DNA of 64,000 bases from Microbacterium sp. Nx66 (GTDB taxonomy: Bacteria; Actinomycetota; Actinomycetes; Actinomycetales; Microbacteriaceae): the NCBI RefSeq assembly GCF_904066215.1, contig NZ_LR880474.1, positions 124,001-188,000 of the forward strand, written 5' to 3'. The notes beneath the pieces are model-generated. The model did not search any database. It saw nothing but the letters and a program-made list of their open reading frames with translations, and was not told where the DNA came from. A program made the position numbers and the translations under genes. Shown here in pieces: positions 1-64,000 of the stretch. Every line of letters begins with the position of its first letter. Position 1 is the first letter of the stretch.

Positions 1-599
1 CCGTCGCCTACGAACTGCCCCTCCGCTACAAGAGCCATCTCCGCACGCACGAGAAGGAGAGCATCGCACAGACCGCGGCGGCGCTCGTCACCCCCGGTAT
101 GGTGGTCGGCCTCTCCGGCGGCACGACGACCACGGCCATCGCGGCCGCGCTCGCCGCCCGCGAGGACCTGGCAGCGGAGGGCGGGATCACGGTGGTCACG
201 AACGCCGTGAACATCGCCGCGCAGCTCGCCACCCGGCCGGAGATCAAGGTGGTCGTCACGGGCGGTGTCATCCACTCGCGCACGTACGAGCTCGTGGGCC
301 CGTTCGTCGAGCAGCTGCTCCGCGGGGTGCGGCTGGACCTCGCCTTCATCGGTGTGAACGGGATGGACGCGGCAGCCGGGGCGACCACGCAGGACGAGCG
401 CGAGGCGGCGGTGAACCGGATGATGGCGGAGCGTGCGCGGCGCGCCGTCGTCGTGACCGACGGCAGCAAGCTCAGGGTCGAGGCGTTCTCCACGGTCGGC
501 GGGTCGGAGCTCTTCGCCACCGTCATCACGGATCGAGGAGCCGACGGCGCCGCGGTCGATGCGCTGCGCGCCGCGGGGTACAGCGTCCTCCTCGCCTGA
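1..599 (+). CDS. DeoR-family transcriptional regulator, C-terminal part (5' end outside window)
   Basis: The open frame already runs at the left edge (first full codon at base 3) and stops at 597-599, so the N-terminal helix-turn-helix is missing from view. What remains is the DeoR sugar-phosphate sensor domain: a GLSGGTTTTAIAAAL phosphate-binding turn, the segment VVTNAVNIAAQLA, the strand VVVTGGVIHSRTYELVGP, the LAFIGVNGMDAAAG segment, and the C-terminal VVVTDGSKL followed by a short ISOCOT-fold tail. In this family the domain binds a phosphorylated sugar and releases an adjacent sugar operon. That operon would lie to the left of the window, so the effector cannot be inferred. Confidence 0.9.
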   Translation, partial: VAYELPLRYKSHLRTHEKESIAQTAAALVTPGMVVGLSGGTTTTAIAAALAAREDLAAEGGITVVTNAVNIAAQLATRPEIKVVVTGGVIHSRTYELVGPFVEQLLRGVRLDLAFIGVNGMDAAAGATTQDEREAAVNRMMAERARRAVVVTDGSKLRVEAFSTVGGSELFATVITDRGADGAAVDALRAAGYSVLLA

Positions 600-627
600 G
601 GCGCTCCGGCCGCCCGCGGACACCCCG

Positions 628-693
628 AGGGCCTCGGCGTCCCCAGATCGCCGAGGCCCTGCGAGAGCGTCGCGGCTGCATACCGCGACGCTC
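628..693. terminator. Two tandem strong hairpins between converging genes
   Basis: Two perfect inverted repeats stand back to back: AGGGCCTCGGCG (628-639) pairs with 649-660, and GAGCGTCGCGG (665-675) pairs with 683-693. They sit between the end of the deoR-type gene and the end of the leftward CHAT cassette, so they can stop transcription from both sides. No T-tract follows, which is usual in high-GC actinobacteria. Bases 694-855 hold nothing I recognise. Confidence 0.7.
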
Positions 694-855
694 CCGAGCA
701 GATGGTGTCCGTCTCGTCTTCCCGCTCCCCAGCGGCGTTTCCCCAGAACCGACGGCGCCTCCCTCGGGCCTCTCCCTTCGAGGCCTGTCGCTCGACACCT
801 TCCGAAGAACAGGAGAGGGTGGGTGCGATTCTGATACCTCCGTCCGGCAAAAAAG

Positions 856-3299
856 TCAGAATCCGTTGCCGTGACACTGGAATGGGGCGGAAACCCCCGT
901 CGTCAGCGCGGCGCTCGCCAGGGCGTCGGCGGGAGAAGCACCGGTCGAGAGGCCGTCATGGACCGCGGTGAGGAGCTCGCAGGCGTCGTCGTCCGGCACC
1001 GTGACCGGGGCCGCGATCACCGAGTCCGCGCCCGCGTGCAGCCAGACCCGCGTCATGCCCAGGGCCTCCTCTCCCCAGCGCACGGAGGAGCGCCCCAGCT
1101 CGCACGCCGAGAGGATCACGGTCCGCGGCACCCGGGGGATGAGGTCGACGTCGTAGCCGAAGAGCACCCCGTCGGCGAGCTCGAAGCCGGAGAACAGAGG
1201 ATTGTCGACCGCATGGCGTCCGTGCGCAGCGATGTGGAGCACATCGACGGAAGCGGCCAGTGCCGTGGCGGCGGTCACGGTCGCCTCGGTGCCCTGCAGC
1301 AGGCGGGTCGCCCCCCGCGTCGTCCATGAATCCGCCGCGTGCCGGACCTCTTCCGCCGCCCGCGGTACCCGTGGTCCCGCCGCGAAGCCCACGCTCGGGG
1401 TGGAGGCGGCGGCCGTCGTGCCGTGAAACCAGCGCGAGACCGAGGTCGCGAGGGTGAACGGCACGCCGTGCATGCCGGGGAGCATGGCCCACGGCACCCC
1501 GCCGAGGATTCCGGGAACGGTGACGACCAACCGCTCGGCGCCCGCGGCGGCCCGGCGCATCGGCCCGAGCAACTCGTCGTCCAGGACTGCGAGGCGTGCC
1601 GTCAGAGCGCGCGCGGTCACCGGCCCCATCGCGCCGCCCCGCGTGAGCGCGGCCATGTCGAGGTCGGCGCGCAGGCCGTCGAGAGCGGTCCGTACCCGCG
1701 ACCACGACAGGTCGACGACGGTCGCGCCGTCCGGCCGCACCACCACCCCGTGCAGGCCGGTGCCGGTGTAGACGTAGGCCAGCACCGCCGTATCGGACGG
1801 CAGGAGCGCGGAGGTCTCGGCGAGCGTCCGGCGCTCCCTCGTCGCTCCCGAGCCGGTGGCGGACCACTGCCGCTCCCGCACCCGGTCGCGGAGCGCGCGG
1901 ACGGTGGGGTCGGTCGTCCAGTCCGCCCCCGCGAGGTCGGCGCGCAGCATCCGCAGTTCTGCGAGGTCGGCGGCGAGGGCGTCGTCGTGCGGGGGGCGGA
2001 CGGGGGCGACCTGTTGGCTGAGGTGCCGGGCGCGCTCGGACCACTCGAAGAGCGTCGCAGGGTCGCGGCGGCGGACGGCGGCGGCGAGCCCGGTGAACAC
2101 GAGGTCGCTGGCGTGCATGGCGACGGAGGCCTGCAGGTCGAGGGCGCCGAACGACCGCTGCCACGCCGACAGCAGGTCGAGCCCGGCGGCCGCGGCGCGC
2201 AGCGCCTCCCCGTCACGGCCGCGTCCGGCGGCGCGGGCCGCGCGGACCTCCTGCGCACGGAGCCGCAGCGGCGTCGGGGCCGAAGCGGGGACGCGGGGAG
2301 GCGGCCGGTGCCGTCGCGGCGGGCGCTCAGCCGCAGGGCCGTGGCTTCGGTGCGGAAGCCGCTCCGGTCGAGCTCCTGCGCCACGCGTTCCCACGCGTCC
2401 GCATCGAGGGGGCGGTCGGGCCGGATCCGCTGCCGCGCCTCCAGCTCCACCGCGGCGGCTCTGGCCGCCCAGCCGCTGCTGCCGAGGGCGGTGAAGCGTC
2501 GGGCGGCGGTGCGGGCGGCGCGCTCGGCCGCTCGAGGGTCGTGCCGGACGAGCGAACGGGCGAGGTGGAATTCGGCCTCACCACGGGCCTGGCGCATCCG
2601 CTGCGCACCGAACTGTACGGCCACGCGGCCGAGCAGCGCCTCCGCCTCGGTCGTCAGGCCCGCGTCGCGGAGCACCTCGGCGCGGTCGAGGTCGCTGATG
2701 GCGGTGGCCAGGGCGCTGGTGGCCGCGAACGTCGGCCGGGATGCGGCCATCAGGCGCAGCGCCGACACGAGGTCACCGCCGAGCAGCGCGGCATAGCCGA
2801 GGTTGTGCGTGGCCTCGGCGAGGGAGTCCCGTTCGTCGTGCGCCTCGTAGATCCCGATCGCGCGCCGGAGGTCGGCCATGCAGGTGTCCAGACGATGGCG
2901 CTGCATCCGCACCACCGACCGGTTCATCAGACAGTTCGCGAGGGCCGGCGTCTCGGCACCGGCAGCGGTGAGGGCGTCGATCGCGGCGGTCAGGCTCGCC
3001 TCGGCCTCCTCCATCCGTCCGCCGTGCATGAGGAGGGCGCCGAGCTGCCCGCCGAGGAGGGCGACCGTCTCGGCCTGCAGTCCGTCCCTGGCCAGGGCCT
3101 CCCGGCACAGCGCCTCCGCCGCCGCGGGCTCACCGGTCTGCGCGAGCACATACGCCGTCGTGCCGTCGATCCGCGCGCGGAGGTCGACGTCGTCCGTGCG
3201 GGCGGCGGCTTTCTCCAGCTCCCGCCGGGCGCGGGTGAACTGCCGGGCGTTGGCCGCCTCGACGCCGCGTCGGTGCAGCGCGCTCGCGGACAGGGGCAT
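856..3299 (-). pseudogene. TPR-CHAT protease gene with an apparent one-base frameshift
   Basis: Reading leftward from ATG at 3299, the first ~335 residues form a helical TPR-like array (for example TEATHNLGYAALLGGDLVSA). The frame is lost near 2287-2298, and a second open frame carries a complete CHAT (clan CD, caspase-like) domain to the stop at 856. The dyad is intact: His in LHIAAHGRH (codon 1222-1224) and Cys in ILSACELG (codon 1102-1104). The two halves join into one ~810-residue TPR-CHAT protein if one C is added to either of two C4 runs (coding strand) at the junction, so the break is a recent deletion, a sequencing error, or a -1 recoding site. It begins 48 bp after the subtilase gene and is the last gene of a sigma/small protein/subtilase/CHAT cassette. 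TPR-CHAT proteins elsewhere are regulated proteases; the substrate here is unknown. Confidence 0.8.
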
Positions 3300-3347
3300 C
3301 CGTCCAGGATGCCGTGCCGGGGTGGTCGTGCGGAAGGGTGAGAGGCG

Positions 3348-4919
3348 TCAGGACCTCTCGTGCGGCGTCGGCAGCGACGTCAGGACGGCGGCGACGGCCT
3401 TCGCGGCGACGGCGGGCTTCACGCCCTGGGCGGGGACGGCGCCGAGCTGGGCGGCGACCCGTCCGGCGATGTACGGAGCCGCGAAGGAGGTGCCGCTCCA
3501 CACCGCGAAGCCGCCTCGGTAGTCGTCCGGGTCGAGCGTCTCGCGCGGCAGCCCGTCGACGTCTGCGCGGGTCGCGGCCTGCGCGCCGCCGACGAAGGCC
3601 GGCGAGGTGCTGACCACCGCGGCGCCCGGGGCGTACACCTGCACCCACGGGCCGACGTTCGAGAACAGGGCCACGGAGTGCGCCGACGGGTTCAGGGCGC
3701 CGACGGAGACGTGCGGAGCCCCGTCGTCGGACCGCAGCCCGTTGTCGGCGCCGGGCCACGGCCACAGCGACGCGGGGAAGGAGGGGCGGTCGATCGCGTC
3801 GTTGCCGGCCGAGCAGACGACCACGCAGCCGAGTTCCCTGGCCTTCGCGAGCAGCTCGTACAGCGTCGTGCTGAAGAGCCCGTCGGTCGGGGTCTCGTGG
3901 TAGTAGCTGAGGGAGAGGTTCAGCACGTCGATCGGGAAGCCCGTCGTCGGATCCTCCCGATGCCGCCGGAGCAGCTCCACGACCTGCGCCACGGTCTCGA
4001 GGAGCGTGCTCTCGTCCACCACCCCGAGCGCGCCGGCGACACGGATCGACAGGATGTCGGCGTCCGGAGCGGCCTGACGCACGAGGCCCGCGATGAAGGT
4101 GCCGTGCCCGGCCACCGCGTCGATCTCGCCGTCGAGCTGCCCGTAGAGGTCGGGGTAGCGCTCGGGGTCGGCGTCGTCCGTGAAGCCCACGGGGACGCCG
4201 TCGAGCTCCACGTGCCGGGTGACGATGTCGGACGGCAGCCAGGCGTGCTCCCCGCACCCGGTGTCGAGGATGGCCACGACCGGCCGTCGTCCGCGCTTCG
4301 GAGCGGCGGCGCGGGCCGGGGCGGGACCGAGCCAGGTGACCGGCTGCCGCGCCCCGCGTCCGGGCTCCAGGTAGTCGTCGCTGCCGCCTCCGCCGGGTGC
4401 CGCACCGCGGACGGGGTTCGTCCGGGTGAACGGGTTGGTCCGGGTGAACGGGTTCGTCCGGGTGAACGGGTTGAGTCCGACCGGATCGATCGAGAGCACG
4501 TGCTCGAGGCTGGTCCGCGGCATCGTCGAGCGCGACAAACGACGCGCGCGTTGCAGCACCCGCCAGGCATCGGGTGCCACGGGGGACTCGCCCCTGGTCG
4601 GCTCATCCGGCGTGGTCAAGCGCGCCCGCAGGAACCCCGCGACACCCGGCACGAGCTCGCCGTTCCCGATCTCGCGCTCCGGCGACTCCAACTCCAGCCG
4701 CCAGCCGAAGGAGTCGGCGGCATCCCTCAGGGCGCGCAGCTCGCGGTCGTACGCCTCCTGCTCGTCGAGGGCACGCGTGATCAGCAGGCGCTCCGGCAGG
4801 TACGCGGTGGGGAACGCTCGGATCCCGTCCACCGGTTCGGTGCTGGGGTCGAGGGCGGTCCCGCGGCGGATCGATCCCTCCGCGCGGTCCTGCCAGGTCC
4901 ATCCCTGGGGCTGCTCCAT
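3348..4919 (-). CDS. Cytoplasmic S8 subtilisin-like serine protease with repeat linker
   Basis: This 523-residue protein has all subtilase catalytic positions: Asp219 (VAILDTG), His272 (GHGTFIAG), oxyanion Asn373 (CSAGND) and Ser478 (SGTSFAAP). It has no signal peptide, because the N-terminus (MEQPQGWTWQDRAEG) is hydrophilic, so it probably acts inside the cell. Residues 1-145 form an uncharacterised N-terminal domain. A linker then follows with three perfect NPFTRT hexapeptides (150-167) and a Gly-rich stretch. The start at 4919 is the natural end of the frame. It lies between a small protein gene upstream and the TPR-CHAT gene downstream, transcribed in one direction, which suggests a two-protease intracellular module. 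This arrangement differs from secreted degradative subtilases such as the one at 54.9 kb. Confidence 0.92.
   Translation of the reverse strand: MEQPQGWTWQDRAEGSIRRGTALDPSTEPVDGIRAFPTAYLPERLLITRALDEQEAYDRELRALRDAADSFGWRLELESPEREIGNGELVPGVAGFLRARLTTPDEPTRGESPVAPDAWRVLQRARRLSRSTMPRTSLEHVLSIDPVGLNPFTRTNPFTRTNPFTRTNPVRGAAPGGGGSDDYLEPGRGARQPVTWLGPAPARAAAPKRGRRPVVAILDTGCGEHAWLPSDIVTRHVELDGVPVGFTDDADPERYPDLYGQLDGEIDAVAGHGTFIAGLVRQAAPDADILSIRVAGALGVVDESTLLETVAQVVELLRRHREDPTTGFPIDVLNLSLSYYHETPTDGLFSTTLYELLAKARELGCVVVCSAGNDAIDRPSFPASLWPWPGADNGLRSDDGAPHVSVGALNPSAHSVALFSNVGPWVQVYAPGAAVVSTSPAFVGGAQAATRADVDGLPRETLDPDDYRGGFAVWSGTSFAAPYIAGRVAAQLGAVPAQGVKPAVAAKAVAAVLTSLPTPHERS
4419..4472 (-). repeat. Three 18-bp tandem repeats encoding NPFTRT inside the subtilase linker
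   Basis: Three consecutive 18-bp units each encode NPFTRT, and a fourth partial unit encodes NP. They lie between the N-terminal domain and the catalytic domain of the subtilase. Such short repeats can change copy number by slippage. Each unit offers one exposed Arg. Confidence 0.9.
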
Positions 4920-4969
4920 CGGTCATCCTCTCCGTGGGCATCGACGGCGACGGCGCCGGCGATGCGGGG

Positions 4970-5425
4970 TCACAACTCGAACTGCGGGGTCTCCAGGGTG
5001 CGGGTCTCGTCGCCGACCGTCGCGGTCAGGCGCACGCGGCTGAGCCCCGACGGCACCTCGTCGAACACGAAACGGCCGGTCTCCGCCGGGGTCGTGCGGC
5101 GCTCGCGCTCGCCCTGCAGCAACACGATCTCCGCAGCGGCGGTGTCCACCCAGCCGTCGATCCGCCGTCGCCCGGACGCGGTCGTCGTGACGTGGAGGAG
5201 GATGCTCGTGCTGCCGTCGCTGAACTGCAGGGTGAGGGCGTCGGTCTCGCCGCGGACCGTGCCGAGCTGGCCCTCCACGAGAGTGAGCAGCGCGTACTCG
5301 CGGTTGAGCCCGTCCGCCGCGACCGCGGCGACCATCCGGTCGATCAGCCCGGCAGGGACCGGATCGACCTCTCCCCAGAGGCTGCGCAGGCGGGCGAAGA
5401 GCCGGGCGTCGTCCTCATCGCTCAT
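4970..5425 (-). CDS. Small protein with a carboxypeptidase-regulatory-like C-terminus, sigma-coupled
   Basis: The protein has 151 residues and no signal peptide or membrane segment. The first ~45 residues (LFARLRSLWGEVDPVPAGLID and on) look helical. The rest is predicted beta-strand and ends in FVFDEVPSGLSRVRLT, which resembles the beta-sandwich of the carboxypeptidase regulatory-like fold. The start ATG overlaps the stop of the sigma-factor gene by 4 bp, so the two are translationally coupled. That position is where an anti-sigma or sigma-partner protein is often found, but no zinc-finger anti-sigma motif is visible. I cannot name the family with confidence. The subtilase gene follows 50 bp downstream. 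Confidence 0.75.
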   Translation of the reverse strand: MSDEDDARLFARLRSLWGEVDPVPAGLIDRMVAAVAADGLNREYALLTLVEGQLGTVRGETDALTLQFSDGSTSILLHVTTTASGRRRIDGWVDTAAAEIVLLQGERERRTTPAETGRFVFDEVPSGLSRVRLTATVGDETRTLETPQFEL

Positions 5426-6054
5426 GATCGTCCCTCCGTCCGACGGGCCGGGGCGTCGAGGAGGTCGCGGAGCTTCGCGAGGCAGCGGCTGCGGGTCGGC
5501 CCGATGCTGCCGACCGGCATGGACAGGTCGCGGGCGAGGCGCGCGTAGTCAGGGCGGTCCTCGAAGGCGATCACCCGGAGGAGACGCTGGCAGCGCTCGG
5601 CGAGGCGGCGTACCGCGGCCCAGAGCCGTCGGTTCTCGTCGTCCAGCGTGGCGTGCTCCTCGGCGGACGCCTGCTCCGGAAGCAGGGCGTCCAGGTCGTC
5701 GGATTCCGCGGTGTCGACGCGACCGTTCGCCTTGCCGACCTTCCAGGCCTCGCGGCGGGCGGTGGTCGTGAGCCACGCGGAGACGGCCCGCGGGTCGGCG
5801 ATGGCACCGTGGCCGCGCACGAGCTGGAGCCAGGTCGTCTGCACGACGTCTTCCGCGAGGGTGCGTTCGAGGCCGTAGGCGCGCACGACGTGCCACAGCA
5901 CCGGCGTCATCAGCCGCACCAGGTCGTCCATCGAGCGGCCGTCGCCATCGCGCCACGCATCGAACAGGTCCGCGGCACGTTCCCAGCGTGCGCGCCCGTC
6001 GTCGGATGCCGGATCGAAGGCGGCGCCGGGGGCACCGTCGATCATGAAGCCCAT
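5422..6054 (-). CDS. ECF-like sigma-70 family RNA polymerase sigma factor
   Basis: Region 2 is visible in the segment from MDDLVRLMTPVLWHVVRAYG through EDVVQTTWLQLV to AVSAWLTTTARREAW. Region 4 spans AAVRRLAERCQRLLRVIAF to PVGSIGPTRSRCLAKLRDLL. The frame extends to 6111, but the extra residues are hydrophobic and unlike a sigma N-terminus. I therefore place the start at ATG 6054 (MGFMIDGAP, 210 residues), with ATG 6045 as an alternative. The gene heads the cassette with the small coupled protein, the subtilase and the TPR-CHAT protease, so its likely role is to direct transcription of this cassette or of a stress regulon. The recognised promoter is unknown. Confidence 0.88.
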   Translation of the reverse strand: MGFMIDGAPGAAFDPASDDGRARWERAADLFDAWRDGDGRSMDDLVRLMTPVLWHVVRAYGLERTLAEDVVQTTWLQLVRGHGAIADPRAVSAWLTTTARREAWKVGKANGRVDTAESDDLDALLPEQASAEEHATLDDENRRLWAAVRRLAERCQRLLRVIAFEDRPDYARLARDLSMPVGSIGPTRSRCLAKLRDLLDAPARRTEGRS

Positions 6055-6164
6055 TGTGATCACACCTACCAGGAGCACGGCAAGGGCTCGGTGATACATG
6101 TCGCGGTCCAAGAATTCCGACGCCCGAATCCGTGGGGCGACGACACCCTCGATACCGTGGAGGG

Positions 6165-6383
6165 GTGATCGCTCTCGTCGTCGTGCTGTTCCTCAATGCC
6201 GGCTTCAACGTGCTCGTCTGGCCGCGGTTCTACAAGCGGGTCGCGAACGATCCGCGCGCCAGGGACGACAACGGCAAGGCCACCCCGTTCCTCCGCGTGC
6301 ACGTCATCCTCATCGCGATCGCGCTGGTGCTCGCCGTAGCCTCCGCGGCGGCGGGGATCACCGTGCTGGCGGTCGCGCCCTAG
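6165..6383 (+). CDS. SCO4848-family small membrane protein
   Basis: This is a 72-residue protein with two hydrophobic helices (VIALVVVLFLNAGFNVLVW and VILIAIALVLAVASAAAG) flanking a polar loop that contains FYKRVANDPRA and a following NGKATPFLRVH. This layout matches the SCO4848 family of actinobacterial membrane proteins, whose function is unknown. The open frame begins at GTG 6132, but family members begin directly with the first membrane helix, so I use GTG 6165. The GGAGG sequence directly before it is unusually close to that start, so 6132 cannot be excluded. Confidence 0.75.
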   Translation: MIALVVVLFLNAGFNVLVWPRFYKRVANDPRARDDNGKATPFLRVHVILIAIALVLAVASAAAGITVLAVAP

Positions 6384-6398
6384 CGCACTGTCTCCGCC

Positions 6399-7697
6399 TC
6401 AGTCCGCCTCGTACTGGGCGGCGTGCGCGGCCCACCGAGACTCGACGGGGAGGCTGCGGAGGGCGCGATTCCCGATCGCGAGGGCGGCGGCCAGCACGCA
6501 CAGGGCTGCGCAGATCAGGATCGTGCCCTGGCGTCCCGCCCACGCGAGGCCGAAGCCGGCGATGAGGGGGGCGAGCGGCATGGCTCCCATCGCAAGCACG
6601 CCGATGGCGCTGTTCGCGCGCCCCAGCAGTCGGGAGGGCGTGGCCACCATGAAGTAGCCCATCATCCCCGCGTTCAGGGCGGGGAGGAGGAGCACCGAGG
6701 CACCGAGGACGACCGCGACGGCCCACGGCGCGGACACGAACGACAGCACCACGGCGCAGAGGGCGACGACCGTGAGTCCGCCGATCGTCAGCACCCCCGC
6801 CGGGATCCGGGGCACGAGGAACGGGGCGACGACCGCGCCGACGAGCATCACGGCGCCGATCGCCGCGCTGACCGTGCCGATGAGCAGTTCGGAGTGCCCC
6901 GCCTGCTGCAGGGCGTAGACGACGGTGGTGATCGCGGCGTTGAAGCCGAGGTTGATGATCGTCATGATGAGCATGACGCCGCCGAGGTCGGGGCGGGACA
7001 GCAGCCAGCCGAATCCCTCCCGGAACTCCCGCCAGGCGTTCGGGCGGGTGGTGGGCGCGTCGAGGTCCGCGTCCTCCTCGGCACCGGTGTCGGCGATGCC
7101 CGCTCGCCTGGTCTGACGGCCGAGCAACCCGGCGGTCAGGGCCGCGACGAGGTGGCAGAGGGTCATGACGGCACCGACGAGCCAGCCGCCCACGCCGAGC
7201 AACAGCCCGCCCAGGGGCCCGCCCGCGAGCTGGAGGGCGGCGTCGCGCCCCTGGTTCGCGGCCTGCGCCCGCCCCATCGCGTCGTCCGGGACGATCTCCT
7301 TCAATGCGCTCTCGCCGGCGACGTCGAAGAGGCCGCTCCGTGCGGCCAACAGCACGTCGATCACGAGGAGGGTCGCGAAGGTGAGGGAGCCGCTGAGAGC
7401 AAGGAGCGTGAAAGCCCCGGCCAGCACGACGCCCAGGAGCGAACCGACGAGCATGAGCACGATGCGCCGGTGCCGGTCAGCGAGGATCCCGCCCACGAGG
7501 GTGAGCAGCACCCGCGCGACCATCCCCGCCCCCGCGATGATGCCGGCCTGCGCGGGATCGTTCGTGACGATGAGGGCGAGGAGCGGGACGGCGAAACCGA
7601 ACAGGGCGGACGCGAGTCCCTTGCTCGTGTCGCTGATGAGCCAGGTGAGGTAACGCGTGTTCCGCGACAGGCGGTGGGGGGTGGGCGTCATCGTCAT
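6399..7697 (-). CDS. MFS transporter (drug-efflux type)
   Basis: About 12 membrane helices are predicted over ~432 residues. The motif-A-like loop GGILADRHRRIVLM follows helix 2, as in major facilitator antiporters, and the family resembles Enterobactin-exporter/MFS_3-type efflux pumps. The start is taken at ATG 7697 (MTMTPTPHR); ATG 7691 is also possible. It is divergent from an ArsR-type regulator, and the shared intergenic gap holds one 30-bp operator that overlaps both promoters, so efflux is almost certainly repressed by that regulator. With the -10-like TATCGT ending a few bases before the start codon, the transcript may be nearly leaderless. The substrate is unknown. Confidence 0.9.
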   Translation of the reverse strand: MTMTPTPHRLSRNTRYLTWLISDTSKGLASALFGFAVPLLALIVTNDPAQAGIIAGAGMVARVLLTLVGGILADRHRRIVLMLVGSLLGVVLAGAFTLLALSGSLTFATLLVIDVLLAARSGLFDVAGESALKEIVPDDAMGRAQAANQGRDAALQLAGGPLGGLLLGVGGWLVGAVMTLCHLVAALTAGLLGRQTRRAGIADTGAEEDADLDAPTTRPNAWREFREGFGWLLSRPDLGGVMLIMTIINLGFNAAITTVVYALQQAGHSELLIGTVSAAIGAVMLVGAVVAPFLVPRIPAGVLTIGGLTVVALCAVVLSFVSAPWAVAVVLGASVLLLPALNAGMMGYFMVATPSRLLGRANSAIGVLAMGAMPLAPLIAGFGLAWAGRQGTILICAALCVLAAALAIGNRALRSLPVESRWAAHAAQYEAD

Positions 7698-7706
7698 GGC
7701 TCGACG

Positions 7707-7736
7707 ATAGTTGCGCAAGACTAATTGCGCAACTAT
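7707..7736. promoter_or_regulatory. Symmetric operator overlapping divergent MFS and ArsR promoters
   Basis: A perfect 12-bp inverted repeat (ATAGTTGCGCAA, 6-bp spacer, and its complement) fills the gap between the two genes. Each arm doubles as promoter. Rightward, TTGCGC and TATTCG are 17 bp apart. Leftward, TTGCGC and TATCGT are also 17 bp apart. A dimer bound here would block both directions. Confidence 0.8.
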
Positions 7737-7767
7737 TCGTGCGGAAATGCGTGACTAGGATCGGGGA

Positions 7768-8358
7768 ATGGCCGACGACGCGGAAACGACCTCCCGGGAG
7801 GACGCCGCCTTCATGACGTCGGCCATGCTCAAGGCCTACTCGCACCCGTTGCGCCGGCAGATCCTGCGTCTCATCGCCCGGCGGGGATTCCTGCGCGCGG
7901 CGGACATCGCGGGCGAGCTCGATGTGCCCGCCAACAGCGCCAGCTTCCACCTGCGAGTGCTCGCCGAGGCGGGGCTCATCGAGGAGGCGCCGGAGCAGGC
8001 CAGAGACCGCCGCGACCGCGTGTGGACGGGCCGCAAAGGGGCCCTCAACGTCGGCGGTCCGGAGAACCCCGTGCCCGACGAGGCGCTCGGCGGGGCCGTC
8101 GTGGCGGCGCTCGCCGAAGACCACCAGGACCTCGTGCGGCGGGTGATGGCCTGGACGCCGGAGTACGTTTCCGGCCGCACGGCCGAGGTGCACGCGTCAT
8201 TCGTGCAGCGCACCATCCGCCTCACGGAGGCCGAGTTCGACGACGTGATGCACAACATCAACGACGTGCTCTCCGCCGCCGACGCCGCGCACGACGACAC
8301 CGACCCGACCGGCCGTTACTGGCAGATGGACATCGTCGTCGCCGACGACACCATCTGA
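7768..8358 (+). CDS. ArsR-type winged-helix transcriptional regulator
   Basis: This 196-residue protein has an N-terminal ArsR-like HTH: LKAYSHPLRRQILRLIA, then the recognition part ADIAGELDVPANSASFHLRVL, then the beta wing. The C-terminal ~110 residues are helical and probably serve dimerisation or ligand binding. No metal-binding Cys pair of the ArsR/SmtB kind is seen, so the effector is more likely an organic compound. It is divergent from the MFS exporter and likely binds the 7707-7736 palindrome, repressing both genes. The stop lies 1 nt from the stop of the convergent FUSC-type gene. Confidence 0.9.
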   Translation: MADDAETTSREDAAFMTSAMLKAYSHPLRRQILRLIARRGFLRAADIAGELDVPANSASFHLRVLAEAGLIEEAPEQARDRRDRVWTGRKGALNVGGPENPVPDEALGGAVVAALAEDHQDLVRRVMAWTPEYVSGRTAEVHASFVQRTIRLTEAEFDDVMHNINDVLSAADAAHDDTDPTGRYWQMDIVVADDTI

Positions 8359-8359
8359 G

Positions 8360-9478
8360 TCACTCCTCGTCGTCGTCGGGGCGCTCGCCGCTGAGGATGA
8401 GGATGCGGCGGAGGTGCATCGCCGTCAGCACGCCCGGTCCCATCGAGCTGCGGACGTCGAACGTGCGGTCGTCGACGCGCTCCAGCAGGAGCCGGATCGC
8501 CCGCGCGGCCTCCCCGCGACGGCGGTGCGCCGCGCTCGAGGCGGGGTCGTCCTCGGCGATGACGTCGGCGACGGCGTGGCAGGCCGCGGACAACGGCTCG
8601 GGCAGCGCGGGGTCCAGGGGCATGCCGGCGGGGCGCTCCCAGATCGTGTCGGCCGTGGCGTCGGCGATGTCGCGGATGAGGTGCGCGATCCGGTCCAGGG
8701 TGGAGAGCTGCTCGTGGATGTGGGCGGTTCCCGCGTGCCGACGGCGCGCTCGGGGGTTGTAGCGCACGCTCTCGTCGGCTTCGGCCAGGGCCGCACGGAG
8801 GTCCGCTGTGGTCTCGGCGAGCGCGGCGGCATCGTCCGCCCACTGCGCGGTCTCCGGCGGCCAGGATTCGGAGACCGCGGAGCCGATGTCGTGCAGGTGT
8901 CCCGCGAGCTGTCGGCGGAACTCGTCCACCCGCGCCTCTGCCGACCCGATGAGCGGTGCGGGCGCGAAGAGAAGGTTCACCACCAGGCCGATCACGACTC
9001 CGACCCCCATCTGGGCCAGGTAGCCGACGGAGTAGTCGTCCGCGTTCTGACCGCCGATGATGAGCACGAACAGCGCCGCCATCGGGACGTACTCCTTGCC
9101 GACGCCGAACCAGCCGGTGCCGGAGACGAGGACGCCGAGGCCGACGACGAGGGGGATCGTCCACCACGTCGGTCCGACGGTGAGCACGATCACCGCAGCC
9201 AGACCGATACCGGTGGCCAGGCCGAACAGGGTCTGCAGGCTCGACCGCATGGACCCCATGAGCGTCGGATACATGCTCACGAGCGCGCCGAGGGGTGCGT
9301 AGTACGGATACTCGTCGGTGACTCCCGGCATGTGCGGCGCGATGGTCCACGCGAGCCCCACGGCGAGCGCCGTCTTGACGACGAGGAGCAGGCGGGCGGG
9401 TCGGACCGCCTCGCGAATGGTGCGGGCGAGGTACGAGCGGCGCTCGCGGACGCGCAGGCGGGAAAGGTCAGGCGTCAC
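8360..9478 (-). CDS. FUSC-family (aromatic acid exporter-like) membrane protein
   Basis: This 372-residue protein has an N-terminal bundle of about six hydrophobic helices (residues ~30-180, including LLLVVKTALAVGLAWTIA and MGVGVVIGLVVNLLFAP) and a long helical cytoplasmic C-terminal half rich in Ala, Glu and Arg. This is the half-size FUSC/ArAE layout found in Gram-positive bacteria, where members are thought to export aromatic acids or similar compounds. The direct substrate is unknown. It ends against the ArsR gene and is transcribed toward it. The 173-bp region upstream (9479-9651) should hold its promoter. Confidence 0.8.
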   Translation of the reverse strand: MTPDLSRLRVRERRSYLARTIREAVRPARLLLVVKTALAVGLAWTIAPHMPGVTDEYPYYAPLGALVSMYPTLMGSMRSSLQTLFGLATGIGLAAVIVLTVGPTWWTIPLVVGLGVLVSGTGWFGVGKEYVPMAALFVLIIGGQNADDYSVGYLAQMGVGVVIGLVVNLLFAPAPLIGSAEARVDEFRRQLAGHLHDIGSAVSESWPPETAQWADDAAALAETTADLRAALAEADESVRYNPRARRRHAGTAHIHEQLSTLDRIAHLIRDIADATADTIWERPAGMPLDPALPEPLSAACHAVADVIAEDDPASSAAHRRRGEAARAIRLLLERVDDRTFDVRSSMGPGVLTAMHLRRILILSGERPDDDEE

Positions 9479-9594
9479 GTCATCCTCTCCTCGCGGCGGT
9501 CGGGTGGTCCTCTCTGGCGAGGATAGGGCCGAGGGCCGCCTGCGGCCACCGGGTTGCCCCGGCTCGGGCCGCCGGGTAGAGGCGGTAGGACGCG

Positions 9595-9631
9595 GATGCC
9601 GCGACCGCGCGGGGTGCGCAGCCGCGGCATC
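9595..9631. terminator. Hairpin upstream of the FUSC gene and downstream of the ABC operon
   Basis: GATGCCGC (9595-9602) pairs with 9624-9631. It lies just after the stop of the leftward ABC permease gene and is the best terminator candidate for that operon. Confidence 0.4.
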
Positions 9632-9651
9632 AGCGGATTCGGATCCTTACG

Positions 9652-10338
9652 TCAGGGCGTGGCCCGACGGAACGCGAGGAACGAGATGACGCTGAGGACG
9701 GCCACGACCACGAGCCCCCAGAGCGCGAGGCCCACGGCGCCGAGGTCGAGGATGCCGAGCCACACGTCGCCCCACAGCTCGAGCCGTGTCACCAGGTACA
9801 CGACCCCCACGAGGAGGAGCGCCAGGGCGACGCCGACGATGGTGAGGACCATCGGACCCCAGCTCTTGTAGATCGTCGCACCGGTGAACCCGACCACGAA
9901 GAAGAACAGGGCGAGCGTGAAGTAGACGACGAAGGCGCCGAGCGGGCCGGCCTCCCACAGCCACGGCAGGTGGAAGACCCAGCCGTTCACGCCGTAGCCG
10001 TTGGTGGCGAGCTCGATCGCACCGCCCAGGAGGAACAGCACCCCGAGCAGTGCACTCCCGAGGATCGCGGTCAGCAGCGTCCCGATGAAGAACTCGCGCC
10101 GGGTGACGCTCATGGCCTGCGAGAACGGGAAGGTCAGCGTCATGGCCGACAGACCGATCGCGAAGAAGTACCACAGCGGCGCCTGGCCGCCTCCGCCGTA
10201 TTTGGGGGCATCGCCCGGGATCATCGCGTAGATGAGGACCGAGATCACGACGGCGGAGCCGAGGATGATCAGGGGGACCCAGACGAAGGTCTGCCGGTTG
10301 ATGAGCTGCAGCCGGATGACGTTGAGTGTGCGTCGCAT
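9652..10338 (-). CDS. ABC transporter permease of a YtrA-controlled operon
   Basis: This 228-residue protein has six predicted membrane helices and no soluble domain. The first helix (FVWVPLIILGSAVVISVLIYAM) follows a short cytoplasmic N-terminus. It overlaps the stop of the upstream ATPase gene by 1 bp (TGATG), so the two form one transporter. With the GntR/YtrA-type regulator at the head of the operon, the set resembles Ytr/Bcr-type ABC systems that respond to cell-wall-active compounds. The substrate is not determined. Confidence 0.88.
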   Translation of the reverse strand: MRRTLNVIRLQLINRQTFVWVPLIILGSAVVISVLIYAMIPGDAPKYGGGGQAPLWYFFAIGLSAMTLTFPFSQAMSVTRREFFIGTLLTAILGSALLGVLFLLGGAIELATNGYGVNGWVFHLPWLWEAGPLGAFVVYFTLALFFFVVGFTGATIYKSWGPMVLTIVGVALALLLVGVVYLVTRLELWGDVWLGILDLGAVGLALWGLVVVAVLSVISFLAFRRATP

Positions 10339-11255
10339 CAGCGGACTCCTTCCGTGGTGGCATCGGCTCTCGTGGCGCCGCGGCTCTCGGCCTTCTGGGT
10401 GAGGCGGACGATGAGCTGCTGCAGCGAGACGGGGGCGAGGTCGAGACCCGCGGCCCGCACATCGGCGCGGTCGTCGGCGGTGAGGGTGCCGAGCACGGTG
10501 ACCGAGGCGACGCGGCCGAGCTCATCCCGGTGCAGCACCTCGCGGCCGGCGGTCCAGGCGTCGACCTTGGCGGCGTCGCCGACGACGGTCACGGCGCGGT
10601 CGCGGACGGCATCGGTGTCCTCGTTCAGGAGGATCTGGCCGTTGTCGATCACGATGACCTTCTCGATGAGGTTCGCGACCTCGTCGATCAGGTGCGAGGA
10701 GAGGATGATCGTGCGCGGGTGCTCCGCGTAGTCCTCCACGAGCCGGTCGTAGAAGATCTGTCGGGCGACGGCGTCGAGCCCCAGGTAGGGCTCGTCGAAG
10801 AACGTGATCTCGGCGCGCGAAGCCAGGCCGATGATGACGCCGACCGCGGAGAGCTGCCCGCGGGAGAGCTTCTTGATGGTCTGCTTCATCGGCAGCTGGA
10901 ACTCCGCGATGAGCTCGTCCGCGAGGTCCTGGTCCCAGTGCGGGAAGAACAGGCGCGCGGCGGCGAACGCGTGCCGCGGGGTCGCGTCGTCCGGGTACTT
11001 CTGGCTCTCCCGGACGAAGCAGATCCGGCCGAGCACGTGGGCGTTCTCGTACGGGTGCTCGCCGAACACCTTCACAGTGCCGGAGGACTCGAAGTTCTGC
11101 GCCGTGAGGATCGACATGAGTGTCGTCTTCCCGGCACCGTTGCGGCCGAGGAGCCCGTAGATCGAGCCTCCCTCGAGCGAGAGCGACACGTTGTCGAGCG
11201 CCCTCTTCTCCTTGTAGCGCTTGGTGAGGTTCTGCACCTCGATGACGGCGGTCAT
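10338..11255 (-). CDS. ABC transporter ATP-binding protein of a YtrA-controlled operon
   Basis: This 305-residue ATPase has Walker A GLLGRNGAGKTTLM, a signature region KKLSRGQLSAVGVIIGLA, Walker B ITFFDEPYLGLD and the switch His in IILSSHLIDE. The signature LSRGQ replaces the usual LSGGQ. The C-terminal ~90 residues are an extra domain, as in Ytr-type exporters. It overlaps the GntR-family gene upstream (ATGA at 11252-11255) and the permease downstream, so all three genes are one operon. Confidence 0.93.
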   Translation of the reverse strand: MTAVIEVQNLTKRYKEKRALDNVSLSLEGGSIYGLLGRNGAGKTTLMSILTAQNFESSGTVKVFGEHPYENAHVLGRICFVRESQKYPDDATPRHAFAAARLFFPHWDQDLADELIAEFQLPMKQTIKKLSRGQLSAVGVIIGLASRAEITFFDEPYLGLDAVARQIFYDRLVEDYAEHPRTIILSSHLIDEVANLIEKVIVIDNGQILLNEDTDAVRDRAVTVVGDAAKVDAWTAGREVLHRDELGRVASVTVLGTLTADDRADVRAAGLDLAPVSLQQLIVRLTQKAESRGATRADATTEGVR

Positions 11256-11641
11256 GCGGGGTTCTTCCCTTCTGGGGTGGGGGCGGATGCGGTGCGCTGC
11301 CGGAGCAGGTCCGCGAGGTCTTCCGCGCCGAGACCCAGCGTGCGGGCCTCCGCGAGGAGCGGGTCGATGTAGCGGTCGGCGAAGGCCGCGCGGCGCTCGC
11401 CGAGGAGCAGTTCCCTGGCGCCTTCCGAGACGAACATGCCGATGCCTCGGCGCTTATGGAGCACTCCCTTGTCGGTGAGCATGGCGACTCCCTTCGCAGC
11501 GGTGGCGGGGTTGATGCGGTAGAACGCGGCGAGCTCGTTCGTCGAAGGGGCCTGCGCCTCCTCGGCCAGCGAGCCGTCGAGGATGGAGTCCTCGATCTGC
11601 TCGGCGATCTGGAGGAAGAGCGGCTTGCCTTCTTCGATCAC
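11252..11641 (-). CDS. GntR-family regulator, YtrA subfamily
   Basis: At 129 residues this is a winged-helix domain (PLFLQIAEQIEDSILDGSL, then STNELAAFYRINPATAAKGVAML and the wing HKRRGIGMFV) with only a short C-terminal dimerisation helix. That size defines the YtrA subfamily. A strong GGAGGA ribosome site precedes the ATG. It is first in an operon with the ABC ATPase and permease. A 24-bp palindrome just upstream is its probable autoregulatory operator. Confidence 0.93.
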   Translation of the reverse strand: MIEEGKPLFLQIAEQIEDSILDGSLAEEAQAPSTNELAAFYRINPATAAKGVAMLTDKGVLHKRRGIGMFVSEGARELLLGERRAAFADRYIDPLLAEARTLGLGAEDLADLLRQRTASAPTPEGKNPA

Positions 11642-11660
11642 GAGTCCTCCGTGGTTGCTG

Positions 11661-11684
11661 GGTTACTTACTTGACTAAGTAACC
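11661..11684. promoter_or_regulatory. YtrA-type operator palindrome
   Basis: GGTTACTTA, a 6-bp spacer and the exact complement lie 20 bp upstream of the GntR start codon. YtrA-family regulators bind such dyads at their own promoters, so this is the likely site of autorepression of the operon. Confidence 0.75.
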
Positions 11685-11726
11685 ATGGGACCCGGTTCCG
11701 TGTCAACCCTCTCCTTCGCGGGCAGG

Positions 11727-11806
11727 CACAGCTTCGGAGATCTCGGTCGACACGCCGCCTGACGGGCGGTCCGGGCGGCGTGCCGGCCGTCAGCTCCGAA
11801 GCTGTG
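11727..11806. repeat. 80-bp nested hairpin element
   Basis: The outer arms CACAGCTTCGGAG (11727-11739) and 11794-11806 are perfectly complementary over 13 bp. An inner pair CACGCCGCC / GGCGGCGTG sits in the loop. The element fills the gap between the YtrA operon promoter and the methyltransferase gene. It could be a terminator for neither gene, since both are transcribed away from it. Confidence 0.6.
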
Positions 11807-11844
11807 GACGGGGAGAGGGTGAGGCGGCCGCGTACAGTGGGCTG

Positions 11845-13038
11845 GTGCCGGAGTTCCCCTACAGTCGTCTGCGTCGCTGGCCCGACGTCGAGGCGGACAA
11901 CCTCCAGGCCCACGATGCGACCGATCTGCTGCTCGTGGAACGGGCGCTCGCCCTCGACGTGCCAGGGTCCGGGACGGTCGTGATCGGAGACGAGTACGGC
12001 GCGATCACGCTCGCTCTCACGGCGGCCGGGCGGCGCGGGATCCGTGTGCACCAGGATCTCGCGACCGGACGCCGCGCGCTCGCCCGCAATGCGGAGGAGC
12101 TCGGGATCGGTGGGTTCACCCCGCACGAACTCGACGAGAGCCTGCTCGCCGGTGCGCAACTGGTGCTGCTGCAGCTCCCGAAGGCCCTCGCCGAACTGGA
12201 GGAGATCGCGGATGCGGTCGCCCGCTGGGCTGCGCCTGACGCGGTGCTCGTCGCCGGCGGTCGGGTGAAGCACATGACTCTGGCGCAGAACGAGGTACTG
12301 GGGCGGAGCTTCGCCCGGGTACAGGCGCAGCGCGCCGAGCGGAAGTCGCGGCTGCTCGTCGCCTCCGAGCCGCTCCCGGTGCCCGAGTCGCCGCCGTTCC
12401 CGGTCACCGCGCGGCACGGCGACCTCGTCCTCGTGGCCCACGGCGGCGCCTTCGCCGGGTCCCGCCTCGATATCGGCACCCGGGTCCTGCTCGAGGTGCT
12501 CGATCTCGGCGGTTCACAACTCAGGAGAACAGAGGTGACACGCGCCGAGAACGAGCGGAACGGCGGCGAGAGCAGCCGTTCTTCCGGAGTTGTGAACGGC
12601 GGACGCCGCGTGCTCGACCTCGGCTGCGGGACCGGAGCGCTCGCCGTGTCCTGGGCGCTCGCCCACCCGCGGGACCGCGTCGTCGCCACAGACCGCTCGG
12701 CCGCCGCCGTCGCCTCCGCCCGTGACACCGCGTCGGCGAACGGCGTGGCCGGCCGGGTCGAGGTCACGCACGACGACGCGGGTTCGGCGCTCGCCGCGGG
12801 GAGCTTCGACACGGTGCTCTTGAATCCGCCGTTCCACCTCGGCGCCAGCGTGCACACCGGCGCCGCGACCCGCCTGTTCGAGGCCGCCGCGCGTCTGCTC
12901 CGACCGGACGGGGAGCTGTTCACGGTGTACAACTCGAGCCTCGGCCACCGGGCCGAGATGAGCCGTCTGGTCGGCCCCACCGACCAGCTCCGGCGCACCC
13001 CGAAGTTCACCGTGACGCGCACCGTCCGGCGCCCGTGA
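11845..13038 (+). CDS. RlmG/RsmC-like class I methyltransferase
   Basis: The 397 residues form two halves. The N-terminal half is a degenerate methyltransferase-like fold. The C-terminal half has the SAM motif VLDLGCGTGALA and the catalytic LLNPPFHLG motif typical of MTS-type N2-guanine rRNA methyltransferases. The likely job is 16S or 23S rRNA guanine methylation. Start GTG 11845 follows a TACAGT -10-like box by 7 bp, which suggests a leaderless transcript. About 30 residues rich in Glu, Arg, Asn and Ser (after LDLGGSQLRR) are inserted just before the SAM motif, and an inverted-repeat DNA segment encodes them. Confidence 0.85.
   Translation: MPEFPYSRLRRWPDVEADNLQAHDATDLLLVERALALDVPGSGTVVIGDEYGAITLALTAAGRRGIRVHQDLATGRRALARNAEELGIGGFTPHELDESLLAGAQLVLLQLPKALAELEEIADAVARWAAPDAVLVAGGRVKHMTLAQNEVLGRSFARVQAQRAERKSRLLVASEPLPVPESPPFPVTARHGDLVLVAHGGAFAGSRLDIGTRVLLEVLDLGGSQLRRTEVTRAENERNGGESSRSSGVVNGGRRVLDLGCGTGALAVSWALAHPRDRVVATDRSAAAVASARDTASANGVAGRVEVTHDDAGSALAAGSFDTVLLNPPFHLGASVHTGAATRLFEAAARLLRPDGELFTVYNSSLGHRAEMSRLVGPTDQLRRTPKFTVTRTVRRP
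12512..12597. repeat. 86-bp inverted-repeat insertion inside the methyltransferase gene
   Basis: The ends GTTCACAACTC (12512-12522) and GAGTTGTGAAC (12587-12597) are perfect complements, and further complementarity continues inward (AGGAGAACAG against CCGTTCTTCC). The reading frame stays open through the element and encodes a polar loop before the SAM-binding motif. It looks like a small palindromic element that landed in frame. Confidence 0.6.
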
Positions 13039-13369
13039 GTACGCCGCACCGAGATTGCTAGACGCTCGTACTATCCCCCGGTCAGCGGCGGAAACCCGGG
13101 TACGTCCGTGGAGCAGGATTTGCCGCTGACCGGCCATTTCGTTACGTTGGTCTGCGGGCCTGACGGCCCATAGACCAGTCCGCGGTCACGTCCTTCCTTC
13201 GATGAGCTGTGCGGCGAAGAGGCGTGGGCGTACGGTCGATCCCCTCTGCGGCGGATCCGAAATCCGCCGCCTGTGCCGCCACAGCGAAGACGTCGAACGG
13301 CCTCGTGAGGATCACCCGGGCGTAACCGAAGCAGGCTCAGCCACCCGAAGGCCGAGCCGCAGGGGAAAC
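13039..13369 (+). other. 331-bp structured leader of the osmoprotectant transporter operon
   Basis: No gene is seen here. Several inverted repeats can fold in the transcript: GGTCAGCGGC with its complement across a ~30-nt loop (13085-13132), GGTCT/AGACC with an inner GGGCC/GGCCC (13159-13185), and GGCGGAT/ATCCGCC near 13250-13270. An osmotically controlled promoter and an RNA switch are both possible. I could not match it to a named riboswitch class. Confidence 0.45.
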
Positions 13370-14713
13370 GTGTCCGAAACAGCACTCGAAGCGCGCCATC
13401 TGTACAAGGTGTTCGGGAGGAATCCGAGCGCCGCCGTCCGCCGACTGAAGGCCGGGGAGAGCCGCACGGCGGTCGCCGACGCGGGGACCGCCGCGGTCAT
13501 CGACGCCAGCTTCACCGTCAACCGCGGTGAGATCTTCGTCATCATGGGCCTGTCCGGATCGGGCAAGTCGACCATCATCCGCATGCTCAACGGCCTGCAC
13601 GACATCACCGCCGGCACCGTCACCGTGGGCGGCGACCCGATCACGGGGATCCCGGCCGCGCGCCTGCGCGAGATCCGCCGCGACCGCATCTCGATGGTGT
13701 TCCAGCACTTCGCGCTGCTGCCGCACCGCACGGTCGCCGCGAACGTCGCCTACCCGCTCGAGCTCAAGGGGGTCGGCAAGGCCGAGCGCCAGGCCAAGGC
13801 CGAGGAGATCCTCGCCCTCGTCGGACTCGAGGGCCAGGGAGACAAGCTGCCCTCCGAGCTCTCCGGCGGCATGCAGCAGCGCGTCGGCATCGCCCGCGCC
13901 CTCGCCGCCGACAGCGACATCCTGCTCATGGACGAGGCCTTCAGCGCGCTCGACCCGCTGATCCGCCGCGAGATGCAGGAGCAGCTCCTGGAGCTGCAGC
14001 AGAAGCTCCAGAAGACCATCGTCTTCATCACGCACGACCTCAACGAGGCCATGTTCCTCGGCGACCGCATCGCCGTCATGCGCGACGGGCGCATCGTGCA
14101 GATCGGCACGCCGGAGGACATCCTCATGGACCCGGCGAACGACTACGTCGAGCAGTTCGTGCAGGACGTCGACCGCGCGCGCGTGCTCACCGCCGCGAAC
14201 GTCATGGAGCGTCCGCGCCCCGTCGTCGCCGAGTCGGCCGGTCCCCGCACCGCGCTCCGCCAGATGCGGGACGCCTACATGTCGGCGACCTACGTGGTCG
14301 GCAAGGATCGCCAGCTGGTCGGCGTCGTCACCGACCGCGATGCCGTGAAGCTCGTCCGTCAGGGCGCCACGCGCCTCGACTCGATCATCAAGCCGGTGCT
14401 GCAGAGCGTCCGCGAGGACGACGTCCTCATGAACCTGTTCGTCCCCGCCGTCGAGTCGCCGCTGCCCCTCGCGGTGACGGATGCCGACGGCCGCCTCGCG
14501 GGCGTGATCCCGCGCGTCACCCTGCTCGCGGCGCTCGGTCCCGGGCCCGGAGCGACCGAGGAGATCCTGCTGCCGATGACCCCCATGCCCCAGGCTGAGA
14601 TCGACGCCGTGCTCGACGACGGATGGACGGCCGAGCCCGGCCCTTCGACGAGCTCAGGGACCCAGGGTGGGTTCGGCTCAGAGGCCCAGGTCGACACGGA
14701 GGAGGTGCGCTGA
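13370..14713 (+). CDS. proV: Glycine betaine/proline-type ABC transporter ATP-binding protein with CBS domains
   Basis: This 447-residue protein has Walker A GLSGSGKSTI, signature LSGGMQQRVGIARAL, Walker B ILLMDEAFSALD and two C-terminal CBS repeats (residues ~285-400). CBS repeats mark ProV/OpuAA ATPases, where they sense ionic strength or c-di-AMP. The N-terminal YKVFGRNP segment is also typical. The frame extends upstream to 13202, but GTG 13370 has an AGGGG ribosome site and gives the family N-terminus (MSETALEARHLYKVFG). The stop overlaps the permease start (TGATG). The C-terminal tail contains a dispersed 23-bp repeat that encodes PSTSSGTQ. Confidence 0.93.
   Translation: MSETALEARHLYKVFGRNPSAAVRRLKAGESRTAVADAGTAAVIDASFTVNRGEIFVIMGLSGSGKSTIIRMLNGLHDITAGTVTVGGDPITGIPAARLREIRRDRISMVFQHFALLPHRTVAANVAYPLELKGVGKAERQAKAEEILALVGLEGQGDKLPSELSGGMQQRVGIARALAADSDILLMDEAFSALDPLIRREMQEQLLELQQKLQKTIVFITHDLNEAMFLGDRIAVMRDGRIVQIGTPEDILMDPANDYVEQFVQDVDRARVLTAANVMERPRPVVAESAGPRTALRQMRDAYMSATYVVGKDRQLVGVVTDRDAVKLVRQGATRLDSIIKPVLQSVREDDVLMNLFVPAVESPLPLAVTDADGRLAGVIPRVTLLAALGPGPGATEEILLPMTPMPQAEIDAVLDDGWTAEPGPSTSSGTQGGFGSEAQVDTEEVR
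14641..14663 (-). repeat. Dispersed 23-bp repeat, copy 1 (within proV)
   Basis: On the minus strand it reads GGGTCCCTGAGC, two variable bases, then GTCGAAGGG. It is the same element as at 18671-18693 and 20423-20445. It lies in the unconserved C-terminal tail of the ATPase. Confidence 0.85.
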
Positions 14714-15672
14714 TGGACGGTTTCCGCATTCCTGTGGGCGACTGGGTCGCCGCCGGCGTCGACTGGATCACCGCCAACCTCGACGGTCTGCTCGACGCGG
14801 TCTCGTTCGTGGTGAGCTTCCTCGTCGACGGCCTGACCCGCCTGCTCCTCACCCCGCACTTCGCGGTCATCATCGTGATCGCCGCGCTGATCGCCTGGGT
14901 CGTGCGGTCGTGGCAGCTCGCGATCGGCACGATCCTGTCGTTCGGGCTCATCGTCGCCATGGACCTCTGGGTCCCGGCGATGCAGACGCTCGCGCTGGTC
15001 CTCGTCGCCGCCGTCGTGGCCGTGCTGATCGCGGCGCCACTGGGCATCTGGTCGGCGCGCAATGCGACGGTGCGCGCGACGCTGAAGCCGGTGCTCGACT
15101 TCATGCAGACCATGCCGGCCTTCGTGTACCTGATCCCGGCGATCGTGTTCTTCGGCATCGGTGTGGTGCCCGGACTCGTCGCCACCGTGATCTTCGCGCT
15201 GCCTCCCGGCGTGCGCCTGACCGAGCTGGGCATCCGCGGTGTCGACGCCGAGACCGTCGAGGCCGGACACGCCTTCGGAGCGACGCCGAGTCAGATCCTC
15301 CGCGGGATCCAGCTGCCGCTCGCGATGCCGACCATCATGGCCGGCGTGAACCAGGTCATCATGCTCGCGCTGTCGATGGCGGTCATCGCCGGTATGGCCG
15401 GAGCCGACGGGCTCGGGAAGATGGTCGTCGAGGCGATCTCGACGATCAACATCCCCAAGGGTGTCGAGGCGGGACTGGGCGTCGTGCTCATCGCCGTGTT
15501 CCTCGACCGGGTGACCGCCGCTCTGGGCGCGCCCGGCGAGAATCGCTCCTCGCTCCTCGGCATGCTGAAGCGTCGCGGTTCGTCCCGGCCTTCCGCCCCC
15601 GTGGCGTCGGAGCCCGCTGCCTCCGCGCCCGCCGACTCCGCCCCGACCGAGTCCGAGCTCGCCCGCGCCTGA
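14713..15672 (+). CDS. proW: Glycine betaine/proline-type ABC transporter permease
   Basis: The 319-residue permease has about seven membrane helices and the inner-membrane component loop ETVEAGHAFGATPSQILRG-like EAA motif before PLAMPTIMAGVNQ. ProW/OpuAB proteins share this. A GGAGG ribosome site lies 8 bp before ATG 14713, inside the end of proV, and the genes overlap by one base. The C-terminal ~40 residues are a Pro/Ala/Ser-rich tail with no known role. It forms the transport channel with the ProV-type ATPase. Confidence 0.93.
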   Translation: MDGFRIPVGDWVAAGVDWITANLDGLLDAVSFVVSFLVDGLTRLLLTPHFAVIIVIAALIAWVVRSWQLAIGTILSFGLIVAMDLWVPAMQTLALVLVAAVVAVLIAAPLGIWSARNATVRATLKPVLDFMQTMPAFVYLIPAIVFFGIGVVPGLVATVIFALPPGVRLTELGIRGVDAETVEAGHAFGATPSQILRGIQLPLAMPTIMAGVNQVIMLALSMAVIAGMAGADGLGKMVVEAISTINIPKGVEAGLGVVLIAVFLDRVTAALGAPGENRSSLLGMLKRRGSSRPSAPVASEPAASAPADSAPTESELARA

Positions 15673-15720
15673 GCGCCCCGCCCCGCGCCCCCGTCTCCGT
15701 CCCCCACCCCCCTTCGTCCG

Positions 15721-15778
15721 GTGCGGGATGGAAAACGGTCGCGTGGGCGCGGCTCCCGGCACGGTTTCGATCCGGCAC
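15721..15778. repeat. 58-bp hairpin element, copy A
   Basis: It starts GTGCGGGAT and ends ATCCGGCAC, with further pairing of GGAAAACG against GGTTTCG. Its length, ends and internal pattern match the copies at 59429-59486 and 59501-59558. It lies between the permease and binding-protein genes and could reduce or protect the intercistronic transcript. Confidence 0.7.
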
Positions 15779-15841
15779 AGCTGTCCCGCGGCCTCGTCCG
15801 CACCTCCTGAATCACATACGGAACGCAAGAGAGAGAGTCAC

Positions 15842-16750
15842 ATGAAGAAGAAGATCCTGACCATCACCGCCCTCGGTGCAGCCACCGCGCTCACCCTCGC
15901 CGGATGCAGCGGCGACGGCGCCGGCGGCACGAGCGGCGGCGGCGACGGTGCCGAGGACAAGGGCACCATCACCCTCGGGTTCCTGCCCTCCTGGACCGAC
16001 GGCCTCAGCACCGCCTACCTCCTGCAGGACCAGCTCGAGAAGATCGGCTACACGGTCGAGATGAAGACGCTCACCGAGGCCGGCCCGCTCTACACCGGAC
16101 TCGCGCAGGGCGACGTCGACATGTACCCGTCGGCGTGGCCGGAACTCACCCACGCCTCCTACATGGACACCTACGGCGACGACATCGAAGACCTCGGCAC
16201 GTACTACGAGAACGCCAAGCTGACCCTCGCGGTGCCGGAGTACTCCGAGCTCACCTCGATCGAGGACCTCGCGGGCAAGGGCGCCGACTTCGACGGCAAG
16301 ATCTACGGCATCGAGCCGGGTGCGGGCCTGACCGCCCAGACCCAGAAGATGATGCCCGAGTACGGCCTCGACGGCGAGTACGAGCTCGTCACCTCGTCGA
16401 CCGCGGCGATGCTCACCGAGCTGAAGACCGCGACCGACAAGAAGGAGGACATCGTCGTCACGCTGTGGCGTCCGTTCTGGGCGAACGACGCCTTCCCCGT
16501 GAAGGACCTCGAGGACCCGAAGGGTGCCATGGGCGAGGCCGAGGGCCTGCACTTCCTGGGCACCACGGGCTTCGCGGACGAGTTCCCCGAGGCGGCCGAG
16601 CTGATCAAGAAGATCAAGCTGGACGACGAGCAGTACGGCGCGCTCGAAGACCTCGTGGTCAACGAGTACGGCGAGGGCAAGGAAGCCGACGCGGTCGACG
16701 CGTGGCTCGAGGAGTACGGCGACCAGTTCGACTGGACCGTCACCAGCTGA
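15842..16750 (+). CDS. proX: Glycine betaine-type ABC transporter substrate-binding lipoprotein
   Basis: This 302-residue protein has a lipoprotein signal (KKKILTITALGAATALTLAGC, lipobox LAGC) and a low-complexity Gly/Asp linker, followed by an OpuAC-type domain beginning ITLGFLPSWTDGLSTAYLL. Segments such as DMYPSAWPELTH and VVTLWRPFWAND supply the Trp-rich quaternary-amine cage usual for this family. The open frame extends upstream, but ATG 15842 gives the signal peptide and has a GAGAGAG ribosome site. It is third in the proVWX-like operon and delivers the osmoprotectant to the permease at the outer face of the membrane. Confidence 0.93.
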   Translation: MKKKILTITALGAATALTLAGCSGDGAGGTSGGGDGAEDKGTITLGFLPSWTDGLSTAYLLQDQLEKIGYTVEMKTLTEAGPLYTGLAQGDVDMYPSAWPELTHASYMDTYGDDIEDLGTYYENAKLTLAVPEYSELTSIEDLAGKGADFDGKIYGIEPGAGLTAQTQKMMPEYGLDGEYELVTSSTAAMLTELKTATDKKEDIVVTLWRPFWANDAFPVKDLEDPKGAMGEAEGLHFLGTTGFADEFPEAAELIKKIKLDDEQYGALEDLVVNEYGEGKEADAVDAWLEEYGDQFDWTVTS

Positions 16751-16767
16751 CACCCGTCGCACGTCTC

Positions 16768-16802
16768 GAAGGAGGGTCTCCCGCAGCGGGAGGCCCTCCT
16801 TC
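16768..16802 (+). terminator. Terminator of the osmoprotectant operon
   Basis: GAAGGAGGG pairs with CCCTCCTTC, with an inner CTCCCG/CGGGAG stem, 17 bp after the substrate-binding gene. It is long and GC-rich, with only a short TCGTCG tail. Confidence 0.85.
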
Positions 16803-16897
16803 GTCGTGGGTGAGCCCCCCTTATGCTCATGCCCGGAAGGTGGAAGCATGGCCCGCACTCGCCGACCCGCCCGGGTCGCGGAGGGGGGAAGAGACCG

Positions 16898-17875
16898 ATG
16901 TGCACAGGACTGAGCTTCACGACCGCCGACCACTACTTCGGGAGGAACCTCGATCTGGAGTTCTCCTACAACGAGACGGTGACCGTCACGCCGCGGAACT
17001 TCCCGTTCCCGTTCCACCGGCTGCCGTCGTTGCCGACGCATCACGCGATCATCGGGATCGCCACGATCGCCGACGGCTACCCGCTCTACTACGACGCCGT
17101 CAACGAGAAGGGGCTCGGCATGGCCGGGCTCAACTTCCCGGACAACGCGCACTATCCGGCACCGGGGTCGGGGGACACCGAGGTCACGCCGTTCGAGTTC
17201 ATCCCCTGGGTTCTCGGACAGTTCGAGACCGTGGCCGAGGTGAAAGAGGCCCTGCGGTCGGTGAGTCTCGTGGACATCAACTTCAGCCCGGAGTTCCCGC
17301 TGTCGCCGCTGCACTGGATCATCGCCGACAAGAGCGCGTCGATCACGGTCGAGAGCGTGCGCGGCGGCCTCAAGGTGTATGACAACCCGTGGGGCGTGCT
17401 CACGAACAATCCCACGTTCGACATCCAGAGCTTCCGGCTCAACGACTATCAGCACCTCTCGAAGCGGCAGCCGGAGAACACCTTCGCCTCGGACGTCCCG
17501 ATGGACCTCTACAGCCGGGGCATGGGCGGGATCGGCCTGCCGGGCGACCTGTCGTCGTCGTCGCGGTTCGTGAAGGCGGTGTTCACACGCATGAACTCGG
17601 TGTGCGGGACGTCGGAGTCGGAGTCGATCAGCCAGTTCTTCCAGATCCTCGGCTCTGTCGCCCAGCAGCGCGGGTGCGTGCAGGTCGGCGACGAGGACAA
17701 GTACGAGATCACCATCTACTCGTCGTGCGCCAACACCGCGACCGGCGTGTACTACTACACGACCTACGAGAACAGCCAGATCACGGGTGTGGACATGCAC
17801 AAGGAGGATCTCGACGGCTCCGAGCTCGCGGCGTATCCGCTCGTGAAGGGCCAGCAGATCGCGATGCAGAACTGA
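16898..17875 (+). CDS. Choloylglycine hydrolase (bile-salt hydrolase/penicillin V acylase-type Ntn amidase)
   Basis: The 325 residues fit this family's length exactly. The N-terminus MCTGL exposes Cys2 as nucleophile after Met removal. The family residues Arg16, Asp19, Asn79 (GLNF), Asn170/171 and Arg223 are all in place. No signal peptide is present, so it is intracellular, as bile-salt hydrolases are. It cleaves an amide bond, possibly in conjugated bile acids, penicillin V or acyl-homoserine lactones; the sequence alone does not decide which. The start at 16898 is fixed by the need for Cys at position 2. It follows the betaine transporter but behind a terminator, so it is probably its own unit. 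Confidence 0.88.
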   Translation: MCTGLSFTTADHYFGRNLDLEFSYNETVTVTPRNFPFPFHRLPSLPTHHAIIGIATIADGYPLYYDAVNEKGLGMAGLNFPDNAHYPAPGSGDTEVTPFEFIPWVLGQFETVAEVKEALRSVSLVDINFSPEFPLSPLHWIIADKSASITVESVRGGLKVYDNPWGVLTNNPTFDIQSFRLNDYQHLSKRQPENTFASDVPMDLYSRGMGGIGLPGDLSSSSRFVKAVFTRMNSVCGTSESESISQFFQILGSVAQQRGCVQVGDEDKYEITIYSSCANTATGVYYYTTYENSQITGVDMHKEDLDGSELAAYPLVKGQQIAMQN

Positions 17876-17925
17876 TCTCCGGAACACGCAACCCCCTCAT
17901 CGGCCGGCGGGTCGCGGCGTAGCCT

Positions 17926-19434
17926 GTGGCCGTGGACGGGTTCGCGGCGGTCGACTTCGGGTTCGCCCGCGAGGTCCTGCAGCGGGGCATCGCGGCGCTG
18001 TACCTCGTCGCGTTCGTCTCGACGCTCAACCAGTTCCGTCCGCTCCTCGGCGAGCACGGGCTCCTGCCCGCGCCCGTGCTGCTCGACTGGGTGACGCAGA
18101 AGCGCGAGCGCCGGAAGCTGCTGCACCCCACGCTCTTCACCCGCGTCCGCTACACCGACCGGCGCCTGGTGGCCCTGTCCTGGGCGGGGATCGTCGTCGC
18201 CGCGCTGCTCGTCGTCGGGGTTCCCCAGCTCGGACCGCCGTGGGTGCCGATGCTCGCGTTCCTCGCCCTGTGGTTCGGCTACATGTCGGTGGTGAGCGTC
18301 GGGCAGACGTTCTACTCGTTCGGGTGGGAGATGCTGCTGCTGGAGGCGGGGTTCCTCGCGGCGTTCCTCGGCTCGAACGACCAGCCGCCGCCGACTGTGG
18401 TGATCGTGCTGTTCTGGTGGCTGCTGTTCCGGCTGGAGTTCGGCGCCGGGATGATCAAGATCCGCGGCGGACGCGAGTGGCGCGACCTCACCGCGATGAC
18501 CTTCCACCACGAGACCCAGCCGATGCCCGGGCCGCTGAGCCGCCAGGCGCATCTGCTGCCGCGGTGGTTCCACAAGCTCGAGGTGGTCGGCAACCACGTC
18601 GCGCAGCTCGTCGTGCCGTTCTTCCTCTTCGCGCCGATCCTGTCCCTCTGGCTCCCCGACAGCGCTGGCTGGGTCCCTGAGCCTGTCGAAGGGGCCGCGT
18701 GGGTCGGTGCCGTCGCCGGGGGGATCGTGATCGCGACGCAGCTGTGGCTCGTGCTCACCGGGAACTTCGCGTGGCTGAACTGGGCCACGATCGTGCTCGG
18801 GTTCTCCGCGATCGGCCTCCCCGGCATCGGGACTCCGGAGCGGACGCCGGAGACCTCGCTGCCGTGGACGGTGTCGGGCATGCCGCTGTGGTGGGTCGTG
18901 GCGACCTCGGCGGTCGGTGTGCTCTTCGTCGTGCTGAGCGTGCCCGCGGTGCGCAACCTCTTCGCGCGACGGCAGCTCATGAACGCGAGCTTCAACCGCT
19001 GGCAGCTCGCCAACGCCTACGGAGCCTTCGGCACGGTCACGCGGGAGCGGGTCGAGATCGTCGTCGAGGGGTCGGACGACGAGGAGGGCCGGCACTGGCG
19101 CGAGTACGAGTTCCGGGGGAAGCCGGGGGACGTGCGGCGGATCCCGCGGCAGTTCGCTCCGTATCATCTGCGGCTGGACTGGCTGATGTGGTTCCTGCCG
19201 CTCGGGCACTCGCTGGACGACTGGTTCTCCGTGTTCCTCGTGCGGCTGCTGGAGGCTGATGCCCCGACGCTGCGGATGCTGCGGGTGGACCCCTTCCACG
19301 GCGAGCGGCCGCGGTGGGTGCGAGCCGTGTCCTACCGCTACCGCTTCACGACCCGCGCCGAGCACCGTGCCGACGGCGCGATCTGGGTCCGGACGGGTCG
19401 CCGTGTGGTGCTCGGTCCGGTCGGGCTTCGCTGA
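17926..19434 (+). CDS. Lipase maturation factor-like membrane protein
   Basis: This 502-residue protein has several hydrophobic helices in the first two thirds (for example LVALSWAGIVVAALLVVGVP and VVIVLFWWLLFRLEFGAGM) and a soluble C-terminal domain with the run HWREYEFRGKPGDVRRIPRQ and FAPYHLRLDWLMWF. These segments are characteristic of the LMF1-like family, which assists folding of lipases in eukaryotes; the bacterial role is unknown. Start GTG 17926 is used; GTG 17932 is also possible. A dispersed 23-bp repeat adds the peptide GWVPEPVEG in a loop between helices. The stop codon is embedded in an inverted repeat. Confidence 0.8.
   Translation: MAVDGFAAVDFGFAREVLQRGIAALYLVAFVSTLNQFRPLLGEHGLLPAPVLLDWVTQKRERRKLLHPTLFTRVRYTDRRLVALSWAGIVVAALLVVGVPQLGPPWVPMLAFLALWFGYMSVVSVGQTFYSFGWEMLLLEAGFLAAFLGSNDQPPPTVVIVLFWWLLFRLEFGAGMIKIRGGREWRDLTAMTFHHETQPMPGPLSRQAHLLPRWFHKLEVVGNHVAQLVVPFFLFAPILSLWLPDSAGWVPEPVEGAAWVGAVAGGIVIATQLWLVLTGNFAWLNWATIVLGFSAIGLPGIGTPERTPETSLPWTVSGMPLWWVVATSAVGVLFVVLSVPAVRNLFARRQLMNASFNRWQLANAYGAFGTVTRERVEIVVEGSDDEEGRHWREYEFRGKPGDVRRIPRQFAPYHLRLDWLMWFLPLGHSLDDWFSVFLVRLLEADAPTLRMLRVDPFHGERPRWVRAVSYRYRFTTRAEHRADGAIWVRTGRRVVLGPVGLR
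18671..18693 (+). repeat. Dispersed 23-bp repeat, copy 2 (within the LMF-like gene)
   Basis: It reads GGGTCCCTGAGC-CT-GTCGAAGGG. It is in frame and encodes WVPEPVEG in a loop between membrane helices. Confidence 0.85.
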
Positions 19435-19488
19435 GGTCGCAGATCCGCACGAGGTCGCACGGATTCCGGGCGAAGCTGCGACCTCAGC
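19430..19488. repeat. Inverted repeat with four GGTCGCA boxes over the LMF-like stop codon
   Basis: GCTGAGGTCGCAG (19430-19442) is perfectly complementary to 19476-19488. Further GGTCGCA/TGCGACC boxes lie at about 19453 and 19494. The left arm contains the stop codon of the upstream gene. Confidence 0.6.
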
Positions 19489-19558
19489 GAGAATCTGCGA
19501 CCTGACGCAACCCGACGCGACGGAACGCGGCCGGGAGAACACGCGCCGAGCGCGGCGA

Positions 19559-19595
19559 AACGCCCCGGCCGGGGAGAGTCCCCGGTCGGAGCGTT
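19559..19595. terminator. Bidirectional terminator between converging genes
   Basis: AACGC/GCGTT and CCGGGGA/TCCCCGG arms form a ~16-bp stem with a 3-nt loop, between the LMF-like gene and the leftward ABC permease gene. Confidence 0.75.
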
Positions 19596-19614
19596 CCGTC
19601 TCGCTGGACGTCGA

Positions 19615-20382
19615 TCAGCTGACCTTCTTCCGGTAGGAGATGATCGCGAAGACGTAGGCGACCGCGAGGATCCCGACGCACCAGGCGAGCGCGACCCAGA
19701 TGTCGGACCCGACCGGCTCCCCCGCGAACAACGCCTGGATGGAGTTGACGATCGAGGTCACCGGCTGGTTCTCCGCGAACCACTGCACCGGAGCCGGCAT
19801 GGTGTCGGTCGGCACGAACGCCGAGCTGATGAACGGGAGGAAGATCAGCGGATACGAGAAGGCGCTGGCCCCGTCGACGGTCTTGGCGTTCAGACCCGCG
19901 ATGATCGCCAGCCAGGTGAGCGCCAGGGTGAACAGCATCAGGATGCCGATCACTCCGAGCCAGGCCCAGACGCTCGCCCCGGTGCGGAAGCCCATCAGGA
20001 ACCCGACCCCGAAGATGATCGCGAGGGTGATCGCGTTCGCCGTGAGGGACGTGAGCACGTGGGCCCACAAGACGCTCGACCGGGCGATCGGCATGGAGTG
20101 GAACCGCTCGAAGATGCCGCTCTGCATATCGGTGAACAGCCGGAACGCCGTGTATGCGATGCCCGACGCGATCGCGATGAGCAGGATGCCCGGCAGCAGG
20201 TAGTTCACGTAGTTCTCGGCGCCGGTGCTCTGCTGGAGCGCGCCGCCGAAGACGTACACGAACAGGAGCATCAGGGCGATCGGGGTGACCGCGGTGGTGA
20301 TGATCGTGTCGGGGCTGCGGAAGATGTGCCGCATCGAGCGGCCGGTGAGCGTCGCCGTGTCGGCGGCGAAGTGCGTGGTCAT
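19615..20382 (-). CDS. ABC-2 type transporter permease (DrrB-like)
   Basis: This 255-residue protein has six membrane helices and the ABC-2 signature around FERFHSMPIARSSVLWAHVL, the conserved segment preceding helix 3 in daunorubicin-type DrrB permeases. The start overlaps the ATPase stop by 4 bp (ATGA). It is the last gene of the PadR/DUF1048/ATPase/permease operon and likely exports a drug or lipid-like molecule out of the cell. Confidence 0.93.
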   Translation of the reverse strand: MTTHFAADTATLTGRSMRHIFRSPDTIITTAVTPIALMLLFVYVFGGALQQSTGAENYVNYLLPGILLIAIASGIAYTAFRLFTDMQSGIFERFHSMPIARSSVLWAHVLTSLTANAITLAIIFGVGFLMGFRTGASVWAWLGVIGILMLFTLALTWLAIIAGLNAKTVDGASAFSYPLIFLPFISSAFVPTDTMPAPVQWFAENQPVTSIVNSIQALFAGEPVGSDIWVALAWCVGILAVAYVFAIISYRKKVS

Positions 20383-21188
20383 GCTGCATCTCCTCTCTGG
20401 ACTCGGGTCCCTGAGCCCGCCTGGGTCCCTGAGCCCGTCGAAGGGCCGATGAGGGTGAGGAAGATCTCCTCGAGGGTGGGCTGCTTCTCGACGTACTCGA
20501 CCTTCGCGGGCGGAAGGAGCCGCTTCAGTCCGGCGAGGGTGTCGTTCGCGATGATGCGGCCCTCGTGCAGGATCGCGATGCGGTCGGCGAGCTGCTCCGC
20601 CTCATCGAGGTACTGCGTGGTGAGCAGCACGGTCGTGCCGCCGCTCGCGAGTTCCTTCACGACGTCCCACACCTCGATGCGCGACTCGGGGTCGAGGCCC
20701 GTGGTCGGCTCGTCGAGGTAGATGACCTCGGGGTCGCCGACCAGGCTCATCGCGATGTCGAGCCGGCGTCGCATCCCGCCGGAGTACGTGCCGACCTTGC
20801 GGCCCCCGGCCTCGGTGAGCCGGAAGCGTGCGAGGAGCCGGTCGGCCACCGCACCCGGGTCGGGCAGGTGCCGCAGCTTCGCGACGAGCACGAGGTTCTC
20901 GCGTCCGGTGAGGATCTCGTCGACCGCGGCGAACCGCCCGGTGAGGCTGATCCTCTCCCGCACGCCGAGCGGGTCCGCCGCGACGTCGATGCCCTGCACC
21001 GACGCGGCGCCGGCATCCGCCTTCAGCAGCGTGGAGAGGATCCGGACCATCGTGGTCTTGCCCGCGCCGTTCGACCCGAGGAGGGCGAAGATCGATCCCC
21101 GCTCCGCCTCGAAGTCGACGCCGCGCAGCACGTGCAGGTCCTTGTACGACTTCTCGATGCCGCGGACGGAGATCGCAGGCGTCGTCAT
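20379..21188 (-). CDS. ABC-2 type transporter ATP-binding protein (DrrA-like)
   Basis: This 269-residue ATPase has Walker A ALLGSNGAGKTTMV, signature YSGGMRRRLDIAMSL, Walker B VIYLDEPTTGLDP and a DrrA-type C-terminal region. GGAGGAATC precedes ATG 21188, which overlaps the DUF1048 stop by 4 bp. The C-terminal tail of ~20 residues is derived from a dispersed DNA repeat and is not part of the family fold. It powers the neighbouring permease. Confidence 0.95.
   Translation of the reverse strand: MTTPAISVRGIEKSYKDLHVLRGVDFEAERGSIFALLGSNGAGKTTMVRILSTLLKADAGAASVQGIDVAADPLGVRERISLTGRFAAVDEILTGRENLVLVAKLRHLPDPGAVADRLLARFRLTEAGGRKVGTYSGGMRRRLDIAMSLVGDPEVIYLDEPTTGLDPESRIEVWDVVKELASGGTTVLLTTQYLDEAEQLADRIAILHEGRIIANDTLAGLKRLLPPAKVEYVEKQPTLEEIFLTLIGPSTGSGTQAGSGTRVQRGDAA
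20405..20445 (+). repeat. Dispersed repeat, half copy plus full copy 3 (within ABC ATPase gene)
   Basis: A half copy (GGGTCCCTGAGCCCG, 20405-20419) is followed by a full 23-bp copy at 20423-20445. On the coding strand they encode the extreme C-terminal tail, GPSTGSGTQAGSGTR. Confidence 0.85.
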
Positions 21189-21556
21189 GATTCCTCCTCC
21201 TTCTTCTTCGCGTCGTCGAACGCCTTGATGAGGCGTGCGCGCTCCTTGTCGATCCACTGGCGACCGCCGTACGCCGCGGCGTAGTTCTCGGCGAACTCGA
21301 CCGGGTCGTCGCCGACGATCGCGCTGACCGGGGTGCCGTCGATCGCGGCGCGCTCCCACATGTCGGCGATGTCGAGGAACATCTTCACGATGGTGTCGCC
21401 GTCGGTGAGGCCCCCGTAGTAGAGGTTGTAGCGCTGCTGGGCCTTCGCCATCTCCCGGTACGGTTCGGGGAGGGCGTTGATGCGGGCCTGCGCCTGCTTG
21501 TACTGCTTCTTCTCTTCGAGTGATCCGGTGATCGCTTCGATCCACTTCGCGGCCAT
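21185..21556 (-). CDS. DUF1048 domain protein in PadR/ABC operon
   Basis: This 123-residue protein is all-helical and charged (EEKKQYKQAQARINALPEPYR, then QQRYNLYYGG), with an AAGGAGA ribosome site before ATG 21556. DUF1048 proteins regularly sit between PadR regulators and ABC-2 exporters in Gram-positive bacteria, but their function is unknown. It lies 2 bp after the padR stop and overlaps the ATPase start, so it is co-translated with the transporter. Confidence 0.88.
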   Translation of the reverse strand: MAAKWIEAITGSLEEKKQYKQAQARINALPEPYREMAKAQQRYNLYYGGLTDGDTIVKMFLDIADMWERAAIDGTPVSAIVGDDPVEFAENYAAAYGGRQWIDKERARLIKAFDDAKKKEEES

Positions 21557-21558
21557 GC

Positions 21559-21903
21559 TCAGTTCTCCTTGTTCTCGGTGTCGCGCTTTTCCAGCTGTTC
21601 GATGTGCGTCTTGAGGAAGCTCCAGGTGGTCCAGAACTCCTCGAGCTCCTGTCGGCCCTGGGCGTTCAGGGTGTACACCTTCCGGGGTGGACCCTTCTCG
21701 CTCGGCACCTTCTCGACGTCGACGAGGTTCTTCTGCTCGATGCGCACCAGGAGTGCGTAGATCGTGCCCTCGGCGATGTCGGTGAACCCGTGGTCTCGGA
21801 TTCGTGCCGTGATCTCGTACCCGTAGGCCGGCTGCTCGGCGAGGAGGGCCAGCACGATGCCCTCCAGGGTTCCCTTGAGCATCTCGGTCATCTGCTTGCC
21901 CAT
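21559..21903 (-). CDS. PadR-family transcriptional regulator
   Basis: The 114-residue winged-helix protein has the PadR pattern: LKGTLEGIVLALLAEQPAYGYEI, then EGTIYALLVRIEQKNLV, then the wing GPPRKVYTLNAQGRQEL, and one C-terminal dimerisation helix. That makes it a short PadR-s2 type. A GGAGGG ribosome site precedes the ATG. It is first in the exporter operon. Three matching 12-bp boxes upstream are its probable operator. Confidence 0.95.
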   Translation of the reverse strand: MGKQMTEMLKGTLEGIVLALLAEQPAYGYEITARIRDHGFTDIAEGTIYALLVRIEQKNLVDVEKVPSEKGPPRKVYTLNAQGRQELEEFWTTWSFLKTHIEQLEKRDTENKEN

Positions 21904-21938
21904 CGGTACCCTCCTCTCGTTCCTGTGTCTTCTGTTCG

Positions 21939-22005
21939 GTACTCAGTGTTGCTGGGTACCGGTACAAAGTAACACTGAGTACTGGTACTTAGCAACACCG
22001 AATAC
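21939..22005. promoter_or_regulatory. PadR operator region with three 12-bp boxes
   Basis: GTACTCAGTGTT occurs at 21939-21950 and inverted at 21971-21982. A third, near-identical box is at 21994-22005 (AACACCGAATAC), in the same orientation as the second. GGTAC half-sites lie between them. The region is immediately upstream of the padR ATG, so a bound dimer or tetramer would autorepress the operon. Confidence 0.8.
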
Positions 22006-22030
22006 TAACTTTCTCCTCCCTCTCTTCGCC

Positions 22031-22106
22031 GAGACCCCGGGTACGCGGCGAGACCCCCGCGTGGCGACGCGAAGACCCCGGGGTCTCGACGACAACCCGG
22101 GGTCTC
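22031..22106. repeat. Cluster of AGACCCCGGG palindromes
   Basis: GAGACCCCGGGT (22031-22042) is complementary to ACCCGGGGTCTC (22095-22106). Between them lie a related GAGACCCCCGC and a 14-bp perfect palindrome AGACCCCGGGGTCT. The cluster is in the gap after the LysM gene and could act as its terminator. Confidence 0.6.
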
Positions 22107-22138
22107 AGCGGGACGGGGGGAGGGACGGGGGGAGGGGG

Positions 22139-22921
22139 CTAGGGGAAGAGGCGGCGGAGGAGGGGGAGGTCGTCGTCGTGGAGCGCTTGCGAGATCACGG
22201 CGGCCGTCTCGGGAGGCATGTCCTTCTCCAGGCGCTGCCACAGCCACCTCGCGGCGCCCAGGTCGGCGGTGGCGACGGCGGTCGAGAACGCCGCCACTCC
22301 GTCGTAGTACGCGATCGTGGAGGAGCCGGGCGCGGCGTTGTACGGCCCGTAGATGTCGACGAACGGAAGAGTCGGGTCCGGACGGAGGTAGAGGACGTCG
22401 CCCGGCGCGATCGGCTCGAAGCCGCGCACATGGTTGAAGCTGCCGACAGTGACGTAGTCGACGCAGAAGCGCTCGCCGATCGCGATCAGACTGTCTCCGG
22501 ACTGCACCTCGTACGAGAAGATCCGCCCGTCCGCATCCAGGGTGACGGGTCCGCCCGCGAGCTCCGACGCGCCCATGTCCACGAGCTCGCCGAGGAGCTT
22601 CGCGTGCATCGGGGAGCCGTCGTCGCTGCCGATGGTGATGAACGCGTTGGTGGTGCAGTCCCCCGGTCCGCCGGCGGGGACGCTGATGCCGTCACCCAGG
22701 TCGACGAGTTCGTCCTCGGCCGTGTCCTCGGCTTTCAGGGCCGCCGGGCTGGGGATCGGTGACGGTTCGACGGCGAAGCGCTCCGATGCCCACGAGGTGA
22801 CGTCGAACACGGCGGACGCGGCGCTGACCACGACAGGAGCGGCCGCGACGATCAAGCCGGCGACGGCGACGGCGACGACGGCGGCGGTGATCGTGGTGGA
22901 GCGCTTCATCCCGGTCAGCAT
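22139..22921 (-). CDS. Exported LysM-domain protein
   Basis: This 260-residue protein has an N-terminal membrane helix or signal (ITAAVVAVAVAGLIVAAAP) after a Lys/Arg pair, then a Pro/Ser linker and one LysM domain beginning SYEVQSGDSLIAIGERF and ending APGDVLYL. LysM binds peptidoglycan. A C-terminal ~75-residue region of unknown fold follows. ATG 22921 and ATG 22909 are both possible starts. It most likely faces the wall, anchored or secreted. No catalytic domain is visible. Confidence 0.82.
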   Translation of the reverse strand: MLTGMKRSTTITAAVVAVAVAGLIVAAAPVVVSAASAVFDVTSWASERFAVEPSPIPSPAALKAEDTAEDELVDLGDGISVPAGGPGDCTTNAFITIGSDDGSPMHAKLLGELVDMGASELAGGPVTLDADGRIFSYEVQSGDSLIAIGERFCVDYVTVGSFNHVRGFEPIAPGDVLYLRPDPTLPFVDIYGPYNAAPGSSTIAYYDGVAAFSTAVATADLGAARWLWQRLEKDMPPETAAVISQALHDDDLPLLRRLFP

Positions 22922-22956
22922 GGCATCGAAGCGCGCCGAGCACCAGGGCGGAAGCG

Positions 22957-23595
22957 TCAGCCGCGGAGATAGGCGAGGACGGCGAGGACGCGGCGGTGGC
23001 CGCTGTCACTGGCGGCGAGCCCGAGCTTGGCGAAGATGTTGCCGATGTGCTTGCTCACCGCGGTCTCCGTCACGAACAGGCGTGCGGCGATGGTGGTGTT
23101 GTCCAGGCCCTCGGCCATCAGCCCGAGCACCTCACGCTCCCGCGGAGTGAGGGTCTGCACGGGGTCGTCGGCGCGACGCCGGCTCATGAGCTGCGAGATG
23201 ACCTCGGGGTCCATCACGGTCCCCCCGGCGGCCACCCGGCGCAGGGCGTCGACGAACGCGGCGACCTTGCCCACGCGCTCCTTCAACAGGTAGCCGAGGC
23301 CGTCCGCCCCCGCCGCGAGAAGCTCCCCCGCGTAACGGTCCTCCACGTACGCCGAGAGCACGAGCACCGGGAAGCCCGGGCGGCGGGCTCTCGCCTCGGC
23401 CGCGGCCTTGAGCCCCTCGCTGGTGAAGGTCGGCGGCATCCGCACGTCGACCACCGCCGCATCGGCCTCGTCGAGGAGGGCGAGGAAGCCCTCGGCATCC
23501 GGCACGGCGCCGATCACGTCGAAGCCCTCACTGCGCAACAGGAGCGCGAGGCCCTCCCGCAGCAGGGTGTCGTCCTCCGCGATCACGATCCGCAT
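22957..23595 (-). CDS. NarL/LuxR-type response regulator
   Basis: The 212 residues form a receiver with acidic pair Asp8/Asp9, phospho-acceptor Asp50 (AAVVDVRMPP) and Lys in LLKERV, followed by a LuxR HTH (LTPREREVLGLMAEGLDNTTIAARL through VSKHIGNIFAKL). The start ATG at 23595 lies 13 bp inside the end of the kinase gene. The pair is likely to sense envelope stress and to control the divergent MacB-like exporter, as related two-component pairs do. Confidence 0.95.
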   Translation of the reverse strand: MRIVIAEDDTLLREGLALLLRSEGFDVIGAVPDAEGFLALLDEADAAVVDVRMPPTFTSEGLKAAAEARARRPGFPVLVLSAYVEDRYAGELLAAGADGLGYLLKERVGKVAAFVDALRRVAAGGTVMDPEVISQLMSRRRADDPVQTLTPREREVLGLMAEGLDNTTIAARLFVTETAVSKHIGNIFAKLGLAASDSGHRRVLAVLAYLRG

Positions 23596-24827
23596 GGCAG
23601 CTCCGTCCGCAGGATGGTGGGTCCCCCGGCGGGACTCGACAGGTCCATCGTGCCCTCGAACGCCTCCACCCGGCGTCGGATCCCCGCGAGACCCCCGCCC
23701 GGACGCTCGACCGCGCCGCCGACCCCGTCGTCCTCCACCGCGATGAGGAGCAGCTCGCCCTCTCGCTCGACCCGCACCGTGGCGCGGGTCGCGGCGCTGT
23801 ACTTGTTCACGTTGGTCAGCGCCTCCGCGACCACGAAGTACGAGGCCGACTCGACCGCTGCCGGCACCCGACCGACGTCCGCGGCGTCGAGCGTGCACGG
23901 GACGACGCTGCGCCCGGCGAGCGAGGCGAGCGCCCCCTCGAGACCCAGTTCGTCGAGGATCGGCGGATAGATGTCGTGCACCGTGCGGCGGAGGCCGGCG
24001 AGGGCATCGGTCGCCGCGTCCTGCGCGCGCCGCAACGGCTCGAGCACGTCGCCACCCGTCTCCTGGGCGCGCTCCGCGATCCCCAGCATCATCACGACGT
24101 TCACCAGGCGGTTCTGGGCGCCGTCGTGCAGGTCGCGCTCGATGCGACGGAGCTCGGCGGCATGGGCGTCGAGGGCGGCCGCGCGGCTGCGAGTCAGCGC
24201 GTCGACGCGGGCGGCGAGGCGCGACTTCTGCGGCGTCGCGAGGAGCTTCGCCGAGACGAACGCCACCAGCCGGGCGACCACCGGCACGAGGAACAGCGCG
24301 GCCACCGCATAGGCGAGGGCGACGAGCGGCATGGTCCACGCCAGCTCCCACGACGTGACCGGGTACGGTGAGCCCACCGGGTCGTCGGCCGGGGCGAACT
24401 GCCAGTACCAGGTGACGGCGAGGCTGTTGACGGCGGACAGGGGCAGCGCGAGCGTCAGCAGCGACAGCCACATCACCGGAAAGGCGTGCACCGTGACCCA
24501 CAGCGCGTCTCGGGCGGTGGCGCGAGAGAAGGCGTAGCGGAGCCGTTCGTCGATCGTCGCGCCGCGCGGCAGCGTGCGCGTGAGCGGGGGGAGGTCCTCC
24601 CCGCGCCGGCGTCCGATCCGGCGGCGCGCCCGGTCGCTCCAGGCATGCAGCACCTGCACGACCTGCGGGAGCAGCAGCACCCCGCCCGTGATGAGCATGA
24701 GCGGCAGCAGCACGAGGATGACGCAGAACAGCGCGAGGGACACGACGGAGGCCCCGAGTTCGACGGCGAGGAACCGCGCATCGGGCAGCCATCCACGCAG
24801 CCAGCGGCGCATCCATCCGTCGTTCAC
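23583..24827 (-). CDS. Sensor histidine kinase (HisKA_3 type)
   Basis: The 414 residues begin with four membrane helices in two pairs (residues ~20-60 and ~115-190). The HisKA_3 dimerisation box is RRIERDLHDGAQNRLVN with His234, followed by a HATPase domain (VVAEALTNVNKYS, then VEDDGVGG and GGGLAGIRRRVEAF). GTG 24827 is chosen as the start because the frame upstream has no family character; ATG 24812 is an alternative. Translation is coupled to the response regulator downstream. It is divergent from the ABC exporter. Confidence 0.92.
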   Translation of the reverse strand: MNDGWMRRWLRGWLPDARFLAVELGASVVSLALFCVILVLLPLMLITGGVLLLPQVVQVLHAWSDRARRRIGRRRGEDLPPLTRTLPRGATIDERLRYAFSRATARDALWVTVHAFPVMWLSLLTLALPLSAVNSLAVTWYWQFAPADDPVGSPYPVTSWELAWTMPLVALAYAVAALFLVPVVARLVAFVSAKLLATPQKSRLAARVDALTRSRAAALDAHAAELRRIERDLHDGAQNRLVNVVMMLGIAERAQETGGDVLEPLRRAQDAATDALAGLRRTVHDIYPPILDELGLEGALASLAGRSVVPCTLDAADVGRVPAAVESASYFVVAEALTNVNKYSAATRATVRVEREGELLLIAVEDDGVGGAVERPGGGLAGIRRRVEAFEGTMDLSSPAGGPTILRTELPCGS

Positions 24828-24935
24828 CCTGCAAGTCTGCCCGAGCGCCCCGCGGCCCGCGGTAGAGCCAGCTCCACCATCGATGCGGCACCGTGCGGGA
24901 TGGGAGCCGTCGCGCGGCTTTCCTACCGTCGAAGC

Positions 24936-25703
24936 ATGACCTCCCTCTCCTCTGCGCCGCTCGTCGAAGCGGCCCCCGCCGAGGCCCTGCGCCTCAGCGG
25001 CCTCGTCAAGACCTACGGTTCCGGCAGCACCCGGGTGACCGCACTCCGAGGCATCGACCTCGCCATCGCGCGGGGCTCGTTCACCGCGATCATGGGGCCG
25101 TCCGGCTCCGGCAAGAGCACACTGCTGCACAGTGCCGCAGGTCTCGACCGCCCGACCAGTGGCACGGTGCACCTGGGCGGCACCGAGATCTCCGCGCTCA
25201 CGCCCCGGCAGCTCACGGCCTTCCGCCGCGACCACGTGGGCTTCGTCTTCCAGGCCTACAACCTGCTGCCGGCGCTGAGCGTGGAGGACAACATCACCCT
25301 CCCGCTGCGCCTCGGCCGCCGCCCCCTCGATCACGGCCGGCTCGAGACGCTGCTCGACGCGGTGGGGCTCACCGACCGTCGCCACCGTCGCCCTGCAGAG
25401 CTCTCCGGCGGACAGCAGCAGCGCGTCGCGATCGCCCGAGCCCTCATCACCCGCCCGCACGTCGTGTTCGGCGACGAGCCCACCGGGGCCCTGGACTCCC
25501 GCACCGGGAAGCAGGTGCTCGACCTCCTCGCGCACACCGCGAAGGAGCTGCATCAGACCGTGGTCGTCGTCACCCACGATCCCGTGGTGGCGTCCCACGC
25601 CGACCGGGTGATCTTCCTCGCCGACGGGGCGTTCGCCGGACATCTCGACGGCGGCACCCCGCAGCAGATCACGGATCGCATGAGCACGCTGGGGGAGTGG
25701 TGA
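24936..25703 (+). CDS. MacB-type ABC transporter ATP-binding protein
   Basis: This 255-residue ATPase has Walker [17 protein letters not shown], signature [15 protein letters not shown] and Walker [13 protein letters not shown], which together are characteristic of MacB/LolD-like ATPases. The start at 24936 follows the divergent kinase promoter region; frames upstream are spurious. The stop overlaps the permease start (TGATG). It supplies energy for the FtsX-type permease, probably in an export or resistance role controlled by the adjacent two-component system. Confidence 0.94.
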
Positions 25704-28207
25704 TGTCGGCCGCGCCGCTCGGGCTCGGACGGATCATCCGCGCCGACCTCCGTCATCATCGGCGCAGTCTCGCCGGGGTCTTCGTCGCCATCTTCGTCGC
25801 GAGTGCGCTCGTCACCGGACTCGGCGTGCTCGTCGAGTCCGGCATCCGCGGCGGCCTCGCCCCGCAGCGCTACACGGCGGCCGAGGTGGTCGTCGGGGCG
25901 GTGCAGCAGGTCGACGTGCCGGAGGACCTGCCGGTGCCGCTGCGTGAGCGCGCTCCCGTCCCCGCCGACGCCGCGCGCGAGATCGCTGCGCTTCCGGGCG
26001 TCGAGGCCGTGGTCGCCGACGTGACCGTGCCTCTGTCGGTGCCCGGCGGGACGGCCCCTGCCGTGGTCGAGGCGCACCCCTGGTCCGCGACGGCACTCAC
26101 CGGCTTCACGCTCGCGGAGGGGCGGGAGCCCGCCGCCGACGACGAGGTCGTGGTGGTCTCCGGAGCCGGGCACGCCGTGGGCGACTCCCTTGCGCTCGCC
26201 CACGGCGGCATCGCGGCGACGTACACGGTCGTCGGTGTGGTCTCGGCGGAGAGCCTGCCGGAGCGCGCGGTGTCGGTGTTCCTGACGGACGAGCGCATCA
26301 GCGACCTCGACCCGCACGACGGGGCCCCGCAGGCGCTCGGCGTGTTCGTCGACGGGGACCCCGAGCGCACGGCGGTCGCGATCCGCGAGGCGTTCCCGGA
26401 TCTGGTCGCCCGGACCGGAGACGCCAGAGGAGACGTGGAGTTCCTCGACTCGGCGGCGGCGCGCACCCTGCTCATCGCTATCGGCAGCGCGTTCGTCGGC
26501 ACCTGCATCCTCGTCGCCCTCTTCATCGTCGCCGGCACGCTGTCGCTGTCGGTCCAGGCGCGTCGCCGCGAGTATGCCCTGCTCCGCGCGGTGGGGGCGA
26601 CCCCGTCGCAGGTGCACGCCCTCATCGCGCGGGAGACGCTCGCGGTCGCCGTCGTCGCCGCGCTGCTCGGGATCGCCCCGGGGTACCTGCTGTCCTCCGC
26701 ACTGCAGTCGGCGTTCGTGGCCGGAGGAGTCATCCCCGGCGACTTCGCCCTCGCGCTGAGCCCGTTCCCGGCGTTGAGCGCACTGGTGCTGGTGCTCGGA
26801 GCGGCCTGGGGAGCGGCGCGCATCGCGGCCCGGCGCCCCGCCCGCCTCGATCCGATCGAGGCGCTGCGCGAGTCCTCGACGGGCCAGGGCCCGATCGGCC
26901 TGCCCCGCATCATCACCGGCATCGTGTTCGCCGCCGCCGGCGTCTCGGTCTCGACCGTCCCGCTGATGCTCCGCGGCGACGCAGCGGTGGGCGCCTCCGC
27001 CGGGGCCGCGATCATGCTCATCGTGGCGCTCGCGCTCCTGGGACCGTGGCTCGTCGCCCTGTGCGTGCGCCTCGTCGGGCCGGTGCTGCGTCGTTCGTCG
27101 GCCGCGGGCTTCCTCGCCGCCGCCCACACCACCGCGGGCAGTCGGCGGATGGCGGCCGCGATCCTCCCGATCGCCCTCGGCATCGGGTTGGGTCTCGTGC
27201 AGATCGGCGGGCCGGCGATCGTTGCGGACGAGGCCGCGACCCAGGCCCGGGCCGGGGTCACCGCCGACCTGCGTGTGGCCGCCCCGGCCGGGCTCTCCCC
27301 CGACGCCGTCGGCGCGCTGCGCGACGAGCCGGGGGTGACGGCAGCGACCGGCGTGGTCGCCAGCACCGCGGTGCTCGACTCGCTCGACATCGAAGGTCAG
27401 ATCGAGCGCACGGAGTACGTGCTCCAGGGCGTGGACCCGACGACCGCGGACGGCCTGCTCGACCTGCGGGTGCAGGAGGGGTCCCTCACCGCCCTCGACG
27501 GCGGTGCGACCGTCGCGGTCAGCGCCGATGCGGCGCACACGCTCGGCCTCGACGTCGGCGACCCGGTGACGGGCGTCCTCGGCGACGGGGCGCCGCTGGA
27601 GGCGACCGTGGTCGGCATCTACGAGCGCGGTCTCGGGTTCGGCGATCTCACCATGGCGGTCGACCACGTCCGCGCGCACACCTCCGCAGCGCTCGACTCG
27701 TTCGCCCTCGTGTCGGTGGACGGTGACGCGCCGGCCGACGCCTTCGCCGCCGACGGTCTGCAGGTGGCCCCCGGCTCGGGTCAGAAGCCCAGCATGACCG
27801 AGGCCGTGTCGCAGCAGGGATGGGTGAGCCTCATCGGTCTGCTGGTCATCCTCGGGTACATCGCGATCGCCGTCGTGAACACGCTCGTCATGGCGACGGG
27901 GGAGCGGTCCCGGGAGTTCGCCCTGCTGCAGCTCATCGGCGCCTCCCGGGGACAGGTGCGCGCCACGATGCGCACCGAGGCGATCCTGATCGCCGCCCTC
28001 GCGATGGTCTTCGGTGTGCTGGTGGCGATCCCGCCGCTGATGGGGATGAGCTACGGCATCTCCGGGCAGCCGCTCCCGGCGATGCCCGTGCTCGGCTCCC
28101 TCGCGATCGTCGGCGGCATGGGCGCACTCGCCCTCGTCGCGCTGCGGGTCGCGACAGGGGCCGCGCTGCGCCGCCGCCCGATCGAGGAGATCGGCTCTCG
28201 CGAGTAG
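25703..28207 (+). CDS. FtsX/MacB-type ABC transporter permease, two FtsX modules
   Basis: This 834-residue permease contains two copies of a MacB-like module. Each copy has an extracytoplasmic domain and an FtsX core: residues ~250-395 contain the membrane segment LVALFIVAGTLSLSVQARRREY and then ALLRAVGATPSQV, and a second core near the C-terminus contains REFALLQLIGASRGQV. This duplicated arrangement is common in actinobacteria. It is transcribed with the ATPase and ends at a strong terminator. The substrate is unknown; exporters of this class move peptides, antibiotics or lipids rather than small nutrients. Confidence 0.93.
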   Translation: MSAAPLGLGRIIRADLRHHRRSLAGVFVAIFVASALVTGLGVLVESGIRGGLAPQRYTAAEVVVGAVQQVDVPEDLPVPLRERAPVPADAAREIAALPGVEAVVADVTVPLSVPGGTAPAVVEAHPWSATALTGFTLAEGREPAADDEVVVVSGAGHAVGDSLALAHGGIAATYTVVGVVSAESLPERAVSVFLTDERISDLDPHDGAPQALGVFVDGDPERTAVAIREAFPDLVARTGDARGDVEFLDSAAARTLLIAIGSAFVGTCILVALFIVAGTLSLSVQARRREYALLRAVGATPSQVHALIARETLAVAVVAALLGIAPGYLLSSALQSAFVAGGVIPGDFALALSPFPALSALVLVLGAAWGAARIAARRPARLDPIEALRESSTGQGPIGLPRIITGIVFAAAGVSVSTVPLMLRGDAAVGASAGAAIMLIVALALLGPWLVALCVRLVGPVLRRSSAAGFLAAAHTTAGSRRMAAAILPIALGIGLGLVQIGGPAIVADEAATQARAGVTADLRVAAPAGLSPDAVGALRDEPGVTAATGVVASTAVLDSLDIEGQIERTEYVLQGVDPTTADGLLDLRVQEGSLTALDGGATVAVSADAAHTLGLDVGDPVTGVLGDGAPLEATVVGIYERGLGFGDLTMAVDHVRAHTSAALDSFALVSVDGDAPADAFAADGLQVAPGSGQKPSMTEAVSQQGWVSLIGLLVILGYIAIAVVNTLVMATGERSREFALLQLIGASRGQVRATMRTEAILIAALAMVFGVLVAIPPLMGMSYGISGQPLPAMPVLGSLAIVGGMGALALVALRVATGAALRRRPIEEIGSRE

Positions 28208-28218
28208 GCCCGCGACCA

Positions 28219-28254
28219 CCGGAGGGCGCATCGGGACCCCGGTGCGCCCTCCGG
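28219..28254 (+). terminator. Terminator of the MacB-like operon
   Basis: CCGGAGGGCGCA pairs perfectly with TGCGCCCTCCGG around a 12-nt loop, 11 bp after the permease stop. Confidence 0.85.
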
Positions 28255-28446
28255 CGTGCGCCCGGGGTGAAAAGGAGGGGTGAATTCCCCCGGTTCGGAC
28301 GGGGGCCTCCGCGGCAGCCGGGCAGGCTGGCGGAGGCCCGGACCGAGTCCACCCTGCCCGAAAGGGTGCTCGGCGGTCGCCTGAGGGGGCGGGGGCTTCC
28401 GTGTGCGCGGACGCGTGCCGGAACGCGATGAATGGGGAGAGCAGTC
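28255..28446 (+). other. Leader/promoter region of the giant surface protein
   Basis: No gene is present. GGGCCTCCGC (28303-28312) pairs with 28330-28339, and flanking CGG/CCG bases extend the stem. GGGGAGAG precedes the start ATG as ribosome site. The GCGTAAT/GTCTCAT element seen at 42-55 kb is absent here, so this gene is probably controlled differently. Confidence 0.5.
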
Positions 28447-31400
28447 ATGGGATTCCGTGTTGCCCGCAAGGACCGCACGTCCGATGGCCTTCCGCCGGAG
28501 CGGCGCAGCCGCTGGCGGGGCCGGACGAAGAGGCTGATCGGCGGTGCCGTGAGCACGGCGCTCGTCGCGTCGTCGATGATCGTCGTCGGCGGGACGCTGA
28601 CCGCCGCGCCTGCCGCCGCGGCAGAGCCGTTCCTCTGCACGCCGGGAGCGGTGTACGTGCAGAGCGCCACCGAGGTGCGCGAGTTCGCCGTGAACGAGCA
28701 GGGCGGCACCCTCGGCGCCACGAGCATCGGCCTCGGCCACTCCGACAACGGGCTCGGCCTGTCGGCGGACGGAACGTACGCGTACACGGTGACCAACGTC
28801 GGCACGGACAAGGTGCTGGCCAAGCACGACCGTCGGGGCGAGGGAACGACGACCCGAACGCCGTTCACGCTGGGAACCAGCCGCACAGACTCCTCTGTCC
28901 TCCGAGGGGCCGTGCATCCCGTCACGGGCGTGTACTACTTCGCCAGCGGCACGCTCGATGGCGCCATCAACCTTTATGCGTGGAACGAGAGCGTCACGCC
29001 GCAGACCTACGTGCAGGTAGGCAAGCTGCGCCCGACTACCGGCAGCAGCGCCTTCGGGGCCAACGGCGACATGGCCTTCAGTGCCTCCGGTCAGCTCGTG
29101 CTGGTCGCCGACCGATACATCTACTCCGCCGACCTGCCCGCAACGCTCCAGCCCAGCACGGCCACGATCGATGCCAAGCAGGTGCACGACATGGGCGCGG
29201 GCGTGCAGGGCAACGGCATCGCGTTCGGGAACCTCGGCCACATCTTCGTCTCGGTTGGGGGGACCAACCCGTACATCGTCGAGGTCGATCTGCCCCGCGG
29301 ACAGACCGTCAACACCACCTCGCTCGGCACCTTCTCGCCCACCGACATGGCGAGCTGCACGTTCCCGAACACGCTGACGCTGAAGAAGGATCTCCCCGAA
29401 GGCCGTCACGCCGGGACCGACCAGTTCGGGCTCCGCGTGCAGTCGCCGGTCGGCTACCAGGTCGCGCAGACCGACGCCGTCACCCGTGGCGACCGCTCCG
29501 GTCTGCAGCCGGACTACGTCGGCCCCGTGTTCACCAACCAGGGAGACACCTTCCGGCTGTCCGAGTCGGCGGCGGGCTCGACCGACCTCACGAAGTACGA
29601 CGCCTCCCTCGTCTGCCTGCAGGTGAACGCCGACGGCTCGACCACCCCGGTGGCCGTCACCGCCGACGGACAGGTCACCCAGCCGTCCGGCCCGCTCGGC
29701 ACCGACGTCACGTGCACCTACACGAACGTCCGCCTCGCGCCGGACCTCGCTCTCCGCAAGACCTCCGACCCCGCCGACGGCACCGCCGTGCAGCCCGGCC
29801 AGCGACTGACCTACACGGTGCAGGCCGAGAACACCGGCAACACCCGCCTCGACCCGGTCACCGTGACCGACGACCTGTCGGGTGTGCTCGCCAACGCCGA
29901 GTACCAGGGCGACGTGGCCACGGCGATCGACGGCGACCCGGTGTCGTCCGGCGCCGCCACCGTCACGGGCGACGACCTCGCCTGGACCGGTGCCCTCGAG
30001 CCCGGGCAGGTACTCACGATCACGTACTCCGTCGTCGTCGACGAGGGCGTGGAGGGCGAGCGCATCGCCAACCGCGTCACCGCATCCGGCACCCCGCCCG
30101 GGGGGCTGCCTCCGATCACCCCTCCAGCCGTCACCACCGAGCACCCCGTCGCCGGCTTCGAGGTCGCGAAGACCTCCGATCCCGCCGCGGGCACCGTGGT
30201 GGAGCCGGGCCAGACCATCGAGTACACCGTCACGGGCACGAACACCGGGGCGACCGTCCTGAACCCGGCGACCGTCACCGACGATCTCTCCGGCGTGCTC
30301 GCGAGCGCCGCCTTCAACGACGACATCACGACCACGGTCGGCGGCACCACCGTCACCACGGGCGGCGCGACCCTGACCGGGAACGCCCTCGCCTGGACCG
30401 GAACGCTTCAGCCCGGACAGACCGTGACGATCACGTACTCGGTGACCGTGGGCGACGACACCTCCGGCGAGATCCTGCGCAACAGCGTGACCGGATCGGG
30501 CACTCCCACCACCCCGAACCCGGGCAACCCGACCGGGCCGCAGGTTCCGGGTGACCCCATCGTCCCGCCGACGGTCACCACCGAGCACCCCGTGATCGGC
30601 TCCGGCTTCACGATCTCGAAGTCGGCCGACCCCGCCTCCGGCACGGCCGTGTCCGCCGGTGACACGATCACCTACACGATCACCGGCACCAATACGGGCG
30701 ACACCGACCTCGATCCCGCGGAGATCGTCGACGACCTGTCGGGCGTGCTCGGCTCCGCCGGCTACAACGACGACGTCACGGCCGACCGCGGCTCCGTGCG
30801 GGTCGCCGACGCCACCCTCACCTGGACCGGCGCTATCCCGCGCGGGGAATCGGTCACGATCCGCTACACCGTGACGGTGGACGCGGGTGTCGAGAAGGCC
30901 CTGCTGCACAACGTCGTCACCGGATCGGCCACGCCGCAGATCCCGATCGACCCCGCCGACCCCTCCGGGGCGAAGACGCCGGGGACCCCGATCGTCCCGC
31001 CGGCGGCGGAGACGGAGCACCCCGTCGTCGACACGGGCTTCGAGGTCACGAAGTCGGCCGACCCGGCCTCCGGCACCGCCGTCCGCGCGGGTGACACGAT
31101 CACCTACACGGTCTCGGGCGTCAACACCGGCAACACGGTCCTCGACCCCGCGACGATCGTCGACGACCTCTCGGCCGTCCTCGCGAACGCGGAGTACGGC
31201 GGCGACGCGAAGGCCTCGTCCGGATCCGTCACGCTCTCCGGCACCACCCTCACCTGGACCGGGACGCTCGCTCCCGGCGACCGCGTCGACATCACCTACA
31301 CGGTGACGGTGGACGAGGAGGCGACGGGCGTGCTGCTCCGCAACACGGTGTCCGGTGAGGGCACCCCGCTGATCCCGACCGACCCGACCGACCCGGAGAG

Positions 31401-33645
31401 TCCGACGACGCCGGGCACCCCGGTCGAGACCCCGCCGGCGACGACGGAGCACCCCGTCGCGACCCCCGGGTTCACCGTCACCAAGACGGCCGACCCGGCG
31501 ACGGGCACGCGCGTCGACCCCGGCACCGTGATCACCTACACCGTGACCGGCCGCAACACGGGCGACACCGTCCTCGACCCCGTCGAGATCGGCGACGACC
31601 TGCGCGCGGCGCTGGCCCACGCGGCGTACAACGACGACGTGTCCGCGACCCGCGGCGATGTCCGCGTGGCCGACGGCGCCCTGTCGTGGAACGGCGTGCT
31701 GCGCCCCGGCCAGGACGTCGTGATCACCTACTCGGTGACCGTCGACGCCACCGCCGGCGGCGAGACCATCGCGAACACGGCGACGGGAGAGGCGACCCCG
31801 CTCATCCCCGCCGACCCGAGCGACCCCGAGAGCCCCACGACTCCCGGCACGCCGATCACGCCGCCGCCGTCAAGCACGGAGCACCCCGTGAACGAGCCCG
31901 GCTTCGCGTTCGCCAAGACCGTCGACCCCGCCGCCGGTACCGCTGTCGACCCCGGTGACGTGCTCACCTACACGCTGACCGCGGTCAACACGGGCCAGAC
32001 GGCGCTCGACCCGGTGACGATCACCGACGACCTGTCCGGCGTGCTGCCGTACGCGACGTTCAACGCGGACGCCGTGGCGAGCATCGCGGGTGCCGCTGCG
32101 GCTCCCGCGACCCTGGACGGCACCGAGCTGTCGTGGACGGGGGCGCTCGCGGTCGGCCAGACCGTGACCGTCACCTACTCCGTGACCGTGAGCGCCGACG
32201 GCGTCGGCACCGTGATCGAGAACGCGGCGTCCGCGACGGCGACCCCGCCCGGAGGATCCACGATCACGCCGCCGCCCGGTGTCACGACCAACCCGGTCAA
32301 CGAGCCCGGATTCTCGGTCTCGAAGAGCGTCGACCCGGCTGCGGGCACGGCGGTCGACCCGGGCAGTGTCCTCACCTACACGGTGACCGGCGTGAACACG
32401 GGGGAGACGGCTCTCGACCCTGTCACCATCACCGATGACCTCTCCGGTGTCCTGGCGCACGCCGAGTACAACGACGATGCGACCGCGACGATCGGCGGCA
32501 CGGTGACCACCGCGCCGACGGTGGCCGAGGAGGGGCTGTCGTGGACGGGTGCGCTGCAGGTCGGCGAGACCGTCACGATCACCTACTCGGTGACCGTGCG
32601 GGCGGATGCCGGCGGGTCCGTGATCGAGAACTCGGCCTCCGGCTCGGCGACCCCGCCCGGTGGCGTGCCGCCCATCGAGACGCCGCCGGCGACGACCGAG
32701 AACCCCGTGAACGAGCCGGGCTTCGAGCTGCACAAGTTCGCCGACCCCGCCTCCGGCACGCGTGTCGACCCGGGCAGCGTCGTCACCTACACGGTGACCG
32801 GCGTGAACACGGGGGAGACGGCGCTGGCTCCGGTCCGCATCGTCGACGACCTCTCGGGTGTGCTCGCCCACGCCGCCTACAACGGCGACGCGACGGCGAC
32901 CCTGAGCGACGGCACCGCCGCGACACCCGTCGTCGCGGGAGATGAGCTCACCTGGACCGGTGACCTCGCGGTCGGCGAGCGCGTCACGATCACCTACTCG
33001 GTGACCGTGCACGGCGACGCCGGCGGCGTGATCATCGCGAACACCGTCGAGGGCACGGCGACGCCTCCGGGTGGCGCCGAGCTGACCCCGCCGCCGGTGA
33101 CGACGGAGAACCCCGTCGGCACCCCGGGCTTCGCGTTCGTCAAGACGTCCGACCCCGCATCCGGCTCCGCCGTCGCGACGGGCAGCGTCGTGACCTACAC
33201 CCTCACCGGCACCAACACCGGCGAGACGGGTCTGGACGAGGTCGTCGTCACGGACGACCTGGCCGGAGTGCTGCGGCACGCCGACCTCCGCGGCTCGGCG
33301 ACCGCCACGGTGGGTGACCGTGCGGTGGCCGCGCCGACGATCGACGGCACGACGCTGCGCTGGACCGGCAGCCTCGCGGAAGGGGAGCGCGTCGTGATCA
33401 CCTATGCGGTGACCGTGCACGCCGACGCGGCGGGAGCGACGCTGCGGAACGCGGCCACGGCGTCGGCCACGCCTCCCGGCGGGGAGACGATCACGCCCCC
33501 GACGAGCACGACCGAGAACCCGGTGCTGACGCCGCTCGCCCTCACGGGTGGACAGCTGGCGCCGTGGGTCCTCGGGCTCGCGATCGCCCTCCTGATCGGC
33601 GGTGCCGTGCTGCTGCTGGTGCGCCGACGCCGCCTGCAGAGCTAG
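28447..33645 (+). CDS. Giant DUF11-repeat surface protein with LALTG sorting signal
   Basis: This 1,732-residue protein has a long signal peptide (residues ~29-59, ending AAPAAAAEP), a predicted beta-propeller-like N-terminal part, a prealbumin-like domain (residues ~310-435), nine DUF11 repeats of ~135-145 residues, and a C-terminal LALTGG motif followed by a membrane helix and RRRR. The last part is a cell-wall sorting signal; LAXTG is the form used by class E sortases of high-GC actinobacteria. Each repeat carries TYTVTG.NTG and DDLSGVL motifs and should form a rigid Ig-like rod holding the N-terminal domain away from the wall. ATG 28447 is chosen for its ribosome site. A convergent MalT-like regulator lies downstream. 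An adhesin or stalk role is inferred. Confidence 0.88.
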   Translation: MGFRVARKDRTSDGLPPERRSRWRGRTKRLIGGAVSTALVASSMIVVGGTLTAAPAAAAEPFLCTPGAVYVQSATEVREFAVNEQGGTLGATSIGLGHSDNGLGLSADGTYAYTVTNVGTDKVLAKHDRRGEGTTTRTPFTLGTSRTDSSVLRGAVHPVTGVYYFASGTLDGAINLYAWNESVTPQTYVQVGKLRPTTGSSAFGANGDMAFSASGQLVLVADRYIYSADLPATLQPSTATIDAKQVHDMGAGVQGNGIAFGNLGHIFVSVGGTNPYIVEVDLPRGQTVNTTSLGTFSPTDMASCTFPNTLTLKKDLPEGRHAGTDQFGLRVQSPVGYQVAQTDAVTRGDRSGLQPDYVGPVFTNQGDTFRLSESAAGSTDLTKYDASLVCLQVNADGSTTPVAVTADGQVTQPSGPLGTDVTCTYTNVRLAPDLALRKTSDPADGTAVQPGQRLTYTVQAENTGNTRLDPVTVTDDLSGVLANAEYQGDVATAIDGDPVSSGAATVTGDDLAWTGALEPGQVLTITYSVVVDEGVEGERIANRVTASGTPPGGLPPITPPAVTTEHPVAGFEVAKTSDPAAGTVVEPGQTIEYTVTGTNTGATVLNPATVTDDLSGVLASAAFNDDITTTVGGTTVTTGGATLTGNALAWTGTLQPGQTVTITYSVTVGDDTSGEILRNSVTGSGTPTTPNPGNPTGPQVPGDPIVPPTVTTEHPVIGSGFTISKSADPASGTAVSAGDTITYTITGTNTGDTDLDPAEIVDDLSGVLGSAGYNDDVTADRGSVRVADATLTWTGAIPRGESVTIRYTVTVDAGVEKALLHNVVTGSATPQIPIDPADPSGAKTPGTPIVPPAAETEHPVVDTGFEVTKSADPASGTAVRAGDTITYTVSGVNTGNTVLDPATIVDDLSAVLANAEYGGDAKASSGSVTLSGTTLTWTGTLAPGDRVDITYTVTVDEEATGVLLRNTVSGEGTPLIPTDPTDPESPTTPGTPVETPPATTEHPVATPGFTVTKTADPATGTRVDPGTVITYTVTGRNTGDTVLDPVEIGDDLRAALAHAAYNDDVSATRGDVRVADGALSWNGVLRPGQDVVITYSVTVDATAGGETIANTATGEATPLIPADPSDPESPTTPGTPITPPPSSTEHPVNEPGFAFAKTVDPAAGTAVDPGDVLTYTLTAVNTGQTALDPVTITDDLSGVLPYATFNADAVASIAGAAAAPATLDGTELSWTGALAVGQTVTVTYSVTVSADGVGTVIENAASATATPPGGSTITPPPGVTTNPVNEPGFSVSKSVDPAAGTAVDPGSVLTYTVTGVNTGETALDPVTITDDLSGVLAHAEYNDDATATIGGTVTTAPTVAEEGLSWTGALQVGETVTITYSVTVRADAGGSVIENSASGSATPPGGVPPIETPPATTENPVNEPGFELHKFADPASGTRVDPGSVVTYTVTGVNTGETALAPVRIVDDLSGVLAHAAYNGDATATLSDGTAATPVVAGDELTWTGDLAVGERVTITYSVTVHGDAGGVIIANTVEGTATPPGGAELTPPPVTTENPVGTPGFAFVKTSDPASGSAVATGSVVTYTLTGTNTGETGLDEVVVTDDLAGVLRHADLRGSATATVGDRAVAAPTIDGTTLRWTGSLAEGERVVITYAVTVHADAAGATLRNAATASATPPGGETITPPTSTTENPVLTPLALTGGQLAPWVLGLAIALLIGGAVLLLVRRRRLQS
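29748..33530 (+). repeat. Nine tandem DUF11 units (about 410-430 bp each)
   Basis: Units start near 29748, 30168, 30612, 31044, 31476, 31908, 32316, 32730 and 33138. They share long DNA stretches as well as protein motifs, and units 6-8 are the closest to each other. Units can therefore recombine and change copy number. Confidence 0.85.
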
Positions 33646-33658
33646 CGGTTCCGCCGGA

Positions 33659-33692
33659 GAGCCCCGCCCGTCGTCTGCGACGGGCGGGGCTC
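33659..33692. terminator. Bidirectional terminator
   Basis: GAGCCCCGCCCGTCG pairs perfectly with its complement around a 4-nt TCTG loop, between the converging surface-protein and LuxR-regulator genes. Confidence 0.92.
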
Positions 33693-33695
33693 TCG

Positions 33696-36236
33696 TCATC
33701 CGCGGAGGAGGCCGTGCCGGGCGGCCTGTTCGAGCGCCTCCGTACGGTTGGCCGCGTCGAGCTTGCGGTAGATGCTGCGGAGCTGCGTCTTCAGGGTGTT
33801 CGGCGAGACCTGGAGCTCCGCGGCGATCTCGGGCAGCGGCGCCCCGGTGGTGAGCGCGTGCAGCACCACCTGCTCCCGCGAGGACAGCCTCGGGCGGGCG
33901 GCGAACGACGGCAACGCGGATCGGTCGGGCAGCGGCGCGCCGCCGATCGGAGCGAGGTCGGCGCGGACGGCGGCGAAATCCTCGGCGCTGAGCAGCGCCA
34001 GCGGGGTGCGCAGTCCGCGGTCGGCGAGCTGGGCGTTCAGCGCCTCGGTCACGGCCTGCGCGGCGGCGGGACTGACCCGGTGGAGGGCGGCACTCTGCAC
34101 CGCCGCGGCCTCCGCGCGCTCGCGTGAGGTCGTCGGCTCGAGGCGCGTGTGAGAGAGGAGCCGCGCCGCCTCGGGCGCGCGACCGTCGATCAGGGCGACC
34201 CTGGCCCGTTCCAGAAGGGTGCCGAAGCGGTCCGCCCCGGCGTCGCGCTGCTTGATGCCGCGCGCGGCGCGGATGTCGCCGAGGGCGAGGTGGAGCAGGA
34301 TCCGCGGGCGGCTCAGCGCCTGGCGGGCCGGCGGAGAGCCGGCCTCGCGTCCGCGCAGTCGGGCGAACGACTCCAGTCGCTCCAGTCCGCCCGCGGCATC
34401 GCCCTCATGCAGCGCGATCCAGGCTTCGACCGTCGCCATCGTCGTCCAGTGCTCGCTCGTCGCCCGGTGCGGGAGGAAGGCGCGCGCGTGGTGCTTGGCT
34501 GCGGCGAGGTCGCCGTCCTCGACCGCCAGCATCGCCTCGGCGACGCGGTAGAACGTGCCGCGGTAGCCGTCCAGCTGCGCGGGATCCCACGAGCCGTCGC
34601 GGATGATCTCGACATAGTGCCGGGCCTCCGGCAGATCGCCGTTGAGGGCGTGGATCCCGCCGAGGAGGCTGACGGCGTGGAACGCCTTCCCGCTGCCCTG
34701 CGACGCCGCGAGGGCGGCGGCCTCGTCGAACAGGCGCACGGCCTGTTCCCGACGGCCGCCGTAGTAGAGCGAGATGCCGAGGTGCGTGCAGAGCAGCGGC
34801 ATCTCCATCGCGTACTGCTCCCACTGGGACTCGGGTGTCTCGGTGAACAGAGCCAGCGCGCGGGCGGCCACCTGCCCCGCCCTGTCGGGCATCCCGATCA
34901 CGCGCAGCGCCGCACTCTCGGCAGTCCAGATGAACAGGCGCTCCGTCGGAGAGAGCGTGTTCCGACGGGCGTTCGCGGCGGAGATCGCCATCCGCAGCAG
35001 CTGCAGTCCGCGCACCCGCCGGAGCCGGTTGGCATTGAGGCAGATGCCCAGGAGCATGGCCACCAGCGGCTCCTGCTTCAGCCGGGCGAGAGGCAGGTCG
35101 CCCAGCAGCGCCACGACCCGGCGACCGTCGTGGTCCAGGAGGTGGCTCCACCCGGACATGATGACGTGGGCCGCGAGGTGGAGGTCGTCCTCCTCCATCG
35201 CGAGGCGCAGTCCTTCGAAGGGGGCGCCTCGGCGCAGGGCGCCCTCGATCGCGAGGCGTCGGAGCACGCGGATCTCGGCGGGGAACCGCCGCAGGAGGTC
35301 GTGACGCAGCAGGGTGCGGGCCGGCGCGGCGATCGTGAAGGTCCGGCGCCCGGAGTCCGTCGACCATCGGCCGAAGCCAAACGCCTCGGCCTCGTCGAGG
35401 GCCGTGCCGATGTCCGGATCGCTGCTGAGGGCCTGCGCCAACGGCAGGTCGACCGTGTCCGTGATGCTGATCCGGATAAGACCCTCCAGGACGCCGGCGC
35501 CGAACCTGCCCTCCTCCATGCGGCTGCGGAGGTAGTCGTCGACCGCCGCCGTCGCGACCTCCACGATCGTCGTGCCGTCGGGGGCACGGCCGCGGAGAGC
35601 GACGGCACGCACGACCGCCGCGAATCCCTCGGTGGCCGCCCGCACGGCGACGGCGGTGTCCTCGTCCACGTCGAGAGCGCGGCGGATCTCGTCGGTGTCG
35701 AACGCGAGGTCTTCCGGAGAGATCAGCGCGGTGTCGATCACGAGGCCGACGCCGTCGCTGTCGAAGGGACTGGGGCGATTCGTGGCGACGATCAGGCGGA
35801 CGTGCGACGGGACGGCGACCGTGCGGCAGAGGTCGAAGACCGCATCCCGGTCGAGCGCGGCGGCGTCGTCCAGGACGATGACGACAGGCTCCTCGTGATC
35901 GCACAGGTAGTGCCCGACGGCGGGCCAGCCGTCCCCGGTGGCCGGATCGGTGCTGCCTGCGCCCGTGTCCGTGTCCGTGCCGCGCAGCACCCGCAGCAGC
36001 GCAGATGCCAGTGCCGGGCTCGTCGCCAGGGCCGGTGTGACCGTGAGCCACACGACCCGGGCGGAGCAGGTGAAAGCCCAGCCGACCAGGGCGGTGGTCT
36101 TCCCGGAGCCCGCGGCGCCGCGCAGCAGCGTGAGCGGAGCCCCGGCATCCAGCACCGCGTTCAGCCGCGGACGCCCGATCACGTGCGCGGAAACCCGCGG
36201 AAACCTCGTGTCCCCTTGCGCGCCGAAAGTCGGCAT
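33696..36236 (-). CDS. MalT-like large ATP-binding LuxR (LAL) regulator
   Basis: The 846 residues hold a Walker A P-loop (LLRGAAGSGKTTAL, residues ~38-51), an AAA/NACHT-like module with Walker B VVIVLDDAAALD, a long helical repeat region typical of MalT, and a C-terminal LuxR HTH (LSSREQVVLHALTTGAPLPEIA through NTLKTQLRSIYRKL). The frame extends to 36278, but ATG 36236 (MPTFGAQG) has a GGGGAGGG ribosome site, so it is preferred. LAL regulators act as ATP-dependent activators that bind an inducer. It is convergent with the giant surface protein, so any control over that gene is speculative. Confidence 0.9.
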   Translation of the reverse strand: MPTFGAQGDTRFPRVSAHVIGRPRLNAVLDAGAPLTLLRGAAGSGKTTALVGWAFTCSARVVWLTVTPALATSPALASALLRVLRGTDTDTGAGSTDPATGDGWPAVGHYLCDHEEPVVIVLDDAAALDRDAVFDLCRTVAVPSHVRLIVATNRPSPFDSDGVGLVIDTALISPEDLAFDTDEIRRALDVDEDTAVAVRAATEGFAAVVRAVALRGRAPDGTTIVEVATAAVDDYLRSRMEEGRFGAGVLEGLIRISITDTVDLPLAQALSSDPDIGTALDEAEAFGFGRWSTDSGRRTFTIAAPARTLLRHDLLRRFPAEIRVLRRLAIEGALRRGAPFEGLRLAMEEDDLHLAAHVIMSGWSHLLDHDGRRVVALLGDLPLARLKQEPLVAMLLGICLNANRLRRVRGLQLLRMAISAANARRNTLSPTERLFIWTAESAALRVIGMPDRAGQVAARALALFTETPESQWEQYAMEMPLLCTHLGISLYYGGRREQAVRLFDEAAALAASQGSGKAFHAVSLLGGIHALNGDLPEARHYVEIIRDGSWDPAQLDGYRGTFYRVAEAMLAVEDGDLAAAKHHARAFLPHRATSEHWTTMATVEAWIALHEGDAAGGLERLESFARLRGREAGSPPARQALSRPRILLHLALGDIRAARGIKQRDAGADRFGTLLERARVALIDGRAPEAARLLSHTRLEPTTSRERAEAAAVQSAALHRVSPAAAQAVTEALNAQLADRGLRTPLALLSAEDFAAVRADLAPIGGAPLPDRSALPSFAARPRLSSREQVVLHALTTGAPLPEIAAELQVSPNTLKTQLRSIYRKLDAANRTEALEQAARHGLLRG

Positions 36237-36337
36237 CGTCCCTCCCCAGGTACGCATCCCCACCCCTACGATATCCAAACCCGCACGGTACAGGACGCTG
36301 CGGAGCGAGGGGCGCCGGGAGTTCTAGGCTCGGAGGA

Positions 36338-36889
36338 GTGAGTGGTCCGTTATCGCCCGTGTCCCGCCGTGTGCCGACCAGCGCCCTGCTCGTGAGCGCA
36401 GCCCTCGGCGCGGTTCAGGCCCTCGTCTTCCTGGCTGTCGTCCCGGTCACGAGCGTGCTGGCCGCCGCCTCCCCTCCCGCGTATGCCCTGGTCGCGGCCG
36501 TGCACACCGCACTGCCCTTCCTCGCCCGCGTCGTCACCCGGGTCCCTGGCATGGCGACGCTGGCCGCCTTCGTGACCGGGGTGCTGACGCTCGCGGTGTC
36601 CCCCATCGGGCTGCTCGGGGTGGTGCCGCTCGTCATCGGCGGCGCGGTCCTCGACCTCGCGCTGCCGTTCCGGCGCGACGCCGCGGTCCGCCCGGGTCGT
36701 GTCCTGCTCGCCGGCGCCGTGACCGGGGTGGTGCTCTTCCTCGTGGCCCTCCCGGTGTTCTCCCCGGAGCACCTCGTCCCGCCGGTGCTCATCGCCACGC
36801 TGCTCGGCCGGGTGCTCGGGGAGCTCGCGGTGGCGGGAGTCGTCCTCGCCGTCCGCCGGCTGCTGCGTCGCGCCGGCGTCGCCCGCTGA
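36338..36889 (+). CDS. ECF transporter S component-like membrane protein
   Basis: At 183 residues with about six hydrophobic helices (for example LLVSAALGAVQALVFLAVVP and the segment FVTGVLTLAVSPIGLL), the length and the Pro-Gly-Met loop before helix 4 are like the substrate-binding S components of vitamin-type ECF transporters. No ATPase or T component is encoded nearby, as expected for group II systems that share one. GTG 36338 is taken as start. I cannot tell which vitamin or metal it binds. Confidence 0.5.
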   Translation: MSGPLSPVSRRVPTSALLVSAALGAVQALVFLAVVPVTSVLAAASPPAYALVAAVHTALPFLARVVTRVPGMATLAAFVTGVLTLAVSPIGLLGVVPLVIGGAVLDLALPFRRDAAVRPGRVLLAGAVTGVVLFLVALPVFSPEHLVPPVLIATLLGRVLGELAVAGVVLAVRRLLRRAGVAR

Positions 36890-36893
36890 CTGC

Positions 36894-36926
36894 GGTCCAC
36901 TATACCCCCACCGGGTATAGTGGACC
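36894..36926. promoter_or_regulatory. Copper-type (CsoR/RicR-like) operator with perfect 14-bp arms
   Basis: GGTCCACTATACCC (36894-36907), a 5-bp spacer and its exact complement (36913-36926) lie 1 bp before the start codon at 36928. The core TACCC...GGGTA matches copper-responsive CsoR-family sites. A -10-like TATAGT (36916-36921) inside the right arm would start a leaderless mRNA at the ATG. A bound repressor would cover the promoter. Confidence 0.75.
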
Positions 36927-36927
36927 C

Positions 36928-37323
36928 ATGGCCGGTCGTCGCGTGCTCCAGAGGGCGCTGCTCGTCGTCCTCCTCGTGGGCGGCATCGTGCTCGGGCTCC
37001 TCGGCATGCACGCGCTCGACACGCACGGCACCCCCGGAGCGCACGCGATGGCGGGCCACGCGGCACCGGTGCCCGCGCACCCCTCGGCGTCGGCGGCGCA
37101 TGCGGTGTCCGTCGCCGAGGCGGCCGTCGCCCCCGACGACTCCGCGGGGGATGGCGGCGCGGCCTGCGTCCTCGCGCTCCTCGGCGGACTGCTCCTGGTG
37201 CTGCGCCCCATTCGCGCGGCCGTGATCGCTCCCCTGCTGCGCGCCCTCCGCGTGCGCGCGGGAACCGCCGCCGCCCCTCTCCGTCCCCCCTCACTCCACG
37301 TCCTCTGCATCAGTCGGACCTGA
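36928..37323 (+). CDS. DUF6153-like small membrane protein, copper-type operon
   Basis: This 131-residue protein has a hydrophobic N-terminal helix (LLVVLLVGGIVLGLLGM), a His-rich middle section (GAHAMAGHAAP, HPSASAAHA), a second helix (CVLALLGGLLLVL) and a basic C-terminal tail. His and Met residues facing outside suit binding of Cu(I). It resembles DUF6153 proteins, which often accompany DUF305 lipoproteins. No conserved catalytic residue is visible. Confidence 0.75.
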   Translation: MAGRRVLQRALLVVLLVGGIVLGLLGMHALDTHGTPGAHAMAGHAAPVPAHPSASAAHAVSVAEAAVAPDDSAGDGGAACVLALLGGLLLVLRPIRAAVIAPLLRALRVRAGTAAAPLRPPSLHVLCISRT

Positions 37324-37391
37324 TCGGCGCTGGTGAGCGCCCGGGCTCCGCGACCGCGGACGCCCTTCCGACAGACAGAGATGAGAGAGAA

Positions 37392-37985
37392 ATGAAGAAT
37401 CGAACCGCTGCCGCCGCCGCCCTCGTGCTGGTCGGAACCCTCGCCCTCGCGGGATGCGCCTCGGCCGCACCTGCGGGACCGGCTGACCACTCCGGTATGG
37501 ATCACTCCACCTCGGACGCCCCGCTGGCCGGAGCGAACGAGGCCGATGCGATGTTCGCGTCCATGATGATCGTCCATCACGAGCAGGCCGTCGAGATGTC
37601 GGACATCGTGCTCGCGAAGGATGACGTCGACCCACGGGTGACCGACCTCGCCGAACGCATCAAGGCCGCTCAGGGCCCGGAGATCGAGCAGCTGCAGGGG
37701 TGGCTCGACGACTGGGGTGCCGAGGCGGGTGACCCCGCGGAAATGGACCACGGTGACGGCATGATGAGCGACGACGACCTCGCCGCGCTCGAAGCCGCCG
37801 CGGGCCCGGAGGCGTCCCGGCTGTTCCTGGAGCAGATGATCGCCCACCATGAGGGCGCGGTCGAGATGGCCGAGACGGAGGTCGCGGACGGCGAGAACGC
37901 CGACGGGGTCGCCCTCGCGCAGGACATCGTCGACGCGCAGACCGCGGAGATCGCGGAGATGAAGGAGATCCTCGCCACGCTCTGA
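37392..37985 (+). CDS. DUF305 copper-type lipoprotein
   Basis: The 197 residues begin with a lipoprotein signal (lipobox LAGC) and a His/Met linker (HSGMDHSTSD). Two matching helical halves follow, each with the DUF305 motif: FASMMIVHHEQAVEMSD and FLEQMIAHHEGAVEMAE. DUF305 proteins have a ferritin-like fold, and some bind or reduce copper outside the membrane. It lies 68 bp after the DUF6153-like gene under the same copper-type operator, so both likely respond to copper stress. Confidence 0.92.
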   Translation: MKNRTAAAAALVLVGTLALAGCASAAPAGPADHSGMDHSTSDAPLAGANEADAMFASMMIVHHEQAVEMSDIVLAKDDVDPRVTDLAERIKAAQGPEIEQLQGWLDDWGAEAGDPAEMDHGDGMMSDDDLAALEAAAGPEASRLFLEQMIAHHEGAVEMAETEVADGENADGVALAQDIVDAQTAEIAEMKEILATL

Positions 37986-38185
37986 TCGGCACCGGGTCCC
38001 GACGTATCCAGGCCGTCATCGAGCTCCTCTCCGAAGACCCACGGCCCCCCGCGGCACGCAAGCTCACCGGCCGACCGGAGTGGCGGGTGCGGACGGGGGA
38101 CTACGGGGTGCTCTACCGGATCGAGGACGGGATCCTGACGGTCGTCGTCGTGCACGCCGGCCACCGTCGCGAGGTGTACCGCTAG
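37985..38185 (+). pseudogene. RelE/ParE-type toxin fragment (N-terminus missing)
   Basis: The frame runs from within the DUF305 end to TAG 38183-38185. It reads RRIQAVIELLSEDPRPPAA, then RKLTGRPEWRVRTGDYGVLY and VVHAGHRREVYR. This is the C-terminal two thirds of an actinobacterial RelE toxin, including the RKLTG..EWRVR..DYRVLY core and terminal VYR. The N-terminal segment and any start codon are absent. No antitoxin gene is adjacent. The end overlaps the stop of the convergent ThrE gene by 4 bp. It is the remnant of a lost toxin-antitoxin pair. Confidence 0.75.
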
Positions 38186-39516
38186 CGATCGCGGCGGCGC
38201 AGGCGGCGCAGCGGGGCAGACAGGCGGTGCCAGAGCGTCGGCGCGGGCTCTTCGTCCTCCGCGGGCGGCGGGGCGACGGCGAACTGGACGAACTCCTCCG
38301 CGCCGTGGTGCACGACGCGGTAGAGCGCCGTGCCGATGAGCACACCCAAGGCGATCGACATGACGGAGACGAGGGCGGCGGTGAAGTCGGCGAGACCGTT
38401 GTCGGTCGCCACCGCCTCGGTGAGTCCCACCAGCCCCGCCGCTCCCGGCACCAGCAGCCAGAACGCGGGGAGGAACGTGAGCTGCGACGGGGCCCCGTGG
38501 CGCAGCCCGGCGATCCAGAACACGACCGGCGTGACGGCGACCGCGCCGACGAAGCCGCCGACCGCCGGGTCGATGAACTCCGTTCCCGCCCATTGGCCGA
38601 GGTAGGCGACGACCAGGGCGAGCAGCACCCACCCGAATGTGGACGGCGGGGAGGAGAAGTGCAGGTAGTTGCCGAGTGCGAACACGAGGATGCCCAGCAG
38701 CGGCACCCACCAGGGCAGGTAGGACGAGGAGGCGTCGAGCGCCTCGTACGAGTCGCTCGAGACGCCCACCACCGCGCCCGCGGCGAGGATGCCGAAGGCG
38801 AGGAGGGCGAGCTGCACGAACCCGTAGATGAGGCGGGACGCACCGGAGATCATCTGTCCGGCTGCGAGCTCGACCGTCGCCGTGGTGAGCACGCCGCCGG
38901 GGAGGAAGGTCACCAGCGGCGCGATCAGCAGCCGGATCGGGTCGCCGATCTCGATCACCTCCGCGAGCAGGAACACCGCGGCGGCGCACACGAAGGCCGC
39001 GGCGATGGGCATGACCAGCTGCAGTGTGGGGGAGCGCACGAGCTTGAGCAGGCCGATCCCGAACCCGAGCACGAAGGCGACGAGCGCGCCCTGCCAGGTC
39101 GGCGCGAGCAGGAGCGCGAGGCCGGTCGTGAGGATGGCATGCCCGAGCGTACGGGTGAACCAGCCGAGCCGCGGGCGCATCGCGCCGATCTCGTTGAGCC
39201 GCCGGATGCCGTCCAGCGGGTCCACGGCGCCGGTCTTCGCCTGCGCGATGAGGTCGTACAGCGCGGCGATCTGGTCGAAGCGGAACGAGGCGTTCGTGGC
39301 CGACCGGAACGCGACCCGCTGCTCCTCCGCGTCCCCCGTCTCCACGATGATGATCGTCGGCAGGACGACGAAGTCGGCGCCGTCTCCCCCCGATGCCGTG
39401 GCCACCTCGGCGATCGTGTCCCGGATGCGGTCGACGGACTCCGCCGATGCATTCATGCCCTGAGCCAGTCCCAGGAGGAACTGCCGCAGCGCCGACCGGT
39501 CGACGACGTCGGTCAT
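38182..39516 (-). CDS. thrE: Threonine/serine exporter (ThrE family)
   Basis: This 444-residue protein has the ThrE arrangement: an N-terminal soluble domain (residues ~1-115, with FLLGLAQGMNASAESVDRI and GDGADFVVLPTIIIVE) and about ten membrane helices with APLVTFLPGGVLTTATVELA. ThrE of Corynebacterium exports threonine and serine by proton antiport. The start at 39516 is just after the Dcu transporter stop, suggesting shared transcription with the Dcu and peptidase E genes, though the functional link is not clear beyond amino-acid movement. Confidence 0.92.
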   Translation of the reverse strand: MTDVVDRSALRQFLLGLAQGMNASAESVDRIRDTIAEVATASGGDGADFVVLPTIIIVETGDAEEQRVAFRSATNASFRFDQIAALYDLIAQAKTGAVDPLDGIRRLNEIGAMRPRLGWFTRTLGHAILTTGLALLLAPTWQGALVAFVLGFGIGLLKLVRSPTLQLVMPIAAAFVCAAAVFLLAEVIEIGDPIRLLIAPLVTFLPGGVLTTATVELAAGQMISGASRLIYGFVQLALLAFGILAAGAVVGVSSDSYEALDASSSYLPWWVPLLGILVFALGNYLHFSSPPSTFGWVLLALVVAYLGQWAGTEFIDPAVGGFVGAVAVTPVVFWIAGLRHGAPSQLTFLPAFWLLVPGAAGLVGLTEAVATDNGLADFTAALVSVMSIALGVLIGTALYRVVHHGAEEFVQFAVAPPPAEDEEPAPTLWHRLSAPLRRLRRRDR

Positions 39517-39517
39517 G

Positions 39518-40873
39518 TCACGTGAACAGGAACGACAGCGCCACCCCGACGACGATCGCCGTGCCGACGTAGACGAGGTTCGGCAGCTGGAACGAGTGGT
39601 CGATGACGAACTTGCCCATCTTCGTCGTCCCGGTCTGGTCGAACGCGACCGTCGCCACCTGGCTGCCGTTGGCGGGCAGCGTGTAGATGCCCATCGCCGC
39701 CGGCCACAGCCCCACCAGCAGGGAGGCGGGCAGACCGATCGTGATGCCGATCGGGACGATCGCGTTCGTGGCGCTCGACTGGCTGGTCGTGAGCATGGCG
39801 ACCGCGAAGAGCGCCAGCGCGAACAGCAGAGCGCCGAGGAAGGCGGACGATCCGGAGACGACCGAGCCCAGCCCGTCGACGATGAGGGTCTGGTTCGCGG
39901 CGACGAACGTGTTGGCGAGCCAGGCGATGCCGAACAGGGCGATGGCCCCGACGATGCCCGCGGGGAACGTGGACTGCTTCGGCACGTCGGCGGCCTTGAC
40001 CTTGCAGAACACGAAGATCAGCGCGGCGATGATGCCCATGACGACCTCGATGATCACCGTGACGCTCAGGCGGAGCGGGTCGCCGTCGTCATCGGTGCCG
40101 ATGACCGGACGGAGGTTCTCGAACAGGCCGAAGAAGACGATCACCGCGACGCCGGCGAGGAACAGCGAGGCCGAGAGCACGGCGGTCGGCGGGAGCTTGT
40201 TCTCGTGCGCGTCGACGGTGGGCGGCTTGATCTGCCCCTCCGCCAGGCGCTTCTGGTACTCCGGGTCGTCCTCGAGGTCCTTGCCGTGACGCATCATGAC
40301 CAGGGCGGCGACGAGCAGGCCCGCGATCGAGGCCGGCCACATGATGAGGAGCAGGCCGCCGAGGTCGACGCCCTGCGGCGCGAGCAGCACGACCATCGAT
40401 GCGGTGGCCGCGGAGACCGGCGAGCACAGGATGCCGACCTGCGAGGCGACGGCCGAGACCGACAGCGCCCGCTCCGGCCGGATCTTCTGCTGGTAGGAGA
40501 CGTCGTAGATCACGGGCAGCAGCGGGTAGAAGATGTTGCCGGTCCCCGCGCCGACCGTGAAGAGGAACGACATCGCCGGCGCGAGGAAGACGACGGACTT
40601 CGGGCGTTTGCGGATGACCTTCGCGGCCACCGACACCATCCAGTCGATGCCACCGGCGGCCTGCATGGTCGAGGCCGCGGTGATGACCGTGATGACGATG
40701 AACACCGCGTCGACGGGGGCGTTGCCGGGGGCCTCCCCGAACACGAACACGAGCACCGCGACGCCGACGAGGCCCCACACGCCCAGGCCGATCCCGCTCG
40801 TGCGGGTGCCCATGAAGATCGCCAGGACGACGACGATGAGCTCGGCGACGAGGATCCAGACGCTGTCGTTCAC
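39518..40873 (-). CDS. Anaerobic C4-dicarboxylate (Dcu-type) transporter
   Basis: This 451-residue protein has about ten membrane helices and strong Dcu-family segments: ASTMQAAGGIDWMVSVA, GAGTGNIFYPLLPVIYD and SQVGILCSPVSAATASMV. Dcu carriers exchange aspartate, fumarate, malate and succinate. The frame upstream of GTG 40873 belongs to another gene in a different register. AAGGGG lies ~10 bp before the GTG, and the start overlaps the peptidase E stop by 4 bp. Linkage to an aspartyl dipeptidase suggests uptake or exchange of aspartate derived from peptides. Confidence 0.9.
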   Translation of the reverse strand: MNDSVWILVAELIVVVLAIFMGTRTSGIGLGVWGLVGVAVLVFVFGEAPGNAPVDAVFIVITVITAASTMQAAGGIDWMVSVAAKVIRKRPKSVVFLAPAMSFLFTVGAGTGNIFYPLLPVIYDVSYQQKIRPERALSVSAVASQVGILCSPVSAATASMVVLLAPQGVDLGGLLLIMWPASIAGLLVAALVMMRHGKDLEDDPEYQKRLAEGQIKPPTVDAHENKLPPTAVLSASLFLAGVAVIVFFGLFENLRPVIGTDDDGDPLRLSVTVIIEVVMGIIAALIFVFCKVKAADVPKQSTFPAGIVGAIALFGIAWLANTFVAANQTLIVDGLGSVVSGSSAFLGALLFALALFAVAMLTTSQSSATNAIVPIGITIGLPASLLVGLWPAAMGIYTLPANGSQVATVAFDQTGTTKMGKFVIDHSFQLPNLVYVGTAIVVGVALSFLFT

Positions 40874-41610
40874 GACGACGGCCCCTTCACGATCGGCGCC
40901 GCCCCGGTGAGGACCTGCACCGGCAGCTCGGTCTCGACGATATTCCCGTCGGCCGCCTCGACCTTCAGCGCCAACGCGTTCTCGACCGGGCTGACCGCCG
41001 TGACGAACTCGCTGTTCTCGAAGTGCAACGACTGCAGGTTGCCCACCGCATACCCGGTGGAGAGCTCGCCGCTGAGCAGGGAGGCGTGGAAGAGCGGCCG
41101 TCGCTGGTCCTCGGCGTCGTAGTGCGGACAGAAGCTGCCGTGCAGGAACCCGAGACCCTCGGGGAGCACCTGCAGCGTGGGCCCGTAGCTGTCGGTCGTG
41201 CCGCCCTCGAACCAGCAGATGCCGCCCGCGCTGCCTCCCGTGAACACGACGTTCGACGAGGGGTCCTCCCACATCTCGCGCATGATCTCGTCGAGGCCCT
41301 GACGCTTCCAGACGTCGAGCATGTTGGCGGTGTTCCCGCCGCCGACGTGGATGACGTCGAAGCCCTTCACGAACCCGGCCAGGTCGTCGACGGCGCGATG
41401 GAACAGCGGCAGGTGGTGCGGCGCGCATCTGTCGGAGTCGTACGTGGAGTAGAAGCTCACGATGTAGGCGGTGTCATCGCCGGTCGCGGTGCCGACGAAG
41501 AGGACCCGAGGCCGCTCCTTGCCGGTGAGCTTCAGGATGTACTCGTGCGTCGGATCGTTCCGACGTTCCATCATGGCCTTGCCGGCCCCGGTTGCGACGA
41601 CGTGCGACAT
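40870..41610 (-). CDS. pepE: Peptidase E (S51 aspartyl dipeptidase family)
   Basis: The 246 residues are of the class I glutamine-amidotransferase-like fold. The nucleophile Ser127 lies in the elbow TGGSAGGICWF, the His is in FCPHYDAEDQR and an upstream GGGNTANMLDVW motif is present. S51 enzymes hydrolyse Asp-X dipeptides; the residues are conserved as in PepE. It is intracellular. The stop overlaps the Dcu transporter start (GTGA), so the two are translated together. Confidence 0.92.
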   Translation of the reverse strand: MSHVVATGAGKAMMERRNDPTHEYILKLTGKERPRVLFVGTATGDDTAYIVSFYSTYDSDRCAPHHLPLFHRAVDDLAGFVKGFDVIHVGGGNTANMLDVWKRQGLDEIMREMWEDPSSNVVFTGGSAGGICWFEGGTTDSYGPTLQVLPEGLGFLHGSFCPHYDAEDQRRPLFHASLLSGELSTGYAVGNLQSLHFENSEFVTAVSPVENALALKVEAADGNIVETELPVQVLTGAAPIVKGPSS

Positions 41611-41707
41611 GCCCCCACCTCACTGTCGAGTGTGAATGCGCTCAACCTAGCGTCGCGCCGTCACCGCCGTCCAGAGCGGTCACCCTGGCCGGGTGAATCC
41701 GCGCCTC

Positions 41708-42445
41708 TCAGCCGAAGACGCGAGCCGTGCCGACCATGCCTTCCAGGAGGGCGGCTGTGCGGGCGCGCGGTCCCTCCGGCGCGATGCCGAGGACGCGGGC
41801 GAGCTCCAGGGCGAGAGCGGCGTGTCCGGCGGCGCTGGGGTGGAAGGGGTCGTTCATGAGGCCCCACGGCATCCCGCCACCGCCCAGCTCTGCGAAGTGC
41901 GCGTACTGGTCGACGAGGATCACGTCCTCCGCGGACGCGACCCGACGGACGGCCTCGGCGAAGTCGGCGATCCGCGCCCGCTCCGGCGCGTTGCGGACGT
42001 CGATGGCGGGCGGCGTCTGGAGCACCGGGATGGCGCCGATTTCGCGCACCCGGCTCACGAAGTCATGCAGGGAGGCGGCGTAGTCGTCCGGCGAGATCAC
42101 CGGTCGGGGCCCGCCGTCCGAGGCGTCGTTGGTGCCGACCATGAGGGTGACGACATCCGGCTGCCAGCCCGCGACCCGACGCTCCCAGTCGTCGAGGATG
42201 TCGACGATCCGGTTGCCGCTGATCGCGGTGTTGAGCACGATGTCGCGGACGCGCTCGAGCTCGCCCCTGATCAGCTCGTGGAGGTGCTCCTGGTAGCTGC
42301 GCCCGCCCTGGGTGTGCACCAGGCCGTGGGTGATCGAGTCGCCGGTGATGACCCAGTTCAGCGGTGCCGGGTCGCGGAGCGCGTCGGCGAGGCGGCGGAG
42401 GTCGTCGTCGGCGGTGGCAGGGGAGGCGGAGGGGGCGATCGGCAC
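41708..42445 (-). CDS. SGNH/GDSL hydrolase
   Basis: The protein of about 245 residues has block I GDSITHG, block II NTAISGNRIVDIL, block III VGTNDAS and block V DPFHPSAAGH, which supply Ser, Gly, Asn and Asp/His of the SGNH catalytic set. No signal peptide is seen, so it is probably cytoplasmic. The substrate may be an acyl ester on a sugar or lipid. GTG 42445 is chosen as start because the frame upstream has no family features. It is divergent from the first copy of the GCGTAAT promoter element of the surface island. Confidence 0.9.
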   Translation of the reverse strand: MPIAPSASPATADDDLRRLADALRDPAPLNWVITGDSITHGLVHTQGGRSYQEHLHELIRGELERVRDIVLNTAISGNRIVDILDDWERRVAGWQPDVVTLMVGTNDASDGGPRPVISPDDYAASLHDFVSRVREIGAIPVLQTPPAIDVRNAPERARIADFAEAVRRVASAEDVILVDQYAHFAELGGGGMPWGLMNDPFHPSAAGHAALALELARVLGIAPEGPRARTAALLEGMVGTARVFG

Positions 42446-42462
42446 GTTTCCGAGCTTATCCG

Positions 42463-42493
42463 GCGTAATGCTCAGGGGCCGTTCCCGTCCTGT
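42463..42493 (+). promoter_or_regulatory. Bipartite sigma-regulon promoter element, copy 1
   Basis: GCGTAAT (42463-42469), 17 nt, then GTCCTGT (42487-42493). Its second box is identical to that of copy 3. It points into a gene-free, hairpin-rich stretch, with the next start codon 450 bp downstream. Confidence 0.6.
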
Positions 42494-42863
42494 TTGCCGA
42501 GGGGCGAGGCTGGGCATGTGAGCGCGGACGGGATCCGTGGCCCAGGACGTCGTCGAATCCCCAACCCGACGACGTGGAGAAATCGAGTCCCTCGTGCGGC
42601 GGGCTGCTCCCCCGGCCCGCCGCACAGCCCCGGTCTCGGGGCGTTCCGTCGGCCCATTCCGGAACGCCGATATACGCGCGGCTGCGAACACCTGCGATGC
42701 GCCGCATGAGGGGTACCGTCGTTGGCGGCCTGTGCGAGGGAGGGGAACCTTGCGGGCCGGGGGAGAGCTCCGCGGCATCGCCGCGGGCGGAGAGAGTGCG
42801 ACGCCGCGCGGCGTGGAGACACGTGCGGCGTGCATCGTCGCGTTCCGCAATCCTGCGGAACGC
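42494..42863 (+). other. Gene-free, hairpin-rich stretch: candidate structured RNA or long leader
   Basis: No convincing coding sequence is present. Five perfect hairpins follow in order: ACGTCGTCG (42547-42555 with 42567-42575), GTGCGGCGGGC (42594-42604 with 42615-42625), GGCGTTCCG (42640-42648 with 42660-42668), CCGCGG (42770 and 42781), and CGCGTTCCGCA (42839-42849 with 42854-42864). The third and fifth share the GCGTTCCG sequence. It begins at one copy of the sigma element and ends where the next begins. Confidence 0.5.
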
Positions 42864-42894
42864 GCGTAGTACGTCGGGCCCCGCCGTGTCTCAT
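42864..42894 (+). promoter_or_regulatory. Bipartite sigma-regulon promoter element, copy 2
   Basis: GCGTAGT (42864-42870), 17 nt, then GTCTCAT (42888-42894). It is 49 nt upstream of the start codon of the LATTG surface protein. GGAAC directly precedes the first box. Confidence 0.7.
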
Positions 42895-42943
42895 CTTCGA
42901 CCGTGCCCACGTCGCGTGTGCGCGGCTGTCACCGGAGGAACAC

Positions 42944-44515
42944 ATGCTGACCCATTCGCCACCCGTCCGACCCCGCTCGGGACGGAGCCGCATCGCCCGC
43001 CGCGTCGCCGCCGTCGCCATGATCGTCGGCGGATTCGTCGGAGCCCTGCTCGTCCCCGTCGCGGCGACCGCGGCCCCGCCGTACACGACCGGCGCGACGG
43101 TCGAGTCCCTGGCCTTCACGGAGACGGCCGTCGCCAGCGGCACGAAGGCCGAGCTGACCGGCACCTGGTCCCTGCCGGACAACCCGGTCGCACCTGCCGG
43201 CTTCGTCGTCGAGCTCCCCGAGGGCCTCCGTGGGCTGCCGGACACCTTCCCGTTGCTCGACGCGGCGGGAGCTGAGGCGGGACGCTGCGTGACGACCGCC
43301 GCGCAGCTCGTCTGCGACATCGACAGCGCTTACCTCGAGGAGCACCCCGTCGGTCTCTCCGGAGGCTTCTCCTTCTGGGCGACGGTGACCACCGAGGTGA
43401 GCGAGACCACCACGGTCACCTACGACTTCGGTGACGTCACCGCTTCCGTCGATGTGAAGCCGGACCCCTTCATCTGCACGACCGACTGTGACTTCCGAGG
43501 CCGCGCGGACTTCAAGAGCGGGGAGTACCAGAACACCTCGGACACCATCGCGTGGGACGTCGCCGTCGGGGCGGGAGCGAAGGGCATGGCCGCGGGTCAG
43601 GAAGTCGTCGTCACCGACGTCATCGGCTCCGACCAGGAGCTCCTGCGCGAATCCGCCGCCGGGGAACGCTACCCGTCGCTGTGGGTCGCCACCGGTCTGC
43701 AGACCCTCCCCAGCGGTCTCGTCGTCCCGGGGCCGGTCACCGAGGTCGCTGCCGCCGACTACACCGTCTCCGCCGACGGGACCACCGTCACCTTCACCGC
43801 CGTCGAGGGCGGCTTCTACAACGTGCACTACCTCTCGCGGGTGACCGACGACGGTGCGGCCGACACCTACCGCAACGCCGCCGAGATCCGGGTCGGCACC
43901 GAGACATCGTCGACGGTCACGTCGGAGGTCACCCGCCACGGCGGCTCGGGGACGGGGAACGGTACGCGCGTCGGGCGCTTCACGGCGCTGAAGACCCTCA
44001 GCGGTCCGGCGGCCGCGACCGAGCGGATCCCCGCCGGGACCCGGTACGTGCTGGAGTACACGTACCCGGCGGGGCCGGGCTTCCCGGCGGGCTCGGGGGT
44101 GCTCGATCTCGAAGCCGGATCGCCGGTGACGAGCCCGGCGCTGCCTGCCGGCGCGGAGGTCACGGTCCGCGAGCGGGCGCCGGAGCCCGTGGCCGGCACC
44201 GCCTGGGGCACGCCGGTGATCAGCCCGGAGCGGTTCACGGTGGGGGACCAGACCGTCACCGTGGGCGTGCAGAACCCGGTGGCCGTCGTGCCCCCGCCGC
44301 CCGTTCCGGCCACGCCGAGCACGCCGGCCACCCCGGCCACGCCGAGCACGCCGGCGACGCCGAGCACGCCGGCGACGCCGGCGGGCACTCCCGGGGGCTC
44401 GCTGGCCACGACCGGCGGGGAGATCGCGACAGCGGGTCTGCTCGCCGGGGTGCTGCTTCTGGGGATAGGAGGTGCGCTGGCGGCCGCGCGACGCGCACGC
44501 CGCGGGAACCGCTGA
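42944..44515 (+). CDS. Adhesin-like surface protein with LATTG sorting signal
   Basis: This 523-residue protein has a signal peptide (IARRVAAVAMIVGGFVGALLVP, then ATAAPP), two Ig-like beta-sandwich regions reminiscent of bacterial adhesin domains (residues ~50-170 and ~180-320), a DUF5979-like domain (beginning FTALKTLSGPAAAT), a Pro/Thr stalk of TPATPS repeats, and a C-terminal LATTGG, membrane helix and RRARRGNR. GGAGGAA precedes the ATG. It is expressed from copy 2 of the sigma element. The likely place is the outside of the wall, covalently attached by a sortase not encoded in this window. Confidence 0.87.
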   Translation: MLTHSPPVRPRSGRSRIARRVAAVAMIVGGFVGALLVPVAATAAPPYTTGATVESLAFTETAVASGTKAELTGTWSLPDNPVAPAGFVVELPEGLRGLPDTFPLLDAAGAEAGRCVTTAAQLVCDIDSAYLEEHPVGLSGGFSFWATVTTEVSETTTVTYDFGDVTASVDVKPDPFICTTDCDFRGRADFKSGEYQNTSDTIAWDVAVGAGAKGMAAGQEVVVTDVIGSDQELLRESAAGERYPSLWVATGLQTLPSGLVVPGPVTEVAAADYTVSADGTTVTFTAVEGGFYNVHYLSRVTDDGAADTYRNAAEIRVGTETSSTVTSEVTRHGGSGTGNGTRVGRFTALKTLSGPAAATERIPAGTRYVLEYTYPAGPGFPAGSGVLDLEAGSPVTSPALPAGAEVTVRERAPEPVAGTAWGTPVISPERFTVGDQTVTVGVQNPVAVVPPPPVPATPSTPATPATPSTPATPSTPATPAGTPGGSLATTGGEIATAGLLAGVLLLGIGGALAAARRARRGNR

Positions 44516-44528
44516 TCGCACGCGCCGG

Positions 44529-44565
44529 GCGGGGTGCGGCCGACATCCGTCGGACCGCACCCCGC
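44529..44565 (+). terminator. Terminator after the LATTG surface protein gene
   Basis: GCGGGGTGCGG pairs perfectly with CCGCACCCCGC across a 15-nt loop, 13 bp after the stop. Confidence 0.8.
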
Positions 44566-44584
44566 GTCGGCGCGAGAACGCACG

Positions 44585-44605
44585 GGTGAGGTTTGTCACC
44601 TCACC
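44585..44605. promoter_or_regulatory. 21-bp palindrome upstream of the fused sigma gene
   Basis: GGTGAGGT, TTGTC, ACCTCACC is a perfect dyad 29 bp before the sigma ATG. It may bind a dimeric regulator. The GCGTAAT element is not found here, so the sigma gene does not obviously drive its own promoter. Confidence 0.55.
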
Positions 44606-44634
44606 GACACAGGCCCTCGGGGGAAGGGAACACT

Positions 44635-46056
44635 ATGAGCGACGAACGCAGAGACGAGGAGAGGGAACGCGACGCGGACCTGCTGGACCGGGTCCGCGGG
44701 GGTGACGAGCAGGCCTATGCGGAGCTGTGGGAGCGCTACGCACCCGCGGCGGCGGCCGTGGCCCGCAGCTACTGGTGGTCAGCCGATGCCGACGACCTCG
44801 TCGCAGAGTCCTTCACCCGCATCTATCAGGCGATCCAGGCCGGGAAGGGGCCGACGGCCGCGTTCAAGCCGTACCTGTTCGCCACGATGCGCAACCTCGC
44901 CATCAGCTGGGGCCGCGCCCGTCGCGAGGTGCCCATCGAGTACATCGAGGCGGTGGAGGACCCGAACAGCACGGATGCCGCGGCCGACGCCGATTTCGAC
45001 GCCTCGCTCGTCTCGCAGGCCATCCTGGCCCTGCCGGAGCGCTGGCAGGACGTGCTGTGGTTCGGCGAGGTCGAGCACCTCTCCATGCACGAGATCGGCA
45101 AGCGCCTCGACATCAGCGAGCGCGCGGCCGCGGTCCTCGCCTTCCGTGCCAGGGAGGGGCTCCGGCAGGCCTGGATCACCGCGCACGTCGCGGCCCGCCC
45201 GCCGGCCTCCCGGGAGTGTCAGTGGACGATGGGGAAGCTGGGCGCGCACGCCCGCCAGCGCCTCACGCCCCGGGACACGGCCCGTGTGCACGCCCACCTC
45301 GACGAGTGCGCCGACTGCCGCGCCAAGGCCGAGGAGGCGCGTCACGCCAGCTCGCGCATGCTGTCCGTCCTCTTCCCCGCCGGCATCACGGTGGGGGCCG
45401 GTGCGCAGATCTGGCAGTCGCTGACATCTGCCGGACTGTCCGCCAGCGCCGCCCCGCTGCCGCCCGCGATCGCCGCTCCGGTCGCAGGTATCGCTGCGGC
45501 GAAGGCCACCATCGGTATCGTGGCCGCGGTCACCGCGACGACGCTCGCGGCGACCGTCGCCGCCACGGTGGTCGGGGGCACCGCCGTGGTCGCGGCGCCC
45601 GCCGCCACGGAGGTCGTGACGTGGAGCGTACCCACCCCGGTCCCATCCCCGGAGGCGACATCCGCCCCGGCGGCGACGCCGGTCGCGAGCCCTCCGCCGT
45701 CGGCCGCGCCGGAGCCCTCCGCTCCTGCAGCGCCGCCGCCGGAGCCGGAGCCGGAACCCGCCCCCGAGGCGAGCGTGCCGAGCGCTCCTGTCCTCATCGA
45801 CGTGCCAGGACAGGTCTCACGCACCGAGCTGCTGTCCGTGACCGTGGCGTGCGAGGTCGGTGCCGACCTCACGGTGTCCGCCTACGGCGCCACCCTGGCG
45901 GCGGGGACGTGCGCGGCGAACGAGCGATGGCAGGCGAGCTTCCGCGTCGACGCCTATCCGGTGCCCGCCGGGACCGCGGTGACCCTGAGTTTCGCGCAGT
46001 CCAACATCGCCGGGATCTCCGGCGCGGCGAGCGCGGAGGTGGTCATCGTGGATTGA
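44635..46056 (+). CDS. ECF sigma factor fused to zinc-finger anti-sigma motif, membrane helix and outer domain
   Basis: Of 473 residues, 25-95 are sigma region 2 (DLVAESFTRIYQAI, then MRNLAISWGRARR) and 125-180 are region 4 (ALPERWQDVLWFGEVEHLS, MHEIGKRLDI). Residues 221-228 hold the HxxxCxxC zinc-finger of ZAS anti-sigma factors (H221, C225, C228). A membrane helix lies at ~291-322. The outer part is a Pro/Glu/Ala stalk (340-385) and a small beta domain (385-473) with two Cys. One polypeptide therefore joins sigma factor, anti-sigma and sensor, and must be cut or rearranged to release the sigma part. GGAAGGGAA precedes ATG 44635. It sits inside the surface island and is the best candidate to read the GCGTAAT/GTCTCAT promoters. 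Confidence 0.9.
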   Translation: MSDERRDEERERDADLLDRVRGGDEQAYAELWERYAPAAAAVARSYWWSADADDLVAESFTRIYQAIQAGKGPTAAFKPYLFATMRNLAISWGRARREVPIEYIEAVEDPNSTDAAADADFDASLVSQAILALPERWQDVLWFGEVEHLSMHEIGKRLDISERAAAVLAFRAREGLRQAWITAHVAARPPASRECQWTMGKLGAHARQRLTPRDTARVHAHLDECADCRAKAEEARHASSRMLSVLFPAGITVGAGAQIWQSLTSAGLSASAAPLPPAIAAPVAGIAAAKATIGIVAAVTATTLAATVAATVVGGTAVVAAPAATEVVTWSVPTPVPSPEATSAPAATPVASPPPSAAPEPSAPAAPPPEPEPEPAPEASVPSAPVLIDVPGQVSRTELLSVTVACEVGADLTVSAYGATLAAGTCAANERWQASFRVDAYPVPAGTAVTLSFAQSNIAGISGAASAEVVIVD

Positions 46057-46068
46057 TTTCGGAACCGC

Positions 46069-46099
46069 GCGTAATCACCCCCGCGGATCGCTGTCCTGT
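46069..46099 (+). promoter_or_regulatory. Bipartite sigma-regulon promoter element, copy 3
   Basis: GCGTAAT (46069-46075), 17 nt, then GTCCTGT (46093-46099). It begins 12 bp after the fused sigma stop and 60 nt before the start codon of the LAQTG protein. GGAACC precedes the first box. Confidence 0.7.
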
Positions 46100-46159
46100 A
46101 GGAGTCCGCCATCTCCGGATACCAGCGGATGAAGAGATCGAGATTGGAACCACATCGCC

Positions 46160-48256
46160 ATGAGGAAACGATCGGGCGCCTTCGTGCTCGGATTGCTGCT
46201 CGCCCTGGGTACCGTCGCTGCCGCGGCACCCGCTGACGCCGCGACGGGAGCCGCGACCATCGTCGACGCGAACACCGGCCGGTTCACGCTGCCGGACGGC
46301 ACGATCGCCACCGCCACACTCGCCGGCGGCTCCCGCATCTTCGGCGGCGAGGGTAAGACGCTGAGCTCCTGGAGCGGCACGGACGCCATGTACGCGGCCG
46401 GTGTCTCGGCGAAGGACCTCGCGACGCTCGACGTCCACTCGAACGCGAACTGCGGGACGTCGTCGCGCTGCGGCGAGGGACAGCTCACGATCACGTTCGA
46501 TCGCCCGGTCGACGATCCCGCGATCCACATCGCCGAGTTCGGCGCCGGGACCGGCGGTACCGGACTCGGCGGGATCTCGGTCGCGGACGGCATCCGCTTC
46601 GCCTCCTCCGACGGCGGCGCCACCCGTGCGGTCGTCTCCGACGGCGCCACTTTCGTGGACGGAGGCGACGGCTACTCCCGCGGCGACATGAGGATCTCCT
46701 GCACCGCGGCCTCGCGCCCCGGGGGCTGCGGAAGCTTCACCGTCCCGGGCACCAAGATCACCCGGATCGTCTTCGATGTCGCCCGCTCCGCCCTCGGCGG
46801 CACGCAGACCGCAGCGCTGGACGGCTACGCCCTCGGGGTGACCGCCACCGCCACGCCGGACCCGAAGGTCGCCGGACTCTCGATCGCCAAGGTCGTCGAC
46901 AAGGCCGCGGCCGCACCGGGCGACGTCCTCGACTACACCATCACCGTCCGGAACACCGGCGAGGCGGAGGCCCGTCAGGTGCCCGTGACCGACACGCTTC
47001 CCGCCGGGCTGCGCGATGCGACGGCCGATCAAGGCGGCGTGGTCGCCGACGGCGCGGTCGCCTGGACGATCGACGCCCTTCCCGCCGGCGGCACGAGCAC
47101 CCTGCACGTCTCCGGGACCGTCGACCGCGCAGGCGCGGGCGCCACCCTCGTCAACCGCGCCGTGGTGGAGAACCCCGCCGGTGTCCCGGCCGAGACGCCG
47201 GCGCCCACGTCCTCCACGCCGTGTGCGGACGACGCGAGTGTCGCCTGCGCCTCCACGGTCGTCGCCGCCCTGCCGGCGTTGTCCCTCGCGAAGACCGTCG
47301 ACAAGCAGGTCGCCGGCCATGACGAAGCGCTGTCGTACACCCTGGTCGTCGGCAACGCCGGGACGGCCCCGGCGACCGATGTCCCCGTGACCGATGTCCT
47401 TCCGCCCGCCTTGACCGCGGTCGCGGCCGATCAGGGCGGCGTGGTCGCCGACGGCGCCGTCCACTGGACGCTCCCCGAGGTCCCGGCCGGCGGCGAGGTC
47501 GTGCTGCACGTGACCGGCACGACGCCGGGAGGTCTCGACGAGGCCCAGCTCGTGAACCGCGCCACCGTGCAGAACTCCGCCGCTGCGCCGAACGGGACGC
47601 CCGCGCCGACGGTGACCACCCCGTGTCCTGACGACCCCCAGCAGGCATGCGCCCTGACCGCGGTGGCCCCGCTCGCCTCGTTGGAGATCGACAAGACCGT
47701 GGCGCAGTCCGCCGCGCCGGCGGGGTCCATCCTCGACTACACGATCACCGTGTCGAACGTCGGCCCCGGTGCTGCGACGCAGATCCCCGTCGTCGACGAC
47801 CTGCCCGACGGTGCGCGGTTCATCGCCGCCTCGACCGGGGGCGTCGCCGTGCAGGACAGGGTGGGCTGGGTTGTGCCGGAGCTCGGCCCCGGGGAGTCGG
47901 CCACGATGACCCTCCGCGCGCAGCTGCCGCGGGACGCCGAGGGCACCGTCGTCAACCGCGCCACCGTCGCCTATGACGAGTCGATGATCGCCGGCCTGCG
48001 GGCAGCGGCTGTCCAGGCCGGGATCGTCGTTCCGGACGACCTGTCCGGCCTCCCCGCGCCGCCGCCGCTGTCGGCGACGCACGCCTGCGCGGACGACGCG
48101 CAGTGGTCGTGCGCGGCGACCGTCGTCCGTGCCCCTGCCGCTGCAGGGCTCGCGCAGACGGGCGGCACGCCGCTCTCCGTCCTCCCCGCGATCGCGCTGC
48201 TGGCGGGTGGAGCTCTGCTCCTCATCGTCTCCGCGCGTCGCGCGACCCACCGATAA
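46160..48256 (+). CDS. DUF11-repeat surface protein with LAQTG sorting signal
   Basis: The 698 residues comprise a signal peptide (AFVLGLLLALGTVAAAAPADA), an N-terminal beta module (GQLTITFDRPVDDPAIHIAE), three DUF11 repeats (starting LSIAKVVDKAAAAPGD, LSLAKTVDKQVAGHD and LEIDKTVAQSAAP), and a C-terminal LAQTGG with membrane helix and Arg-rich tail. Repeats 1 and 2 share an ADQGGVVADGAV stretch. The N-terminal module resembles that of the secreted DUF11 protein at 52.4 kb. A structural, wall-anchored role is inferred. The fused sigma gene lies directly upstream. Confidence 0.88.
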   Translation: MRKRSGAFVLGLLLALGTVAAAAPADAATGAATIVDANTGRFTLPDGTIATATLAGGSRIFGGEGKTLSSWSGTDAMYAAGVSAKDLATLDVHSNANCGTSSRCGEGQLTITFDRPVDDPAIHIAEFGAGTGGTGLGGISVADGIRFASSDGGATRAVVSDGATFVDGGDGYSRGDMRISCTAASRPGGCGSFTVPGTKITRIVFDVARSALGGTQTAALDGYALGVTATATPDPKVAGLSIAKVVDKAAAAPGDVLDYTITVRNTGEAEARQVPVTDTLPAGLRDATADQGGVVADGAVAWTIDALPAGGTSTLHVSGTVDRAGAGATLVNRAVVENPAGVPAETPAPTSSTPCADDASVACASTVVAALPALSLAKTVDKQVAGHDEALSYTLVVGNAGTAPATDVPVTDVLPPALTAVAADQGGVVADGAVHWTLPEVPAGGEVVLHVTGTTPGGLDEAQLVNRATVQNSAAAPNGTPAPTVTTPCPDDPQQACALTAVAPLASLEIDKTVAQSAAPAGSILDYTITVSNVGPGAATQIPVVDDLPDGARFIAASTGGVAVQDRVGWVVPELGPGESATMTLRAQLPRDAEGTVVNRATVAYDESMIAGLRAAAVQAGIVVPDDLSGLPAPPPLSATHACADDAQWSCAATVVRAPAAAGLAQTGGTPLSVLPAIALLAGGALLLIVSARRATHR

Positions 48257-48268
48257 CCACTGATCGCG

Positions 48269-48300
48269 TCAGCCACGGGGGACCTCCCTCCGGGGGCTGA
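48269..48300 (+). terminator. Weak hairpin between surface-protein and polysaccharide operons
   Basis: TCAGCC pairs with GGCTGA, with G- and C-rich inner segments, 12 bp after the LAQTG gene stop and 15 bp before the epimerase start. It could attenuate rather than end read-through, since no other promoter is evident for the downstream operon. Confidence 0.35.
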
Positions 48301-48315
48301 TCGAGGTACCCAGAA

Positions 48316-49464
48316 ATGCACTTCTCACAGTCCACTTCGTCCGTTCCGCTGCCGAAAGGCTCCGTCATGATCGTCTTCGGGACCCGTCCCGAGATCATCA
48401 AGCTCGCCCCGCTCGTCCGCGAACTGGGAGATGCCGCCTTCGTCGTCCATACCGGGCAGCACTACGACCCGGGGATGTCCCGGGTGTTCCTCCGGTCCTG
48501 CGGGATCGAGCGCGTCGATCTCCAGCTGCATGTCGGCGGTCTCCCGCGCGCGGCGCAGATCGGGCGCGCCGCCGAGCAGATCGCCGAGGCCATCACCCGC
48601 TTCGAGCCGCGGTACGTCGTGGTCCAGGGCGACACGAACGCGACGTTCGCCGCCGCTCTCGCCGCGAATGCCGCAGGGGTGCGCCTCGGGCACGTCGAGG
48701 CGGGACTGCGGGCGCACGATCGCCGGATGCCCGAGGAGCACAACCGGGTGATGGTCGACCACATCGCTGACGACCTGTTCGCGGCGACGGCGGCGAACCG
48801 TGCCAACCTCCTCGCCGAGGGCATCGACGAGGAGCGCATCCTCGTCACCGGCAATCCGGTGGTGGAGGCGGTGCGCGCCCAGCGCGCGGGCGCGGCCGGC
48901 GATGCGGACGAGCTCGCGCGGCTCGGATTGACGCCTGCCGGCTTCGTCCTCGCCACCCTGCACCGTCAGGAGAACGTGGACACTCCGGAGAACCTCCTGG
49001 CCACCCTCCGCGCGTTCAACGCGATCGCGGCGTCGGGGTGGCCCGTCGTGTTCCCCGTGCACCCACGCACCAGGGCGATGCTCACCTCGCTGGACGCCAC
49101 GCACCTCCTGGACGCACTGATCGCCGAGGAGCCGCTCCCCTACGAGCGGTTCCTGGCGCTCGCCGCCCACGCCGCTCTGCTGGTCTCCGACTCCGGCGGC
49201 ATCCAGGAGGAGGCGACGGTGATCGGCCGCCCCGTCCTCGTCGTGCGGGACTCGACCGAGCGCCCCGAGGCGCTGGGCGCCTTCACCCGGCTCGTCACCC
49301 CGCAGGAGCTCGCTCCGGCCGCCTCCGCCCTGCTCGGCGCGGTGGAGCCGACCCTCGCCCGACTCGCCACCCTGCCGTCCCCCTTCGGCGACGGGCAGGC
49401 CACCGCGCGCATCGCGGCGCACATCCGCAGCACCGTCGCCTCGACCCGCACTGAGGAGTCCTGA
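48316..49464 (+). CDS. wecB: UDP-N-acetylglucosamine 2-epimerase (WecB family)
   Basis: This protein of up to 382 residues has the family motifs MIVFGTRPEIIKLAPLV, VHTGQHYD, QGDTNATFAAAL, HVEAGLRAHDRRMPEEHNR and SDSGGIQEEA. It converts UDP-GlcNAc to UDP-ManNAc for surface polysaccharide. ATG 48316 has GAGG 9 bp upstream, while ATG 48367 with AAAGG gives the more usual N-terminus (MIVFGTRPE, 365 residues); both are possible. It is first of four genes linked by 1-bp TGATG overlaps. Confidence 0.93.
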   Translation: MHFSQSTSSVPLPKGSVMIVFGTRPEIIKLAPLVRELGDAAFVVHTGQHYDPGMSRVFLRSCGIERVDLQLHVGGLPRAAQIGRAAEQIAEAITRFEPRYVVVQGDTNATFAAALAANAAGVRLGHVEAGLRAHDRRMPEEHNRVMVDHIADDLFAATAANRANLLAEGIDEERILVTGNPVVEAVRAQRAGAAGDADELARLGLTPAGFVLATLHRQENVDTPENLLATLRAFNAIAASGWPVVFPVHPRTRAMLTSLDATHLLDALIAEEPLPYERFLALAAHAALLVSDSGGIQEEATVIGRPVLVVRDSTERPEALGAFTRLVTPQELAPAASALLGAVEPTLARLATLPSPFGDGQATARIAAHIRSTVASTRTEES

Positions 49465-49688
49465 TGTACAGCAACGCCCTGACCACCCCGCTCGCCACGG
49501 TCGGCGCCCTCGCCGTCACAGGTCCGGAATCGATGACCACCTGGGTCATGGCGGCGGGGATCGCGGTGACCGTGGGGGCGGGGCTGCTCCTGCGCACCCG
49601 CCTGCTGCGGCGGTCGGCGCCGGCTCCCCGCCCGATCCGTCGGTCCGTCGCGCCGGAAGAGGACCCGGCGCCGGGGAGGACACCCTGA
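49464..49688 (+). CDS. 74-residue mini-protein resembling an isolated LAVTG sorting signal
   Basis: The first 15 residues are short and polar (MYSNALTTPLATVGA), followed by LAVTG (16-20), a hydrophobic helix (WVMAAGIAVTVGAGLLL), an Arg-rich cluster (RTRLLRRS), and a ~25-residue Pro/Arg cytoplasmic tail. The middle is very similar to the C-terminal sorting signals of the surface proteins in the same region. There is no cleavable signal peptide of usual length. ATG and stop overlap the epimerase and GT genes by one base each, with GAGGAG as ribosome site, so it is a real part of the operon. It may be a partner, decoy or carrier peptide for the exosortase. Confidence 0.75.
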   Translation: MYSNALTTPLATVGALAVTGPESMTTWVMAAGIAVTVGAGLLLRTRLLRRSAPAPRPIRRSVAPEEDPAPGRTP

Positions 49689-51046
49689 TGTTCCCGGTGC
49701 TCAACGCGTTCACGGTCCTGCTCGGCGTCGCGTTCGTCACGTACGTCCTGTTCATCCTCATCCCCTATCTCCGTTATCCGAAGACCACCCCGGGCGATCC
49801 GGCGAGCTTCGAATGGCACTTCTTCATCCCGTGCCGGGACGAGGAGGCGGTGATCGATACGACCGTGTCGCGGGCGCGGCGGGACTTCCCCGGCGCCCAC
49901 GTCTGGGTGATCGACGACGACAGCGAGGACGCCACGGCGTCGATCGTCACCCGATGGGCCGAGGCCGACGAGCACGTGCATCTCGTTCAGCGCCGTCGCC
50001 CCGAGGCGCGGACTGGCAAGGGCGACGCACTCAACGCCGCCTATCATCAGCTCCTGGCCTGGCTCCCCGCAGACGCCGACCACGATCGGATCGTCGTCGT
50101 CGTCATCGACGCGGACGGCGAGATGGAGCCCAACGCCCTCGAGATCTGCGCCGCCGACGACATCTTCGGCGACGAGAGCGTGGGGGCGGCGCAGATCGCG
50201 GTCTGGATGAAGAACCGCGACGACCCGAAGCCCTACCCGCACGGCGGGCGGTTCGCCAACACGTTCGCGCGGTTCCTGCTGCGGATGCAGGATCTCGAGT
50301 TCCGCACCACCATCGCCGCGATGCAGTCGCTCCGGGCGAAGACCGGGACCGTGGGGCTGGGCGGCAACGGCCAGTTCACCCGGCTCTCCGTGCTCGATGC
50401 GATCGGCGACACCTTCGGCGAACCGTGGCACGGCGCCCTGCTCGAGGACTACGAGCTGGGCGTCCATGTCGTGCTGGCGGGCTACCAGGTCCGCCACGTC
50501 TACGACACGCACGTGAACCAGGAGGCGCTGCCCTCGATCCGCCGTCTGCTCACGCAGCGCACCCGGTGGGCGCAGGGGAACATCCAGTGCGTCAAGTACA
50601 TCCGCGAAGTGCTGAAGTCGCCGTACGTCGACAACGCCGGGGTCATCGAGACCGTGTACTACCTCGTGCTGCCCTTCCTCCAGATGCTCGGAGGGCTCTC
50701 GTTCCTCATCCTGTTCGGCGCCCAGGTCGGGTACTGGGTGCAGCAGCCGGAGCTCTTCCAGGTCGCGCTCGGCGACACCCTCGGCGTCCTCGGGCTGCTG
50801 TTCGCCTTCTCCGTCGCCCCGTTCGCCGTCTGGGGGTTCGTCTACAAGATCCGCTGCGAACCCCAGGCGAGCTGGCTGACGGCGCTGGGGTGGGGGCTCG
50901 GGGTGTGGCTCTACGTCTATTACATGTACATCTGCATCGCGCGGGCGTTCCTGCGCATCGTCCGGGGCAAGAACGGATGGGCCAAGACACGCCGCAATGC
51001 GGAGGCCCACGTCGTCGTCAACGGATCCGTCGCCGTGGAGGCCTGA
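49688..51046 (+). CDS. Family 2 membrane glycosyltransferase, processive type
   Basis: This 452-residue protein starts with one membrane helix, then has the GT2 domain with conserved acidic sites: Asp in WVIDDDSEDA, the DAD motif in VVVIDADGEMEPNA, LEDYELG and QRTRWAQG (the QxxRW motif of processive synthases). Three further membrane helices follow near the C-terminus. The QxxRW motif implies synthesis of a polymer at the membrane. Encoded between the mini-protein and the exosortase, it likely extends a polysaccharide using a UDP-sugar such as UDP-ManNAc from the adjacent epimerase. Confidence 0.93.
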   Translation: MFPVLNAFTVLLGVAFVTYVLFILIPYLRYPKTTPGDPASFEWHFFIPCRDEEAVIDTTVSRARRDFPGAHVWVIDDDSEDATASIVTRWAEADEHVHLVQRRRPEARTGKGDALNAAYHQLLAWLPADADHDRIVVVVIDADGEMEPNALEICAADDIFGDESVGAAQIAVWMKNRDDPKPYPHGGRFANTFARFLLRMQDLEFRTTIAAMQSLRAKTGTVGLGGNGQFTRLSVLDAIGDTFGEPWHGALLEDYELGVHVVLAGYQVRHVYDTHVNQEALPSIRRLLTQRTRWAQGNIQCVKYIREVLKSPYVDNAGVIETVYYLVLPFLQMLGGLSFLILFGAQVGYWVQQPELFQVALGDTLGVLGLLFAFSVAPFAVWGFVYKIRCEPQASWLTALGWGLGVWLYVYYMYICIARAFLRIVRGKNGWAKTRRNAEAHVVVNGSVAVEA

Positions 51047-51639
51047 TGACCACCGTCACCGAAACCCTGCCCGCCCTCCGCGCCCGTCGACTGGATCGGG
51101 TGTCGCCGCCGAACCGTGCCGCGCGGGTGGTCGTGGCCCTGCTGATGCTCGCCGCGGGCGGAGCGCTCCTGGCGGTCAACACCTCCTTCCGCGCCGTCGA
51201 GGCGGTCGTCGCGACGTGGCTGCTCTCGCCGTTCGTCGAGGGCCAGCGCGCGGCGATCGGCGAGCACTATCTCGTCTGGACCCCGACCGGAGACCTGATC
51301 GCTCTGCAGATCACGGTCGAGTGCACAGCACTCCTGATCGGGCTCCCGCTCACCGTGGTCGCCGCGGTGATCCTCGCCTTCACCCGCGTGCGGTGGAGCC
51401 GGCTGTTCGGCGGGCTCGCAGCCATGTGGGGCATCGTCTTCGCGGTCAACATGCTGCGGCTCGTCCTGATCGGCTGGGCCACCCAGACCTGGGGTCTCGA
51501 TCCGGGCTACAAGGTGAGCCACGTGTTCGTGGGTTCCCTCGTCGGCGTCCTGGGGTACGTCGTCGGACTCGTCGTCATGCTCCTGATCATCGGCGTCCGT
51601 GCCCCGCAGCGCCGGAATACTCGCCGTCCGCGGGCGTAA
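51046..51639 (+). CDS. Exosortase/archaeosortase family transpeptidase
   Basis: This 197-residue, multi-helix membrane protein carries the catalytic set of the exosortase family: Cys93 in TVECTALLIG, Arg138 in VNMLRLVLIG and His159 in KVSHVFVGS, at the expected spacing. These enzymes cut C-terminal signals of exported proteins and transfer them to a membrane or polysaccharide acceptor. Its start overlaps the GT2 gene by one base, so it is the last gene of the polysaccharide operon. A promoter element for the next surface gene overlaps its stop codon. Exosortases are uncommon in actinobacteria compared with sortases. Confidence 0.85.
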   Translation: MTTVTETLPALRARRLDRVSPPNRAARVVVALLMLAAGGALLAVNTSFRAVEAVVATWLLSPFVEGQRAAIGEHYLVWTPTGDLIALQITVECTALLIGLPLTVVAAVILAFTRVRWSRLFGGLAAMWGIVFAVNMLRLVLIGWATQTWGLDPGYKVSHVFVGSLVGVLGYVVGLVVMLLIIGVRAPQRRNTRRPRA

Positions 51640-51664
51640 TCGACCCCCGTCCCCACCGTCTCAT
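51634..51664 (+). promoter_or_regulatory. Bipartite sigma-regulon promoter element, copy 4
   Basis: GCGTAAT (51634-51640), 17 nt, then GTCTCAT (51658-51664). The first box contains the exosortase stop codon. The second box is identical to copy 2. The downstream start codon is 51 nt away. Confidence 0.7.
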
Positions 51665-51715
51665 TCGCGGCGAAGCACTCTGCTCGTCGTGTCCACATCA
51701 AGAAAGAGGCTCATC

Positions 51716-52387
51716 ATGAAGAGCATCCTCAAGACCGCGTGCAGCGCCGGTGTCGGCCTGCTGATCGTCGGGGGCTCGCTCCTCGGCGCGCAGGGGGCCA
51801 TGGCCGCCGACCAGCCCGACTCCACCGACGGCGCATCGAGCGGCGGCATCTCCTCGGTCCGCAGCACGGAAGACGTCGACGGTCAGGCCTCGACCCGCGG
51901 CTACCTGGGTCGAGCCACCCAGACGGCCGCGACGGGCGTGACGCCGGGGTCGGAGATCAAGGAGGGCGCGATCGTGCAGCTCGTCAACGACGAGCAGATC
52001 GACGGCGTCTACAAGGTGATCCTGCCCGTGCCGGCGCACACGACCTTCGCGTCGGCGACCAGCGGCGGTCAGCTCGTCGGTGGGAACGTCGTCTGGACGT
52101 TCAACGTCACGCACGACGGCGGCACCAGCATCGTCACCCCGATGGCGACGTTCACCGTCGACGCCGACTACTGGGGTCCGCAGATCACCAACAGCGCCAA
52201 GGTGCTCTACACCGGTGGCGTCTTCACCGACGACCACCGCTTCACCTACAACTACAGCCACACCTTCGCCGAGCGTCCGCCGGTGCCGGTGGCCGATCCT
52301 GCCGTCGGACTCGCGGGTGCCGGTGTGATCGCCGTCGGAGCTGCCGGCGCGTTCGCGCTGCGTCGTCGTCCCTCGGCGACCCGGTGA
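51716..52387 (+). CDS. Small exported protein with short exosortase-like C-terminal signal
   Basis: The 223 residues include a signal peptide (ending AQGAMAADQ), a beta-rich body of ~150 residues and a C-terminal ADPAVGLAGAGVIAVGAAG, then AFALRRRPSATR. The tail has motif, short hydrophobic stretch and Arg cluster, as in exosortase substrates, and its GLAGAG lines up with GLAQTG of the neighbouring LAXTG protein but lacks the Thr-Gly pair. AAAGAGG precedes ATG 51716. It starts 76 bp after the exosortase gene and is the most likely direct substrate of that enzyme. Confidence 0.8.
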   Translation: MKSILKTACSAGVGLLIVGGSLLGAQGAMAADQPDSTDGASSGGISSVRSTEDVDGQASTRGYLGRATQTAATGVTPGSEIKEGAIVQLVNDEQIDGVYKVILPVPAHTTFASATSGGQLVGGNVVWTFNVTHDGGTSIVTPMATFTVDADYWGPQITNSAKVLYTGGVFTDDHRFTYNYSHTFAERPPVPVADPAVGLAGAGVIAVGAAGAFALRRRPSATR

Positions 52388-52421
52388 CGGGCGCCGGACA
52401 GACACGGAGGAACAGAGACCT

Positions 52422-54164
52422 GTGAAGAAGACATCCTTTCTTCGGGGTGCGCTGACCGTGGGGGTGCTCACCGCTCTGGCGGCGGGCGCCCTCGCGGGTG
52501 CCCCCGCCGCCTCGGCGGCCGACGTCAACGGCTGGAGCGGATCGGGAGACACCCGCACCGCGTCGGCCGCCGGAGCGACGGCCCGCATCACCACCACCGA
52601 CAAGGTGCAGATCAAGAGCTCCGGTGACGTCGTCAATCTCGCCACCGTGCGCGACGGCGGGGAGCTCGGGCTCAACGTGATCGGCCTCAACGAGGGCTAC
52701 CCCTGCAAGAACGGCATCGAGTGCGTCCGCGGGAACGTCGTGGTCGACTTCGGCCAGCAGGTGACGAACCCGAAGATCACCCTCGCCAACCTCGGCGGTG
52801 ACGTGTACTCCATCGGCGGCGTCGTGCAGTCCTCGGCGAAGTACACGCTGAAGCCCTCCGGGGTGAGCCTCAGCGCCGTGAGCGGCAACCTGGACGTGAC
52901 GTCGAACACGATCACCTCGACCTCCTTCGCCGCCAAGACCGGCACGGTGCAGGTCAACGGCACGGTCTCGAAGGTGGAGTTCCAGCTCAGCATGCGCTCG
53001 AAGGGCGCGTTCCTCGGGCTCGTGCCGACCTGGACGAAGGTGCCGAGCGACCTGCACAGCATCGACATCGACGTGGACAAGCCGACGGCGCCCGCGCTGA
53101 CGGTGGACAAGAACGATCACCGCGACAGCGCCGTGATCGGCGACCAGCTCTCGTACGACATCGTGGTGCGCAACACCGGCACCGCTGCGGCGAGCGACGT
53201 CGTCGTCAGCGACGACCTGCCGGCCGGGCTCACCGGTATCACCGCCTCGTACACCGCTGGCACGACCGGTCAGGTGTCGATCACCGGGCAGCGCGTCCAG
53301 GGCACGATCCCATCGCTCGCTCCTGGCGCGTCCTCGACGATCACCGTGAAGGCGACCGTCGGGGCATCCACGCCGATCGGGAACCTGCGCAACAACGCCT
53401 GCGCCGTGGGAACCGCCACGAACCAGGCCTGTGACTGGGACGACACCACCATCACCAAGAAGACCACGCCCGTGCTGACGATCAGCAAGGACGACGGTCA
53501 GGGTGATGTGAAGCTCGGACAGGACCTGACGTACGACATCGTCGTGCGGAACACCGGCGACGGTGCGGCCACGAACGTCGTGGTCAGCGACCCGCTCCCG
53601 GCCGGTCTCGACTTCGTCTCGGGCAACGGCCCGTCGGGTGTGACGGTGAGCGCCTCCGGGCGCACCGTGACCGCCAACCTCGGCACGCTCGAGGCAGGGC
53701 AGTCGGTGACGCTGAAGGTGAACGCCAAGGTCAACCAGTCGGCTCCTCCCGGGGCGCTGACCAACCAGGCCTGCGCGGTCGCCGGTAACGCGGCGAACGT
53801 CTGCGCGACCGACACCGACACCGTCAAGCGCGAGTTCTTCCAGTACACGTTCAACTCGAACCCGACCGACCCGACGCCGGGCCAGGCCGTGACGTACCGG
53901 ATGGAGTTCGGCAACAACGGCAACGTCGACTCGGCGAACGCGGAGATCGCATACACGCTGGCGGGCATCCTCGACGATTCCAGCTGGAACCCGTCGAGCG
54001 TGACGGCCAATCGCGGCACCGTCACCGTGAGCGGCGACAGCATCGACTGGAAGGGACCCCTCGCCTCGGGCGAGACGGTCGTGATCACCTTCACCGGTGT
54101 CTGGAACGGGAACGGCGACGGTTTCGCCTTCCCCAACGTCACCTACTACGGCAGCGCGCGCTAG
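52422..54164 (+). CDS. Secreted DUF11-repeat protein without anchor
   Basis: This 580-residue protein has a signal peptide (VGVLTALAAGALAGAPAASA), an N-terminal beta module (VVVDFGQQVTNPKITLANLGG) like that of the LAQTG protein, and three DUF11-type units (starting LTVDKNDHRDSAVIG, LTISKDDGQGDVKLG and YTFNSNPTDPTPGQ). It ends at FPNVTYYGSAR with no sorting signal or membrane helix, so it is secreted or held by partners. GTG 52422 follows GGAGG at an unusually long spacing. It shares the transcript with the 51.7-kb gene. Confidence 0.85.
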   Translation: MKKTSFLRGALTVGVLTALAAGALAGAPAASAADVNGWSGSGDTRTASAAGATARITTTDKVQIKSSGDVVNLATVRDGGELGLNVIGLNEGYPCKNGIECVRGNVVVDFGQQVTNPKITLANLGGDVYSIGGVVQSSAKYTLKPSGVSLSAVSGNLDVTSNTITSTSFAAKTGTVQVNGTVSKVEFQLSMRSKGAFLGLVPTWTKVPSDLHSIDIDVDKPTAPALTVDKNDHRDSAVIGDQLSYDIVVRNTGTAAASDVVVSDDLPAGLTGITASYTAGTTGQVSITGQRVQGTIPSLAPGASSTITVKATVGASTPIGNLRNNACAVGTATNQACDWDDTTITKKTTPVLTISKDDGQGDVKLGQDLTYDIVVRNTGDGAATNVVVSDPLPAGLDFVSGNGPSGVTVSASGRTVTANLGTLEAGQSVTLKVNAKVNQSAPPGALTNQACAVAGNAANVCATDTDTVKREFFQYTFNSNPTDPTPGQAVTYRMEFGNNGNVDSANAEIAYTLAGILDDSSWNPSSVTANRGTVTVSGDSIDWKGPLASGETVVITFTGVWNGNGDGFAFPNVTYYGSAR

Positions 54165-54172
54165 CCGGAACT

Positions 54173-54234
54173 CAGGCGAACGCGCGGGTGCAGGCCCATT
54201 CCTCTGGGGTGGCCTGTGCTCGCGCGTTCGCCTG
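54173..54234. terminator. Bidirectional terminator after the surface island's DUF11 gene
   Basis: CAGGCGAACGCGCG (54173-54186) pairs perfectly with 54221-54234; inner CAGGCC/GGCCTG arms extend the structure. It separates convergent genes. Confidence 0.88.
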
Positions 54235-54253
54235 TTTCCGCGCGTCCGCGGAG

Positions 54254-54781
54254 TCAGTCGCGGTCGGCGCGGCTGATGAGGTCCATCAGCTCGTCGAGCG
54301 TGTCGACGTCGATGACCTCGGTGCCGTCGGGCTCGCGCACCTCGATGCCGTCGACCTCCAGCTCCTCATCGAGCTGCACGAGGATGCGCGACTCCGGGAA
54401 CTGCCGGGGGGCGACGAACGCGAGCAGCACGGCGTCCGCGAACACCACGACCGACGTGGCCTCGAGGTCGTCCCGCAGGTCGACCTGCTCGACCACCGGC
54501 TCCTCGTCCACCGCATCCTCGATGTCGAGCGCGACCTCCTCGACGATCGCCCGCCACCGCTTCTCGCTCATCGAGAGCACGCGCGCGATGGCCGCCACGA
54601 GCTCGTCCGGATCCATGTCCTCCGCGCTCTCGTCGCCGTCGAGCTCGGGGTCCACGTTCACGTTCACGACGGTGCCGGCGGCGTCCAGGCTCGCCCGTCC
54701 GTAGACGAGACCGTTCTCGGAGACGGGGTCTTCGAGCAGACCGCTCTCGACGATGCGGGACAGGAGGAGTTCGAGCGCCAT
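54254..54781 (-). CDS. Acidic cytosolic protein of unknown function
   Basis: The protein has 175 residues from ATG 54781 (GGAAG ribosome site). It has no signal peptide or membrane segment and a high content of Asp and Glu. The N-terminal half (LELLLSRIVESGLLEDPVSE, then a VVNVNVDPELDGD strand) and the C-terminal half (LVQLDEELEVDGIEVREPDG) look like alternating alpha/beta elements. Homologues are common in Microbacteriaceae as uncharacterised proteins. It is transcribed away from the protease gene at 54.9 kb. Confidence 0.7.
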   Translation of the reverse strand: MALELLLSRIVESGLLEDPVSENGLVYGRASLDAAGTVVNVNVDPELDGDESAEDMDPDELVAAIARVLSMSEKRWRAIVEEVALDIEDAVDEEPVVEQVDLRDDLEATSVVVFADAVLLAFVAPRQFPESRILVQLDEELEVDGIEVREPDGTEVIDVDTLDELMDLISRADRD

Positions 54782-54848
54782 GCTTCCAGTCTCGCGCATC
54801 CTGCCTTCCGCGGCCCCTGGTTCTTCCGCGACCTCGGCCCAGGGTCGC

Positions 54849-54879
54849 GCGTAATCGAACACCCCTTCGCGCCTCTTGT
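54849..54879 (+). promoter_or_regulatory. Bipartite sigma-regulon promoter element, copy 5
   Basis: GCGTAAT (54849-54855), 17 nt, then CTCTTGT (54873-54879). The first box with its flanks (CGCGCGTAATC) is identical to copy 3. It is 55 nt upstream of the subtilase start. The second box is the weakest match of the five. Confidence 0.6.
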
Positions 54880-54934
54880 TCACTGGACCATCCCGACTCG
54901 ACGGCCCAGGGCCGCGTTCGAAAGACAGGCTGCT

Positions 54935-57115
54935 GTGATCCGTCCCCTCTCCCGTTGCATCGGCGTGGCGCTCGCCGTCGGTGCCGCTCTCGCCCTCGCG
55001 ATCCCGTCATCCCCGCTCCCGGCGGCTGCGGAGGTCGCCCCCGACACCCCCGCCCTGAACTGGGTCCTGAACACCGCCCCCGGCGGTCCGAGCGAGGAGA
55101 CGCTGCGTGCGGCCATCGCCGACGCGGGAGGGACGTTCCTGATCTCGTACCCGGAGATCGGGGTCACCGTCGTCCGGGCGCCCGAGGGCGGGTTCGCCGC
55201 GCAGCTCCGCGACCTCCCGTGGGTGCAGTCCGTCGGTCCCACCCGCACGTCGACCACGCCCGACCGCCTCCCCGACCCCGCCGAGTCCGCGGCAGGCGTC
55301 ACGGAGGAACCCGAGGCGATGCCTGCCGAGGGCACCGCGTGGGACACGGTCGCCGTCGGCGCGACGACCCCGGGCGGCGCAGGTGTGGTCGTCGGGGTCG
55401 CGGACAACGGCATCGATGCGGGGCACCCCGACCTCGCCGACCGCATCGACCCCGCTCTCTCGGTCGGCTGCGGCATCAACGGCGTCCCGGACACCCGACC
55501 GGCGGCGTGGGCTCCGGAAGCGGGACTCTCCGGGGCCCACGGGACGCATGTGGCCGGCAGTATCGCGGGTGCTACCGACGGCGCCGGCATCCGGGGGATC
55601 GCCCCGGACGCGCGGGTCGCCGCCATCAAGGTCGACAACCAGACCGGGCACATCTACCCGGAGGCCAGCATCTGCGCCACGATGTGGGCGGTCCGGCACG
55701 ACATCCCGGTCGTGAACCACAGCTATTACGTCGACCCCTGGTACGTCTGGTGCGCCGGCGACGAGACGCAGTCCGCCGCGCTCGAGGCCCTCCGCCGCAC
55801 ATACGCGTACGCGCATGAGCAGGGCGTCGTCACCGTCGCCGCCGTGGGCAACGAGGCGCAGGACCTCGCCACCATGACCACCGATGTCGTCAGCCCCAAC
55901 GACGGTGCACCCGAGCCGCGCCCCGTGGACGCCTCCTGCCTGAAGGCCCCGGCCGGGCTGCCCGACGTGATCTCGGTCGCCGCCGCCGACCAGGACGAGA
56001 CCAGCGGCGCCGTCGTCATGGCCCGATTCTCCAACTACGGAGCGGGCACGGTCACCGTCACCGCACCCGGCGTCGTCTGGTCTGCGGTGACCCGTCAGGA
56101 CGACGGCTCGATCTACGCGCTGTTCCCCGGCACCTCCATGGCCTCCCCGCACGTCGCGGGGCTCGCCGCGCGGCTGCTCGCGGCCGACCCGACGCTCACC
56201 CCGGACGAGGTCACGCGCCGTATCACGGCAACGGCCGACGGGGTCGCGGACGAAGGGCCGGACCGGATGGGCGCAGGCCTCATGGACGCCGACATCGGCG
56301 CCTCCGTCCCCGCCGTCGGCGTCTACTCCCGTGTCGCCCTCACCGGTCAGCCGTTCCGGGTGACGGGCAGCGGGTATCCGCCGCGGAGCCGTGTGGAGCT
56401 TCGCGTGGGCACGGCCACCATGCCGGTGCAGACCGACGGGCAGGGACGGTTCGCGACCGTGTTCCCCATCCCGGCGGATGCCCCTGCGGGCGTGAGCACT
56501 CTGACCGCCGGCGCGGCCCGTGCGCCCATAGTCATCCGCACTTCTCCGGCTGCGCCGACCATCCTCACCCCGAAGGCCGGAACCACGGTCGCGGCGACCA
56601 CCACGACGATCTCGGGTACCGGCGTCCCGGGCTCGCGCGTCCGCGTGCACGTGCGCGACGGGGAGCTCACGCCGTTCCTGCGGTTCGTGACCGTGCGCGA
56701 CGACGGCACCTGGACGGTGGACGCGCCGCTGACGCAGGGGACCTACGAGGTCGTGGCCCGGACGGTCATGGGCACCGACACCTCGGCCACCACCGCGCCG
56801 ATCCGGTTCTCGGTGCACACGAAGTCGGCGATCGGCTACTCGGTCGAGCTGTCCCCGCAGCCGGGAGCCGCGCAGGACACGCTGATCGTCCTGGACCTCG
56901 CCAACGCCGGGGCAGTGGGAGGACGGGCTGTCGTGGACATCGATCTGACGGCGTTCGCGGATGTCGAGGTCCCCGTGCCGCCGGTGGGCGAGGTCGAGCG
57001 GACGGCTCGGGGGCTGCGGTGGACCCTCACGCTGGACTCGGCGCAGAAGGCCCAGCTGCAGATCCCCGCGACCTCCGGCGACGACCCGGCGTTCCCCGTG
57101 ATCGCTGTTCGATGA
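54935..57115 (+). CDS. Secreted S8 subtilisin-like protease with C-terminal Ig-like domains
   Basis: This 726-residue protein has a signal peptide (IGVALAVGAALALAIP then AAAE), a propeptide-like region (residues ~35-115), and a catalytic domain with Asp in VADNGID, His in GAHGTHVAGS, Asn in AAVGNEAQ and Ser in PGTSMASPHVAGL. C-terminal beta domains (residues ~470-726) resemble bacterial Ig-like repeats. GTG 54935 is chosen as start because it gives the signal peptide. It probably matures or turns over surface proteins of the island. It is the last gene with the island promoter element. Confidence 0.93.
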   Translation: MIRPLSRCIGVALAVGAALALAIPSSPLPAAAEVAPDTPALNWVLNTAPGGPSEETLRAAIADAGGTFLISYPEIGVTVVRAPEGGFAAQLRDLPWVQSVGPTRTSTTPDRLPDPAESAAGVTEEPEAMPAEGTAWDTVAVGATTPGGAGVVVGVADNGIDAGHPDLADRIDPALSVGCGINGVPDTRPAAWAPEAGLSGAHGTHVAGSIAGATDGAGIRGIAPDARVAAIKVDNQTGHIYPEASICATMWAVRHDIPVVNHSYYVDPWYVWCAGDETQSAALEALRRTYAYAHEQGVVTVAAVGNEAQDLATMTTDVVSPNDGAPEPRPVDASCLKAPAGLPDVISVAAADQDETSGAVVMARFSNYGAGTVTVTAPGVVWSAVTRQDDGSIYALFPGTSMASPHVAGLAARLLAADPTLTPDEVTRRITATADGVADEGPDRMGAGLMDADIGASVPAVGVYSRVALTGQPFRVTGSGYPPRSRVELRVGTATMPVQTDGQGRFATVFPIPADAPAGVSTLTAGAARAPIVIRTSPAAPTILTPKAGTTVAATTTTISGTGVPGSRVRVHVRDGELTPFLRFVTVRDDGTWTVDAPLTQGTYEVVARTVMGTDTSATTAPIRFSVHTKSAIGYSVELSPQPGAAQDTLIVLDLANAGAVGGRAVVDIDLTAFADVEVPVPPVGEVERTARGLRWTLTLDSAQKAQLQIPATSGDDPAFPVIAVR

Positions 57116-57123
57116 GACAGGCG

Positions 57124-57174
57124 GTCACGCCGGTTCAGGCGCTTTCCGGAAGCGATGGCCTGAATCGGCGTGAC
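57124..57174. terminator. Bidirectional terminator between protease and CorA genes
   Basis: GTCACGCCGGTTCAGGC (57124-57140) pairs with 57158-57174 with one mismatch, and an inner CGCTT/AAGCG stem caps it. Confidence 0.88.
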
Positions 57175-57184
57175 AGCCTGCGCG

Positions 57185-58186
57185 TCACAACCACTTCTTG
57201 TACTTGAACACCCCGAACAGGCCGACGGCGAAGGCAAGCATCGCCCCGATCGCCATCGGATAGCCGAACGCCCAGTGCAGCTCGGGCATCACGTCGAAGT
57301 TCATGCCGTAGACGGTGCCGACGAGGGTGGGCGCGAAGATGATGGCCGCCCACGAGGAGATCTTCTTGATCTCGTCGTTCTGGGCCAAGCCCGCCTCCGA
57401 ATGCCGCCGGGCGACGAGGGCCGACTGCACCGTGAGGGCGTTCTCCAGGATCGCCCGGAACGAGTCCACGCGCTCGTTGACGCGGATCGTGTGGTCGAGC
57501 ACGTCGCGGAGCGAGCGCTGCAGCTCCTCGTCGATCCGGTACTTCTCCGACCCGCGGCGCAGCCACTCCAGCATGCCGCTCAGGGGGTGCACGGCGCGCT
57601 GGAAGTTGATGACCTCGCGGGAGAGCTCGTAGATGCGGCGGGAGAGGGCGTCGTCGTCGCTGTCGCCGAAGAGCTGGTCCTCGATCTCGTCGATGTCGTT
57701 CTCCAGGCCGGCGACGACGGGCTCGTACTCGTCCACGACCTCGTCGAGGATCGCGTAGAACACCGCCTCCGGTCCCATCGCGAGCAGCTCCGGGTTCGCC
57801 TCCATCCGGCGGCGGACCGCGGCGAGGTTCGGCGACTCGGCGTGGCGGATCGTCACCACGAAGTCGGGGCCGATGAACAGGTGCAGCTCCCCGAACTCGA
57901 TCGACTCCTCCTTGTCGCGGTACCGGGCGGGGCGCAGCACGGCGAAGAGGGTGTCGCCGTAGCGCTCCACCTTGGAGCGCTGATGCCCCGAGAGCGCGTC
58001 CTCGACGGCGAGCGGATGCAGATCGAACTCCCTGGCGACCGAGGCGACCTCCTCGGGACTCGGTCGATACAGACCGATCCACGCGATCCCGCCGGCGGCA
58101 TCCAGCATCCGGTAGGTCTCGTCCAGGTTCTTCGGGGTCTCCACGCGACGTCCGTGGACGTACACGCCGTTGTCGATGAGCGCCAT
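57185..58186 (-). CDS. corA: CorA-type magnesium/divalent metal transporter
   Basis: This 333-residue protein has a large cytoplasmic N-terminal domain and two C-terminal membrane helices. The signature GMN (YGMNFDVMPE) is at the end of the first helix, and the second ends FGVFKYKKWL. CorA pentamers let Mg2+ into the cell, and some members carry Co2+ or Zn2+. ATG 58186 has a GGAG ribosome site; ATG 58213 upstream is an alternative. The 291-bp region upstream holds only an inverted repeat. Confidence 0.93.
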   Translation of the reverse strand: MALIDNGVYVHGRRVETPKNLDETYRMLDAAGGIAWIGLYRPSPEEVASVAREFDLHPLAVEDALSGHQRSKVERYGDTLFAVLRPARYRDKEESIEFGELHLFIGPDFVVTIRHAESPNLAAVRRRMEANPELLAMGPEAVFYAILDEVVDEYEPVVAGLENDIDEIEDQLFGDSDDDALSRRIYELSREVINFQRAVHPLSGMLEWLRRGSEKYRIDEELQRSLRDVLDHTIRVNERVDSFRAILENALTVQSALVARRHSEAGLAQNDEIKKISSWAAIIFAPTLVGTVYGMNFDVMPELHWAFGYPMAIGAMLAFAVGLFGVFKYKKWL

Positions 58187-58210
58187 GATGCGGCTCCGTT
58201 CTCGCGGGTG

Positions 58211-58232
58211 CACGCAGACCAGGGTCTGCGTG
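58211..58232. promoter_or_regulatory. Inverted repeat upstream of corA
   Basis: CACGCAGACC, a 2-bp spacer and its exact complement lie 25 bp before the preferred start. A regulator-binding site or RNA hairpin is possible. The rest of 58233-58477 shows nothing identifiable. Confidence 0.45.
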
Positions 58233-58477
58233 CGGATTCGTCAGGGGGCGGGAGACGCCGCCGATGACTGCGAGGCGAGAGGCACGGACGCGGAGCGGGA
58301 GCTCAACGCGCAGATGCAGGGAAGCGCGACGCAGCGAGGGCGGCGTCGTTACTATCGTCGGACATCGCCATCACCGCCTCTCCGTGCTTCTCCGGGGGCC
58401 AGCTTACCCCTCCGTTTCGAATCGCCCGAATGGCCCCATTCCGACCGGAGATGCCGCCACGTGCGCGATTCGAAGGA

Positions 58478-59272
58478 TCAGGGGATGATGGCGTCGATGT
58501 AACCGCCGTCGACGCGGACCGCGGCGCCCGTCGTCGCCGAGGCGAGCGGGGACGCGAGGTACGCGACCATGTTCGCGATCTCCTCCGGCTCGATGAGCCG
58601 CTGCAGCAGGGACTGGGGGCGGTGCACGCGCATGAACTCACGCTGCGCCTCCTCCCACGGCAGCTGCGGATCCACGAGCGAGTACACGAAGTCCTCCACG
58701 CCGCCGGTGTGGGTCGGGCCCGCGAGCACCGAGTTCACCGTCACGCCCGTGCCGGCCGCCTCCTTCGCGAAACCCCGGGACACCGCGAGCAGCGCGGTCT
58801 TCGACATGCCGTAGTGGATCATCTCGGCGGGGATCACGACCGCGGAGTCGCTGGCGATGTCGAGCACCCGACCCCAGCCGCGCTCGCTCATGCCGGGCAG
58901 GGTCGCGCGGATGAGCCGGACGGCGGCGAGCACGTTCACCTCGAAATACCGCCGCCACTCGTCGTCGGAGATGTCGAGCGCGGGGGTCGCTCCGAAGATG
59001 CCGAGGTTGTTGACGAGGATGTCCACGTCTCCGGTGGCGGCGAGGACCGCAGCGGCCCCGTCCTCCGTGGTGACGTCGCCCGGGGCCGGGACGAGGTTCC
59101 GGTCCGGATCCTCCTCCTGCAGCGTGGCGATGACCGACGACACGGTCTCGGGGTTCCGGCCGTTGACCGCGACCCGCGCTCCCGCGTCGGCGAGGGTCGT
59201 GGCGATGGCGAGTCCGATGCCCTGAGTGGAACCCGTGACGAGGGCGGTTCTCCCGGCGAGGTCGATGCGCAT
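58478..59272 (-). CDS. SDR-family oxidoreductase
   Basis: The 264 residues have the classical short-chain dehydrogenase pattern: nucleotide-binding TGSTQGIG, NNLG in place of NNAG, active Ser in DIASDSAVV, and Tyr/Lys in HYGMSKTAL. GGAGGA precedes the ATG. It likely reduces a ketone or oxidises an alcohol using NAD(P). No neighbour fixes the substrate; the nearest leftward genes are sugar oxidoreductases, separated by a repeat-rich gap (59273-59576) with no gene. Confidence 0.93.
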   Translation of the reverse strand: MRIDLAGRTALVTGSTQGIGLAIATTLADAGARVAVNGRNPETVSSVIATLQEEDPDRNLVPAPGDVTTEDGAAAVLAATGDVDILVNNLGIFGATPALDISDDEWRRYFEVNVLAAVRLIRATLPGMSERGWGRVLDIASDSAVVIPAEMIHYGMSKTALLAVSRGFAKEAAGTGVTVNSVLAGPTHTGGVEDFVYSLVDPQLPWEEAQREFMRVHRPQSLLQRLIEPEEIANMVAYLASPLASATTGAAVRVDGGYIDAIIP

Positions 59273-59428
59273 GATGTCTCCTCCGTGTCGCTGCGGCCCC
59301 GGGTACAACGCCCGTCGCGCCGGTTTCATGCCCCTCCGCCGGCACCCCAGTCCGGGAGAGGCGGTACTCGACCATGCGCGCACCGTCTCCGTGCGGGACG
59401 AGAAGCGCACCCGCGGGACCCGAGTCAG

Positions 59429-59486
59429 GTGCGGGACGGGAAACGGGCCGGGGACGAGAGCGGAAGGCGCGGGTTTGATCTCGCAC
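59429..59486. repeat. 58-bp hairpin element, copy B
   Basis: It begins GTGCGGGACGGGAAACG and ends TTTGATCTCGCAC. It lies in the 304-bp gene-free gap between the SDR and Gfo/Idh/MocA genes, and a partial related sequence begins near 59393. Confidence 0.7.
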
Positions 59487-59500
59487 GGGGGACGCCGAGG

Positions 59501-59558
59501 GTGCGGGATGGGAAACGTGCCGGGGGCGCGTGCGGGAGGGGCGTTTTCGATCCCGCAC
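59501..59558. repeat. 58-bp hairpin element, copy C
   Basis: It begins GTGCGGGATGGGAAACG and ends CGTTTTCGATCCCGCAC, the most perfect of the three copies. It is separated from copy B by 14 bp. Confidence 0.75.
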
Positions 59559-59576
59559 GTGCGCACGCCCCGGGGG

Positions 59577-60599
59577 CTAGAGGGGGATGGGGGTGCCGGC
59601 GCGGGACGCGGACTCCTGGGCGGCCTTCACGATCTCGACGGTGCGGATGCCGACACCGGCGTCGGGCTGGGGCTGACGGCCCGCGCGGACGGCCTGCACG
59701 AACTCCTCGAGCAGCAGGGCGTCGAGGTCGGCCCCGACCGGGGTCCAGGTCTCTCCGTGGGCATCGTGCCCGGCCACGCCCTTCGCGAAGGGGCTCACGG
59801 TCACGGTCCCGCGCTCTGCCACGACCTCGAGGGTGAGGCCGCCCCAGGTCGCCGAGCTCATCGGCCAGCTCCACGAGCAGTCGATCGTGGCGACCACGCC
59901 GCTCGGATACTGGATCGTCACGAGGCCCCCCGTCTCGACCGCGAGGTCGCGCTCCCCGTGCAGGATGCTGTTCGACACCGCGCGGACGGTCTGCGCGCGC
60001 TCTCCCAGGAGCTCGTCGAGGAGATCGGCGCAGTGCACGACGTGGTCGACCAGGGCACCGCCGCCGGCGAGCTCGGGGTCGGTGAACCAGGCCCGGTCCT
60101 GCGGCAGCTTGCCGTTGTTGATGCCGGTGACGCCGAGGATCGCCCCGAGGCGTCCGCTGCGCAGCTCGGCGACCGCATCACGCACCGCGGGGGAGAAGCG
60201 CACCGGGTACGCCACCATGAGCAGCACGCCCGCCCGGTCGCAGGCGTCGCGCATCGCGATCGCGTCCTCGACGGTCGTCGCGAGCGGCTTCTCGCACAGC
60301 ACGTGCACGCCGGCCGCGGCGGCCTGCTCGACGAGGGCGCGGTGACGGGAGTTCTCGGCGGCCACCACGACCGCGTCGGGGCCCCACGCGAAGGCGTCCT
60401 CGTAGGTCTCGACGTAGGCGACCCCGAGCTCCGCGGCCAGAGCGGCGCCGCGCGGAGCGTCGTCCGGGGCGGAGGCGCCGTCGGGGTCGGCGGCGATCAG
60501 CTCGACGTCGGGCATCTGCTGCAGCGCGTGCACGTAGCTGAGGGCGTGCGTGTGCGCGAAGGACAGCACGGCGATCCGCAGCGGGCGGGGAGCGGTCAT
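59577..60599 (-). CDS. Gfo/Idh/MocA-family oxidoreductase
   Basis: This 340-residue protein has an N-terminal Rossmann-like domain (RIAVLSFAHTHALSYVHAL) with CEKPLATT, and a C-terminal substrate-binding sheet. The usual GxGxxG is replaced by SFAHTH, so cofactor binding may differ. The catalytic-type His region DHVVHCADLL is present. It overlaps the next oxidoreductase gene by 4 bp (ATGA). Together with that enzyme and the ROK regulator it forms a sugar or polyol catabolic unit. Confidence 0.9.
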   Translation of the reverse strand: MTAPRPLRIAVLSFAHTHALSYVHALQQMPDVELIAADPDGASAPDDAPRGAALAAELGVAYVETYEDAFAWGPDAVVVAAENSRHRALVEQAAAAGVHVLCEKPLATTVEDAIAMRDACDRAGVLLMVAYPVRFSPAVRDAVAELRSGRLGAILGVTGINNGKLPQDRAWFTDPELAGGGALVDHVVHCADLLDELLGERAQTVRAVSNSILHGERDLAVETGGLVTIQYPSGVVATIDCSWSWPMSSATWGGLTLEVVAERGTVTVSPFAKGVAGHDAHGETWTPVGADLDALLLEEFVQAVRAGRQPQPDAGVGIRTVEIVKAAQESASRAGTPIPL

Positions 60600-61615
60600 C
60601 GGGCGGCCTCCTCGGCGACGGCGACGGCGGGGGACGAAGCGGGGAGGGCGACCGGGGCTCCGGAGGCGATCGAGGCGTAGGCGGCCTCGGCGACCGCGAC
60701 CGCCCGGATCCCGTCCTCCGGGGTGACGGCGGCGTCGCGTCCCTCCGCGATGGCGGCCACGAAGTCGGCGATCTCCGCGTAGTACGGGCTCTCCTCCGGT
60801 GACATCGGCGGCAGGTAGTCGGTCGCACCCTCGACGAGCACGGCGTCGGTGCGCAGCGTGTGGTCCTCGGCGCTGTCGTAGCGCAGGCGCCCCTCGGATC
60901 CGGCGACCTCGACGCTCGTGCGGAAGGGCATGCCGGGCTGCACCCAGCTCGCGTGCACGTGGCTGATGACCCCGTTGCGATGGGTCAGCACGACGTGCGC
61001 CGTGACCGGGGCCGGAACGCGGTCGTCGACCGTCGGCGGGTTCTGCACGGCGTAGACGCTGTCGACCGGGCCGGCGAACCACAGCGCCTGATCGATGTCG
61101 TGGATCATGAGGTCGCGGATGACGCCGCCCCCGGCGCGCTCCGAGAAGAACCACGGGGCCTGGGGCGCGGCGCCGAGGCGACGGAAGCGCTGCACGGCGG
61201 GGATGCCGATCTGCCCGGCGTCGATGCCGGCCTTGATGCGGGCGTACTCCCCCATGTACCGGACGACGTGCGCGGGGAACAGCCGCACTCCCGCGGCGGC
61301 TGCGGCGACGGTCACCTCGGCGGCGGCCTCCGCGGTCGCGGCGAGCGGCTTCTCGCAGATCACGTCGAGCCCGCGGGCGATGGCGCGCAGGGCGAAGTCG
61401 GCGTGGGTGCTGCTGGGGGTGACGATGTCGACGACATCGACCTTCTCGAGGAGCGCGTCGACGTCGCCCACGACCTCGAACCCGTACTCGCCGGCGATCT
61501 CCTCGGCGCCCTCCTTCGAGGTGACGAAGCCCTGCACGCCGAGCGCCCGCCAGGCGTCGGCGTGCACGCGGGAGATCCCGCCCGCACCGATGAGTCCGAC
61601 CTTCAACGTGCTCAC
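60596..61615 (-). CDS. Gfo/Idh/MocA-family NAD(P)-dependent oxidoreductase
   Basis: The 339-residue protein has the nucleotide-binding GLIGAGGISRVHADAW, the CEKPLAATAE motif and the conserved DLMIHDIDQALWF with the active His/Asp. Unlike its partner at 59.6 kb it keeps a complete GxGxxS Rossmann motif. The start overlaps the ROK stop (ATGA). Two tandem members of this family often perform sequential oxidation or epimerisation steps on a sugar or inositol. Confidence 0.94.
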   Translation of the reverse strand: MSTLKVGLIGAGGISRVHADAWRALGVQGFVTSKEGAEEIAGEYGFEVVGDVDALLEKVDVVDIVTPSSTHADFALRAIARGLDVICEKPLAATAEAAAEVTVAAAAAGVRLFPAHVVRYMGEYARIKAGIDAGQIGIPAVQRFRRLGAAPQAPWFFSERAGGGVIRDLMIHDIDQALWFAGPVDSVYAVQNPPTVDDRVPAPVTAHVVLTHRNGVISHVHASWVQPGMPFRTSVEVAGSEGRLRYDSAEDHTLRTDAVLVEGATDYLPPMSPEESPYYAEIADFVAAIAEGRDAAVTPEDGIRAVAVAEAAYASIASGAPVALPASSPAVAVAEEAAR

Positions 61616-62781
61616 TGCTTCTCCTCGGGGTCGTCGCCGGCCGCGGGGTCGTGCGGCAGGGGGGTGATCGGTGGGGCGGGCATGTCCTCGATGCCGTAGA
61701 TGTCGCCCGGATGCCGCTGGAACGCGTGCACGACGGCGCCGTGGGCGGCGGCTTCCGCTCCCAGCCGTGCCTCGGCGACGGGCACCTGGAACGGCAGTCC
61801 GAGGTGGCCGGGCAGGGCGGCGCGCAGGGGGTCGAGCAGCTGTTCGTGCGCGGCCGAGAGTCCGCCGCCGATCACGACCATGGCGGGGTCGACCGTCATG
61901 ATCAGGGTCGCGATCCCGTGGGCGAGTTCATCGATGAAGCCGTCGAGCTCCTCCTGGGCGGCCTGCTCTCCGGTGCGCGCCAGGGCGAACACCTCGGCGG
62001 CCGTCGGGGCGGTCCGCCACGAGATCTGCCCGGTCTCGGTGTTCAGGCCACGGAACGCCAGGCGGCCGATGTCTCCCGCCGCGTTGTGGATGCCGCGTCG
62101 GGGACGGCCCCCGAGGATGAGGCCCATGGCGATGCGGTTGCCGACGGACAGGTAGATGACGTCGTCGACGAGCTGCGCGACGCCGAGGTGGTGCTCCGCG
62201 ACGGCCGCGAGTCGCACGCCGTTGTCGACGGCCACGGGGCAGCCGAACGCCTGACGCAGCTGCGAGCCGATGTCGATGCCGGACCACTCCGGGATGACGA
62301 CCGAGGTGGTGACCCGTCCGTCGTCGTCGACGATGCCGGGCAGGGAGACGCCGATCGCCCGCAGACCGGTCCGCGGCAGCGAGAGCGGGGCGAGAGTGCC
62401 GCGGACGTCGTCGATCACCGCGGCGAGCTTGGCCGGGCCGTCCGGCTGCTCCGCGACGCCGGGGAACGCCCGCTGGGCGATGACCACGCCCGCGAGATCC
62501 GCGACGACGACCCGCACGCTCGCGACCCCGATGTCCACGCCCACCACCACACCGGCCGCGGCGTGGAAGGAGTAGCGGCGGGCCGGGCGCCCCGCGCCCC
62601 CGGCGTTCTGCGTGGGAGCGTCGACGAGGAGTCCGGAGTCGGAGAGCACCGCCACGGCGTTCTCCACGGAGGTGCGAGAGACCTCGAGCGAGCGGGAGAG
62701 GTCGCTGACGGTCGCCGGCCCGGCGTCCCGCAGCCGGAGTGCGGACCGCGCCACGATCGAGAGCGGACTGGTCGCGCCCAT
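61612..62781 (-). CDS. ROK-family transcriptional regulator
   Basis: This 389-residue protein starts with a winged-helix DNA-binding part (TVSDLSRSLEVSRTSVENAVAVL) followed by a ROK sugar-binding domain with GVDIGVASVRVVVADL. In most ROK repressors a CxCGxxGC zinc motif follows NxxGEIGH; here the region reads HNAAGDIGRLAF and the Cys residues are missing. The domain probably still binds a sugar. Its gene is the first of the leftward unit and divergent from the sugar-binding lipoprotein, so it should control both. Confidence 0.92.
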   Translation of the reverse strand: MGATSPLSIVARSALRLRDAGPATVSDLSRSLEVSRTSVENAVAVLSDSGLLVDAPTQNAGGAGRPARRYSFHAAAGVVVGVDIGVASVRVVVADLAGVVIAQRAFPGVAEQPDGPAKLAAVIDDVRGTLAPLSLPRTGLRAIGVSLPGIVDDDGRVTTSVVIPEWSGIDIGSQLRQAFGCPVAVDNGVRLAAVAEHHLGVAQLVDDVIYLSVGNRIAMGLILGGRPRRGIHNAAGDIGRLAFRGLNTETGQISWRTAPTAAEVFALARTGEQAAQEELDGFIDELAHGIATLIMTVDPAMVVIGGGLSAAHEQLLDPLRAALPGHLGLPFQVPVAEARLGAEAAAHGAVVHAFQRHPGDIYGIEDMPAPPITPLPHDPAAGDDPEEKQ

Positions 62782-62900
62782 CGGGTCCCTCCTTCGTCTC
62801 CGCCGTTGGTGCGATCAAATTAGCACACCCGATTCTCAGATCGGGGATTGTTGTTCACGGCCGAGAAACACGGCCGAAACAAGGCTCTGAGAACTTGTGC

Positions 62901-62951
62901 TTGACGAATTATCCAAAGCCAATGTCATAATGAACCGTACTCAGCACGGTT
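62901..62951 (+). promoter_or_regulatory. Promoter and operator of the sugar-binding lipoprotein gene
   Basis: TTGACG (62901-62906) and CATAAT (62926-62931) form a sigma-70-type promoter with a 19-bp spacer. AACCGT...ACGGTT (62933-62938 and 62946-62951) follows as a likely repressor site at the start of transcription. Upstream, TTCTCAGA (62833) and TCTGAGAA (62885) are inverted, and CACGGCCGA is repeated, as possible sites for the divergent ROK gene. Confidence 0.65.
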
Positions 62952-62967
62952 TACGCAAAGGAGCACC

Positions 62968-64000
62968 ATGCGCGTCAGCAAGATCACCGGCGTCGTCGCG
63001 GGAGTCGCGGCCGCCACCCTGTTGGCCGGATGTTCGGCCGGCGGAGGCAACACCGCAGAGGGCGAGCAGGACATCACGGTCTGGCTCTACCCCGTCATCG
63101 CCGACGAGGCGATGCACAAGGACTTCTGGGACTCGACCATCGAGGCGTTCGAGAAGGAGAACGAGAACGTCAACGTGAAGTACGAGATCTTCCCGTGGGC
63201 GAACCGCGACGAGGCCCTGCAGACGGCGATCGCCGCCGGCAAGGGACCGGACGTCGTCTACCTCATCCCCGACCAGCTCGCGGCGTACCAGAAGTCGATC
63301 GCGCCGCTGAACGACCTGCTCAGCGAGGAGCGCCAGGGCGACCTGCTCCCCAACGTCAAGGAGTCGGTCACGCTCGGCGGCGACATCCTCGGTGCCCCGA
63401 TCCTCACCAGCGCGCAGCCCCTCATCTGCAACGCGGCCGCGTTCGAGGCCGCCGGCGTGACCGAGTACCCGGAGACCTGGGACGACATCGCCGAGATGGC
63501 CCCGGCCTTCGTCGACAAGGGCATGTACGCCCTCAACTACCCGGCGTCGGCCGAGAACACCCTCAACCTCACCTACTACCCGCTGCTCTGGCAGGCCGGC
63601 GGGGAGGTCTACACCGAGGACGGCGAGGTCGGCTTCGACAGCAAGGCCGGCGAAGAGGCGCTCACCTTCCTGACCGACCTGGCCGAGGAGGGCGCTCTCG
63701 ACCCGGAGGCCCTCACCACCAACGTCCCGCTGGAGCAGACCGCCATCGCCCAGGGCAAGGTCGCCTGCACCTGGAACAACGCCGTGACCGAGGTCGCGCC
63801 GTTCTGGGGCGAGGAGAACGTCAAGGTCCTCGCGCCGCTGACCGATGAGGAGTCCGTCGCCTACGGCACCGTCGGCTCGCTGTCCGTGCTCAAGGGCTCG
63901 AAGGCCCCCGAGGCCGCAGCCGCGTTCGCCGAGTTCGCGACCGGCGCCGACGTCGTCGAGCCGTACCTCAAGGCCGCCGGGTTCTTCTCGGCCCTCAGCA
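62968..64000 (+). CDS. ABC transporter sugar-binding lipoprotein (3' end outside window)
   Basis: The 344 visible residues begin with a lipoprotein signal (VVAGVAAATLLAGCSAG) and an extracellular solute-binding domain of the maltose-binding class: ITVWLYPVIADEAMHKDFW, then VVYLIPDQLAAY, LGAPILTSAQPLICN, and YYPLLWQAGGEVYTEDGEV. AAAGGAG precedes ATG 62968. The protein binds a sugar or oligosaccharide outside the membrane and passes it to permeases expected downstream of the window. The gene is divergent from the ROK regulator and the two sugar oxidoreductases, so it should feed that pathway. Confidence 0.94.
   Translation, partial: MRVSKITGVVAGVAAATLLAGCSAGGGNTAEGEQDITVWLYPVIADEAMHKDFWDSTIEAFEKENENVNVKYEIFPWANRDEALQTAIAAGKGPDVVYLIPDQLAAYQKSIAPLNDLLSEERQGDLLPNVKESVTLGGDILGAPILTSAQPLICNAAAFEAAGVTEYPETWDDIAEMAPAFVDKGMYALNYPASAENTLNLTYYPLLWQAGGEVYTEDGEVGFDSKAGEEALTFLTDLAEEGALDPEALTTNVPLEQTAIAQGKVACTWNNAVTEVAPFWGEENVKVLAPLTDEESVAYGTVGSLSVLKGSKAPEAAAAFAEFATGADVVEPYLKAAGFFSALS

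Follow-up and report, generated by a model that had tools for sequence, protein, structure and literature searches.

The exosortase locus and its described counterparts

The PEP-CTERM/EpsH system of Gram-negative bacteria comprises an exosortase, exopolysaccharide genes and a tripartite C-terminal signal (PMC1569441), and the 2006 paper on it reports no PEP-CTERM case among Actinomycetes. An actinobacterial counterpart is already known, since NCBIfam curates the exosortases P, R and S (XrtP, NF012139; XrtR, NF012138; XrtS, NF033767), an XrtP-associated glycosyltransferase (NF053846) and a PVV-CTERM signal (PVV-CTERM choice-of-anchor G; NF051874 and NF033766). The initial annotation of the DNA analyzed here proposed an actinobacterial counterpart with a different signal; the non-PEP signal stands, but the system is not new. 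In comparison with PEP-CTERM/EpsH, the module described here also differs by one strong substrate per genome, a Gram-positive wall and an LPXTG mini-protein.

The window, which is the whole stretch of 64,000 nt and in which all coordinates are counted, contains an exosortase module of actinobacterial origin that belongs to the XrtP/R/S type and has all its genes on the + strand. Its first four genes encode a WecB-type UDP-GlcNAc 2-epimerase (48316..49464; TIGR00236, 289.7 bits with a cut-off of 210.15; PF02350), a mini-protein of 74 aa (49464..49688), a processive GT2 synthase of the family 'XrtP-associated glycosyltransferase' (49688..51046; NF053846, 671.5 bits with a cut-off of 520) and an exosortase of 197 aa (51046..51639). 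As annotated, the exosortase lies in a polysaccharide locus. For the epimerase, an internal ATG (MIVFGTRPE...) is a possible alternative start, and its stop overlaps the start of the mini-protein; all three junctions between the four genes are TGATG overlaps of 1 bp, as previously described. A gap of 76 bp separates the exosortase gene from that of a probable substrate of 223 aa (51716..52387), which is followed by the gene of an exported DUF11-repeat protein (52422..54164; PF01345, 125.4 bits). The earlier placement of the substrate gene under an island promoter was not borne out, as a sigma-70 consensus scan of positions 48100-54400 returned no promoter-like site (weak evidence in an actinobacterium). 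Rfam gave no match in the window.

The exosortase clearly passes the curated cut-off of TIGR04178 (30.1 bits versus 23), in agreement with its initial assignment, and is the sole such match in the genome. The annotated Cys93, Arg138 and His159 are present. Arg138 is invariant in an 18-sequence alignment, in which Cys93 and His159 are missing only in L036, and the counterparts of the C, N, R and H residues are invariant across 54 exosortase sequences. The enzyme is homologous to XrtS, XrtR and XrtP over nearly the whole profiles, but it falls below all three curated cut-offs (96.4 versus 145, 62.9 versus 150 and 55.8 versus 200, respectively), with XrtS as the nearest named subfamily; the glycosyltransferase of the operon, in contrast, exceeds the cut-off of the family named for XrtP. 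No exosortase relative was found in viral contigs, and a sequence search of solved structures with the exosortase set gave nothing at E ≤ 1. Taken as a whole, the explanation that we consider likely is an exosortase module with a substrate that carries a VPVADP tail and with the mini-protein as a partner. Within the module, it is the mini-protein that looks new.

The mini-protein and its association with the exosortase

The mini-protein starts with Met-Tyr and contains a Gly-rich head, an L[AP]xTG motif (LAVTG at residues 16–20 in the window, with just 15 residues preceding it), one transmembrane (TM) segment and an Arg-rich tail. The motif, TM segment and basic tail are matched by the LPXTG-anchor model TIGR01167 (20.1 bits; cut-off 15.9). 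The view of this product as a sorting-signal protein was correct in that a signal is present, but the signal is of the sortase type and not that of the exosortase. From the charge pattern, the N-terminus should be located outside the cell. The mini-protein is unlike a typical sortase substrate, as neither a signal peptide nor a mature domain precedes the motif, judged from the sequence by eye. It has the L[AP]xTG motif, TM segment and basic tail in common with LPXTG/LAXTG sortase signals, and 16 of 26 mini-proteins match NF058583 ('LAXTG motif-containing small protein', LAXTG_small_WW) at E ≤ 0.1. However, the mini-protein of the window is far under the cut-off of this family (17.4 versus 65), and it differs from such proteins in having no signal peptide or cargo domain and in being tied to an exosortase. 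Comparison with its L020 counterpart (13 synonymous and 6 non-synonymous changes; dN/dS 0.18) indicates that the open reading frame is under protein-level constraint. When the 26 mini-proteins are aligned, Met1 and Tyr2 alone are invariant, and the Gly of the motif and the Arg following the TM segment are nearly so. Tyr2 is present in 63 of 65 complete mini-proteins, a count favored by the choice of starts, which were placed at a Met/Val/Leu-Tyr pair whenever possible. L[AP]xTG is present in 61 of 65 (it is absent from L131, L146, L198 and L199, and also from the G022 mini-protein). The head and the motif are linked by a Gly-rich stretch, and only Met-Tyr, the motif and the post-TM Arg stand out. 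A missing sortase was considered as the cause of the degenerate motifs and rejected, as a sortase is present in all 16 genomes tested; an LPXTG scan, meant to compare the mini-protein motifs with the local sortase motif, gave matches in 5 of 11 genomes, a small number for that purpose.

Among 80 named loci, the mini-protein occurs at 66 of the 67 with an intact exosortase (at L135 it is a remnant at a contig end) and, as assessed inside the fetched loci, at none of the 13 related loci without an intact exosortase nearby, although the glycosyltransferase and epimerase are kept there. The Fisher test on these counts gives 4e-14, with loci that are phylogenetically clustered and negatives that perhaps go back to two or three separate losses, in Streptomyces and in a clade of Microbacterium. 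A search blind to the glycosyltransferase located the mini-protein at all eight loci other than the window's own; two of these lie on contigs that also carry loci of the set of 80. No fitting mini-protein was found at 15 loci with other exosortase types; in the phylum set, four pattern matches (two overlapping ones in L246 and single ones in L250 and L260) were excluded as not having the mini-protein layout. Within the genus, an exosortase was found in 18 of 198 genomes and a glycosyltransferase above the cut-off in 19, which are those 18 and G023. G023 yielded no exosortase, and the one in G060 is devoid of the Cys and His; the epimerase and glycosyltransferase are kept in both genomes, and neither has the mini-protein or the substrate at the locus. 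In a mini-protein profile search of the 198 genomes, 123 passed E ≤ 0.001, of which the 16 at E ≤ 5.5e-17 were counted together with G022 (E of 3.8e-6), where the mini-protein adjoins the exosortase; the next-best match elsewhere was 7.3e-11, in G111.

In one lineage, the mini-protein is fused in frame to the N-terminus of the exosortase. Eight database proteins have this arrangement, the query's own included, and the others are 50–74% identical to the query. A model of the fusion protein, with a mean pLDDT of 88.4 and values below 50 for residues 1–12, gave no Foldseek match to solved structures at E ≤ 0.001. Because of the co-occurrence, co-loss and fusion, the mini-protein is assigned to the exosortase and not to the synthase, and these comparisons support its role as a partner of this exosortase type. 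Its inheritance follows the exosortase rather than the polysaccharide genes. It also marks this clade of exosortases cleanly.

Possible roles of the mini-protein

A limited literature search found no paper that names the acceptor naturally used by a bacterial exosortase. As a small and nearly obligate partner whose N-terminus is conserved and which carries a sortase motif, the mini-protein is a concrete candidate for this role, and its near-constant pairing with the exosortase hints at two anchoring systems in series. Our favored reading, doubtful as it still is, is a relay of two enzymes. The exosortase probably cleaves a dedicated exported surface protein, the 223-aa neighbor, at its VPVADP tail, a signal indicated by comparison. 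In the relay, it would join the cleaved substrate to the exposed Met-Tyr N-terminus of the mini-protein, which would act as acceptor or adaptor. The housekeeping sortase would then cut between the Thr and Gly of L[AP]xTG and fix the substrate–mini-protein conjugate to the wall. If this is true, the mini-protein is a one-use adaptor that bridges two unrelated protein-sorting systems, and the relay identifies the exosortase acceptor in these Gram-positive cells.

There is a substantial chance, though one short of even, that the mini-protein is instead a permanent subunit or chaperone of the exosortase, that the motif recruits a sortase or is purely structural, and that nothing is ligated. A permanent subunit accounts for the fusion to the exosortase N-terminus in eight proteins no less well than an acceptor that is consumed, and the degenerate motifs listed above are also consistent with such a subunit. 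However, conserved TM faces would be expected of a subunit, whereas the 26-sequence alignment is invariant only at its first two residues, and retention of the motif in the large majority of mini-proteins would be left unexplained. Another unlikely role is that of an ordinary sortase substrate, in which case the mini-protein would be a short wall peptide and would have only its operon in common with the exosortase; the LPXTG-anchor match and the sortases in all genomes tested fit such a peptide, but its co-loss with the exosortase, the fusion and the near-constant Met-Tyr N-terminus do not follow from it.

The substrate candidate, its tail and neighboring genes

The substrate most likely starts at the ATG at 51716 (223 aa), and not at the start at 51599 given in the list of open reading frames. 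It consists of a signal peptide, one β-sandwich domain and a C-terminal sorting signal of 36 aa (52277..52384), in which VPVADP is followed by a TM segment and RRR. A structural model, with a mean pLDDT of only 59.8, suggests adhesin- and cohesin-like folds. The protein resembles those of PVV-CTERM choice-of-anchor G in its exosortase adjacency, Pro-core, TM segment and RRR tail, and NF051874 and NF033766 match 8 and 7 of 15 proteins of the substrate set at E ≤ 0.1. It differs from them as a small β-sandwich protein with VPVADP, and it has no family match (NCBIfam, including the PVV-CTERM models, or Pfam) at E ≤ 0.1 or E ≤ 1. Similar tails are found again on other proteins encoded next to related exosortases, which makes the 223-aa protein a sound candidate and probably the substrate of the enzyme.

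When the 198 genomes were searched with a tail model, one strong match (E ≤ 3.3e-11, the limit for counting) was found in each of 15 genomes, every one with an exosortase; 69 genomes had matches at E ≤ 0.01, and the next-best match, 1.4e-6, was in a genome without an exosortase. The expectation that a conserved C-terminal signal tracks with the exosortase is upheld comparatively by these 15 genomes, in a test that is partly circular because the model was trained on the same loci. Two automatic rules for tail detection at the 80 loci did not work: the first selected 27 of the 67 intact loci and 1 of the 13 others, and a looser one selected 29 and 5 of them, respectively (p = 1), and 1 of 220 background open reading frames. 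Both rules overlook evident tails and pick up false ones. By eye, a Pro-core tail was recognized at 59 of the 67 intact loci and at none of the 13 others, a subjective count made by a reader who knew the locus status; none was seen at L127, L129, L134, L135, L137, L140, L160 and L185. Together, these sequence comparisons support an exosortase-linked, non-PEP C-terminal signal that tracks with the enzyme in the genus and, by eye, beyond it. The systems of this genus combine a single exosortase with a single strong tail in each genome and are simpler to assay than Gram-negative ones with many PEP-CTERM proteins.

We consider it improbable that the 223-aa protein is merely held by its TM tail and that the exosortase acts on something else. 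The C-terminus does resemble a general TM anchor, and in a leave-one-family-out test the held-out tails ranked high among 353 C-termini yet were intermingled with LPXTG-type anchors, so the tail model is only moderately specific. However, a similar Pro-core ahead of the TM segment recurs on four protein groups that adjoin the enzyme, and the substrate family is absent from G060 and G023.

Judged by their families, the epimerase and GT2 synthase would supply a HexNAc-type surface polymer. Because the mini-protein is lost together with the exosortase, it is very unlikely that it anchors this polymer or that it assists the synthase, whether as a primer or as a small subunit (PgaD/IcaD-like). In the window, its gene does lie between those of the epimerase and the synthase and overlaps each by 1 bp, but it was not found at the 13 loci that have a synthase without an intact exosortase, and one lineage carries it as a fusion to the exosortase. 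The DUF11-repeat protein has no C-terminal anchor. It also adjoins the substrate gene in the relatives L020, L021, L022 and L026 and is a possible surface partner.

Gene content of the exosortase module

The four genes that the initial annotation described as joined by TGATG overlaps all lie within 48316–51639 of the window, and the three junctions were confirmed. In order, they encode a WecB-type epimerase (TIGR00236, 289.7 bits), a mini-protein of 74 residues (49464–49688), a GT2 synthase (GT; 49688–51046) that corresponds to the 'XrtP-associated glycosyltransferase' (NF053846, 671.5 bits; cut-off 520) and presumably produces a polymer, and a protein of 197 residues (51046–51639). The identification of the last as an exosortase was borne out by a profile search (TIGR04178, 30.1 bits, above the cut-off of 23), and its active-site residues are present. 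TIGR04178 matches no other protein in the whole genome (3.46 Mb in two contigs, with the window at bases 124001–188000 of contig 1). The closest named subfamily of the exosortase is XrtS (96.4 bits), but no subfamily was assigned because the enzyme scores below the curated cut-off in each of XrtS, XrtR and XrtP. The close relatives of this genome are Microbacterium, and the GT of locus L122 ('Microbacterium sp. LCT-H2') is 98% identical.

Models already exist in NCBIfam for XrtS, XrtR and XrtP, for the GT and for PVV-CTERM, as well as for a family of small LAXTG proteins, NF058583, which matches 16 of 26 mini-proteins at E ≤ 0.1 (best 3.8e-26); the mini-protein of the window is not above its cut-off. 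Among the listed titles and abstract openings of the literature on exosortases, sortases, PVV-CTERM and LAXTG, none ties an exosortase to an LPXTG mini-protein, and among the matches listed since 2012 no paper has both LAXTG and exosortase.

Co-inheritance of the mini-protein and the exosortase

The exosortase is present in 18 of 198 Microbacterium genomes, and the GT is above its cut-off in 19, namely these 18 and genome G023. The neighboring genes were read in the 17 exosortase genomes other than our own. When our genome is counted, the mini-protein is found at 17 of 17 loci with an intact exosortase (16 aligned sequences, alignment A3, and a divergent one in G022). Genome G060 retains the epimerase, the GT and an exosortase without the Cys and the His, and neither mini-protein nor substrate was found at its locus. 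In the incomplete genome G023, the GT and the final part of the epimerase remain next to a transporter, and no exosortase, mini-protein or substrate was found on that 6.3-kb contig.

A scan based on the GT alignment had 418 relatives, of which the best, 80 named loci, were examined, some of them from the same strains as the genus survey. They span Microbacterium, Curtobacterium, Arthrobacter, Paenarthrobacter, Nocardioides, Lentzea, Herbidospora, Frankia, Streptomyces and others. The exosortase is intact at 67 loci, a Cys-less remnant at three (L142–L144) and absent from ten (nine from Streptomyces and one, L152, that is the G023 contig itself), with absence judged inside loci of mostly 13 kb. 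The mini-protein occurs at 66 of the 67 loci with an intact exosortase versus 0 of the 13 others (Fisher p 4e-14, a value that ignores that the 13 probably represent only two or three independent losses). L135, one of the positives, is a remnant truncated at the edge of its contig and lacks both the motif and a start; the sole exception is L127, where no mini-protein was found in 8.1 kb of sequence. Profile and pattern searches of the 13 negative loci found no mini-protein, the single pattern match (L144) being a 96-residue frame without its layout. The nine Streptomyces loci (L165, L168, L169, L170, L176, L178, L194, L195 and L197) retain the epimerase and the XrtP-type GT, and the stretch examined shows neither an exosortase nor a mini-protein nor any evident tail protein.

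In a search across the class with the XrtP profile, without the GT (ASCERTAINMENT), matches at E ≤ 1e-6 came from 9 of 345 genomes, and in all eight other than our own a mini-protein with Met-Tyr (or Val-Tyr) and L[AP]xTG accompanies the exosortase; two of these contigs, apparently L182 and L166, are shared with the GT set. The general exosortase profile matched 17 of 396 genomes phylum-wide. Among the 16 that are not our own, L259 strongly matches the exosortase profile of this clade (4e-40) and has both GT and mini-protein. No fitting mini-protein was found at the other 15, several on short contigs, whose matches to the clade profile, where there are any, are no better than 1e-19 (the nearest are L258, 1e-19, and L257, 1e-13). 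The mini-protein therefore marks this clade and not exosortases at large.

At L226 (6614–7315), the mini-protein and the exosortase form a single in-frame fusion protein, the mini-protein at the N-terminal end, with Met-Tyr and LPYTG both kept. Residues 1–110 of the fusion, used as a query, identified eight such database proteins, its own and seven at 50–74% identity, which look like one lineage; two are named 'exosortase/archaeosortase family protein', one 'LPXTG-motif cell wall-anchored protein', and five are unnamed.

Layout and possible role of the mini-protein

Among 65 complete mini-proteins, whose starts were set at a Met/Val/Leu-Tyr pair wherever one occurred, Tyr2 is present in 63 and L[AP]xTG in 61, ten of which have LPxTG. 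Those of L139 and L154 begin with Met-Ser, and the motif is degenerate in L131, L146, L198 and L199. In the 61, a head of 10–72 residues separates Met-Tyr from the motif; these heads have 37% Gly and 35 charged residues out of 941. Methionine aminopeptidase does not as a rule remove an N-terminal Met that precedes Tyr, so the Met of the mini-protein should stay on. By the positive-inside rule, the uncharged side of a transmembrane segment lies outward and the Arg side inward; the head, nearly uncharged before the segment that Arg follows, should thus face outward.

That each functional end of the mini-protein carries conserved elements suggests two reactions. The favored but tentative reading, less likely than not, is a relay in which the exosortase would cleave the substrate and join it to the mini-protein N-terminus as acceptor, and the mini-protein would then serve as a sortase substrate. 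A sortase was found in 16 of 16 genomes tested, with a single match in our own. Two findings count against the relay: the degenerate motifs of a few lineages and the in-frame fusion, which is also compatible with a mini-protein that is a fixed subunit of the exosortase. A role with the synthase alone is strongly disfavored by the co-inheritance pattern, in which the mini-protein goes with the exosortase.

The candidate substrate and neighboring surface genes

The gene of the exported 223-residue protein (51716–52387; C-terminal VPVADP, transmembrane segment and RRR) starts 76 bp after the exosortase and is followed by that of an exported DUF11-repeat protein (52422–54164). The latter ends without a C-terminal anchor, adjoins the substrate gene in L020, L021, L022 and L026, and was seen at neither the G060 nor the G023 locus. 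Strong matches to the window-type substrate occur in five genomes, each with the exosortase, and three weak partial matches (E 9e-5 to 7e-4) in genomes without it. Its domain is predicted to be a beta sandwich, only modestly so given a mean pLDDT of 59.8, with weak matches that include adhesin, cohesin and collagen-binding domains (best 9ifr, E 4e-5).

A Pro-containing core, transmembrane segment and Arg cluster end a protein at 14 of 17 genus loci examined. The three others include G046, with a contig of only 3.2 kb; no such protein was found at the G060 locus or near the exosortase of G022, where a protein ∼20 kb away, cut at the stretch end, ends roughly alike. The 14 proteins and that of the window form four groups (window family, choice-of-anchor G, L024/L025 type and L028 type); seven of the 15 match NF033766 and eight PVV_CTERM NF051874 (E ≤ 0.1). 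In blastp with the window substrate (E ≤ 1e-3), L024 (5e-4) and L025 (3e-4) matched weakly, and choice-of-anchor G and L028 gave no match. The cores seen are VPVADP, VPLIDP, SPVIDP, VPVAGPES and APVVEP, and V190, P191 and D194 are invariant in the 11 proteins of the window family.

The earlier proposal that a C-terminal signal tracks with the exosortase found comparative support in a tail profile, which gave one strong match per genome in 15 genomes, all of which have an exosortase (E ≤ 3.3e-11; next best 1.4e-6), a result that is partly circular because these loci also served to train the model. When each group was left out in turn, the held-out tails ranked among 353 C-termini at 1, 3, 4, 9 and 11 (window family), 1 and 2 (L024 type), 1 (L028), and 2–5, 9 and 10 (choice-of-anchor G, with L027 outside the first 14), interspersed with LPXTG-type anchors. 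This comparison supports the 223-residue protein as the probable signal-bearing substrate.

Two surface proteins encoded upstream of the module (42944–44515 and 46160–48256) carry the sortase-type C-terminal anchors LATTG and LAQTG, so sortase-type and exosortase-type cargo lie side by side. The product of 44635–46056 looks like an ECF-type sigma factor whose C-terminal extension has a transmembrane segment and an extracytoplasmic domain; this putative fusion is retained in L020 and L026 and may regulate the surface island. A protein of 1732 residues (28447–33645) that ends in LALTGG, a transmembrane segment and RRRR is probably a large sortase-anchored surface protein. Downstream, an ORF on the minus strand (54254–54883) is kept in relatives as a protein of ∼175–180 residues (MALDLLLSRIVESG...). 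It is overlapped by the long start of ORF 54188–57115, by eye a putative subtilase, whose true start is likely much further in.
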